This document shows, in pieces, positions 1 to 41,537 of a stretch of DNA of 41,537 nt. How positions within the stretch are numbered: the stretch's first letter is position 1; each line of letters starts with the position of its first letter. Under the pieces are notes generated by a model that saw only the letters and a program-made list of their open reading frames with translations, was not told where the DNA came from and did no database searches. The stretch covers positions 1-41,537 of the forward strand of contig VEPN01000025.1 of the NCBI GenBank assembly GCA_012026835.1. Direction: 5' to 3'. The stretch comes from Candidatus Methanoperedens sp. (lineage in GTDB: Archaea > Halobacteriota > Methanosarcinia > Methanosarcinales > Methanoperedenaceae). Made by a program: the position numbers and the translations under genes.

Positions 1-2019
1 GTTTGTGACATTATTGGTCCCGTCGCTTGTGTTGATATTGGCATGGCGGGCGAATTTTGAGATGTTCACGTCGTTGGGGGCATGGCATGCGATGCAGTCT
101 GTGCCTCCCGCTGAAGACACTTCATGGGGGTCACCATGGCAGGCAAGGCACCGGGCTGGTGTATATTGATTGAATTCCGGATCACTTATAGGATGACTTG
201 TTGGTGCCGTTGTATGACAACTCTGACAATCTTTTATAGTAATATCGTGCATTGCATTGTGACACATCCTGCACTGTATATCCGGGGTGCCATCATTGTT
301 AGTATCAACGTGGGCAAAACCAGGGTTCCAGTCCGGGATATTATCATTGGTGAATGCTTTTCCTAAAGCAGTGGAATTGTGGCAACTGTTGCATTCAGGG
401 GTTGATGGCATATCCTTGTGTTGTATCGGATATGTAGAATTTATTGTGTAATTTATAGGAGGTTGTAACTCCCCCACCCAAATATCTCCGGCACCATTCA
501 AATTATACCCATATATTTGAAGAATCCATAATCCTGTTGCGGGTGTAGTATTGCCATAAATTTCTGGCTTATTTGTAAATGTTGAGCCCTGAGCATATGG
601 AAGGTTTGTAAAGTTTCTTGGGTTGAAATTTGGTGGGTATAAATAAAATCCTATATTTGCTATTCCATCCCAATCAAAGCTTATATTAAAAGAACCTTCT
701 CCAGTAACATTTATCGCATAGTAATCCTGGAATTGCTTGATACTTGCAAAATTCGGATTATACCTATTTATCGTGTCATTAATAGTGTAATTATCAGACT
801 TATAGCCTCCTTGAGGGTTTGGCAATACTAAATCTTTATGACAATCAGTACATAACAAACTTAAATGAGTTCCTCTATTTAATTGTATTGTATTATAACT
901 ATATTGTGGTATAGGCGCATTATTGATACCTCCATTATTGAATGTCACACCACCGAAAGATGAATCTAATCCTCTGTTAGTATGGCAATCCATGCAATTT
1001 ATATTTATATGAGCAGTATTCTGATGAGGATTGCCTGCATTATACATACCTACTACTTCGGTCACGCTATGACAAGTATAACATGCAGAATCCATGTCTG
1101 CGCTTACTATATGACGATCAGGTTGTGATGATCTATGTCGATTCCCGCTACCATGACAGTCCTCACAACCCCATGGAGTAACTTCAAAACTTGAATCCTC
1201 ATTTATTATTTTATTACCAGATTCGGCCTTTATTAAAATGGTATAATTTCCCGGAAAGTATCCTATATTTATGTCCTGTCCTCCATAATAATTAGTTTTA
1301 TGACAACCATCACACCAATCCATACCATAGCCTGAATATGGAGTGCCCCCATAGAAATTAAATCTTCCAATATACAATCCCCTATGATTTATATCCTCTA
1401 TAAGCTGAACGGATTGATTATTGCTTACATAATTTGTACCATCATATGTCCAATATGTGACATTAGCCATAACCTGCGCTCCTGATATTGGATTGCTGTT
1501 ATTGCCATCATCAAGCAATAGCGCATATATATTATTTCTTTGAGTTACACTTTCATTAGGAGTAATAAATCCACTTTGTGGGTCTTCGTCAAAAAACGTC
1601 CAACCCCAGCTTCCGTCCATTACAGAGTTATCTGCACTAGGACCATATATTCCTTGCTGGTACCAATCTTGCCCTATGCTTGTTATGAGAGTGATATTTC
1701 CTAAGACATCGGTTGTTGCCTGTATATTCACCTGATTTATTGGTAAAGAATTTACGCTGGTTATTTGTGAACCGGTTTTGACAGGATTAGTATTCTGTGA
1801 ATCTATCTTTGGTTGAAATGCTGTTGCATGGGTAGAATTGTGACAGGTGTAACATTCTCGATTTCCACTTGAATGATCATAAGCTTGAATGCTTTCGGCT
1901 TGGACAGAATTAACGATTGTTGAAAATAATAATAATAATAAAAATATAAAAATTTTAAATATATTTCTTATGTCATTCGCAATTCTAATTTTATTGATAA
2001 TATAAATTATATTCTCCAT
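1..2019 (-). CDS. Multiheme c-type cytochrome, 3'-partial (runs off the left edge)
   Basis: The frame is open from the ATG at 2019 to the window edge: 673 codons without a stop. The N-terminus has a signal peptide with a poly-leucine core and a likely cleavage after NSVQA. I count 11 CxxCH heme-attachment motifs (CYTCH, CDGCH, CEDCH, CYTCH, CMDCH, CTDCH, CNSCH, CRMCH, CQSCH, CLACH, CIACH). After the first heme there is a heme-poor stretch of about 170 residues that looks like a beta-sandwich, and another heme-free segment (about residues 415-530) resembles a PPC-type beta-sandwich, so hemes and beta domains alternate. The likely role is extracellular electron transfer on the outer face of the membrane. 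The ATG was chosen because it follows the GGATAGG element also found before the other cytochromes here and begins a clean signal peptide. Total heme number is unknown because the 3' end lies outside. Confidence 0.93.
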   Translation of the reverse strand, partial: MENIIYIINKIRIANDIRNIFKIFIFLLLLLFSTIVNSVQAESIQAYDHSSGNRECYTCHNSTHATAFQPKIDSQNTNPVKTGSQITSVNSLPINQVNIQATTDVLGNITLITSIGQDWYQQGIYGPSADNSVMDGSWGWTFFDEDPQSGFITPNESVTQRNNIYALLLDDGNNSNPISGAQVMANVTYWTYDGTNYVSNNQSVQLIEDINHRGLYIGRFNFYGGTPYSGYGMDWCDGCHKTNYYGGQDINIGYFPGNYTILIKAESGNKIINEDSSFEVTPWGCEDCHGSGNRHRSSQPDRHIVSADMDSACYTCHSVTEVVGMYNAGNPHQNTAHININCMDCHTNRGLDSSFGGVTFNNGGINNAPIPQYSYNTIQLNRGTHLSLLCTDCHKDLVLPNPQGGYKSDNYTINDTINRYNPNFASIKQFQDYYAINVTGEGSFNISFDWDGIANIGFYLYPPNFNPRNFTNLPYAQGSTFTNKPEIYGNTTPATGLWILQIYGYNLNGAGDIWVGELQPPINYTINSTYPIQHKDMPSTPECNSCHNSTALGKAFTNDNIPDWNPGFAHVDTNNDGTPDIQCRMCHNAMHDITIKDCQSCHTTAPTSHPISDPEFNQYTPARCLACHGDPHEVSSAGGTDCIACHAPNDVNISKFARHANINTSDGTNNVTN

Positions 2020-2030
2020 TATTTCATCTT

Positions 2031-2037
2031 CCTATCC
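2031..2037 (-). promoter_or_regulatory. GGATAGG leader element / extended ribosome binding site
   Basis: GGATAGG on the minus strand ends 11 bases before the ATG at 2019. The same heptamer lies 9-10 bases before the starts at 7013, 12949 and 18774. It overlaps the expected Shine-Dalgarno position, so it may be an extended ribosome binding site. Confidence 0.5.
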
Positions 2038-2106
2038 TTATCCAGTTAAATTGTTATACGTAATGAGGTATATAGTTTTCTATCTTGAACAGGGTGGTGG
2101 TTGGTG

Positions 2107-2145
2107 GTTACCAAGACCCCTATAAAACCATTGGTAACTTTTTTT
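2107..2145 (+). terminator. Stem-loop followed by a T-run
   Basis: GTTACCAA (2107-2114) and TTGGTAAC (2131-2138) form a perfect 8-bp stem around a 16-base loop, and seven T's follow. It resembles an intrinsic terminator on the plus strand, but no plus-strand gene lies upstream within the window. It may instead end a short transcript or act in the cytochrome leader. Confidence 0.35.
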
Positions 2146-2303
2146 CACCCCCTTATGTCAATTAGGCTACTGAAGAAAGATTTTCTTTTATCCCATGCTG
2201 CAATCTTGTCAAAGCTACAGCAAGCAGAACTATGCAGCATTGAGTTTTATGATTTTTCATATGGTACAATATAAGTCAGTTAGTTTTATTTAGTACTGCG
2301 ATA

Positions 2304-2325
2304 TATCCTTATCATTGATAGGATA
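2304..2325. promoter_or_regulatory. Near-palindrome upstream of the subtilase, possible operator
   Basis: TATCC-T-TATCA and TGATAGGATA form an almost perfect dyad with one extra base, centred about 40 bases before the ATG at 2357. This position suits a repressor or activator site overlapping the promoter. The role is inferred only from symmetry and position. Confidence 0.3.
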
Positions 2326-2356
2326 GCCTTTTAAAAACAGGAGAGACGAAATTCAC

Positions 2357-3964
2357 ATGAAAGTGATCGGAGTATTCCTGCTGATATCATTACTGGTTAG
2401 CATAACTGGTGCAGCAACATATACGAACGCCAGTGAGAAAATATCGAGCAAAATATCAATCCAGGTTAAATCTCAAATGTTGGATAAAGAGAAGGTGCCA
2501 GTTATAATTGTTTTAAAAAATCAAACATCTATTGGTAATTTATCCAGAAAAAATGCTATTCTTTTATCGAAAAATCGTACTTCTATAAACCAGCAGAATC
2601 TTTTAGCCCTTTTAAAAGAAGAAGAAAGTAGAGGAAAAGCAGAAAAAATCAAGCAATTCTGGATAGTGAATGCTATAGCAGTAAATGCCTCACCCGAATC
2701 AATAGAGAAATTATCTAAGAATGAGGAAGTGGAGTATATTCAATCCGACTCAATATTTCACATTCTTGAGTATTCTTCCACTTCTATTTCATCGGGTCAA
2801 ATAGCAAATGCGACTTTCGAAATAAAACGAATAAATACTACAAAGGTCTGGGAAGCCGGAATTGATGGAACAGGGATCAATGTTTCGGTGATTGACACCG
2901 GAATAAATGCCTCGCATCCAGATGTTGCGGGTCGTGTGATTAACTGGGTGGATTATGTAGGCACTCCGCGGCGAGAGTCACCCTATGATGACATTGGACA
3001 TGGAACCCATGTTGCCGGAACCATTGGAGGAAATGGGGTAGGTGGAACAACTACAGGCGTTGCACCGAATGTGAGTTTGCTCATAGCAAAAGTATGCAAT
3101 TTATATGGTTGCTTTAACAGCGATATAATAAATGCAATCCAGTGGTCGGTAGAACAGAATTCCGATATTATCAGCTTATCTCTGGGAGGCTATCGTGATC
3201 TAAACTTAAAGGCCGCAATTGACAATGCCGTAAATATGAATGTTACGGTAATTGCAGCAGCAGGAAATGACGGCCCTGGTTCAGGAACGATTTTGTTTCC
3301 TGCCGGTGAAAAAAATGTGATTGCTGTAGGGGCGGTCGGGAGTTCAGACAACATAGCATCATTTAGTAGCAGAGGACCCATCACAGTGGATGGAGAAGTT
3401 TTGATAAAACCTGATGTGAGCGCACCGGGTGTCAGTATTATTTCATTAAATTATTCCACGAAGGGTTATACCATAAAATCAGGCACCTCAATGGCAACTC
3501 CTCACGTTTCAGGGGCAACTGCTTTAATCCTGCAAGCTGCAAGGAAAAAAGGTATATCTATTTCGCCATATCAAGTAAAAAGCATACTTGAGAACACTTC
3601 AGTAGATTTGGGTAGTGTCGGAAAAGATAATACTTATGGAGCTGGACGAATAGATGTATTTAAAGCTACACAAAATTATATTTTGCCTATGATCAAAGGC
3701 ACCATAATAGATTCCACTACAAAGAGGGGAATTCCTGGGGCAATGGTTACCACAAATACCAGTATCGCGGCAATTGCAGATACATCCGGCTTCTATTCAT
3801 TTATGGTCCCTTCAGGCACCTATAATCTAACCGCTGCCAGTGAACCAAGGTTCTATACTAATATATCTATAGTCACTGTTGTAAATAGAACTGACGTAAC
3901 TCAAGATATTGAGCTCTCCATAAAACCAACAGGCAACATTAGCGGGTTGGTAACAAACGAGTGA
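2357..3964 (+). CDS. Secreted subtilisin-like serine protease (S8) with carboxypeptidase-regulatory-like C-terminal domain
   Basis: This 535-aa exported S8 peptidase has a signal peptide (residues 1-20), an I9-like propeptide (about 30-135) and a catalytic domain. The triad is visible as Asp180 (VIDTG), His215 (GHGTHVAG) and Ser378 (GTSMATPHVSG), with the oxyanion Asn304 in AAGNDG. A CarboxypepD_reg-like beta domain (about 445-535) follows and ends in TGNISGLVTNE. The same domain and ending close the two large cytochromes at 4170-7013 and 7148-12949, so the protease probably goes to the same surface location and may process or turn over those cytochromes. The ATG is preceded by GGAGAG about 11 bases away. 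It lies between two minus-strand cytochrome genes and converges on the second. The fold and catalytic residues are clear; the substrate is not. Confidence 0.95.
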   Translation: MKVIGVFLLISLLVSITGAATYTNASEKISSKISIQVKSQMLDKEKVPVIIVLKNQTSIGNLSRKNAILLSKNRTSINQQNLLALLKEEESRGKAEKIKQFWIVNAIAVNASPESIEKLSKNEEVEYIQSDSIFHILEYSSTSISSGQIANATFEIKRINTTKVWEAGIDGTGINVSVIDTGINASHPDVAGRVINWVDYVGTPRRESPYDDIGHGTHVAGTIGGNGVGGTTTGVAPNVSLLIAKVCNLYGCFNSDIINAIQWSVEQNSDIISLSLGGYRDLNLKAAIDNAVNMNVTVIAAAGNDGPGSGTILFPAGEKNVIAVGAVGSSDNIASFSSRGPITVDGEVLIKPDVSAPGVSIISLNYSTKGYTIKSGTSMATPHVSGATALILQAARKKGISISPYQVKSILENTSVDLGSVGKDNTYGAGRIDVFKATQNYILPMIKGTIIDSTTKRGIPGAMVTTNTSIAAIADTSGFYSFMVPSGTYNLTAASEPRFYTNISIVTVVNRTDVTQDIELSIKPTGNISGLVTNE

Positions 3965-4100
3965 TATCTCTTACTCCTCCCATTCATAAGGTTATTCAAT
4001 AAGGTTTCGCCATTCTGTGCCCAAATGGCTAACCTGAGTTTAGTTTGTACGAAAAAATCTTTTACTGATAAATCAAACAATAGTATATTTCCAAATAAAC

Positions 4101-4147
4101 CACAGAAGAGATAGAGATTTTTAAGCATGGTCTCTATGCTCTCTGTG
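4101..4147. terminator. Inverted repeat between convergent genes, probable bidirectional terminator
   Basis: The arms at 4101-4117 (CACAGAAGAGATAGAGA) and 4131-4147 (TCTCTATGCTCTCTGTG) pair imperfectly around a 13-base loop. It lies between the ends of the subtilase (3964) and the cytochrome (4170), where a shared terminator is expected. The rest of 3965-4169 shows no gene I trust. Confidence 0.45.
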
Positions 4148-4169
4148 ATTTTAACCGTTGGATAGGTTC

Positions 4170-7013
4170 TTAGCTTAAGTTCGTTACAACTCCTGTTATC
4201 GTTCCAGTAGACCTCTTCGCCATAATAACATCCTGGATGACTGTGTCTGGTGCTGTTACAGTCACCTGCGGAACCGTATTATTGACATTATATTCGGGTT
4301 CTTTGGTTGCTATCAGGGTATACGTTCCGTTCGCCAGTCTCAGTGAGTAGAACCCTGTATTATCTGTTATCGCAGAATCGCCTGTGTTTGCAGTTACTGT
4401 TGCTCCCTGAATTTCTCCACCTGAACCATTCCTGGCAGTACCATTTACAAAGCCTTTTGGAAGTTCAATAACAAGGGTAGCATCTTTAGAAATACTCCAG
4501 TCCCCATTGAGGGGATAGTATGGCAGGGAGATATTGGTCTTAGGTGCTGAGGCCATTGCCCTGACACTCACAGTATATGTTCCTTCAGGCAGCCCTGTAG
4601 TATTAATTGTGGCATTCACAGTCTCAATACCTGAGTTAAAACTGCCATCCTGTGCATTCATGCCAGTCCAATCAATCATTAACGACCCTGTATTGTTTTT
4701 TACCTGGTACTGGGCAGCTTCAATTTGCAGAGAAGTCGAGCTGCTCATTGAAGAACCGTTTGCCGTAATACCGACTGGCGAGTTCACTGTGACTGTTGAT
4801 TGGGAAAGGGATAGGTTTTCCAATTTCGGTTTAAAACTATCTGCTAATTTGCGAATATTGTGTACAGTCGTAAAATGACAGCTTGTTGAACATTCGGAAC
4901 TGTTTTTCAAATTATTAATATTGCTTGCATTATGATAATATCCAGGCACGATCGAACCCTGGGAATTAACTACTCTTGGCTCTATACCCGGACCGTGGAA
5001 CGGTTCATCAAGACCATTATATGTTCTGTGGCAGTCATGGCAGCCTGCATATTTGAAACCATCTATCAATGGCCAGCCAGGGTTCTCTATTCTGCCTCTC
5101 GGACCAACCGTACCTTTAACATGGTACATATCAGGGGCATGGCATGAGACACATTGATTTGATCCATGCTTAAATGCCTGCACATTATCAATTATTAGAT
5201 CTGAAGGCTTGGGAGTTCCAGTACCCGCTTTGGTATGGCAATCCTGGCAGTAATATGTGTTGGTCGGGGTCGCCCCGCCGGGTATCATGGGTAGGTCACC
5301 GGTCCGGCCTCCAAAATGACAGGTATTGCAGTCCTCATCAGTAATAGTATTTGGACCCCCTGTCGAATTAAGGTTCGAATGACGTCCAAACATGCTTGTA
5401 TTTACATCATTGCGATCAACTGCATGGCATTGTACACACCCTGTTGTTACAAATGACCTGACATCATGCAGTTTTGCAGCATTTGAACCAGTTACCTTCG
5501 TTCCATGACAACTGAAGCAATCATCAATTATCATTCCCGATGTACTGTGGGATGGGGAAGGAGCGTTTGCAAATTGAGTATTGTGATTTATATGGCAATC
5601 AATGCAATTTGCAATTGTGGTGGTCTCTTTCACATCCCCGTACTCGGTGGTAAGGTTATGGAAGTTGGAATTATTATTTGCCAACGGATCAGCCGGTACG
5701 TCTGTCCTTGTGTGGCATGTCCTGCATGTTGAGTTCCCGGGGAAAGAAGCATTTGAACTGTTATGGTAGAACGAATTAATATTTCGGTACGGGGCCTGGA
5801 ACGGCGAGAAGGCATCCGGTCCGTGGCAGTAATCACAGTAATTCGTTGTTGGAACAGTTGGCAATTTTGCATAATGAGATGTGATATTAGGATAAGGTTG
5901 ACCAATGTCGTTTAACCCCGGATCAAGCTTTACAAGAACATGGCAATCTTCGCAGGATGTTTTGTTGGTCTTCTCTGGTTTGTGTGATGTTATTTGGGGA
6001 GCACTTGGCACGATTCCCTGCACGTGACAGTTGATACATGAATAAATATTAGATCTGTTCATATCCCTCTGATAATGGCATGTCCAGCAATCGCTGTTAT
6101 TGGCAAGACCGTTTCCATCTGTCTTGTTAATATTAACATGCACTCCCTGTCTGAAAGCTGTTATATTGAAATCCTTAGTCATGCTGGTCCCGTGGCAGGA
6201 TATGCAATCTTCAAATACGTTCTGTTCGGTACGGTAATATTTAACGTTACCATTAGCGGTTCCGTTGCCATGGCACCCGTTGCACCAACCCGGGCGGCCT
6301 ACAACATTATAATACCCATTTACTATGTAGCCATAATCTCCATTTGCATCCGAATTGTAGCTTATACCCAGATCATTTTTAATTAATTTCGGATAGTTAG
6401 TCCCGTGAACATTATGGCATGCCGGGCAAGATTGATATGAATCTCTAGATCCATCCATATTAGAATCAAATTGGCCACCCAGCCCATTAATCAAACTTCC
6501 AAAGTCGTCAAGGTGATTCCAATGGATATTCGTGGGATAATCACCATTGTTTAGACCTGCCATTAGCTCATTTATAAAATTAGTCCCGATATTGTTCACA
6601 ATTTTTGGAGAGTTCTGATGCCCCCTGCTTTGGACATATCCAGGAAGAACTCCTACTACCTTTGATTCAATATGACAATAATAACAGAGAGAAAAATTCT
6701 CAGTATTATAACCAGTTGTCAGGGGACCGCTAATCTTTGTGCCATTTAGTTGTCTTATAAACTTTCCATGATCAGGCTCAGCCGAATTTGTGGAATTTAC
6801 ATGACAATCAACGCATTCAATTATATTATGATTGTTTGAATTATAAAGAGAAATATCGATCGGCCGCGGACTGGGGGAAGTATGACACCCACCCGTGAAA
6901 CATGCATCGTTGGAGGATGCATAACCTGGTATGATCATGATGCCAAAAGAAATTAAAGTTAACAGCAATACTATCCTTTTTAAACGTGGAGGAAACATAA
7001 TTGATTGCGACAT
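4170..7013 (-). CDS. Large secreted multiheme c-type cytochrome (17 CxxCH plus 2 variant motifs)
   Basis: This 947-aa protein has an N-terminal signal anchor (hydrophobic residues about 13-31). I count 17 canonical CxxCH sites from CVDCH to CHDCH, plus CFTGGCH (CX4CH) near the N-terminus and CSTSCH (CX3CH) at the end of the heme region, giving up to 19 hemes. After about residue 735 the hemes stop and two beta domains follow. The first is Ig-like (containing GLPEGTYTVSVRA) and the second is CarboxypepD_reg-like, ending TGTITGVVTNLS at the stop. The same pair of domains ends the 1933-aa cytochrome upstream. The likely role is long-range extracellular electron conduction, with the beta domains for anchoring or assembly. 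The start follows GGATAGG by 9 bases. It is co-directional with the 1933-aa cytochrome, but a terminator-like hairpin lies between them. Confidence 0.95.
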   Translation of the reverse strand: MSQSIMFPPRLKRIVLLLTLISFGIMIIPGYASSNDACFTGGCHTSPSPRPIDISLYNSNNHNIIECVDCHVNSTNSAEPDHGKFIRQLNGTKISGPLTTGYNTENFSLCYYCHIESKVVGVLPGYVQSRGHQNSPKIVNNIGTNFINELMAGLNNGDYPTNIHWNHLDDFGSLINGLGGQFDSNMDGSRDSYQSCPACHNVHGTNYPKLIKNDLGISYNSDANGDYGYIVNGYYNVVGRPGWCNGCHGNGTANGNVKYYRTEQNVFEDCISCHGTSMTKDFNITAFRQGVHVNINKTDGNGLANNSDCWTCHYQRDMNRSNIYSCINCHVQGIVPSAPQITSHKPEKTNKTSCEDCHVLVKLDPGLNDIGQPYPNITSHYAKLPTVPTTNYCDYCHGPDAFSPFQAPYRNINSFYHNSSNASFPGNSTCRTCHTRTDVPADPLANNNSNFHNLTTEYGDVKETTTIANCIDCHINHNTQFANAPSPSHSTSGMIIDDCFSCHGTKVTGSNAAKLHDVRSFVTTGCVQCHAVDRNDVNTSMFGRHSNLNSTGGPNTITDEDCNTCHFGGRTGDLPMIPGGATPTNTYYCQDCHTKAGTGTPKPSDLIIDNVQAFKHGSNQCVSCHAPDMYHVKGTVGPRGRIENPGWPLIDGFKYAGCHDCHRTYNGLDEPFHGPGIEPRVVNSQGSIVPGYYHNASNINNLKNSSECSTSCHFTTVHNIRKLADSFKPKLENLSLSQSTVTVNSPVGITANGSSMSSSTSLQIEAAQYQVKNNTGSLMIDWTGMNAQDGSFNSGIETVNATINTTGLPEGTYTVSVRAMASAPKTNISLPYYPLNGDWSISKDATLVIELPKGFVNGTARNGSGGEIQGATVTANTGDSAITDNTGFYSLRLANGTYTLIATKEPEYNVNNTVPQVTVTAPDTVIQDVIMAKRSTGTITGVVTNLS

Positions 7014-7022
7014 GATAATCTC

Positions 7023-7029
7023 CCTATCC
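7023..7029 (-). promoter_or_regulatory. GGATAGG leader element / ribosome binding site
   Basis: GGATAGG followed by GAG lies on the minus strand 9 bases before the ATG at 7013. It matches the elements at 2031-2037, 12959-12965 and 18757-18763. Confidence 0.5.
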
Positions 7030-7089
7030 TAAACTCAGTAGATTACCACTATGAATTATTCATTAGATAAAGCTTTCGAATTTATCTCA

Positions 7090-7130
7090 AAAAAAAGGAA
7101 GGGGATACTCAACTCATTAGGTTGAGCATC
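7090..7130 (-). terminator. Intrinsic-type terminator after the 1933-aa cytochrome gene
   Basis: On the minus strand the arms 7130-7121 and 7113-7104 form a 10-bp stem with one G-U pair and a 7-base loop. A CCCTTCC stretch and a run of eight T's follow. It begins 18 bases past the stop at 7148, fitting a terminator that separates the two cytochrome transcripts. Confidence 0.6.
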
Positions 7131-7147
7131 TTATTGGCAACCTTAAC

Positions 7148-10100
7148 TTAGCTCGTTACAACTCCGGTTATCGTTCCTGTGGCTTTCTTTATTATGAAGA
7201 TATCCTGTTGTGTTGTTCCGGGTGCCGTCACTCCTACATTCGGGATTGAGATCGCATTGAATTCAGGATTCTTGGTTGCATTCAGAGTGTATGTTCCGGT
7301 TGGCAGGCTTAGGGAATAGTTACCCGAACCATCTGTCACTGCAGATACAGTGCCAGCCGTTACCGTTACTCCTGGAACCAGTTCGCCAGCAATACTGCCG
7401 TTCTTTACAGTACCGTTGATAAAGCCTTTCGGAGCAGTAACTGTCAGAGTTGCTACGCCTGATGAACTCCATTGCTTACCGATATCCATGCCGCGGACAT
7501 ATATTGTATACGTACCTTCAGATAATCCGGAGATACTTGCAGTAACAGGTTCTGATGCGGCATTAAATACACCATCTGCTGCATTCATCTGATTCCCTTT
7601 TCCATACAGATTTGGATCTGAGCCTGGATTCTGGCCAATGAAATATTCTGCACCGCGGACTCTGCTTGCCAGGCCTGAAGCATCATTAATTGTCGATGTA
7701 ATTGTTACAGGTGTTCCCTGTGTTACAGTCAACGTTGCAGCAACACCGTTCAAATAAACAGTGGGGGTTGCTGGTGGAGTCCCTGCATAATTAAAGCTCC
7801 AGTTATGCATATTGCGATTATCGAATTGTCCTCCCGGGATGTGGCAAGCGGCTCCGCTGCCGCAGGTTAAGCTTACATGACTTGTGCCTGTTAGATTCGG
7901 TGCTTTATACTGGTCAGCCTTTGTTGTATGGCAGTCTTTGCATTGGAATGTGACAGGCATGCCCAATGAACCATTGTGCAGGTTATCAGCATCTCCATCT
8001 ACATGGCACTGGACGCAAGTTCCGGTCGGAGTATGCGCATTTGACATAAACGTGGCATTCCCATAGCTGCTGTTGGATGGATTATGGCAGTTTGCACACT
8101 CTTTATTATTTGCCGAGGCATCGGCCAGAGTAAAGAACCCGAATCTTGGCATAGTTGTCTGGTTAACTGTGGGTTTCAACAATGATGAATTTGTACCATA
8201 ATGGCTCACAGTTGCATTTTGTGTAGATGAAATGTTATTATTACTATTGATATGGCAGACTGAGCAATACACTCCTGCTGTTATTTCAGTTCCTGCCCTG
8301 CCGGGGTTCATATCTAACTTGGGTGGTTTATGATCCTGGATTATTGGAGCAGTGAAATTACCATCTGTATGACAATCTGTACAGAGCTTTGGATTCTTGT
8401 AATTTGCAGGATGGCCACTGGCTGGAGGTGTACCATCACTATGGCATGCATAACAGGCTTTGTTAATATCTGCGGTTGCATTGTTCAGGCCCTTATGTAT
8501 GCCGTTCTGGATACTGGCTACATTAACGAGTTTGGGTGCCGAACCTCCAACATCATGGCAGGCAACGCAGTTAGCTCCTCCTGCAGCCCCTACATTGAGG
8601 CTGTGGCTGTAATTCAGGGAGGTCTTTGAGTATGCACCAAGTTGGGCATGGCATGTTTCACAAACATTATCCTTGTATCCTGCTGTCAGGTAACCTGTAT
8701 GGTCTACCCAGCCGGGGACACCTGTGTTATCTACTGTGATTGCCGGCGGGACAGGGCTTAACTGGTTACCCCTGTAATTCGTATTTGCAGGATCGTTGTA
8801 ATGGCAATCTGCACACCACTGGGTGTTTGTAATTGCCCCATTCCTTGTGTTGCTCGGATCAAGAAGCAGGTTGTTTATCCTGCCAAGAGCAGTTGTGTTA
8901 TGTCTTGTATCGCTGTGGCAATAGAAGCAAGAGCCAGACTCTGATGTCCAGAATGTACCCCACAACGTACCGTTGGAGAGACTGGAACTGTGTTTCAGCG
9001 GATTGGGGATAATAGGTGCGTTACCGAATCCTGATAATTGGGTCTGATGACAATTTGTACAGTTAACTGCATTCGTCTTTGTTGTGGCAAAGGTCGCTCC
9101 TCCCTGTTCCAGGTATTGTACAGGGTGGATATTCTTATTCGTACTCAGATGGCACTTTGTACAATCCACGGTTCCGTTATGCTGCTCTTTATTTTTGAGT
9201 GTAGCAGAACCAGTCGAATTATGACAGGTGAGACAATATGCAGAACTGGGCAGGCTTAATGCCGGTTTAGCGAGTGTGCTATTATGGATTCTGCCTGTAG
9301 AATGGCAATCAGCACAGTCGGGGTTGGTGGATGCATAATTGGTTGAGTGGTTGGATATGCTTGCATTCCATGCAGCATCTACCATTTCTGTGCTGAATAC
9401 ACTGCTGCCCTGATGACATAAGGTACAGTTGGCACTGCCTCCTTTAACATATTTCTGATCAGCTCCCTTTTTATCGCCATAGTGACTGACATTAGCATAG
9501 CCAGAACTTGGGACTTCAGGATCGCTGTTTGACCTAATCATTTCTGGTTTAACATGGCAGTTAATGCATGAATCGTTAATGTTTGTATACTGTTTAGTCT
9601 TCAGATCCATACCGCCTGAATTATGTTCACTGACTATTAGAGCACTGAAATTACCATCTGTATGACAATCTGTACAGAGCTTTGGACTCTTGTAATTTGC
9701 AGGATGACCGCTTGGAGCTGTTCCATCGCCGTGGCATGCATAACAGGCTTTATTGATATCAGTTGATGCTCCGTTCAGGTTGCTGTGTATACTGTTCTGA
9801 AGTACAGCGCTATCGACATGCTTTGGAGCTGTTCCTGAAATATCATGGCAACTGACGCAATTAGCACCCCCAGCCGTTCCCACGTTGAGGCTATGAGAAT
9901 AGTTAAGAGATGTTTTTGATGTGGTGCCGTTCAAGGCATGGCATGTTTCACAAACGCTGTCCTTGTATCCTGTAGTAAGATAGCCGCTGTGGTTGACCCA
10001 GCCAGGGACACCACCTGTGTTATCTACTGTTATCGCTGGCGGAACAGGGCTTAACTGGTTACCCCTGTAATTCGTATTTGCAGGATCGTTGTAATGGCAA

Positions 10101-12949
10101 TCTGCACACCACTGGGTGTTTGTAATTGCCCCATTCCTTGTGTTGCTCGGATCAAGAAGCAGGTTGTTTATCCTGCCAAGAGCAGTTGTGTTATGTCTCG
10201 TATCGCTATGGCAGTAGAAGCAAGAGCCAGATTCTGAGATCCAGAATGTACCCCACAACGTGCCGTTGGAGAGACTGGAACTATGTTTCAAGGTATCGGG
10301 GATGATTGGTGCGCTGGTGAAGTTTGCCAATTTAACCTGGTGACAATTGGTACAGTTAACTGCATTCGTCTTTGTTGTTGCAAAGGTCATGCCGCCCTGT
10401 TCAAGGTATTGTACTGGGTGGATATTCTTATTCGTGTTTACATGGCACTTTGTACAATCTACGGTTCCATTGTGCTGCTCTTTATTCTTCAGAGTGGCTG
10501 ATCCTGTGGAATTATGACAGGTGAGACAATATGCTGAATTGGGCAGGCTGAATGCAGGTTTGGTAAGTGTACTGTCATGGATTCTGCCTGTTGAATGGCA
10601 ATTTGCACAACCTGGATTGGTTGATGGATAATTGGTTGAGTGGTTGGATATGCTTGCATTCCATGCAGCGTTGACCATTTCTGAACTGAAGGCACTGCTG
10701 CCCTGATGACATAAGGCACAGTTGGATACACCGCCAATATTGTAAGGCGACACACCGGTCTTGTTGCTTCCGTAATGGCTTACATTCGCTATATTGGATT
10801 TTGGTCCTCCGGGGTCACTGTTCGTGGTAATCATTTCGCTCTTCATATGACAGTTCACACAGGAAGTGTTGGTGTCTGCCTGAGGCTTTGTCCTGATATC
10901 TGTCCCTGCTGAGTTGTGTTCGCTGACTATGAGAGCATTGAAATTACCGCCGCCCGTATGGCATTGTGTACATTTTCTGGGAACATTATAACTGTCCGGG
11001 TGGCTGCTTGCGGGGATTTCTGAGGCATCAACTTTACCATCTCCGGAAACTGTGCTGTTGGTGTGGCAGGCCCAGCATATCTTGTTATCCACATTATAAC
11101 TGCCTGCATTTCCACCATTGTTGAGGTTAAGGTGTATTGATGCTTTTATGTTAGCTACATCTACTTTTGCCTGGCCTCCACTAATGTCATGGCAGCTGAC
11201 ACAATCTGGATTGCCGGCTTTGCCTATCCCAGTATTATGCTGGAACTCACCCATGTTGGCTCCTATGCTCAGTAGCGAGCCGTGACAGGCCTTGCAATTT
11301 TGATCCTGATATTCCTGGGATGTAGCGAAAGAGTGATTATAGTATCCTGTAGAAATTCCTTTCCAGTTCGTGCCGTTGGTTATTTCTGGCGGGAGCAACA
11401 GTCCTGCCGAGGTGAACGCCGAACTCATCTGGGTATAATTGCTATCTCCCTTATAGTGGCAGCTTGCGCATGAGGTATTCGTGCCTATTGTACCGTACAT
11501 CTGGTAACCTGGAGCAAACTGGAGAATCCTTCCAAGCGGACTGAGATCATGAAGAGTACTGCTATGGCAGTATATGCATGCTGTTTGCTGTGATGTCCAG
11601 TGGCTTCCCCACTTTGTGCCTGCCAGGGGGTCATCGCTATGGTTCATTGGTTTCTTGATTTGAGGCGCATCAGGTCCTGAATAACTTCCTGCTTTTGGCT
11701 GCGCCTTGAGGGTATTAAGGAAAGTGGAATTTTGATGGCATGAAGTACAGTTGCCCTGATTCGAGCTTCCGTGGTTCACATATCCGGCACTTTGTGAGAA
11801 CACCTGTATCGCATGCACATCATCACTGTGGCAGAGCGTACAATTTACGCTCCCGCTGTGCTTATTGTAATCTGCGTGGCATGCCTTGCATTGACTATCC
11901 TCGGTCACATCATTTTTAATAAATCGCTGTGATGCATCAGGTTTTGTAATATTGTGCATGGGTCCGTGGCATACTATACAGGGAACTGTTGATGTTGGGG
12001 TATGATATTTATCATACGCTCCGGCCGTACTATTAGAATAATTGCTCACCACGCCATTCAAGGTGGACTTATCTGTAATATCAGTCCTTGTATGGCAGCC
12101 ATTGCATGAGCCGATGGTTATTGTTCCGGCATTATGGTTCGCATAACTCGTACCAGGGTTATGACATGCTGAGTTGTCACAACGGATGCTCTGGTGAGTA
12201 TCAACTGTATAGAAATCCTTTGTACCTGGAGTGCTGCTTGTCGGCTGGCCATCATAACCATTATGGCATACAGTACAATAATCATCAGCCCAGCCATTGG
12301 TTGAAATATCTGTATTATGATCGGTTCTCTCGCTGGTTATTTTTTCCCAGCTTATTGTATATGGTGAATTGGCTGGCGCATTTCCTCGATTCCCCGGGTT
12401 TTTACCGCTATGCTGGTTATTGCATCCTCCACTTGAGTAAGCACATCCCCACCAGTTGTATATGAACGTAGTGTTGGAAGAAACACTCCCTATATCAGCC
12501 TTGACACGCCATTGTCCATATGCCCTCCTGTTGTCCACGTTACCATAAAAGCTGGCAAGACCCTGTGAATCTGTCACATCCGTCCCGGTTATGCCCGAAG
12601 CCGTTCCATTAGGATAGAAAAGGGCGAAATTGATAGTTCTTCCTGCCAGAGGTGTGCCGTTGCCATCCATGTATAAAGCCTGTACACCAACAGTCGTTTG
12701 TTTGCCTGTCCATCTGTTGTTGGTAGTGCCCCAATCATTGGCCGGAAGACCAAAACCTGTGCCCGTAGCGGTTGCACCTGTTACCTGCGGGTCATCAAGA
12801 ACAATATACCTGTTTGTCGCAACCTTAATAGATTCATTAGCCGCACTTGCCGCATTAACCGATATGATCATTGCAAACAAAATTGTTATCAAAATTATTC
12901 CAGTTTTTGTTGACCTGCTTGTGAATATAAAGTTATTTCGTTCGGGCAT
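7148..12949 (-). CDS. Giant multiheme c-type cytochrome (40 CxxCH plus 2 variant motifs) with internal 12-heme repeats
   Basis: This 1933-aa exported cytochrome has a signal peptide (hydrophobic residues about 17-33, cut near SAANES). An N-terminal Ig-like (Big_1-type) beta domain covers about residues 60-165. I count 40 CxxCH sites plus CDNSACH (CX4CH) and CGSGAACH (CX5CH). The hemes fall into a diverged unit (sites 1-12), two nearly identical units of about 431 residues (sites 13-24 and 25-36) and a partial fourth unit (37-40). The C-terminus has an Ig-like domain and a CarboxypepD_reg-like domain ending TGTITGVVTS, as in the 947-aa cytochrome. It would conduct electrons across or along the cell surface. 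It lies just downstream of ccsA-resB, the machinery that attaches such hemes. The start follows GGATAGG. Family and location are clear; the electron partner is not. Confidence 0.96.
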   Translation of the reverse strand: MPERNNFIFTSRSTKTGIILITILFAMIISVNAASAANESIKVATNRYIVLDDPQVTGATATGTGFGLPANDWGTTNNRWTGKQTTVGVQALYMDGNGTPLAGRTINFALFYPNGTASGITGTDVTDSQGLASFYGNVDNRRAYGQWRVKADIGSVSSNTTFIYNWWGCAYSSGGCNNQHSGKNPGNRGNAPANSPYTISWEKITSERTDHNTDISTNGWADDYCTVCHNGYDGQPTSSTPGTKDFYTVDTHQSIRCDNSACHNPGTSYANHNAGTITIGSCNGCHTRTDITDKSTLNGVVSNYSNSTAGAYDKYHTPTSTVPCIVCHGPMHNITKPDASQRFIKNDVTEDSQCKACHADYNKHSGSVNCTLCHSDDVHAIQVFSQSAGYVNHGSSNQGNCTSCHQNSTFLNTLKAQPKAGSYSGPDAPQIKKPMNHSDDPLAGTKWGSHWTSQQTACIYCHSSTLHDLSPLGRILQFAPGYQMYGTIGTNTSCASCHYKGDSNYTQMSSAFTSAGLLLPPEITNGTNWKGISTGYYNHSFATSQEYQDQNCKACHGSLLSIGANMGEFQHNTGIGKAGNPDCVSCHDISGGQAKVDVANIKASIHLNLNNGGNAGSYNVDNKICWACHTNSTVSGDGKVDASEIPASSHPDSYNVPRKCTQCHTGGGNFNALIVSEHNSAGTDIRTKPQADTNTSCVNCHMKSEMITTNSDPGGPKSNIANVSHYGSNKTGVSPYNIGGVSNCALCHQGSSAFSSEMVNAAWNASISNHSTNYPSTNPGCANCHSTGRIHDSTLTKPAFSLPNSAYCLTCHNSTGSATLKNKEQHNGTVDCTKCHVNTNKNIHPVQYLEQGGMTFATTKTNAVNCTNCHQVKLANFTSAPIIPDTLKHSSSLSNGTLWGTFWISESGSCFYCHSDTRHNTTALGRINNLLLDPSNTRNGAITNTQWCADCHYNDPANTNYRGNQLSPVPPAITVDNTGGVPGWVNHSGYLTTGYKDSVCETCHALNGTTSKTSLNYSHSLNVGTAGGANCVSCHDISGTAPKHVDSAVLQNSIHSNLNGASTDINKACYACHGDGTAPSGHPANYKSPKLCTDCHTDGNFSALIVSEHNSGGMDLKTKQYTNINDSCINCHVKPEMIRSNSDPEVPSSGYANVSHYGDKKGADQKYVKGGSANCTLCHQGSSVFSTEMVDAAWNASISNHSTNYASTNPDCADCHSTGRIHNSTLAKPALSLPSSAYCLTCHNSTGSATLKNKEQHNGTVDCTKCHLSTNKNIHPVQYLEQGGATFATTKTNAVNCTNCHQTQLSGFGNAPIIPNPLKHSSSLSNGTLWGTFWTSESGSCFYCHSDTRHNTTALGRINNLLLDPSNTRNGAITNTQWCADCHYNDPANTNYRGNQLSPVPPAITVDNTGVPGWVDHTGYLTAGYKDNVCETCHAQLGAYSKTSLNYSHSLNVGAAGGANCVACHDVGGSAPKLVNVASIQNGIHKGLNNATADINKACYACHSDGTPPASGHPANYKNPKLCTDCHTDGNFTAPIIQDHKPPKLDMNPGRAGTEITAGVYCSVCHINSNNNISSTQNATVSHYGTNSSLLKPTVNQTTMPRFGFFTLADASANNKECANCHNPSNSSYGNATFMSNAHTPTGTCVQCHVDGDADNLHNGSLGMPVTFQCKDCHTTKADQYKAPNLTGTSHVSLTCGSGAACHIPGGQFDNRNMHNWSFNYAGTPPATPTVYLNGVAATLTVTQGTPVTITSTINDASGLASRVRGAEYFIGQNPGSDPNLYGKGNQMNAADGVFNAASEPVTASISGLSEGTYTIYVRGMDIGKQWSSSGVATLTVTAPKGFINGTVKNGSIAGELVPGVTVTAGTVSAVTDGSGNYSLSLPTGTYTLNATKNPEFNAISIPNVGVTAPGTTQQDIFIIKKATGTITGVVTS
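8267..9568 (-). repeat. 12-heme repeat unit, second near-identical copy
   Basis: This stretch runs from the CINCH heme site to just before CSVCH and encodes sites 25-36 in the same order and spacing as the unit at 9569-10861. The heme-motif start points are offset by 1302 bp, about 9 bp more than the offset between the previous two units. Confidence 0.85.
8751..8905 (-). repeat. 155-bp exact direct repeat, copy 1
   Basis: 8751-8905 reads the same, base for base, as 10044-10198, at an offset of 1293 bp. Flanking sequence is similar but has synonymous and other differences. This points to recent duplication or gene conversion between the two 12-heme units. Confidence 0.9.
9569..10861 (-). repeat. 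12-heme repeat unit, first near-identical copy
   Basis: This unit encodes heme sites 13-24, from CVNCH to CTDCH, in 1293 bp (431 codons). Its protein is largely identical to the next unit. A third, diverged unit (sites 1-12) lies upstream in the gene in the same register, for example CIYCHSSTLHDLSPLGRI aligning with CFYCHSDTRHNTTALGRI. Confidence 0.85.
10044..10198 (-). repeat. 155-bp exact direct repeat, copy 2
   Basis: This is the second copy of the exact 155-bp repeat at 8751-8905. It spans the segment after CFYCH and through CADCH of the first near-identical 12-heme unit. Confidence 0.9.
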
Positions 12950-12958
12950 GAATACCTA

Positions 12959-12965
12959 CCTATCC
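12959..12965 (-). promoter_or_regulatory. GGATAGG leader element / ribosome binding site
   Basis: GGATAGG followed by TAGG lies on the minus strand 9 bases before the ATG at 12949. A TATA-like TTATTTAA on the minus strand near 13002-13009 would give a leader of about 25 bases that includes this element. Confidence 0.5.
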
Positions 12966-13047
12966 ATTAGTACTTAACCATTCCATTAAATCCACATCTA
13001 TTAAATAACTTTTCTTCATAATGATTATGAGGTAATCGTTTCCGGAG

Positions 13048-13054
13048 AAAAAAA
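13048..13054 (-). terminator. T-run after ccsA, possible terminator
   Basis: A run of seven T's on the minus strand starts 17 bases past the ccsA stop (13071). Archaeal RNA polymerase often terminates at such U-tracts. It would separate ccsA from the following giant cytochrome gene, which has its own promoter-like sequence. Confidence 0.4.
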
Positions 13055-13070
13055 GGATAATAAAAGTTAT

Positions 13071-13922
13071 TCACGAAGTCAAATAATCTGTATGAAGCCC
13101 GCTGTACACATATCCTACACCGAATAAGCTGAACGCAAGAACGATGATGCAAAAAATAATGAACCATGCAATCCTCTTTCCCGTCCACCCAGCATTCATC
13201 CGCAGGTGCAGGCAAATCCCCAAAACAAACCATGCTATCAGCGACCAGGTCTCAGTAGGGTCCCAGCCCCAATACCTCCCCCATGTCTGGTTAGCCCATA
13301 TCGCCCCGGCCCCAATCATTATAGTAAGGAACAGGAGGCCCGATGCCACGAAACTGTACATCAGGTCATCCATGACTTTCAAATCCGGCAGCCTGTCATA
13401 AAACGATTCCTCATTTTCAAAACCTGCTTCAACCCTCCTTGAATGCCTCTCTTTCACGATATAAAGGACTGAGACACCCACGGCCACAAGTATCGACCCG
13501 AAAGCCAGATTCGCAAAAACCACATGTGCTATAAGCCAGTAACTGCGAAGCGCGGCAGGCAGAATCTGGATATCCCTCGAATATGTCAGGCTCACACCCA
13601 TCAATAAAAACGATATCGGCATTATTATAAATCCTGCTATTTTTATTTTTTCATATTTATGCTGTACCAGCAGGAAAATCACTACTGAAAACCATGCGTA
13701 TTTGGATAAAACCTCATACATGCTTATATATGGCCCATGCCCGACCTCGATCCATCTCAGGGCGATAGAAACGCTGTGGAGTAACAGTCCGATAATCGCG
13801 CTGTTGACAGCAAAACCGATTTTTTCGTTTTTCCTGAAAACCAGGCAGTATATATACAGTATCGAACTGAGCGCATATAATGTGGTCGCTGCAAGATACA
13901 TTATATAATCAATCTGTGACAT
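13071..13922 (-). CDS. ccsA: Cytochrome c biogenesis protein CcsA (CcmC/CcsA heme-handling family)
   Basis: This 283-aa polytopic membrane protein has about eight hydrophobic segments. It carries the tryptophan-rich WWD heme-binding signature around residues 209-230 (WGRYWGWDPTETWSL), and conserved-looking histidines at about 62, 133 and 239 are candidate heme ligands. Together with ResB it forms the System II machinery that moves heme across the membrane and attaches it to CxxCH motifs. The start overlaps the end of resB by 14 bases, indicating translational coupling. Its position directly upstream of a 40-heme cytochrome gene on the same strand fits that job. The CcmC/CcsA family is secure, and the ResB partner points to System II rather than System I. 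Confidence 0.93.
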   Translation of the reverse strand: MSQIDYIMYLAATTLYALSSILYIYCLVFRKNEKIGFAVNSAIIGLLLHSVSIALRWIEVGHGPYISMYEVLSKYAWFSVVIFLLVQHKYEKIKIAGFIIMPISFLLMGVSLTYSRDIQILPAALRSYWLIAHVVFANLAFGSILVAVGVSVLYIVKERHSRRVEAGFENEESFYDRLPDLKVMDDLMYSFVASGLLFLTIMIGAGAIWANQTWGRYWGWDPTETWSLIAWFVLGICLHLRMNAGWTGKRIAWFIIFCIIVLAFSLFGVGYVYSGLHTDYLTS

Positions 13923-15339
13923 TTGAGAGCCTCTCTTTGATCTTATCTATAATATCGCTGAATTCTTCGTTATATAAAGACCTGAACTTATCTGCCCTTC
14001 CCCCAATATATATTTCTGTTGCACCGTCAGCCCCGTCCTTAACTACCTCGACCCAGACCCTTTTGGGGATTACGAAGAAAATTATCGTGAGGCTTAGAGT
14101 TATTAATCCAAGCCCGGCATATACAAGCAACGTTCCATTGTCCTTCACCACATAGAAATTGCTCCAGTATTTTATATCATAAAAACCAAGGTACATATTA
14201 TTCCACGGTATCTTCACAGTATCATTAAGCCTGAGCGTCCCATCGTATATTTCCTCTCCCTGGTCAAATATCTTCATGAACATGATAGGGGTCTGCTTCG
14301 TATTTCCGGATTCCTCAATCCCTGTCAATGGCGCGGTCATGTAAACCATCAGCCCGCCCTCAAGCCCTGTATCCGCCATGTCAAACGACGCTACATACCT
14401 TCCGCTGCTATCGGGGTCCGAAGCAGTAATATACGAACCTGAATATATCGTTCCATCCGGGTTCATCAAAACCAAAAGAGGCGCCATTCCATAGACATTT
14501 CCAAGAAAAGTATAATCCCTGTAAGTCACCAGGTTATTTGAATAGACAATGTCGGTTTTCATTTCATTGCCATTCTCTGAGATAATGAGCTTTCCCGCCG
14601 CCCCTCTTGGAGTATCCGTACTATCTATATAATCTGGATAGAATTTATCAAGTTTGATGTCAAATTTCTGGTGGTTCTCATAAAATAATGGCCCCTCGTT
14701 AATGAACATATAATTCCCGTGGTCTTCTTGAAGGCTCTGTCCCTCGATTAGCCGCATGTCTCCTTCCATCCTTCCCAGGCTTCCATATACAGTCGCCAGG
14801 ATGATAAAAAGTATGCAAATGTGGAATAACGGGACACCAAATACACCATACCTGTTTTTTTCTGCGAATATCTTGTTGCCTTCCAGACTCAATCTATATC
14901 CATGCGATTGTAGAACAGAATCAATATGTGAAATAACAATTTTATCCTCCTTTGCGGTACTGATTTCGCTTCTGGTTTCAAGCCCGTTTATCTGATCTTT
15001 ATTCTGGAACTGCTGATTTCTCTTTAACTTTCGAAGCGCCGATACAAGCATATTTCTCGTACAGAAAGATGTATTCAAAAAGAGAAGGGAACAAAGGCCA
15101 ATGAAAACAGCAGATGAAAACATATTTGTAAATCCAAGAAAATCAAATATTTCTGCCTGCGTGGGATGGTTGGTCTTCCATGCATTATATACTTCAGGCT
15201 TAAGCTGTGATTTTTGGGGTATATGGGTTCCTATTATCGAAACCAGGATTATCGAAGATATCAGAATTACAGCAAGTTTTCGAGATTGGAAAAAAGATGA
15301 GATTTTTTTTCCCGGAGAAAAATCTGAAATCGTATCCAT
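13909..15339 (-). CDS. resB: Cytochrome c biogenesis protein ResB/Ccs1
   Basis: This 476-aa membrane protein has the ResB architecture: a hydrophobic segment at about residues 23-42 followed by THIPQKSQL, a second at about 75-92, a third at about 165-185, a long external domain (about 190-420) and a last membrane span (about 423-445) before a short cytoplasmic tail. ResB is the partner of CcsA in the System II cytochrome c synthetase and is thought to present apocytochrome while heme is attached. It is first in a two-gene operon with ccsA, overlapping it by 14 bases. Divergently, 68 bases away, lies a thioredoxin-like gene that may supply reduced cysteines. Sequence conservation in this family is low, so the call rests on topology, the THIPQ region and context. 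Confidence 0.88.
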   Translation of the reverse strand: MDTISDFSPGKKISSFFQSRKLAVILISSIILVSIIGTHIPQKSQLKPEVYNAWKTNHPTQAEIFDFLGFTNMFSSAVFIGLCSLLFLNTSFCTRNMLVSALRKLKRNQQFQNKDQINGLETRSEISTAKEDKIVISHIDSVLQSHGYRLSLEGNKIFAEKNRYGVFGVPLFHICILFIILATVYGSLGRMEGDMRLIEGQSLQEDHGNYMFINEGPLFYENHQKFDIKLDKFYPDYIDSTDTPRGAAGKLIISENGNEMKTDIVYSNNLVTYRDYTFLGNVYGMAPLLVLMNPDGTIYSGSYITASDPDSSGRYVASFDMADTGLEGGLMVYMTAPLTGIEESGNTKQTPIMFMKIFDQGEEIYDGTLRLNDTVKIPWNNMYLGFYDIKYWSNFYVVKDNGTLLVYAGLGLITLSLTIIFFVIPKRVWVEVVKDGADGATEIYIGGRADKFRSLYNEEFSDIIDKIKERLSNVTD

Positions 15340-15369
15340 ATAAAATTATTTCATATAAAACAAGTTAAG

Positions 15370-15377
15370 TATAAATA
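15370..15377 (+). promoter_or_regulatory. TATA box for the thioredoxin-like gene
   Basis: TATAAATA lies 30 bases before the ATG at 15408, so the transcript would have a leader of only a few bases. There is no Shine-Dalgarno sequence before that ATG, which fits a nearly leaderless mRNA. Its reverse complement, TATTTATA, sits about 31 bases before the resB start and might serve the other direction. Confidence 0.5.
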
Positions 15378-15407
15378 ACTTTGCAGACAATGTAAACTGA
15401 ATAAAAA

Positions 15408-15881
15408 ATGAAACCTTTTCATAAAATGGTATCAGTTGTTTTTGCAGGTTCTATTCTTTTCTTGGCTGCAACCTGGTGGGTGGACTTTCAATCAAGAGAG
15501 GAATCTCCATTTATTAAACTGGGGAACCTTTCATTTCATACTTCTATAGAGACAGGGATCAATGAGTCAAAAAGCCTGAATAAACCCGTATTCCTCTATT
15601 TCAGGTCAGAAACATGTTACTGGTGCATACGGTTTGAAGAAGAAGCATTATCCGATAGCATGATTGTAAACCTCCTTGATAAGAACTTTGTTCTAATATC
15701 TATAGATACTTTCAAACAGCAAAAAGTTGCATCCGCCCTGAATGTGCGCAGTACTCCATACATAATCTTCTTTGATAATGGCGGAGAAAAAGAGATTTCA
15801 AGGATTCCGGGGTACGTCCCGAAAGAAGAGTTCCTGGATAAATTGTATGAACTTCTCAGGAGAAGGGAGACGGGCGGTTGA
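15408..15881 (+). CDS. Membrane-anchored thioredoxin-like protein (CYWC), probable apocytochrome thiol reductase
   Basis: This 157-aa protein has an N-terminal signal anchor (about residues 7-25) and then a thioredoxin fold facing outward. The redox motif CYWC (Cys70, Cys73) lies in FRSETCYWC, and the cis-proline loop is seen as RSTPYIIFF. The arrangement resembles the Thioredoxin_7/DUF255-like group more than classical WCGPC thioredoxins. Its position 68 bases from resB, read divergently, suggests it keeps heme-binding cysteines of apocytochromes reduced, as ResA/CcsX does in System II. That role is inferred from context; the fold and motif are seen directly. Confidence 0.85.
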   Translation: MKPFHKMVSVVFAGSILFLAATWWVDFQSREESPFIKLGNLSFHTSIETGINESKSLNKPVFLYFRSETCYWCIRFEEEALSDSMIVNLLDKNFVLISIDTFKQQKVASALNVRSTPYIIFFDNGGEKEISRIPGYVPKEEFLDKLYELLRRRETGG

Positions 15882-16034
15882 CCTGTGATTGGGATGAGAT
15901 GCTATATGAAATTTATGACTAATTTTGGGCCTTACAATTTGTGTTGGAAATTATCCCAGGATACAATATCCACGGCGCTGCAAAATGCAGGATCGCCAGG
16001 TAATTTCGAGGTCAAGAAAGCCTATATTGATTTA

Positions 16035-18149
16035 TCAACCAGTGAAATAAGCCATAACCACCCGGATTGCTTCCTGTCCTGTAATTGTGCCGCCGAAGGA
16101 ATCCATTACTGCCTGCACCGCCTCGCTGCCCTGCACGATGCCATCAGTACCTGCGTACCGGGAGACGATATTTTCGGAACCTGATGTATCAATTCCAAAA
16201 ATCACAAGACCGTTAGTACTATCAACTACATAAGCATAATTTCCAGCCACTGCCACGCTATTTAATTCACTTCCGGTATCGTAGCTACCTTTTATGGTGG
16301 GAAATGCGGGATTGCTTACATCCAATATCAAAAGACCGTTATTACCATTAGCAACATAGGCATAATTTCCAGCCACTGTCACGCTCCCTGAATAACTTGC
16401 GATACTAAATCTACCTTTTAAAGCGGGAGACGCGGGATTGCTTACATCCAATATCAAAAGACCGTTTATAGAATCAACCACATAAGCATATTTTCCGGCC
16501 ACCGCCACTCTGAAGAAATCACCTTTAGTATCGTATCTGCCTTTTAGGGCAGGAGACGCGGGATTGCTTACATCCAATACCAAAAGACCGTTAGAACGAT
16601 TAGCTACATAAGCATAATTTCCAACCACTGCTAAACTTATTGAGTCACTTCTTGTATCGTATCTGCCTTTTAAGGCAGGAGACGCGGGATTGCTTACATC
16701 CAGTACCAAAAGACCGTTAGAATTAAGCACATAAGCATATTTTCCAGCCACTGCCACGTTTTTTGAATAACTTGCGGTATCGTATCTGCCTTTTAAGGCA
16801 GGAGACACGGGATTGCTAATATCCAATATCAAAAGACTGTTAGAACCATTAGCTACATAAGCATAATTTCCAGCTACTTCCTTTAATTGACCTGCTGTAT
16901 CGTATCTGCTTTTTAAAGTGGGAGACGCGGGATTGCTAACATCCATTATTACAAGACCATAATACCGATCATCCACATAAGCATAATTTCCCGCCACTGC
17001 CACGTTACTTGAATAACTTACGGTATCGTATCTGCCTTTTAAGGTGGGAGACGCGGGATTGCTAACATTTAATATTATGAAACCATGTTCATTAGCAGTT
17101 AAATAAGCATAATTACCATCCACTATCATGCCTGAACCTGTGCTATTGTTACTGCCTTTAAGAACAGGTGACGCGGGATTGCTAACATCCAATATCAAAA
17201 GACCGTTACCACTATCAACCACATAAGCATAATTATCAGTTACTGCTACCCTCACTGAATCACCTTTGGTACGGTATTTGCTTATAAATACAGGAGATGC
17301 AGGATTGCTCACATTTAATATCACAAGACCCTGGGTACCATCTGCTACATAAGCATAATTTCCAACCACTGCCACATCAAACACCTGGCCATGTGCCCTG
17401 GATGCTTCCTCATTTGCGAAATCGAACGCTTCACCGAAACTGTTTTTAAAGACAGGAGATTCAGGATTGCTTATATCCAATATTCTAAAACCGCGATTAC
17501 CATTAACTACATAGGCATAATTTCCAGCCACTGTCACGTCTCTTGCATCTCCCATAGATTCAAAAGGTATTGCATATCTTCCTTTTACCGCAGGGGATGC
17601 GGGATTGCCCACATCAAATATCAAAAGACCGTTAGAACCATCAGCCAAATAAGCATAATTTCCAGCCACTGCCACGTTTGATGGGGAACTTAAATTATCG
17701 TATCTGCTTTTTAAGGCAGGTGATGCAGGATTGCTCACATCAAATATCAAAAGACCGTTTTTATTATTGCAAACCACATAAGCGTAATTTCCAGATATTT
17801 TAATATCACGAATTAGGCAATTGTTTTCCATCCGTTTTATCTGGACCGGAGCGCTCCTGTTGCTAATATCAAGCACAACAAAATCCATCCCCTGATTTAT
17901 ATACGCATAATTCCCGGAAACTGCTGCAGCATCAGTACTTCCGCCAAAATGACCGACCTTTGTAATATTTAGATCATCCGTAGCTGCAAGCATATTAGAA
18001 GCATTCGCATGATCGAGCAACGCGTCGTCTCCACCACCCGCCGCCAGCGTTGCAGCACCCGCCAGAAATATTGCCAGCGCCATTATTCCCACTATGATTT
18101 TGAGGACACGCCCTCTACAATTTTTAATTTTTGAAATCATTTTTTTCAC
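16035..18149 (-). CDS. Secreted LVIVD-repeat beta-propeller protein
   Basis: This 704-aa protein starts with a basic signal peptide (hydrophobic residues about 16-37). It then has 13 repeats of about 42 residues with the pattern (L/F)xI(L/F/M)DVSNPASPxxKGRYDT...VAVAGNYAYVV...G, and a partial fourteenth. These are LVIVD repeats, one propeller blade each, so 13-14 blades suggest two seven-bladed propellers or one large ring. The last 35 residues (EAVQAVMDSF, then EAIRVVMAYF) look like two short helices similar to archaeal dockerin-like tails. Such proteins are usually surface or extracellular with unknown ligands. Several blades are nearly identical at DNA level (units of about 126 bp), so copy number probably varies. 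It has no clear operon partner: the convergent neighbour ends at 15881 and the next gene upstream is over 300 bases away. Confidence 0.88.
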   Translation of the reverse strand: MKKMISKIKNCRGRVLKIIVGIMALAIFLAGAATLAAGGGDDALLDHANASNMLAATDDLNITKVGHFGGSTDAAAVSGNYAYINQGMDFVVLDISNRSAPVQIKRMENNCLIRDIKISGNYAYVVCNNKNGLLIFDVSNPASPALKSRYDNLSSPSNVAVAGNYAYLADGSNGLLIFDVGNPASPAVKGRYAIPFESMGDARDVTVAGNYAYVVNGNRGFRILDISNPESPVFKNSFGEAFDFANEEASRAHGQVFDVAVVGNYAYVADGTQGLVILNVSNPASPVFISKYRTKGDSVRVAVTDNYAYVVDSGNGLLILDVSNPASPVLKGSNNSTGSGMIVDGNYAYLTANEHGFIILNVSNPASPTLKGRYDTVSYSSNVAVAGNYAYVDDRYYGLVIMDVSNPASPTLKSRYDTAGQLKEVAGNYAYVANGSNSLLILDISNPVSPALKGRYDTASYSKNVAVAGKYAYVLNSNGLLVLDVSNPASPALKGRYDTRSDSISLAVVGNYAYVANRSNGLLVLDVSNPASPALKGRYDTKGDFFRVAVAGKYAYVVDSINGLLILDVSNPASPALKGRFSIASYSGSVTVAGNYAYVANGNNGLLILDVSNPAFPTIKGSYDTGSELNSVAVAGNYAYVVDSTNGLVIFGIDTSGSENIVSRYAGTDGIVQGSEAVQAVMDSFGGTITGQEAIRVVMAYFTG

Positions 18150-18450
18150 CCGTCCAGTGATACAGGATACTTGCTAAGATGCGTTTTTTTGAGCAGAACC
18201 ACCATATTATTATCTTTACTAAGTTGGATAATATTTAAAACTATCTTAAATAGGAGACCGGTTCAATAAAAACATGCGGAATTCATATGCGCCCTCATGG
18301 AGTGAGGGGAAAAATAACGGATGATAATGATACTGCTCCCATAATAAAAGAAGCAGGAATTACCAGACCATTTGTTTCTCATAATAATGATAATTATTTA
18401 TATTATTTAAATGGGTGAATATATAAACTACAAGACTCAATGTAAAAGGC

Positions 18451-18603
18451 ATGATATCCCAGGCAAACCAAAGAAAAACAATCGACATAGGAAATAGAAC
18501 GGTTGAGAATGTACATCAAATTGCTGAGCGGCTGAATCTGCCAGTCGCTATAAAATATAGCTCAAATATCGAGTTGTACATAGAAGAGCCAGTTTTGGGC
18601 TAA
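18451..18603 (+). CDS. Small hypothetical protein, 50 aa
   Basis: The ORF reads ATG to TAA over 50 codons, beginning MISQANQRKTIDIG and ending NIELYIEEPVLG. The composition is protein-like, with a predicted amphipathic helix (VENVHQIAERLNL) followed by short strands. A hairpin begins inside its stop codon and could be its terminator. I do not recognise a family. It could be a small regulator linked to the winged-helix gene 170 bases downstream, or a remnant of a longer gene. No good Shine-Dalgarno sequence precedes it. Confidence 0.4.
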   Translation: MISQANQRKTIDIGNRTVENVHQIAERLNLPVAIKYSSNIELYIEEPVLG

Positions 18604-18626
18604 AATCCCAATATCGAGGGGATTTT
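18602..18626 (+). terminator. Stem-loop at the end of the small ORF
   Basis: AAAATCCC (18602-18609) and GGGATTTT (18619-18626) pair perfectly around a 9-base loop. The left arm starts inside the stop codon of the 50-aa ORF. The T-rich right arm gives it a terminator-like look. Confidence 0.4.
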
Positions 18627-18676
18627 GAAAAACCCGTTTCTAAAGTTAATGCAAATGGATAAGATGTAAATAAATT

Positions 18677-18714
18677 CAGCAGGTTGGTATAAAGAGCGAT
18701 ATACCGACCTGCTG
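18677..18714. repeat. 15-bp inverted repeat upstream of the winged-helix gene
   Basis: CAGCAGGTTGGTATA (18677-18691) pairs with TATACCGACCTGCTG (18700-18714) with one G-U pair around an 8-base loop. It ends 59 bases before the ATG at 18774. It could be an operator for a dimeric regulator such as the downstream winged-helix protein, or an RNA hairpin. Confidence 0.5.
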
Positions 18715-18756
18715 TTGTCATAGCTGTTTAAAGGTGGTCTAACAAGAACAGCCATT

Positions 18757-18763
18757 GGATAGG
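18757..18763 (+). promoter_or_regulatory. GGATAGG leader element with strong Shine-Dalgarno
   Basis: GGATAGGAGGT precedes the ATG at 18774. The AGGAGGT core is a near-perfect Shine-Dalgarno sequence, and GGATAGG matches the elements before the three cytochrome genes. It supports this start over the internal ATG at 18954. Confidence 0.6.
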
Positions 18764-18773
18764 AGGTCATATA

Positions 18774-19217
18774 ATGCTGGAAACGCCGCAGGAAAGAGTG
18801 AAATTATTAAAAGCAGGGATAGATGGCAAAACAATAGAAAAACTTTACATATCTTACAATGATTTCAAAATAATACATAGTCCCATTCTCATCGAACAAG
18901 TCCCGGTTAATATTAAACAAAATAATAGAGGGAAAAATAATAGAGGAACTAAAATGCGGCGTAGCAGGTTAGAGATCATCATTGATATTCTGGAGGCTGG
19001 AAAAGAGGGAATCAATAAAACCAGCATTGTTTATAAAGCAAACCTGAATTTTAAGTTAGCAAGAGAATATTTGGATCTATTGCAAGAACAAGGCCTGATA
19101 GAGAACAGATTAAATATATATATAACAACTGTTGATGGAAAATGTTTCTTAGATAAAGCTAAATCTGTCTCTAAAATAGAACGCAGAGGAGGCGGGCTTG
19201 CCCCGCACCTTTGGTGA
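18774..19217 (+). CDS. Winged-helix DNA-binding protein (ArnR1-like) with an N-terminal extension
   Basis: In this 147-aa protein, residues 61-135 (from MRRSRLEIIIDIL through NIYITTVDGKCFLDKA) match the archaeal ArnR1-like winged helix, a DNA-binding fold of small transcription regulators. Related proteins usually begin at the equivalent of Met61. Here a strong ribosome binding site instead drives a 60-residue extension (MLETPQERVKLLKAGIDG...) that resembles a separate small archaeal peptide, so this may be a fusion. The last residues (GGGLAPHLW) are encoded inside a GC-rich inverted repeat at 19188-19223, unlike the AT-rich gene body, so the native C-terminus may have been replaced. It may regulate itself through the inverted repeat at 18677-18714 or the TIR gene downstream. 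The fold call is good; the regulatory target is inference. Confidence 0.75.
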   Translation: MLETPQERVKLLKAGIDGKTIEKLYISYNDFKIIHSPILIEQVPVNIKQNNRGKNNRGTKMRRSRLEIIIDILEAGKEGINKTSIVYKANLNFKLAREYLDLLQEQGLIENRLNIYITTVDGKCFLDKAKSVSKIERRGGGLAPHLW

Positions 19218-19223
19218 GCCTCC
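19188..19223. repeat. GC-rich inverted repeat over the 3' end of the winged-helix gene
   Basis: GGAGGC (19188-19193) pairs with GCCTCC (19218-19223). Inside it, GCGGG (19192-19196) pairs with CCCGC (19202-19206). It covers the last codons and the TGA stop. The high GC content contrasts with the AT-rich surroundings and suggests an inserted repeat or a terminator. Confidence 0.45.
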
Positions 19224-19392
19224 GGGGAAAGGGGCGCTCATATTCCGTCCTGGCTCATATACGATAATTGACCGTTGATAACTTTGAAAGGTAAGCCTTA
19301 AATAATCTAATTTTAAAATACTGCTATCTTATTTTTGGGCAACCCATTAACGATTGAACTGTTTACTATAGATAATTATTTTATACTATTAA

Positions 19393-20643
19393 ATGTATGA
19401 TGAATCCATGGCATATACAAAAGGAATAACTCGTCCTCTATGTATATTTCTATGTCATTCTTCTGGTGATAAGAACGCTGTGCGCGAGTTATATAGGCGG
19501 TTATGTGCTGAGGGATTTGACCCATGGTTGGATGAGGAAAAACTGTTGCCAGGACAAGATTGGCAGCAAGAAATTTTAAAGGCTGTGCGTGATTCAGATG
19601 TTGTTATAGTCTGTCTTTCACATAGAGCTGTTGACAAGGCTGGCTACATCCAGAAAGAAATTAAGTATGCCTTGGACGTGGCAGATGAACAACCCGAAAG
19701 TAGTATTTTTATAATCCCCCTCAAATTTGAAGAATGCGATGTTCCTGAACGGTTGCGTCGCTGGCATTGGGCAAATTATTTTGAAGATGGTGGTTATAAG
19801 CGATTGGTGCAAGCATTGCACAAAGTGCAAGAAGGCGCATCTCAAGAAAGCCCAGAAGTTACATTTGAAGAAGCTTATCAAGAATGGAAAATTAAAGAGT
19901 TTCTCCCTGGAGAGACAAAGGTAACATACATTCTTAATAATATTAAAGATATTTCGCTCGATATTGATACCTGTGAGTTTTTACTTCGTAGCAGCATGAG
20001 TATTTACCATCATGATTTAAAAGAGAAATTGAGTAATATTAATACACAAATTTTATTTGAGGCTTCAAAACGATTGCTTGGTAAAAGGGAAAATCATTAT
20101 ACAAAATGGCGTGGGATAAGATATCTTGTCTTTGCAGATCCTAAAAAGGCGGAGGTATGTCTCTGGAATATATACAAAAATTATGATGAAGATTTAAGTA
20201 TCAGGGTTGAAGCTTTTGGAAGATTATGGAAGTGTGAAAGTGAAAAAGGAATTGATGAAAGCTACTCTATTGCGCTAAAAGAACCAAAATGGCAACTTCG
20301 ACAAGCAGCAATAAAAAATATTGGACACGGAAAAATTCGAAATGATACTTCAAAAATACTTAAGGAGGCACTCAGAGATAAACGTTGGGAAGTAAGAGCC
20401 GAAGTTGCTTATGCTATAGTAAGGCTAAGACTTGGTAGTTTAGCTCCAGATATGGTTAATGCAATAGAGAATGAGCGATCGAGAAAAGGTCTAAATAGAC
20501 TTCTTTATTGTCTATGGAATTTTAATAGTCATTCAAGCGTAAAGGAGTTCATGAAAAAGCATGAGGATGAGATTCCTAAATGGTTCTATAAAACTCCAGA
20601 TTTTCATGCGATCTGGGAGGATACGGTAGACGATTTATTATAA
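19393..20643 (+). CDS. TIR-domain protein with C-terminal HEAT-like repeats, candidate antiviral NADase
   Basis: This protein has 416 residues. Residues 15-145 are a TIR domain of the prokaryotic TIR_2 type: PLCIFLCHSSGDK (strand A and the BB-loop lead), WLDEEKLLPGQDW, SDVVIVCLSHRAV and GYIQKEIKYAL. Glu89 in the last motif aligns with the catalytic glutamate of NAD-cleaving TIRs. The rest (about 150-416) is alpha-helical, with HEAT-like pairs such as WQLRQAAIKNIG and WEVRAEVAYAIVRL, usual for ligand or protein sensing. TIR domains joined to sensor repeats commonly act in abortive-infection defence. No Thoeris ThsA or other partner lies nearby. It sits in an AT-rich accessory segment. An alternative start is Met6 (19408). 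The TIR domain is solid; defence is inference. Confidence 0.88.
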   Translation: MYDESMAYTKGITRPLCIFLCHSSGDKNAVRELYRRLCAEGFDPWLDEEKLLPGQDWQQEILKAVRDSDVVIVCLSHRAVDKAGYIQKEIKYALDVADEQPESSIFIIPLKFEECDVPERLRRWHWANYFEDGGYKRLVQALHKVQEGASQESPEVTFEEAYQEWKIKEFLPGETKVTYILNNIKDISLDIDTCEFLLRSSMSIYHHDLKEKLSNINTQILFEASKRLLGKRENHYTKWRGIRYLVFADPKKAEVCLWNIYKNYDEDLSIRVEAFGRLWKCESEKGIDESYSIALKEPKWQLRQAAIKNIGHGKIRNDTSKILKEALRDKRWEVRAEVAYAIVRLRLGSLAPDMVNAIENERSRKGLNRLLYCLWNFNSHSSVKEFMKKHEDEIPKWFYKTPDFHAIWEDTVDDLL

Positions 20644-20784
20644 TGATATTTGCTGAACTTTTAATCTTTCAATGGGGCATGCGCTGATAAGGAAGGTTGC
20701 CCACTCCGCAAGAAAGACTTAATAGATATTGTATATAGACATACTTACCAACATAACTTGAACCAACCCCCCCAATCCCATACC

Positions 20785-20792
20785 TTTATATT
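20785..20792 (+). promoter_or_regulatory. TATA-like box for hisB
   Basis: TTTATATT ends 26 bases before the hisB ATG at 20819, so transcription would begin at or just before the start codon. No Shine-Dalgarno sequence precedes the ATG. A leaderless transcript is likely. Confidence 0.45.
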
Positions 20793-20818
20793 CCAACCAA
20801 ATAATATAATCCCCCATC

Positions 20819-21394
20819 ATGCGCTCATCAAAAATCACACGAAAAACAAACGAGACCGACATTGAAATAAAAATAACCCTGGAAGGCTCCGGAAATACCG
20901 ATATCAATACAGGTATTCCGTTCTTTGACCATATGCTCAACTCGTTTGCGAAACACGGCTCCTTTGACCTTGTGGTGAGAGCAAGCGGCGACCTTTCGGT
21001 GGATGACCACCATACCATAGAGGATGTGGGCATTACCCTTGGAAGCGCCATCGGCAAAGCGCTTGGTGACAAAAAAGGCATAGAGCGGTTCGGGGAAGCG
21101 CGTGTTCCCATGGATGAAGCGCTTGCGACAGTGGCAATAGATATCAGCGGGCGGAGTTTCCTGGTTTTCAGTGCAACTTTTGAAAGCCAGAAGATCGGAA
21201 GTTTCAATCCCCGCAACACCGGACACTTTTTTGAATCGCTTGCAAGCAATGCGGGCATTAATGTTCACCTTGCGGTCACAGGCGAGAACGACCACCACAA
21301 GATAGAGTCACTCTTTAAGGCATTCGGGATAGCGTTGAAAAGAGCGGCCAAAATCAGCGGTTCTGGCGTTCCGAGCACAAAAGGCGTTTTGTAA
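20819..21394 (+). CDS. hisB: Imidazoleglycerol-phosphate dehydratase
   Basis: This 191-aa enzyme dehydrates imidazole glycerol phosphate to imidazole acetol phosphate in histidine biosynthesis. The metal-binding motifs of the family are present: [17 protein letters not shown], the [13 protein letters not shown] segment, [10 protein letters not shown] and [15 protein letters not shown]. The length is normal for a stand-alone HisB without the phosphatase domain found in enterobacteria. No other his gene is adjacent, as is common in archaea. A TATA-like box 26 bases upstream and no Shine-Dalgarno sequence suggest a leaderless message. Confidence 0.98.
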
Positions 21395-21565
21395 TTGAGC
21401 CTGCGGCAATATCGATTAAATGGTTTATTTTCTGGTTTTAAGCAATATTGTCTTAAAATTATAAATAGCACTAAATTAAGTTGTGGCGTTCCGCAAAATC
21501 GTTAGCAGCAGTATTATCAATTTAAGTATAAAAGGATCTTGAAGATAAAAAAACAACTATAGTAA

Positions 21566-21632
21566 CCGCAAAGTTCGCAAAGAACGCAAAGCGTAGCGGC
21601 AAAAATCTTTGCGAACTTTGCGTTCTTTGCGG
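21566..21632. repeat. CGCAAAG-type palindromic intergenic repeat
   Basis: The left arm (21566-21591) is CCGCAAAG-TTCGCAAAG-AACGCAAAG. The right arm (21607-21632), read in reverse complement, carries the same units with the last two swapped. The arms fold with only small internal mismatches around a 15-base loop. I recall similar CGCAAAG repeats in intergenic regions of many anaerobes and archaea. It may be a bidirectional terminator or a mobile palindrome. Confidence 0.75.
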
Positions 21633-21699
21633 TGAGTTCACTATATGCTAATGATAATGCATACTCAAGCTAAATTTTGGGGCTAATTACTATAACTAA

Positions 21700-21747
21700 T
21701 ACGAACTAAAACGAACTCTGATTACCTTGAGTTCGTTTTAGTTCGTA
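21700..21747. repeat. Perfect 19-bp inverted repeat
   Basis: TACGAACTAAAACGAACTC (21700-21718) and its exact complement (21729-21747) flank a 10-base loop. Each arm repeats ACGAACT twice, and a further GTTCGTT follows at 21751. It lies 120 bases from the end of the membrane-protein gene. Confidence 0.8.
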
Positions 21748-21866
21748 CCTGTTCGTTGTTGATTTTGAATACACCCGGAACTTTTTATGTGAGATTTTTT
21801 AGCATTTGAGCTTCTAATAAGGTTCATTTTAGAATTCTAAGCTGTATTATCATTTTTACCATAGGT

Positions 21867-22718
21867 TCAGTTGTTTACAAAATCCCTTTCCTGCCATCTC
21901 AAGTACCGGGGAAAATGCCCGGCAAGCCCAAGGAGCAGCATTCCCACCGATATCGGGACAAGCGCCGGTACCTGTAAATAAATCCCTTCCGTAAAAAGCA
22001 GGGCCAGGAAGAAAACGTGAAATATGAATGGGACGGCAAGGAGGCCGTAATCAGGATTACCTGTGCTGAATCCTCCTTTTGTTTTAAACAATACTGCTGC
22101 CAGGAAAGCAAGAAGGATGAGGGCTACCAGTGCACCCCTTAATACATCAGGTACGAACTCTTTCCAGATTCCAAGGCTTATGATAAGCGGCACTATCGAA
22201 CCTGCCAATAAGGCTGCAACCCTTATGGATTCGCGCCCGGGCGGATGACCTCTTAGCCACCTGGCTGTGAGGGAAAAGAAAAATACCACGCATATCCATC
22301 CGAAAAAATTACCATAAGGAACACCGAACCAGGCACCGCCATTGCTCCAGTTCCAGAAACCCGCACGAATGGCTATGGCATCCATGGAAAGGTCGATATT
22401 CAGGGCAAGCAATGTGTCGAACAGGGGCCGCAAAGACGCAGGTATTCCGAGCCTGTCCGATGTCTCCATCGCGCTGTAGATGATGGCTGCCCAGCCCAGC
22501 CCTATGCCAATCGGTACATCCTGGACCATAAGAAGAAAATCCCTGCCATATGTGTATTCCCTGAAAAAAAGTATTGTCAGCTCTTCAAGGATGACACCAT
22601 AAACGATAAGGGTAATAAGTTCGACAAGGCGCGACCTGCCGCGATTTCTGGCATGAATGAAGCACAAAATCACAACGAGCACTAATAAAAGCTCAAAGAT
22701 TACAAACAACCACCTCAT
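21867..22718 (-). CDS. Polytopic membrane protein resembling carotenoid biosynthesis proteins (PF04240/CruF-like)
   Basis: This 283-aa protein has seven to eight hydrophobic segments. Its central motif, LSMDAIAIRAGFWNWS followed by GGAWFGVPYGNFFGW, resembles the conserved core of the carotenoid hydratase family (CruF and haloarchaeal bisanhydrobacterioruberin hydratase). Members act on isoprenoid chains in the membrane. It follows, by 42 bases on the same strand, a gene for an isoprenylcysteine-methyltransferase-like protein, so both may act on isoprenoid lipids. No phytoene synthase or desaturase is in the window, so carotenoid synthesis is not shown. The substrate remains open. Confidence 0.6.
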   Translation of the reverse strand: MRWLFVIFELLLVLVVILCFIHARNRGRSRLVELITLIVYGVILEELTILFFREYTYGRDFLLMVQDVPIGIGLGWAAIIYSAMETSDRLGIPASLRPLFDTLLALNIDLSMDAIAIRAGFWNWSNGGAWFGVPYGNFFGWICVVFFFSLTARWLRGHPPGRESIRVAALLAGSIVPLIISLGIWKEFVPDVLRGALVALILLAFLAAVLFKTKGGFSTGNPDYGLLAVPFIFHVFFLALLFTEGIYLQVPALVPISVGMLLLGLAGHFPRYLRWQERDFVNN

Positions 22719-22760
22719 AATAATTATGAGTAATCACACAAAACAATATAAAGTTATCTA

Positions 22761-23312
22761 TCACCATGCACGCGGAAAGAGCTTTGGGACTTTCTTCTTA
22801 TACCCGGCATACTCCATTCCAAATCTTGCTTCCAGATCTTTTTCTTCGGCATTTGAAATATGCGACAGCACAAGCGCGAGGAAAAACGAATATACAAGAC
22901 CAAGCAGCGAACCCGCGATCAATGCAAGCCCGATAGCGCCGGTGATCCCGCCAAAGTACATGGGATGCCGGACAAAAGCGAACGGGCCGGACACTATGAC
23001 CCGGTTTTCAGGAACAAAAACCGCTTTTCGAAGTGAATGGATGCCCCAGAAAATAATGAAAAGCCCTGAAGAGAACATCAGGATTCCGGCAGCTCTTAAA
23101 ATAATATGGGGCGGATTATAATCTCTCCAGACCAGCCAGAAATAAAGCAATATATTGGATATCACGATCCAAACATGAATCGCAACAAGAAGCGCCCTGG
23201 TCTCTGCCCTGAAACCTGAAAAAGCACGGGATTTCGTATATTTCAAGGCTATTACATGATAAGTGATAAACATATATAATATCATCACAATAAAAAAGAG
23301 AATAAGGTCCAT
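22761..23312 (-). CDS. Isoprenylcysteine carboxyl methyltransferase (ICMT)/phospholipid-methyltransferase-like membrane protein
   Basis: This 183-aa membrane protein has about four to five hydrophobic segments. The C-terminal half has the ICMT/PEMT signature: GPFAFVRHPMYFGG, then a hydrophobic hairpin, then EEKDLEARFGMEYAGYKKKVP, which together bind S-adenosylmethionine in the family. It could methylate a lipid or a prenylated molecule at the inner membrane. It ends 42 bases before a carotenoid-type membrane protein and starts 12 bases after the cofH stop, so it may share the cofG-cofH transcript. Family membership is likely; the substrate cannot be told. Confidence 0.8.
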   Translation of the reverse strand: MDLILFFIVMILYMFITYHVIALKYTKSRAFSGFRAETRALLVAIHVWIVISNILLYFWLVWRDYNPPHIILRAAGILMFSSGLFIIFWGIHSLRKAVFVPENRVIVSGPFAFVRHPMYFGGITGAIGLALIAGSLLGLVYSFFLALVLSHISNAEEKDLEARFGMEYAGYKKKVPKLFPRAW

Positions 23313-23324
23313 AAAGAAAATAGC

Positions 23325-24434
23325 TTAATTTACCGGTTCATATAATGTGGTGCGCTGCTGGGGTATCCGGTTTATCTCCCTTATCAGGCTCTCAAACTCC
23401 TCAGGCGCCATATACTCCCCGTTTGAAGCCCCGGCGCTTCTTGAGATATTTTCTTCCATCAATGTCCCGCCAAGGTCGTTGGCCCCGCAGTTAAGAGCCG
23501 ACTGAGCCAGTTTTTTCCCGAGTTTAACCCAGCTTACCTGGATATTTTTTATATGGGGATAGAGAAAAACCCTTGCAAGTGCATGGAATTTCAGGTCTTC
23601 ATTCCCGTGTGAAACCATCTCGCGTGAAACTATCCTCCCGTCACCCAGCCTGTTATTGTATCGCATAAAGGGGAGGGGAACGAATTCCGTAAAGCCGCCT
23701 GTCCGTTTCTGGATCTCCCGTATCGTTAATAGATGCTCAATCCGCTCCCTCAGGGTTTCAACATGCCCGTACATAATAGTTGCAGTTGTGGGTATTCCTG
23801 AATTATGTGCGGTCTTTACAACCTCTATCCATTCATGTGTAGTAAGCTTGTCAGGACATATCTGCTCCCTTACCCTGTCAACAAGTATCTCAGCCGCTGT
23901 CCCTGGCATCGAGCCCAGCCCTGACCGTTTCAGCGACAATAAAACCTGTTTTACACTCATACCGCTGTTTTGCGCTGCATGGAAAACCTCCATTGGAGAA
24001 AAAGCATGTATATGCAGGTGAGGATATTCTTCCTTGATTTTTTCAAGTATCTCACAGTAATTGGAAACATCCCAGCCCGGCAGGAGACCGCCCTGGATGC
24101 ATACTTCAGTGGCACTGATATCAACAGCAGCTTTTATTTTTTCAAGTATCTGCGGGATTGAGAGGATATACCCGTCTGGGTCCCTGAAAGCACAGAATCT
24201 GCATGTTCCGGTGCACCTGTTTGTAAAATTAATATTCCTGTTAATTACATATGTAACCTTATCCCCTGCTGCCTTTTTCCTTAGCTTGTCTGCAAGGGAG
24301 AACAGGAAAGAAGGGCTCTCATAGAGAACCAGAGCGTCATCAATTGTGCATTTACCTGCTTTAACACGGCAGCCGATATCATCATGAACGCTTTTTAATA
24401 GCTGTATAATACCACCTGGAGTTGGAAGCTTAAT
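23325..24434 (-). CDS. cofH: 5-amino-6-(D-ribitylamino)uracil--tyrosine 4-hydroxyphenyl transferase (FO synthase subunit 2) with no canonical start codon
   Basis: CofH is the radical-SAM enzyme that joins tyrosine-derived hydroxybenzyl to ribityl-aminouracil, giving the substrate of CofG in coenzyme F420 synthesis. The frame encodes the CX3CX2C cluster motif as NRCTGTCRFC near residue 80, then EVCIQGGLLPGW, HIHAFSPMEV, GSMPGTAAEI and the family's C-terminus. Length from the upstream stop (24438-24440) is about 370 residues, normal for CofH. No ATG, GTG or TTG occurs in frame between that stop and the cluster motif, so I place the start provisionally at ATT 24434. An ATG at 24438 is one base out of frame: removing one T at 24432-24433 would join it. 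Either an unusual start or an indel is present. It follows cofG closely. Confidence 0.9.
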   Translation of the reverse strand: MKLPTPGGIIQLLKSVHDDIGCRVKAGKCTIDDALVLYESPSFLFSLADKLRKKAAGDKVTYVINRNINFTNRCTGTCRFCAFRDPDGYILSIPQILEKIKAAVDISATEVCIQGGLLPGWDVSNYCEILEKIKEEYPHLHIHAFSPMEVFHAAQNSGMSVKQVLLSLKRSGLGSMPGTAAEILVDRVREQICPDKLTTHEWIEVVKTAHNSGIPTTATIMYGHVETLRERIEHLLTIREIQKRTGGFTEFVPLPFMRYNNRLGDGRIVSREMVSHGNEDLKFHALARVFLYPHIKNIQVSWVKLGKKLAQSALNCGANDLGGTLMEENISRSAGASNGEYMAPEEFESLIREINRIPQQRTTLYEPVN

Positions 24435-24444
24435 GCATTACTTA

Positions 24445-25422
24445 TTAATATGTTTTCCGAAATCCTTCTGCATCAGAAAGCCTGTGAATAAGAGGGGCTA
24501 TCTCTTCACTGTACCATTTTCTTTTAATATATTGCGGGTATATGGGCAGGCGTTCACGCAGGTCAGCCACTGCTTTGAGTTCTGGGATATTGGGCCATGA
24601 GCATTCAGGATTTATGTAATCAATGGTCTCAGGCGAGATGCCGCCAAGGTCGCAGGCACCGCATTCTATCAATTCCTTTGGGTCAATAAGGTTCGGGGAA
24701 ACCTGGATAGCCACATCTGAAGGCAATATCCGTCTTGCCATCGAAACCGTTTCAGCCATTTCACGGATTCCCGGTGGCTGCCATGAAGCCATTTCAGTTC
24801 CGGGCTTGGGAAGAAAATTCTGGATTATTACTTCCTGGATATGCCCGGATTTTTCATGCAGGTCTCTTATAACCTGGAGCGAACGCACCCTGTCATCCTG
24901 CGTTTCACCTATCCCGACAAGGATTCCTGTGGTAAAAGGGATACCTGATTCACCTGCAAGTTCTATGGTTTTTATTCTCTCAGCAGGAGCTTTCCCTGCA
25001 CAGCCGTTATGAGCCCTGATAGAACCTGCGGTCTCAAGCATTAATCCCATACTGGCATTGTATGGCCTTAATTTTTCAAACTCCCTGCGCTCAAGTATTC
25101 CCGGATTGCTGTGAGGTAATAAGCCCATGTCGATAGAAAGCTTACACAGTTCCACAAGATAATCTACTATAGTATCATAGCCGAGCTTTTCCAGCCATAG
25201 TTTAAATCCCGGGACTTCCTGCGGCCGCTCCCCAAACGTAAAAAGTGCCTCGGAACAGCCTGCGTTCACACCTCTTGAAATTATTTCCGAAACTTCTCCG
25301 GGTGAAAGGAGTTTTGCCTCAGGATGCCCGATATCGCGCCTGAAACCGCAATAACTGCATTTGTTCCTGCAAATGTTGGTGAGGGGTATAAAGACGTTCC
25401 GGGAGAACGTTACCTGGGGCAT
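24445..25422 (-). CDS. cofG: 7,8-didemethyl-8-hydroxy-5-deazariboflavin synthase (FO synthase subunit 1)
   Basis: This 325-aa radical-SAM enzyme closes the deazaflavin ring of FO, the chromophore of coenzyme F420. The [4Fe-4S] motif is CRNKCSYC (Cys18, Cys22, Cys25), followed by ALFTFGERP, GLLPHSNPG, SMGLMLETAG, TTGILVGIGET and QNFLPKPGT, all typical of CofG. It directly precedes cofH on the same strand, so the two FO synthase subunits form an operon, and cofE for a later step of F420 synthesis lies at 33527-34285. The ATG gives a normal length for the family. Confidence 0.97.
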   Translation of the reverse strand: MPQVTFSRNVFIPLTNICRNKCSYCGFRRDIGHPEAKLLSPGEVSEIISRGVNAGCSEALFTFGERPQEVPGFKLWLEKLGYDTIVDYLVELCKLSIDMGLLPHSNPGILERREFEKLRPYNASMGLMLETAGSIRAHNGCAGKAPAERIKTIELAGESGIPFTTGILVGIGETQDDRVRSLQVIRDLHEKSGHIQEVIIQNFLPKPGTEMASWQPPGIREMAETVSMARRILPSDVAIQVSPNLIDPKELIECGACDLGGISPETIDYINPECSWPNIPELKAVADLRERLPIYPQYIKRKWYSEEIAPLIHRLSDAEGFRKTY

Positions 25423-25455
25423 ATATCTGAACCGGATTCCTGATTCCCTTCTTCC

Positions 25456-25734
25456 CTAATCCGGAATCAGCCCTTCGTCCTTGAAAATCTTCTTTGCCTC
25501 TTCAAGTGTGAGATCGACTGGTGGAATGATCACATCGCTTGGCTTCAGGACCTCAACAGGTACCTTCTTCCCCTGCCTGCGCACACACTCTGTCATTTTC
25601 TTGATTTCAGTTCTGAAGGCTTTTTCATCTCCCTTGTTAACAATCTTGACAATGTTATTGTCTATCTTATTAACCTCATCCAGACATTCCTTTTCAACTT
25701 CGAACTGCCCTTCTCCCATTAATCTCACTATCAT
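25456..25734 (-). CDS. PspA-associated protein (PspAA domain)
   Basis: This 92-aa protein begins MIVRLMGEGQFEVEKECLDEVNKID and ends LEEAKKIFKDEGLIPD, matching the small PspAA proteins encoded with PspA in archaea and some bacteria. Its start overlaps the end of pspA by four bases (ATGA), so the two are translationally coupled. It probably binds or regulates the PspA oligomer in the membrane-stress response. It ends 33 bases before the cofG start on the same strand, which may place the F420 genes on the same transcript. Confidence 0.88.
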   Translation of the reverse strand: MIVRLMGEGQFEVEKECLDEVNKIDNNIVKIVNKGDEKAFRTEIKKMTECVRRQGKKVPVEVLKPSDVIIPPVDLTLEEAKKIFKDEGLIPD

Positions 25735-26432
25735 TTTCCCATCTCCTTCTTTAATGCTTCAAGCTGTGCATCCACTTCGCCCTTTGATTTGATCTTTGAA
25801 AGTTCCCTGTCAATATCATCTTTCGTTCCCCCTGTCACGTCTTCAAGCGTACCGGCTTCCACAAGCTCATCCAGCGCAGAAGCACGCGCTTTCATATTCT
25901 CTGTCTTATCCTGTGCGCGCTGGACCGCCATCCCGACATCGCTCATCTCTTCGCTGATACCGCTTACAGATTCTGTAACCTTTACCTGCGCTTCAGCAGC
26001 GCTGTACTGTGCTTTGATGGTTTCCTTTGTGGTTCTGAATGATTCTATCTTTGCAGACAGGCGTTTTTCAGTGGCCATTAATTTTTCCTGTTGCTGGGCG
26101 ACATCCGCTATCTGTGTCGTAAGACTTGATATTTCAGCCTGCTGGTTGCTCTTTCGCTCAAGCGCTATCCGCGCAAGGTCTTCCCTTCCTGCATTTACAG
26201 CCTCGCGCGCCTGCTCATCCAGTTTCCTGGTATTTTCCTCGAGTTTTACTTTCTGGAGTTCAAGCCTCTTTTTTGCAGTTGTCACCTCTGCCACGCCACG
26301 TTTAACGTTCTGCAGCAGTTCTATCTGTTTCTCATAAGAGTAATCAAGTGTCTCTCGCGGGTCCTCAAATTTTCCCAGTATCTTGTTGATCTTTGATTTT
26401 ATGACTGTGCTTGTTCTTTCTATAAGCCCCAT
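25731..26432 (-). CDS. pspA: PspA/IM30 (ESCRT-III-like) membrane-stress protein
   Basis: This 233-aa protein is almost wholly predicted coiled coil. The N-terminus (MGLIERTSTVIKSKINKIL) is the amphipathic helix that binds membranes, followed by EDPRETLDYSYEKQIELL, a signature of the PspA/IM30/Vipp1 family. The C-terminal LSKIKSKGEVDAQLEALKKE is also typical. Such proteins polymerise on damaged membranes and stabilise them. A GGAGGT ribosome binding site precedes the ATG and a good TATA box lies 25-37 bases upstream. It heads an operon with the PspAA gene and is divergent from a HerA-like ATPase gene. Confidence 0.95.
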   Translation of the reverse strand: MGLIERTSTVIKSKINKILGKFEDPRETLDYSYEKQIELLQNVKRGVAEVTTAKKRLELQKVKLEENTRKLDEQAREAVNAGREDLARIALERKSNQQAEISSLTTQIADVAQQQEKLMATEKRLSAKIESFRTTKETIKAQYSAAEAQVKVTESVSGISEEMSDVGMAVQRAQDKTENMKARASALDELVEAGTLEDVTGGTKDDIDRELSKIKSKGEVDAQLEALKKEMGK

Positions 26433-26456
26433 GATTTTTTACCTCCGTATTTCCGT

Positions 26457-26469
26457 TATTTTATATACA
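26457..26469 (-). promoter_or_regulatory. TATA box for pspA
   Basis: TGTATATAAAATA on the minus strand lies 25-37 bases before the pspA ATG (26432). It fits an archaeal TATA box with a very short leader, although a GGAGGT close to the ATG suggests the leader keeps a ribosome binding site. Confidence 0.5.
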
Positions 26470-26529
26470 TTTTACAGTTAAATAGTTATGGAGAAAGTAT
26501 AATACTATATTGGAATAATCCTGACACCA

Positions 26530-28284
26530 ATGGTGAAGGATTCAATCGGCGTAATATTTGGAAAGACAAGCTCCCATAATTTCAGGTTTGCGGTTTCGGA
26601 CATCTCGGCTACAAAAAGGTCGGATTACGTTAAAGTATGGCACGAGCCTGATGGCTGGACACTTGCCCAGATTTCTTCAATTACAAGTTCAAGTGAAGAT
26701 TTCTCTGTCGAGGAAGCTGTGGATGTCGCTGAGGGTTCATCCAAAGTTGGTGACCTGAATGAGCAGATAATCGCCGAGGCAACGGTAATAGGCGGAAGGG
26801 ATAAGGACGGAGTACTTCATGTCCCGAAATCACCTTTCAGCCCTGGGGATAAGATATTCAGGGCAGATGAGATCCTGATAAAACAGACGCTTGGACTGAT
26901 GCGCGGGGATGTCTATATCGGGCTTCTTGAGGGACAGGATATCCATGTTAATCTTGACGGCAATAACCTTGTCCAGAAACATTGCAGCATCCTTGCAAAA
27001 ACCGGTGCGGGAAAATCATATACAGGCGGTGTAATAATCGAAGAACTCCTTGATAAGGATGTCCCTCTTTTGATAATCGATCCTCACGGTGAATATGCGA
27101 CCCTCAAATTCCCGAATGAGGATAAACCTGCTTCTTTTGAAAGGTACGGCATAGCTCCCAAGGGCTATGCTTCCCGGATAACCGTATATACGCCTGCAAA
27201 TAAACTACTTAATCCCGGCGCAGATGAGCTTTTCAGGCTGAATGGGATAAACCTGGGGATAAAGGATTTTGCACAACTGTTCTCTGATGAAGCTTCATCG
27301 AACCAGACAGGCATACTATTCGAGGCAGTATCAAAACTCAAGACCGAAAAAGAGAAATATGATATAAACGATATTATCCTCGAAGTGGGGCAGAACAAGA
27401 GCAAAATCAAATGGAATGTCATCAATAAGCTTGAAGCGCTGAAGGAAACAGGTATATTATCAGATAAAGCCACGACCATAAACGAACTTGTCCGGGAAAG
27501 CAGGGCTTCGATAATCGACATGAAAGGGGTGAATCCCGACCTCATGGCCATGATAGTTGCAAAGCTGTGCAGCGACCTTTTCGAGGCGCGAAAGCTCAAC
27601 ACAATCCCTCCGATGATGCTCGTGCTTGAGGAGGCGCATAATTTCTGCCCTGAAAAAGGGTTCGGGAGGACGGTAAGTTCCGACATCCTGCGTACCATCG
27701 CCTCAGAGGGCAGGAAATTCGGTCTTGGCCTCATGGTGGTCTCCCAGCGTCCTGCCCGTGTGGATAAGAACATCCTTTCACAGTGCAATACCCAGATAAT
27801 CATGAAAGTTACAAATCCCAATGACCTGCAGGCCATCAGCAAAGGTCTTGAAGGCATAAGCTCGGATGTGGAAGAAGATATCAAAGGCCTTTCCCCGGGT
27901 GTGGCGATGATAGTCAGCACCTATATCGAGCGTCCCATACTGGTTGATATCAGGACACGAAAAAGCAGGCATGGTGGGGCAAGCGTACAGGTCGTCAAGG
28001 GATCTATCGGCGAAAAGCCAAAAGAAGTTACACTCCCCCAGGGCAGGGAACAATCCCCTACGTTTTTACCGTCAACAGACTCTATTTTAAAAAAAATCCT
28101 GCCTGTGCAAAATAAGGAAAAGCCTGCACCTGTTGAGAAAATTAAAAAGGAAGAACCTGAAATAAAAAAGGAACATATCAAGCCCCCTGTGGAAGAACAA
28201 ATTGAGAGAGAACCAAAAAAGAAATCCAAAGCAAAACGGGAAGGAAGTATAATCACGAAAATGTTCGGTTCGAGGAAGAAATGA
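26530..28284 (+). CDS. HerA-like (FtsK/HerA, DUF87) hexameric ATPase
   Basis: This 584-aa protein has an N-terminal HAS-barrel-like segment (about 1-110), then a RecA-type ATPase core. Walker A is [12 protein letters not shown] (about residues 157-168), Walker B is LVLEEAHN, and the sensor and arginine-finger regions appear as [17 protein letters not shown] and [13 protein letters not shown]. After about residue 480 the tail is rich in lysine, glutamate and proline, probably disordered. HerA proteins are DNA translocases that work with the nuclease NurA in end resection, but no nurA or mre11/rad50 gene is here. The stop overlaps the thiC start by four bases, so the two are co-translated. It is divergent from pspA. 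The ATPase call is secure; the pathway is open. Confidence 0.92.
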
Positions 28285-29546
28285 CTACCCTGATGGAAAA
28301 GGCCCATGCCGGCGTTGTGACATCAGAGATAAAACGCGTGGCAGCAAGCGAGGAGGTTAATGCTGAAACTGTCAGGAAACTCCTTGCGGATGGTTTTCTT
28401 GTTATCCCGAAAAATATCAATAGTAAGTCCGAACCGATCGGTATTGGCAAATTGATGCGTACCAAGATCAACGCAAATGTTGGCACTTCCAGGGATAATG
28501 TGGATATCGAAACAGAGGTCGAAAAGGCAAGAACTGCTGAAAAATACGGCGCTGATACAATAATGGACTTATCTACAGGAGGCGACCTTGATCTTATACG
28601 CAGGCGCATCATGGATGCTGTAAGTATTCCTGTCGGTTCTGTCCCGATATACCAGGCAGCAGGCGAAAGCATAGGGAATATGTCCTCTGATGATATGTTC
28701 AATGCCGTAAGAAAACATGCAAACGACGGGATTGATTTTGTCACGGTGCATGCAGGCGTGACGCAAAGCTCCTTTGAGCGCCTGAAAAGAAGCGACAGGA
28801 TACTTGATGTTGTCAGCCGCGGAGGCGCATTCACGATTTCTTGGATGAAGCACAACTGCATGGAGAACCCGTTTTATTCTGAGTACGATTACCTGCTTGA
28901 GATGGCAAGGGAATACGAGCTTACACTGAGCCTTGGTGACGGTATGCGCCCCGGATGTATCAACGACGCCTCGGACAGGGCAAAGTTCGAGGAATTCATA
29001 ATCCTTGGCGAGCTTGTAAAAAGGGCGCGCGAGGCAGGTGTCCAGACGCTTGTTGAGGGGCCGGGGCATGTTCCCATAGATGAGATCGGGTTATCCGTAA
29101 CCGCGATGAAACACCTTACAGGGAACGCACCGCTGTATCTTCTCGGTCCGCTTGTTACCGACATCGCGCCAGGGTACGATCACATCACGGCCGCGATGGG
29201 CGGGGCAGTTGCAGGCATGCACGGCGCGGACTTCCTGTGTATGACAACTCCTTCGGAGCACCTGGCTTTACCGGATGTTGCGGACATCAGGGAAGGTACG
29301 ATAGTGACAAGAATTGCAGCCCACGCCGCGGACCTGACAAAAGAAGGGGTCAGGGAAAAAGCGCGCGAGGCCGACCGGAGGATGGCAGTGGCGCGCAGGG
29401 AGCTTAACTGGAACAGGCAGTTTGGGTGCGCTATCGATAGCGAGAAGGCAAAAATGATCCATGCAAGAAGCAGGAACGCAGACACATGCAGCATGTGCGG
29501 GGAGCTGTGTTCGATAAAGATGATGAGAGAAGTAATGAAGAAGTGA
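28281..29546 (+). CDS. thiC: Phosphomethylpyrimidine synthase ThiC
   Basis: ThiC is a radical-SAM enzyme that rearranges aminoimidazole ribotide to hydroxymethylpyrimidine phosphate in thiamine synthesis. The 421-aa length is that of the short archaeal type. Motifs include [70 protein letters not shown] and [17 protein letters not shown]. The C-terminal cluster motif reads CSMCGELC (Cys403, Cys406, Cys410), spacing CX2CX3C rather than the CX2CX4C I recall for bacterial ThiC. The ATG overlaps the stop of the HerA-like gene. I see no thiamine riboswitch upstream, as expected for an internal operon gene. Confidence 0.97.
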
Positions 29547-29756
29547 ATTAAATACTTCTGGTATAAAAGCCTCAGTAAAATATCCTCAAGAGTTCTTTTC
29601 TTCAATTCTATAGAAAAATTCCATCTCATACCTGTACATTTAACACCACTCATTTTGATATCAGATTTAAAACTTTAATGTTATAATAAGAGCATAATAA
29701 GACTAAATATTATAAAGGTGAAAGTAATATATGATATTTATTTAGAGGGTACAAAT

Positions 29757-30725
29757 ATGGCAAAACATAGGAATGATAAGATACGCCTGGCAATAGCCTG
29801 CCAGGGTGGTGGCAGTCATACGGCTTTCACAGCAGGGGTATTGAAAAGAATCCTTAAAGAAAAAAATAAGAAATATGAGATAGTGGCGCTGAGCGGCACT
29901 TCAGGCGGAGCCATATGCGCCCTGCTGGTATGGTACGGCCTGCTAAAGAAGGACAGGGAAGAGGCGATCAAGCTTCTTGATTCTTTCTGGACTGATAACT
30001 CCGCGAGCTTATTCTGGGATAAGCTGTGGAATGACTGGATAGTCTGGACATCAAGGCTTCAGGATATCGTCAGCATGCCTGAAGTGAGCCCTTATTTATA
30101 CCCCCCGTGGGCCCAGGAGTTCCTGAGAAGCCTCCTGGAAAAGCATATTGATTTCAAGAATATCGAAACGCTTCTTGATGATTCAAACCCGATGCTGCTT
30201 GTCGGGGCGGTTGATGTCCTGTCAGGTGAATCCAGAAGCTTTAAGAATAATGAAATTAGCGTCGATGTAATCCTGGCTTCAGCAGCGATACCGACTTTCT
30301 TAAGGGCCGTGAGGATAGATAATAAGGTTTACTGGGACGGGTTGTTTTCACAGAACCCTCCTATAAGGGATTTTGTAAAAGGGAGTAACGCCAGTGTAAA
30401 ACCTGACGAGATATGGGTGATACAGGTAAACCCGGAAAGGAGAGCGAATGAGCCTAAGTCGGTGAAAGACATACTTGACAGGCGTAACGAACTTGCAGGA
30501 AATCTTTCATTAAATCAGGAAATATATTTCCTTAATACTGTAAACGGCTGGGTGGATGCCGGGCACCTTCCGGCAAACCAGTATAAACACGTCGAGTTGA
30601 GGAGGATAGAGATGCTTTATGAACTGGATACTGCATCAAAACTGGATCGCAGCGAGTTATTCATACGTGATATGATGACTTATGGCGAGAAGCAGGCTGA
30701 GAGCTTCATGAAGCAATTCCAATAA
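29757..30725 (+). CDS. Patatin-like phospholipase
   Basis: This 322-aa protein has the patatin fold signature. The oxyanion loop is CQGGGSHTAFTAGVL, the nucleophile elbow is GTSGG (Ser49), and the catalytic aspartate lies in WDGLF (Asp194). Patatins hydrolyse acyl esters of lipids. Archaeal lipids are ether-linked, so the substrate may be a polyester, a fatty acyl ester or a bacterial lipid. I chose the ATG at 29757 because GAGGGT lies six bases upstream and the protein then begins MAKHRNDK. An alternative GTG at 29718 would add 13 residues with no ribosome binding site. No signal peptide is seen, so it is probably cytoplasmic. It is followed by a gene-poor 243-base gap. Confidence 0.9.
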   Translation: MAKHRNDKIRLAIACQGGGSHTAFTAGVLKRILKEKNKKYEIVALSGTSGGAICALLVWYGLLKKDREEAIKLLDSFWTDNSASLFWDKLWNDWIVWTSRLQDIVSMPEVSPYLYPPWAQEFLRSLLEKHIDFKNIETLLDDSNPMLLVGAVDVLSGESRSFKNNEISVDVILASAAIPTFLRAVRIDNKVYWDGLFSQNPPIRDFVKGSNASVKPDEIWVIQVNPERRANEPKSVKDILDRRNELAGNLSLNQEIYFLNTVNGWVDAGHLPANQYKHVELRRIEMLYELDTASKLDRSELFIRDMMTYGEKQAESFMKQFQ

Positions 30726-30968
30726 TATCAATGGATAATCCTATATACTTAAAACCCAAGATATAATATATTCCAGAACTACGAATTCTGGAAAAATCGT
30801 GTTGATAGGTCCTTGCGGGAGAACGGCAAAGCCAATATCGATGACCGTACAGACAACCCCAATGCGGTACACGCAATAAAGCCTGGCGCAGGGTTACGGT
30901 GACTGACAACGGCTAAGCCAGTGGATGAAGTTCCGGGTTAGTGCCAGGCAACAGCAAAAATTACCTGT

Positions 30969-32273
30969 TCACTTCTTGGATTTCTTCTTCCCGCCTGCAG
31001 AGTGCATATCATCAGCGCTGTGCTCATCGATGATAGACTCAAGCATGAAATATTTCTCTACATATTTCTTGAGTTCCTCATCTGAAATGCATGAAACCCG
31101 CTGTTCTTCGTTGTACAATTTCTGGATGTCTTGCTGGATAGCCCTGATGCGCGGGTCGTTCTTATCCACCTTTGCAGCCACATGCATGAGCTCGTTCAGC
31201 GTTTCTTCGACCTTATAACGTATTACCTCGATCCCTGAGGAATCGCCTATCATCAGCTCTCTCTTCCCTCCAACAAGTTCTGGCTGGTACGGTTCGTAAG
31301 TGAACGGGTTCTTTATAATCCCTGCCGTATGTATCCCGCTTTCATGGGCAAAAATGTTCCTTCCCACAACCGACTTATTGCGCGGCACCCGTATGCCTAT
31401 TTCGTTCTCCATATACCTTGCGAACTCTGTGATGGATTTAAGGTCGTACTTATCGAATCCTTCAACCCGGGTTATAAGGAACAGTGCAACTTTTTCAAGC
31501 TCGGCGTTCCCTGCACGTTCCCCTATCCCCAGAAATGTGAGACTTGACCAGTTGGCGCCGTACCAGTATCCTGCTATCGAGCAGGCGACCGAAAACCCAA
31601 AATCATCATGCACATGGGTTTCTATGTTCTTCGTACCTATCTCCCTGAGACGCTTAACTATATACGGTATTCCATACGGTTCTTCCGCTTCAGGGAACGG
31701 CAGGCCGTAACCCAGGGTATCGCATAAGCGGATAGTGCAATCAGGATCTATCTCAAGCAGTTTCTCAATGAGCGGGAAAACAAAACCCTCATTATCAGCA
31801 CGGGTCATATCTTCGATATGAGCCCTCGTGCGAAGACCGTGGTCAACCGCGTACTGCAATGCGTTGACATATTTTTCCTCGGCTTCCTCCCTGCTTTTAA
31901 GTCCCATCTTATCAATCACATGGGAATCGGATACCGACATCAGGATGCCCGTCTCCTTTATCCCGTCCATCCCAAGCACGAAATCAATGTCCTTGGGATT
32001 TGCCCTGGCCCAGCCTGTGACCTCAGGAAATTCGTAACCCCTGTCAAGCATTTCCCTGACGGCCTCCCTGTCGCGCTCGTTATAGACGAAGGTTTCAAGC
32101 TTTTCGACCCCGATCTTATGAAGATACTCGAAAATCTCCAGCTTGTGTCGTTTTTTCATCACTATCCCGGGCATCTGCGAGCCATCGCGGATAGTGCTGT
32201 CGCTTATAAAAACCTCCTGTCCAAGCGGGAGTTTTATCTTGGGCAAATCTTCGTATGACCTGTATGCTTTCAT
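30969..32273 (-). CDS. LeuA/homocitrate-synthase-family enzyme, probable Re-citrate synthase
   Basis: This 434-aa DRE-TIM metallolyase condenses acetyl-CoA with a 2-oxoacid. The active-site motifs are DSTIRDGSQ (Asp25, Arg29, Asp30), THVHDD (His220, His222) and ERAGNAELE. The sequence has segments I associate with the Re-citrate synthases of clostridia and Syntrophus rather than with isopropylmalate synthase: SQMPGIVMKKRHKLEIFEYL, YNERDREA, VTGWARANP and SDSHVIDKMGL. It also lacks the C-terminal LeuA regulatory domain. Such an enzyme would make citrate for glutamate synthesis in an organism without the common Si-citrate synthase. Homocitrate or citramalate synthase is the alternative. A TATA-like sequence about 25 bases upstream suggests a leaderless message. 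Confidence 0.85.
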   Translation of the reverse strand: MKAYRSYEDLPKIKLPLGQEVFISDSTIRDGSQMPGIVMKKRHKLEIFEYLHKIGVEKLETFVYNERDREAVREMLDRGYEFPEVTGWARANPKDIDFVLGMDGIKETGILMSVSDSHVIDKMGLKSREEAEEKYVNALQYAVDHGLRTRAHIEDMTRADNEGFVFPLIEKLLEIDPDCTIRLCDTLGYGLPFPEAEEPYGIPYIVKRLREIGTKNIETHVHDDFGFSVACSIAGYWYGANWSSLTFLGIGERAGNAELEKVALFLITRVEGFDKYDLKSITEFARYMENEIGIRVPRNKSVVGRNIFAHESGIHTAGIIKNPFTYEPYQPELVGGKRELMIGDSSGIEVIRYKVEETLNELMHVAAKVDKNDPRIRAIQQDIQKLYNEEQRVSCISDEELKKYVEKYFMLESIIDEHSADDMHSAGGKKKSKK

Positions 32274-32349
32274 GGGGTGACTGATTGTTATCGGGATTTA
32301 TATTATTTGTGGTACGGTTTCCACATAAATAAATATCTCCTCACCCAAT

Positions 32350-33546
32350 ATGAGACTTATGAAAGTTATACGAGACCCGGTACATGATTATATCGAGCTT
32401 GACGAACTTGCCCTGGCCCTGATAGATTCTCCTGAAATCCAGAGGCTCAGGAGGATAAAACAGCTTGGTTTTTCCAATCTTGTTTACCCGGGAGCCAACC
32501 ATACACGGTTTGAGCATTCACTGGGCGTTTACCACCTGGCCCGGTTCCTGGTAAAACAGGTTGATGAACCCGGGCAAAAGGAACTGCTTGCTGCTGCATT
32601 GCTCCACGATATAGGCCACGGGCCGTTCTCCCACGCGAGCGAAGAACTTATTGAACGGTACACAAGGAAATCCCACATCCATGTTGAGGAACTCTTAAAA
32701 CAGGGGGTAATTTCAGATGTGCTGAAGGACTATTCTTTATCAGCTTCTTCTATTGCAAAGCATATAAGGGGTGAAACCCATCCGGGCCAGATAATCAACA
32801 GTGAGATCGATGTGGACAGGATGGATTATCTTGTCAGGGACGCCCATTATACAGGAGTCGCTTTCGGTCTTATTGACCATGTGAGGCTGATCCATGAGTT
32901 AATGTTCAACGAGAACAAACTTGTCCTGAACATCAGGGGTCTCCAGGCGGCAGAATCGCTGCTTGTATCAAGGTTCCTGATGCATCCCACCGTATATTTC
33001 CATCACGTCAGCAGGATTGCAGAATCCATGTGCGCGCATGCTGCCGAATACATAATCGAGGATGAAGGCCTAAAACCGCAGGTTTTCCGCAGGATGGATG
33101 ACATTACTTTCATAATGGAAATGAAAAATGCCGGAGGCTATCCTGCCGAGATATCAAAGCGTCTTGATGAGCGCCGTCTCTTCAAGCGGGCGCTCTATAC
33201 AGGTTTTGATTCGCTGAATGTGGATGTATTAAAACTCAGGAACAACCTCAAGAGGATAGAGAAGGAAATAGCTGAAAGCGCAGGTGTAGCAACCGAATAT
33301 GTCATCGTTGATATTCCCGAAAAACCACATATTCCTGAAATGAAGGCGCAGGTACTGGCAAACGGGAATATGATTCTCCTTGACAGGGCCTCAAACCTTG
33401 TTGCCTCACTTGAAAAAGCCCAGCTTGATAACTGGCGTCTCGGAGTTTATACGCCAAAGGAATACAGGGATATAGTGGGCGATGCCGCAAAGGCGTTCTT
33501 TGAAGTAAAAAAAGACACAAAACAATTCAAATTGACTGATATCTGA
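32350..33546 (+). CDS. HD-domain phosphohydrolase (SAMHD1/dGTPase-like)
   Basis: This 398-aa protein begins with RDPVHDYIELDEL and has the HD metal site of dNTP triphosphohydrolases: HTRFEHSLGVYHLA (His56), ALLHDIGHGPFSHASE (His86-Asp87) and SEIDVDRMDYLVRDA (Asp154 or Asp156). This set is typical of the SAMHD1/YdhJ-type group, which hydrolyses deoxynucleotides or other phosphoesters. The C-terminal part contains ATEYVIVDIPEKP. The start may be Met1 or Met4. It shares a 76-base divergent promoter region with the probable Re-citrate synthase and overlaps the convergent cofE by 20 bases at its 3' end. The exact substrate is not shown. Confidence 0.9.
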   Translation: MRLMKVIRDPVHDYIELDELALALIDSPEIQRLRRIKQLGFSNLVYPGANHTRFEHSLGVYHLARFLVKQVDEPGQKELLAAALLHDIGHGPFSHASEELIERYTRKSHIHVEELLKQGVISDVLKDYSLSASSIAKHIRGETHPGQIINSEIDVDRMDYLVRDAHYTGVAFGLIDHVRLIHELMFNENKLVLNIRGLQAAESLLVSRFLMHPTVYFHHVSRIAESMCAHAAEYIIEDEGLKPQVFRRMDDITFIMEMKNAGGYPAEISKRLDERRLFKRALYTGFDSLNVDVLKLRNNLKRIEKEIAESAGVATEYVIVDIPEKPHIPEMKAQVLANGNMILLDRASNLVASLEKAQLDNWRLGVYTPKEYRDIVGDAAKAFFEVKKDTKQFKLTDI

Positions 33547-34285
33547 GGGCTTTGCTTATCACATCCTCATTTTCGGGCCTGTATAATTCCTGTATAGTCC
33601 CGGGTTCATAAAACATCTCAAGACCCCTGATTATCGCAATCGGTGTCCCGCCGTTGCCTTCCCCCATCAGGATGTTTGAAAAACCCGCTATCTCATCCAC
33701 GATAGCCTCGTTTTTTACTTCAAGTATCCTGCCGAACAGGTCTGTTGTTCCCCTCCAGTCCCTTGTAGCTTTTATCCCTGCGATGCCGACGGCGGCCCCT
33801 GTCTGCCCCATCCTGAAAGCCCGGCCATTGGTATCTGTGATCACGACGCTCACTCTTTTTCCTGTGATCGTAAATATTGTCTCTTTTATCCTCTTCGCGC
33901 TTTCATCCGGGGAATCAGGGAGCAGCAGGATGTTTTCATGTCCATCAACATTAGAGTGGTCTATTCCCGCATTGACGCAGATACTCCCGTTTTTCATACG
34001 GACAAGAAGGAATGGCATTTCAAGCAATATTTCTTCGCTCTGGTCAAGCACCGCCTGGACGAATCGCGGGTCATTGTGATTCTTTTTTGCGATTGTTTGT
34101 GCTTCATGTGTGACATTAATATCACACAGTTTGAGTATCCTGTTCTCGGATTTGGATACAATGGTAGAGGAAACCACCACGATATCGTGCTCCTCAATTC
34201 CTGTTTTCTCGCATATAAGCTTCCCGATATCATAGCCGGGTTTGATCAGGGGAATATCTTCGACAGTGAACGCAGTTGCTTTCAA
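33527..34285 (-). CDS. cofE: Coenzyme F420-0:L-glutamate ligase
   Basis: This 252-aa GTP-dependent ligase adds the gamma-linked glutamates to F420-0. Recognisable segments are IPLIKPGYDIG, DIVVVSSTIVSKSE, VNAGIDHSNVDG, LLLPDSPDESAKRI, VVITDTNGRAFRMGQTGAAVGIAGI and RDWRGTTDLFGR, which are the conserved blocks of CofE. The length is normal for the stand-alone archaeal enzyme without the C-terminal FbiB domain. Its stop lies 20 bases inside the convergent HD-phosphohydrolase gene. With cofG and cofH in this window, three F420 genes are present within about 11 kb. Confidence 0.97.
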   Translation of the reverse strand: MKATAFTVEDIPLIKPGYDIGKLICEKTGIEEHDIVVVSSTIVSKSENRILKLCDINVTHEAQTIAKKNHNDPRFVQAVLDQSEEILLEMPFLLVRMKNGSICVNAGIDHSNVDGHENILLLPDSPDESAKRIKETIFTITGKRVSVVITDTNGRAFRMGQTGAAVGIAGIKATRDWRGTTDLFGRILEVKNEAIVDEIAGFSNILMGEGNGGTPIAIIRGLEMFYEPGTIQELYRPENEDVISKALRYQSI

Positions 34286-34353
34286 TAGGATTCCTCCCCC
34301 CTTAAGATGTGGCTGTGATAATAATGTTTTCTGAATGAATGAAATTGTATCTT

Positions 34354-37300
34354 TCAGCCTCTTTTTCTTACGAAAAAATACATTGCAATTATCATTGCAA
34401 CCGCCTGTAAAAGGCCAAAGCCCGGCGTGCTGGCAGGTGTTGCAGAAGCTTCCGCCACTGCCATCGTTGAACCTGGGGTTACTGGGGAATATCTTTTGTC
34501 CGCTGCCTGCATTCCGCCTGAGCCTCCATCCGCCGTTATAGCAAAAGGCGAGAAACGCACAGTCCTGGCTTCAAAGGATGTATTATCATTATTTTTCCCG
34601 GCCTGCCATGTTTCAAGCCTGTTCCATTCACCATCATAATACTGGTACAGGGAAACATCGCCTGGAGCGAACCTGCCGGACAGCCATTCATTCCTAACAC
34701 TGAACCTGATAATTGCTTCCCTGATATTTCGCGGTACCGCAAATCCCGAAGTCCCGACCCAGATGTTGATGTTCTTATACACTGTTCCGGGTACAGGCAT
34801 TTTTACCAGAGCCGAAGTGTTTTTCAACACTTCCACAGCAGTATTTACCTCTCCTGCGCTGACATTGCCTGTGATGTTCACAAAGATTATAGGATTGCTC
34901 AGGTTCCTGAAAGCGTATGATGTTGTTTTGTCTTTGAAGATATGAAGGTCGTATTTCTCTTTCACTTCGATGTTGGAAAAGTTCTCAGCCGACGCGCCAC
35001 CTCCTCCCCCACCTCCGCCGCCCCCGCTGCTGGCCGCCTGCTGCTGTGCGGGCTGAACATATAGGTCACCGGAAACTGCAAATTCACTAAGCCTTGTTAA
35101 ATTCGCCCATACGAAATTATTCACAGTATCAACCCCGGCATCGTTCACATATGGATAAGAGCCTGCCCCCGAAAGCTTATCCCAGTCAGTTGATGTGGTA
35201 TTCCACCTGTACAGCCGCAGCGAACTCTCAACATAAGAACTTATCTCTGCATCCGTATAATTTATGCTGATAACCGCATAGGACAGGTTATCTTCGATGA
35301 CAGGGCTTGCATTCACAAGCACGTATATCCCTGGATTCGTGATACTCAGGCTGTTTGATGTGACATTGACTTTTGACTGGGTAATGTTTATCGAGCCTGT
35401 GTTTGTGATATTGGTAGAAAGTCGCAAGGTGGAGTTTGAAACCGGGGCAAGTATTAGTGTTTCATTGTTTGAATATGTAATAACACTGGTGTTAATTGTC
35501 AGGAAAGCAGTAATAAATTGTATCTGCCGGGTCTGGTTTGTATTCCCGGTCGTATCGTTTGCAGACACGGTCGCCGTGAAGCGGCCGTATTGTGCCGTAT
35601 CTGTGAAATTATAATAGAATAAACCGCCGCCCGTACTCATATTGTAATCACTTAGAGAACCGTCAGGGTACTCCACATGCACGGAGACTTCATCCGGATT
35701 TATATCAGGTGAAGTGATGTTCGCTGTGATATTTGTATATCCTGTCCTGTTCAGGATTGAGGGCGATGCAGAGATACCGGTCACTGAGGGGGGCGTATTA
35801 TCTATAGTGATATTGGCCTGCTGACTTGAGTTCGTGTTCCCTGCAAAATCAGAGAATGTGACGTTCATTAAATGATTGCCGTCATTTATAAATTTATCAA
35901 ACACAGCGCTTGAGTTCCAGAAACTTGACTGGTTGGTGAGTGTTACCAGGCCGGTGTTGTTAATAATGGATACATTTAAAGAAGCATTTTTCAGGCCTGA
36001 TGAAGTACCGCCGGCCACCGGGTCGCTGGCAGATATGTTGAACACTATATTGCTGTTATTTTTTGCAGCACTTCCGCGGGCGTATGTGACAGGATTAATG
36101 GACACAAGCGGAGGAGTGTTATCTACAACAACTGTTACCTGCGACGTATTATTCATATTGCCGGCATCATCGTAAGCAGTGATGTTCAGGCTGTATGTTC
36201 CATCCGGAGCTGCTACTATCACGCTTGAATTCGACCAGAACCCATTGCTATAAGAGAGGGCAACATTGCCGAGGCTGCTGTTGATCTGTGAAGCATTTAT
36301 GCTGGCGTTCCTGACCCCGTAATTGTCAGAAATAGAGGCGTTAAGTGTGATAATGGTTCCGTTTTTTGCTGCCGTGTAGCCTGAAGGGTAACCTGTTGGA
36401 TTTGCAATTGCGGTCGGGGAAGTTACATCTAAAAGGTTTATCCGGATTGGAACAGATGCAAAGTCTTCAGTAGAATCCCATACCGAAAAAATAAGGTCTG
36501 TGATGTTCTGGTTTATCAGCGGGCCGTTGATCGTGACATTTACCTGCCTTGTCTGTAGAGAACCCAGTGAGATGGAACTCTCATTCACCGATGCGCCACT
36601 CCAAGAAGATGTATCTGTAAAATTGATCGTAAGGTTGTATGACTCAGAACTTCCCGCGTTCTTTATGGCTATACCGAAAGCTGGATAATTCTTAAGATAG
36701 TGCTGGATGTCCACGTTTTCAAGCTTTTCCCATGCCCGGCCAAGCTGTGGGTTATTATGTGCGGATTCAAACCTGGTCGTTGCCCACTGGGCTCCATTAT
36801 AATATTCAAGCATCAGGTCAAGATCGTTTGAAGGATTCACCCATTGCAGCGTGGCATTCATGTATCGCGTATTATTGAGGTCCGACCCGTTTGCCTCTGC
36901 TGTCCATACAGGCAGGTAACTTGAACCCGTGCCTGCAACAGTACCGCTTGAAAAATTACTCCTGCCGCCTGTAAGTTTTTTAACTGTAAGATTAATATTT
37001 GTTTTTGCCGATGCATCGTTGGTTATTGAAAAACTGATATTTTTTATCTCATTGCTTAATATTACACCCTGCCACGATGCCGGGCTCACTTCAAGATTTC
37101 CCTTTGTTCCGGCAGGATAAGAAACATTCAAAAAATAACTTCCGCTGCCGCTCAATGAATATGCGTGCACTGCGGCCCAGTATTCGTCATATACTGTGTT
37201 GCTGAGAGACACTTTCTCTGAGATGGTGCCAAGACCTGACCCCGATACATTTACCTGGATGCCATTGGGCGCATAAAGATACAGATCAAGGTCGTCGCTG

Positions 37301-39174
37301 GTGTCAGTCCAGTTAAGAAAAATACTCATCTTCGTGCTGTTGGGAGATTTCAATTTGTAGTAAATCCAGTCGCCATCATAGTCTGAAAAATAAGAGTAAG
37401 CGTTATTTACAGAGCCCTGGATAGAACCACCGTTCATCAAAGGTATAGTAATGACCACAGGAATCCTTAACGTCCCTGCTGTTGAGTTGGAAACTATCAA
37501 TGTGGTGCCGTATATCCCTGGTTTTGTATCCGTGGGTGAAGTAAATGTTAAATCAATCGTCTTAGAGCTTCCTGCGCTTATCATTTCATATGCCGGAACG
37601 CTGAAGCTTGAAACGGGAATGCTGTTGTCTCCTTCAAGGTCGGTCATTGCTTCAATGGAGAATGTGAAGTTGACCGCATATGTATTGGTGTTATTCAGTG
37701 TCAGTTTCCCGATAGTGCTAAAAGTCGGAATCACGCTCTCTTCCCACCTGTCATCCCCGTTTATGTTCGCGCTGATATTATACGTGAATGCATTTGTGAG
37801 GTTGATTATACCTGCGCCTTTCTCAAATACATGGGAAGAGGTCAGGTTGCTTGAAGTATGCATAAGGATAGCCCTTACCTGTGCAGGGGACAATGCCGGG
37901 TTTTTCTGAAGAAGAAGGGCCGCTGCGCCTGAAACATGGGGGGTTGACATGGAAGTACCGCTTTTGTTAGTATAGCTGCCCGTATATGAAGTGGAGTTAA
38001 TTGTTACCCCCGGGGCCACTACATCAGGGTCAAGCCTCCCGAATGCAGAAGGGCCACGGTCGCTGAAAGATGCTATTGTATCATCTGAGATCGTGGCTGT
38101 GGAGCTGTCATCTGATGCCCCGACTGTTATCACTTTCCTGGATGAACCGGGAGAAGAGATCGTATTTGTGCCAGGGCCGCTGTTTCCGGCAGCGACCACC
38201 ACGACTATCCCCTGGTCAACTGCAGCATCGGATACGATGTTTAAAATGTCTGTGAATTCGTCAGTGGGCTGCGAGGAACTGCCCAAGGACATGCTGATTA
38301 CATCTGCGCCGTGGGCAATGCTCCAGTCAATCCCTGCTATTACGTTTGAAGTCGTGCCTGAACCTGCGCTATTCAGTACCTTGACAGCATAAAGGGTGGC
38401 ATCCGGGGCCACGCCTTTTATTGAACCATTAGCAGCAGCCGTCCCTGCCACATGGGTTCCGTGTCCCTGATCGTCCATCGGGTTTGCATCGTTATTTACA
38501 AAATCGTATCCATCGGCCACCTTCTTTCCCGTGCCAAATCCTCCCCCAAGGTCGGGATGGTTGTAGTTGATCCCGGTGTCGATAATAGCAAGCTTGATCC
38601 CGGTGCCTGTATATCCTGAATCCCATGCATAGTTTGCCCCTATCGCATCCGTTCCCGTGGTCGCCACAGTAATATTCCCATGAGACGGTTCCAGGGGCAG
38701 TGCTACGATTTCATCGTAGTATATCTTTTCCACTTCAGGCATTTTTGATAATTCTGCGATTTTCCAGGCAGGCATCTTTGCTGAGATCGCACCAATGAAA
38801 TCATACCTGCGCTCTGTTTTTCCGCCGTTTGATTCCACAGCCGATACCACTGCTGATGACCCTGCTGATGTCACTGCTGATGACCCTGCCGATGCCCCTG
38901 CTCCTGAAAGCACGGATTGGGTGGCTTTATCAGGGAGGGTTTTTTGTTTTTTCATAAGAATGATGACCGGAATTTCATCATATGCTCCTGAACTTGTGAT
39001 TTTCTGGCCAAGACTGTTGCTTATTTTCAGGTCTTTTTTTTGGATACCTGCGATATCCGTATCAGGCACATGGTTTTTTGTATCCCCCTGGATTGATACT
39101 GATAAAACGACACTGGCAGTAACGAGGCTCACAACTATGCATATAAACAATTTTTTTCGCCTTAAGCCCGGCAT
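34354..39174 (-). CDS. Giant secreted S8 subtilase with Ig-like, PPC-like and PGF-pre-PGF domains and a PGF-CTERM sorting tail
   Basis: This 1606-aa protein has a signal peptide (about 9-28), an I9-like propeptide interrupted by a Ser/Ala/Gly-rich stretch (about 90-112), and a catalytic domain with Asp199 (IIDTG), His238 (GHGTHVAG) and Ser408 (GTSMSTPHVSG). After the protease come PPC-like beta-sandwiches (about 600-700 and 750-860) and several Ig-like repeats containing DNTPP junctions. A ten-glycine linker leads into a PGF-pre-PGF domain (KEKYDLHIFKDKTTSYAF). The end is PGFGLLQAVAMIIAMYFFVRKRG-like, a PGF-CTERM tail: hydrophobic span plus basic residues. Archaeosortase would cut it there and attach lipid, leaving the protein on the cell surface. 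The GGAGA before the ATG supports the start. The target substrate is unknown. Confidence 0.95.
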   Translation of the reverse strand: MPGLRRKKLFICIVVSLVTASVVLSVSIQGDTKNHVPDTDIAGIQKKDLKISNSLGQKITSSGAYDEIPVIILMKKQKTLPDKATQSVLSGAGASAGSSAVTSAGSSAVVSAVESNGGKTERRYDFIGAISAKMPAWKIAELSKMPEVEKIYYDEIVALPLEPSHGNITVATTGTDAIGANYAWDSGYTGTGIKLAIIDTGINYNHPDLGGGFGTGKKVADGYDFVNNDANPMDDQGHGTHVAGTAAANGSIKGVAPDATLYAVKVLNSAGSGTTSNVIAGIDWSIAHGADVISMSLGSSSQPTDEFTDILNIVSDAAVDQGIVVVVAAGNSGPGTNTISSPGSSRKVITVGASDDSSTATISDDTIASFSDRGPSAFGRLDPDVVAPGVTINSTSYTGSYTNKSGTSMSTPHVSGAAALLLQKNPALSPAQVRAILMHTSSNLTSSHVFEKGAGIINLTNAFTYNISANINGDDRWEESVIPTFSTIGKLTLNNTNTYAVNFTFSIEAMTDLEGDNSIPVSSFSVPAYEMISAGSSKTIDLTFTSPTDTKPGIYGTTLIVSNSTAGTLRIPVVITIPLMNGGSIQGSVNNAYSYFSDYDGDWIYYKLKSPNSTKMSIFLNWTDTSDDLDLYLYAPNGIQVNVSGSGLGTISEKVSLSNTVYDEYWAAVHAYSLSGSGSYFLNVSYPAGTKGNLEVSPASWQGVILSNEIKNISFSITNDASAKTNINLTVKKLTGGRSNFSSGTVAGTGSSYLPVWTAEANGSDLNNTRYMNATLQWVNPSNDLDLMLEYYNGAQWATTRFESAHNNPQLGRAWEKLENVDIQHYLKNYPAFGIAIKNAGSSESYNLTINFTDTSSWSGASVNESSISLGSLQTRQVNVTINGPLINQNITDLIFSVWDSTEDFASVPIRINLLDVTSPTAIANPTGYPSGYTAAKNGTIITLNASISDNYGVRNASINASQINSSLGNVALSYSNGFWSNSSVIVAAPDGTYSLNITAYDDAGNMNNTSQVTVVVDNTPPLVSINPVTYARGSAAKNNSNIVFNISASDPVAGGTSSGLKNASLNVSIINNTGLVTLTNQSSFWNSSAVFDKFINDGNHLMNVTFSDFAGNTNSSQQANITIDNTPPSVTGISASPSILNRTGYTNITANITSPDINPDEVSVHVEYPDGSLSDYNMSTGGGLFYYNFTDTAQYGRFTATVSANDTTGNTNQTRQIQFITAFLTINTSVITYSNNETLILAPVSNSTLRLSTNITNTGSINITQSKVNVTSNSLSITNPGIYVLVNASPVIEDNLSYAVISINYTDAEISSYVESSLRLYRWNTTSTDWDKLSGAGSYPYVNDAGVDTVNNFVWANLTRLSEFAVSGDLYVQPAQQQAASSGGGGGGGGGGASAENFSNIEVKEKYDLHIFKDKTTSYAFRNLSNPIIFVNITGNVSAGEVNTAVEVLKNTSALVKMPVPGTVYKNINIWVGTSGFAVPRNIREAIIRFSVRNEWLSGRFAPGDVSLYQYYDGEWNRLETWQAGKNNDNTSFEARTVRFSPFAITADGGSGGMQAADKRYSPVTPGSTMAVAEASATPASTPGFGLLQAVAMIIAMYFFVRKRG
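38849..38896 (-). repeat. 24-bp tandem repeat in the subtilase propeptide
   Basis: Two adjacent 24-bp units, 38849-38872 and 38873-38896, differ at only two positions and encode a Ser/Ala/Gly-rich SAGSSAV repeat. Units divisible by three would let repeat number change without shifting the frame. The stretch interrupts the propeptide and is probably a flexible linker. Confidence 0.7.
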
Positions 39175-39283
39175 TTTTTGTCTCCTTCAGGTAGCCTTCC
39201 TGTACTGGTATTCGTGCTATATTAGATGTAAACTAATATTGTCATTATGAGTATCATTAAATATAATAAACTTAATGGTAATG

Positions 39284-39300
39284 TCCGGCGACATGCCGGA
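39284..39300. repeat. Short stem-loop upstream of the giant subtilase gene
   Basis: TCCGGC and GCCGGA form a 6-bp GC-rich stem around GACAT. It lies in the 239-base gap between the subtilase start and the hypothetical gene, in a position upstream of the subtilase promoter or just past the hypothetical gene's stop. I see no other element in this gap. Confidence 0.3.
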
Positions 39301-39413
39301 GTTACTTCTGAAGAACCAGCCCACCACATGGTCAGCTATGAACATTCAGTTCATAGGTAACAACGAAAAAGGCATAACTAAGAGCGTATTCCCCCGCAGC
39401 TGCGGCGCTGAAG

Positions 39414-40277
39414 CTATTTTTGTATAAAAGTTTTCAGATTGTTTCCCTTCAAAACCTTCACAAGCATCCTTATCGCATCCACGATATCGTACTCCGAAGC
39501 CCCCCAGTGAACCACTGCGCCGTCAATGCCGTTGATATTTACCATGCCCGACTTTTTGCTCTGGCAGCACCTTGTGATAAAAGGCTTCGTGGGCATGTAC
39601 AACTCCGCTTTAAGGGGACACATATTTATGTGCCTGTAAGTAAGATGCGGGAACCGCAATTCGAATATCTGTTTTGTAATATCACAGCCCACAAGTTCCG
39701 AATTGTCCTCGATATCTGTATCCGTATCAAGATATTTTCCCTTAAGTTCCGAAGCATAGCACGGGAACACCATCTTCCCGCCCTCGAACTGGCGCAGGTC
39801 GATGAGTTTCTTGCCGAACCTTACGTTCATCTCACCCAGTATCCCGCTTTTTACAAGCCTGTCTATGGCAGAGGCAAGCCACGGAGGCTCGGGGGGGGAA
39901 ATATCGATTATCTCAATTTCCATCACCTCATGAAGGCTTGGCTCATGAACAAAAGTGATATGCCTGTCCATGCCTTCAAAAATAACCGTGTTCACGGTTC
40001 CTTTGCACAGCGGGATTGCGGATTCGATAAGGCGCGTCCTGTCATGGGCATCAAGTTTTTCCTGGAATTTTTTCACCTTGTTCCCTTGTGCAATAAGTTC
40101 AAGCGATACCAATTTTTTCAGCAGCCCCTCGCCTTCGCTTTTTACCCTGTATATTGAATAGCCGCCGGGAAGTTCGGAAATAAGGTATTCGGTTGAAAAA
40201 TAAATCGGGCACCCGACCCTTTGCGTGGGGTCTGTCCTTGTCACGCCAACGCTTTTATAATCCTGGGGAAATATCAT
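39414..40277 (-). CDS. Conserved-type hypothetical protein coupled to the LeuD/HacB small subunit
   Basis: This 287-aa soluble protein, beginning [19 protein letters not shown], has no signal peptide or membrane segment. I do not recognise a named domain. It has a mixed alpha/beta pattern, with notable residues in [55 protein letters not shown] and [16 protein letters not shown]. The two cysteine-containing clusters near the C-terminus could bind a metal, but this is a guess. Its ATG overlaps the stop of the LeuD-type gene by four bases, so the two are co-translated. That suggests a role near the aconitase-family step, or in branched-chain or 2-oxoacid metabolism. The coding call is strong from the coupling; the function is unknown. 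Confidence 0.8.
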
Positions 40278-40789
40278 TGCAGTGCCTTCTTTTTCCTGTG
40301 TTCCACAAGCCCGCCGTCTGTCAGTATTTCAAGCAGGAAACCGGGAAGCTTCATACCCTGGTAATTGTTATTTTTATTACTCACTAACCCTTTTTCAAGA
40401 TCGATCTCTATGATATCCCCTTCTTCGCATTCGATTTTAGCTTCAATTATCGGAAGGCCGACATTGATGGCGTTCCTGAAAAATATCCTGGCAAAAGACC
40501 GTGCAACTACACATGCGACCCCGGCATGCTTTAAAGCAAGGGGGGCCTGTTCCCTGGACGAGCCGCACCCGAAGTTCTCACCAGCCACGATTATGTCGCC
40601 CTTTTTCACTTTCTGTGAAAATTGCGGATCAATGCCTTCCATGACGTGCGCCGCGAATACGCTCATATCTGTAGTCCGCAGGTATTTGCCAGGAATAATC
40701 ACATCAGTATCGACATTATCGCCGAATTTCCATACTCTTCCTGATATCTTGTTAAGGCCTGTATTCATTGTCCGCTGGGTATTGTTCAC
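40274..40789 (-). CDS. 3-isopropylmalate/homoaconitate dehydratase small subunit (LeuD/HacB type)
   Basis: This 171-aa swivel-domain protein has the motifs [53 protein letters not shown] and GLPII, all typical of the aconitase-family small subunit. The loop reads YLRTTD. I recall that YLRT-type loops occur in archaeal homoaconitase-type subunits (MJ1271) and differ from isopropylmalate-only types, so it could serve leucine synthesis, a 2-oxoacid chain-elongation path or both. No large subunit is in the window. The start is a GTG at 40789; an ATG 21 bases inside (40768) is an alternative. It overlaps the following hypothetical gene by four bases. Confidence 0.93.
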
Positions 40790-40865
40790 TGCAAATATAA
40801 CGATTTTGGTAAAGCGATGTTTTTATATAAATAATAAATGAAAAAAAGAAAAATTCAATGGGACT

Positions 40866-41537
40866 TTACTTTTTATTTTGCCTGAAAAGATAAATTGCGC
40901 CCAGCACTGTTATTGCCAGCAACAATCCAAATCCAGGGGCTTTTTCTGTTGTTCCCGGTTTTGTAGCATTTGCCGTCTGGGTCGGGCCTGCTGCAACAGT
41001 AGCAGACGCCACTGCCCTTGTCGCTACAGGAACTATCACGCCTTTAATTCCGCTTATTGCAAAACTTGAGAAAGAGTCTGTCATGGCATCATAGTAGGTA
41101 TAGGTATTGTCTTTTGACTTTTCCTTTGTTTCGATCTGCGTCCACTGGCTCCCGTCCCATCTTACCATTTTCACATCGCTCCTTGCGACGTTATTCTCAT
41201 CAATCCATGAATTTGCGACTTTGAACCTGATAACTGCTTCTTTTATGTTCCGCGGAAGAGCGAAACCATATGTACCGACCCATATGTTAATGTTTGAATA
41301 AACTTTACCAGGGGCAGGGCTTTTTACAAGAACAGATGTATTTCTCAGCACCTCAACTGCCGTATTGATCTCACCTGCGTTGACATTGCCTGTTATATCC
41401 ACGGATGATACCGGGTTGCTGCTGTTCGTAAATACGTAGGATGTGGTCTTATCTTTGTAAATATGCATGTCGTATTTTTCTTTTACTATGATATTGCTGA
41501 AGGCCTCGCCCGATGCGCCACCTCCGCCGCCTCCACC
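40866..41537 (-). CDS. PGF-pre-PGF domain surface protein with PGF-CTERM tail, 5'-partial (runs off the right edge)
   Basis: The frame is open from the right edge through a poly-glycine linker and GASGEAFSNI into KEKYDMHIYKDKTTSYVF, then about 150 residues of PGF-pre-PGF domain. It ends in a Thr/Ala-rich stretch and APGFGLLLAITVLGAIYLF with basic residues, a PGF-CTERM archaeosortase signal. An ATG at 41468 lies inside the domain and is not the real start. The C-terminal 200 residues closely resemble the end of the 1606-aa subtilase at 34354-39174. The same strand and spacing suggest a paralogous surface protein. What the N-terminal part does cannot be seen. Confidence 0.93.
   Translation of the reverse strand, partial: GGGGGGGASGEAFSNIIVKEKYDMHIYKDKTTSYVFTNSSNPVSSVDITGNVNAGEINTAVEVLRNTSVLVKSPAPGKVYSNINIWVGTYGFALPRNIKEAVIRFKVANSWIDENNVARSDVKMVRWDGSQWTQIETKEKSKDNTYTYYDAMTDSFSSFAISGIKGVIVPVATRAVASATVAAGPTQTANATKPGTTEKAPGFGLLLAITVLGAIYLFRQNKK

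Follow-up and report, generated by a model that had tools for sequence, protein, structure and literature searches.

Some giant cytochromes of methane-oxidizing archaea are known to be fused to membrane helices or to S-layer domains, but what keeps such extracellular proteins at the cell surface in general is, to our knowledge, an open question.

Several described systems offer points of comparison. In the cohesin-dockerin pairs that attach cellulosomes to SLH anchor proteins (SdbA and its relatives), a module present on many secreted proteins docks noncovalently to a few anchors, which may carry SLH domains. Donor-strand complementation operates in chaperone-usher pili and also in the archaeal thread (Saci_0406; PMC9715654): a strand of one subunit completes the incomplete beta sandwich of another, the N-terminal extension of each subunit filling the next identical subunit to give a filament. 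The PGF-CTERM and PEF-CTERM archaeosortase signals are C-terminal tags of archaeal surface proteins, subtilases and cytochromes among them, and depend on a transpeptidase and on a membrane helix that terminates in basic residues. The T9SS C-terminal domain of Bacteroidota is a folded beta domain that serves as a sorting tag at the C terminus of many cargos, and in the CnaB2 split pair (SpyTag/SpyCatcher) a single strand of a transthyretin/CnaB-like domain is supplied in trans.

The window analyzed here, the whole 41,537-nucleotide stretch of contig VEPN01000025.1 from "Candidatus Methanoperedens sp.," encodes a subtilase and two multiheme cytochromes with a common C-terminal tail (Table 1). 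This tail is probably a donor-strand docking tag for surface anchoring, acting through binding in trans.

Table 1. Tail-bearing proteins of the window and their C-terminal features
Feature	Position	Strand	Evidence
Secreted subtilase (Peptidase_S8, propeptide I9) with tail	2357..3964	+	ORF ends TGA; PF00082 E 1.5e-60, PF05922
Subtilase tail domain (CarboxypepD_reg), including spare strand	3683..3961	+	PF13620 E 2.2e-8; alignment
Subtilase terminal putative donor strand KPTGNISGLVTNE, then TGA	3923..3961	+	Alignment
947-aa multiheme cytochrome, 17 CxxCH, with tail	4170..7013	-	ORF ends TAA
Ig-like domain preceding tail, 947-aa cytochrome	4466..4811	-	BLASTP E 1e-15 vs counterpart in 1933-aa cytochrome
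Tail domain, 947-aa cytochrome	4173..4469	-	PF13620 E 1.1e-7; AF2 mean pLDDT 90, last ~13 residues coil
Terminal putative donor strand RSTGTITGVVTNLS, then TAA, 947-aa cytochrome	4173..4214	-	Alignment; AF2
1933-aa multiheme cytochrome, 40 CxxCH, with tail	7148..12949	-	ORF ends TAA
Ig-like domain preceding tail, 1933-aa cytochrome	7430..7777	-	Same domain before membrane anchor in G011 homolog
Tail domain, 1933-aa cytochrome	7151..7438	-	PF13620 E 1e-8
Terminal putative donor strand KATGTITGVVTS, then TAA, 1933-aa cytochrome	7151..7186	-	Alignment

A shared C-terminal tail with a fixed ending

The initial annotation had described three secreted proteins that end in a CarboxypepD_reg-like domain and TGxIxGxVT, and had noted an Ig-like domain common to the two cytochromes. 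The open reading frames and the PF13620 matches agree with the first reading, and BLASTP agrees with the second. Each carrier has one PF13620 match, above the curated cutoff in all three and reaching profile position 79 to 81 of 82, after which TG[TN]I[TS]G[VL]VT is followed by 1 to 3 residues before the stop. Foldseek matched the tail to the transthyretin-like domain of carboxypeptidase D (5aq0; E 3.8e-4) and to related folds; CnaB domains were also among the matches. Pyl (TAG) readthrough or a frameshift past the stop was rejected, as the stops are TGA, TAA, and TAA and no continuing repeat was seen in the downstream sequence.

A search of the same genome with a tail profile recovered four further tails. 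Two are whole, on a 1,095-aa cytochrome and on a NosD beta-helix protein; contig edges truncate the others. All four end at the identical residue, which excludes a chance origin of the shared ending. In total, 85 tails were recorded in 15 genomes, 13 of the Methanoperedens type and 2 from another family of the order, with 1 to 16 tail-bearing proteins per genome. The carriers are cytochromes, subtilases (11 of the 37 noncytochrome carriers), NosD/beta-helix proteins, and phosphatases, so that a common strand on otherwise unrelated secreted proteins, as first proposed for the window, extends to a larger family that stops at the same residue. Tail carriers are also grouped in gene arrays.

The consensus is a CarboxypepD_reg domain followed by the strand K-P-T-G-x-I-x-G-x-V, and no other block of the tail domain is as strongly conserved as this terminal strand. 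K or R at position -3 and both glycines are present in all 85 tails, I in 83, V in 76, and P in 69. The stop lies exactly 3 residues past V in 55 tails and 2 to 4 residues past the last V in 76. Among strong full-length matches in 34 genomes of the family, 77 of 84 reach to no more than 8 residues before the stop; only 7 continue past the strand, and 2 of these sit in proteins having a second, terminal tail. Nor are the carriers mainly cytoplasmic: an N-terminal hydrophobic segment is found in 52 of the 58 carrier ORFs of at least 200 aa. A degenerate DNA pattern of the motif, scanned across 84,980 species, gave 41 matching stretches; the stop is always 11 to 16 codons past the K in the Methanoperedens matches, and the bacterial matches look random. 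Viral spread of the tail was rejected, the pattern having 0 matches in 2.9 million viral contigs.

Within the last 120 aa of the 85 tails, the highest 19-residue hydropathy is 1.81 (median, 1.06), indicating that there is no membrane helix. The proposed distinction from PGF-CTERM therefore holds, and the other subtilase of the window (34354 to 39174) has a PGF-pre-PGF domain and a PGF-type tail. A sortase (LPXTG-type) reading of KPTG was rejected on the lack of a helix and on the 76 endings close behind the strand.

A strand-deficient candidate acceptor

The likely partner of the tail, which did not figure in the initial annotation, is a secreted protein composed of a signal peptide, a CarboxypepD_reg domain that starts without strand A, and either variable beta-repeats or three SLH domains. 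It is present once in each of 10 genomes, all of them tail bearing. The acceptor in the genome of the window is L219, whose mature N-terminal domain spans about residues 38 to 118. Acceptors were found in 0 of 20 tail-negative genomes of the family (Fisher 2e-5, a value that overstates independence because genomes within one genus are related) and in 0 of 170 of the order. Strand A is missing from all 10 acceptors, the domain starting after or within it, although 2 to 6 residues could form the end of the strand, depending on the signal-peptide cut, which was positioned by eye. Comparable domains at the N terminus of other secreted proteins served as controls, and four of four retain strand A. 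Searches with the consensus protein and with SLH gave no recognizable acceptor in the tail-bearing drafts G012 and G022 (both 95% complete) or in G025, G026, and G051 (less complete).

The rear of the Methanoperedens acceptors consists of about four beta-repeats, some of them DUF5719-like. In G048, the acceptor carries three SLH domains (PF00395; E 3e-45), and no other SLH protein was found in that genome; a search of ten further genomes, nine of the Methanoperedens type, detected no SLH domains.

In 7 of the 9 cases that could be tested, one of them in another family, the acceptor gene is the next gene downstream of an intact tail gene. The intervening gap is 97 to 270 nucleotides in G000, G004, G005, G006, G023, and G024 and 174 nucleotides in G048, where the contigs have an exact 127-nucleotide overlap in common. 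The exceptions are G030, in which the acceptor is located away from the tail genes, and G007, in which the adjoining tail is broken. The motif AGGATAGG occurs upstream of 9 of 9 acceptor starts checked and of 16 of 61 tail genes, these being raw counts with no background rate. Every carrier of G028, that is, each of three cytochromes and one subtilase, has its tail fused to an acceptor module. In G011 and G026, the Ig-like domain of homologous cytochromes leads into a membrane helix and a basic end in place of a tail, and the G022 homolog likewise ends in a helix; as judged by sequence, a membrane helix replaces the tail in these proteins.

Predicted pairing of the terminal strand

The suggestion that the last strand represents the start of a repeat that is missing is borne out by homology: the terminal strand is homologous to strand A of the tail's own CarboxypepD_reg domain, with the common motif GxIxGxV. 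The two versions differ consistently, the terminal strand reading PTGxIxGxV and the internal strand A reading [GR][YF]INGTV, whereas cis-fused strands read YxLSGxVTN. In the AF2 model of the isolated tail, the domain already has a complete strand A and the final ~13 residues are coil (pLDDT about 72), in line with the exposed strand that had been predicted. In the model of the natural G028 fusion (pLDDT 96), built without free acceptor sequences, the same segment is a strand (92 to 101) before the acceptor domain. Within the scope of these models, single chains with the fusion in cis, the spare strand is modeled as unpaired when terminal and as paired, in the role of acceptor strand A, when fused.

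Proposed mechanism of attachment

These results support the earlier reading of the shared strand as a docking or sorting signal, and we infer that the docking is physical and takes place in trans. Each carrier ends in a complete transthyretin-like CarboxypepD_reg domain plus a spare copy of strand A that, in the model, has no partner in its own chain. The dedicated secreted acceptor has, behind its signal peptide, a CarboxypepD_reg domain lacking strand A, and the spare strand would insert into this gap, docking noncovalently by donor-strand complementation. With the gap filled, the two chains would form the tandem repeat that is a single covalent chain in G028. Behind this domain, the acceptor's SLH domains (three, in G048) or beta-repeats (in Methanoperedens) would tether the assembly to the cell surface or its matrix. 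Since the Methanoperedens acceptors have no SLH domain, membrane helix, or other recognized anchor, a surface-anchoring role is suggested there only by analogy. Through shared docking, one acceptor gene could serve many cytochromes, proteases, and beta-helix proteins.

We lean toward the broader view that this is a natural form of split-domain anchoring, in which one strand-deficient receptor per genome uses C-terminal strand insertion to display at least a dozen proteins, among them the cytochromes of extracellular electron transfer, and in which exchange of the receptor's rear half between species changes the attachment target of the whole set. No description of surface attachment of this kind was found. 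If true, it would be a general noncovalent attachment route for surface proteins, including giant electron-carrying cytochromes. The attachment question could then be put to a direct test with a pair of small, soluble domains, and the naturally split transthyretin-like domain could serve as a protein-tagging pair.

The proposed system differs from cohesin-dockerin in that a strand would be inserted into a transthyretin-like domain that is incomplete, and in having one site per acceptor, with no multisite scaffoldin seen; Pfam found neither dockerin nor cohesin in the three proteins of the window, in the scanned acceptors, or among the families listed for carriers. In contrast to the pili and thread, the strand is C terminal, is borne by many different proteins, and would enter a dedicated acceptor whose first strand is lacking; neither a chaperone nor an usher was seen. 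The membrane helix of the archaeosortase systems, with its basic end, and their transpeptidase have no counterpart in the tail, and the window carriers gave no NCBIfam CTERM match. It differs from the T9SS domain in domain family and phylum, in showing no evidence of processing, and in having a strand-deficient domain as its putative partner; the window carriers had no NCBIfam match to a TIGR04183/TIGR04131-type domain. The SpyTag split was engineered and involves an isopeptide bond, whereas the split proposed here is natural and the missing strand is the first. A CnaB-like isopeptide cross-link was provisionally rejected: the lysine is conserved, but no conserved acidic partner or isopeptide residues were seen in the acceptor alignment.

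Alternative explanations

The tail could instead be recognized by machinery dedicated to export or processing, much like the T9SS C-terminal domain, the strand being read and perhaps cut by an enzyme and the neighboring "acceptor" being just another surface protein. A conserved C-terminal Ig-like/transthyretin-like domain on unrelated cargo is the T9SS pattern, K-P-T-G is highly conserved, and the subtilases numerous among the noncytochrome carriers could include the processing protease. We consider this unlikely, as the carriers have ordinary N-terminal hydrophobic signals, and it would leave unexplained the fusions and a partner lacking exactly the strand that the tail supplies.

Docking of tails to each other is similarly improbable. 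The spare strand would displace or extend strand A of another tail to give homo- or heteropolymers, such as cytochrome chains, with the acceptor only a base or cap. The GxIxGxV motif common to both strands, the several tail-bearing genomes with no detected acceptor, and the arrays of carrier genes would fit. However, the tail domain would offer no open groove because its strand A is complete in the model, the terminal and internal strands consistently differ in sequence, and it is the acceptor that is specifically open.

Less probable again is a scar, in which an ancestral G028-like fusion came apart into separate genes, the upstream one retaining a functionless leftover strand. Tail and acceptor in series do reproduce the G028 fusion, and their genes are often adjacent, but a scar would decay, whereas this strand is better conserved than any other block of its domain, has a fixed length on some 85 diverse proteins, and differs from the cis version. 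Donor-strand docking remains the reading that we prefer over an ordinary tandem-repeat array stopping by chance at a repeat boundary, which is hardly credible: the genome of the window does contain tandem CarboxypepD_reg arrays with TGTIAGKVT between repeats (C32), but the census of endings, with unrelated proteins in two families stopping at this point, counts against it, and another protein of the same genome (C42) ends in a CarboxypepD_reg domain without the extra strand.

A shared C-terminal tail with an abrupt end

A subtilase and two cytochromes of the window end in what we call a tail, a C-terminal CarboxypepD_reg domain plus one extra strand before the stop; the open reading frames and stops bear out the ends that the initial annotation had claimed for all three. 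Each carrier has one CarboxypepD_reg profile match, essentially complete ahead of the extra strand; with the 947-aa cytochrome as reference, tail identity is 60% and 42% for the other two carriers. The cytochromes also have in common, as had been noted, an Ig-like domain ahead of the tail (38% identity, E 1e-15).

Features of the window and of related loci
Stretch	Position	Strand	Feature	Detail
Window	1-2019	-	Further multihaem cytochrome	C-terminus beyond contig end
Window	2357-3964	+	Subtilase	Terminal residues KPTGNISGLVTNE, then TGA
Window	4170-7013	-	947-aa cytochrome	Terminal residues RSTGTITGVVTNLS, then TAA
Window	7148-12949	-	1933-aa cytochrome	Terminal residues KATGTITGVVTS, then TAA
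Window	13071-15339	-	Cytochrome c assembly pair, Cytochrom_C_asm and ResB	Directly upstream of cytochrome genes
Window	16035-18149	-	704-aa LVIVD beta-propeller protein	13 repeats
Window	19393-20643	+	TIR-domain protein	
Window	34354-39174	-	Second subtilase, 1606 aa	PGF-pre-PGF domain (E 3e-41); PGF-type membrane tail ...PGFGLLQAVAMIIAMYFFVRKRG
L219 (window's own genome)	5115-6734		Acceptor gene	Directly after tail-bearing cytochrome gene of contig C23
L076 (genome G004)	18038-19828		Protein with two tail domains	Internal and terminal
L106 (genome G013)	3161-5005		Protein with two tail domains	Internal and terminal

A tail profile search of the window's own genome found the same ending on a 1095-aa cytochrome (contig C23), a NosD beta-helix protein (C68) and two contig-edge fragments. 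In a 645-aa protein on C32, TGTIAGKVTN links four tandem repeats, which identifies the terminal strand as the one that would open a following repeat, as proposed. Across the 34 genomes of the family, 77 of 84 strong full-length matches reach a stop within 8 residues; of the exceptions, four (genome G028) enter a further domain, one enters an Ig-like stretch, and the remaining two lie inside proteins whose true C-terminus bears another tail. Among 75 non-redundant tails, conservation within the domain is highest in the terminal block L-x-x-K-P-T-G-[NT]-I-[ST]-G-x-V.

The final set comprises 85 tails from 15 genomes, on 36 multihaem cytochromes and 49 other products, some of the latter being fragments; 37 scanned non-cytochrome carriers included 11 subtilases, 8 NosD or beta-helix proteins, 3 CARDB proteins, 2 metallophosphoesterases and 2 purple-acid-phosphatase-type proteins. 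An N-terminal hydrophobic segment is present in 52 of 58 tail open reading frames of at least 200 aa, and most of the other six appear cut at the start. Beyond the genus, the tail was seen only in G048 and G051, which belong to another family within the order. When the motif was searched as a DNA pattern in 84,980 species, 41 stretches matched; every Methanoperedens match (e.g., strain BLZ2) has a stop 11 to 16 codons past the K, and the bacterial matches look like chance.

At the tail position, homologous cytochromes of G011 and G026 have, after the Ig-like domain, a membrane helix with a basic end, as does a G022 homologue at its end; no such helix was found in the tails (maximum 19-residue hydropathy, 1.81). 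Given these homologues and the PGF-type subtilase, the tail occupies the position of the anchor in other surface proteins. The two window subtilases would represent two anchoring routes for one enzyme class.

A candidate partner for the tail

An AlphaFold2 model of the tail (alignment of 44 rows; mean pLDDT, 90) places strand A at residues 8 to 17 and leaves the last ~13 residues as coil (pLDDT about 72), consistent with the unpaired strand that had been suggested. Foldseek neighbours are transthyretin-like and CnaB-type folds.

Candidate partners, or acceptors, are secreted proteins whose first CarboxypepD_reg domain starts without strand A. The L219 product has a signal peptide, a CarboxypepD_reg domain beginning, after ...ASA, with GCVVGPGQTPIAGALVKL, and about 430 residues of beta-repeats. 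With cut sites placed by eye, acceptors have just 10 to 14 residues between the likely signal-peptide cut and the conserved G-A, whereas four other secreted proteins with an N-terminal CarboxypepD_reg domain have at least 18 and keep a full strand A.

L219 relatives occur in 11 of 34 family genomes, nine of which encode free acceptors with a signal peptide. Among family genomes, acceptors were found in 9 of 13 with tails and in none of the 20 without (Fisher 1.9e-5, optimistic because the genomes are related); across the order, the figures are 10 of 15 and 0 of 170, a contrast that relatedness likewise makes optimistic; G028 was omitted because its acceptor copies are fused. The acceptor gene immediately follows an intact tail gene, on the same strand and 97 to 270 nt away, in G000, G004, G005, G006, G023, G024 and G048; it adjoins a broken tail gene in G007, lies at a contig edge in G013 and has no tail gene directly upstream in G030. 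Since five tail-bearing draft genomes have no visible acceptor, self-docking of tails, or a second acceptor type, is possible.

In G028, neither free tail nor free acceptor was found. Instead, the tail strand of three cytochromes and one subtilase leads straight into an acceptor domain and repeats (...KPIYALSGKVTNATSGLGIDGALVKLDAYSQYN...); the homologue of the C23 cytochrome has an acceptor module with its own strand A. In the model of the natural fusion (AlphaFold2; pLDDT, 96), segment 92-101, coil in the isolated tail, is predicted to be a paired ten-residue strand before the acceptor domain, and the split pair thus looks like a fused protein cut just past the tail strand. These features are best read as donor-strand complementation in trans, in which the tail's free strand would insert into a dedicated acceptor serving as anchor. 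The anatomy, co-occurrence, gene order, fusion and swap between tail and membrane helix are seen in the sequences, and the free and paired states of the strand come from models; tail-acceptor binding and surface anchoring in Methanoperedens are both putative. Donor-strand complementation is known from an archaeal thread filament, where, by contrast, N-terminal strands link like subunits (PMC9715654). Those portions of ANME reviews and comparative genomics that treat S-layer fusion cytochromes, dockerin/cohesin and PGF/PEF-CTERM (PMC9012536; PMC5244752) mention neither the tail domain nor a strand-based tag, and searches of an open-access library found no description of the tail system.

Variation of the proposed anchor

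Acceptor rear halves vary from species to species, some matching DUF5719. The tenth acceptor, in G048, starts on C50, following a tail-bearing subtilase gene at a distance of 174 nt, and is split over contigs C50 and C26, whose ends have exactly 127 nt in common. It carries three SLH domains (L271/L295; E 3e-45), a module known to act as a surface anchor in bacteria. No others were found in this archaeal genome, which suggests that a bacterial-type anchor was acquired.

The element AGGATAGG(A) precedes 9 of 9 acceptor starts checked, including L219 just before its start, and AGGATAGG stands ahead of 16 of 61 tail genes as well, that of the window's 947-aa cytochrome among them; it may be a common translation or expression signal. 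The LVIVD beta-propeller and TIR-domain proteins of the window are possibly defence-related.
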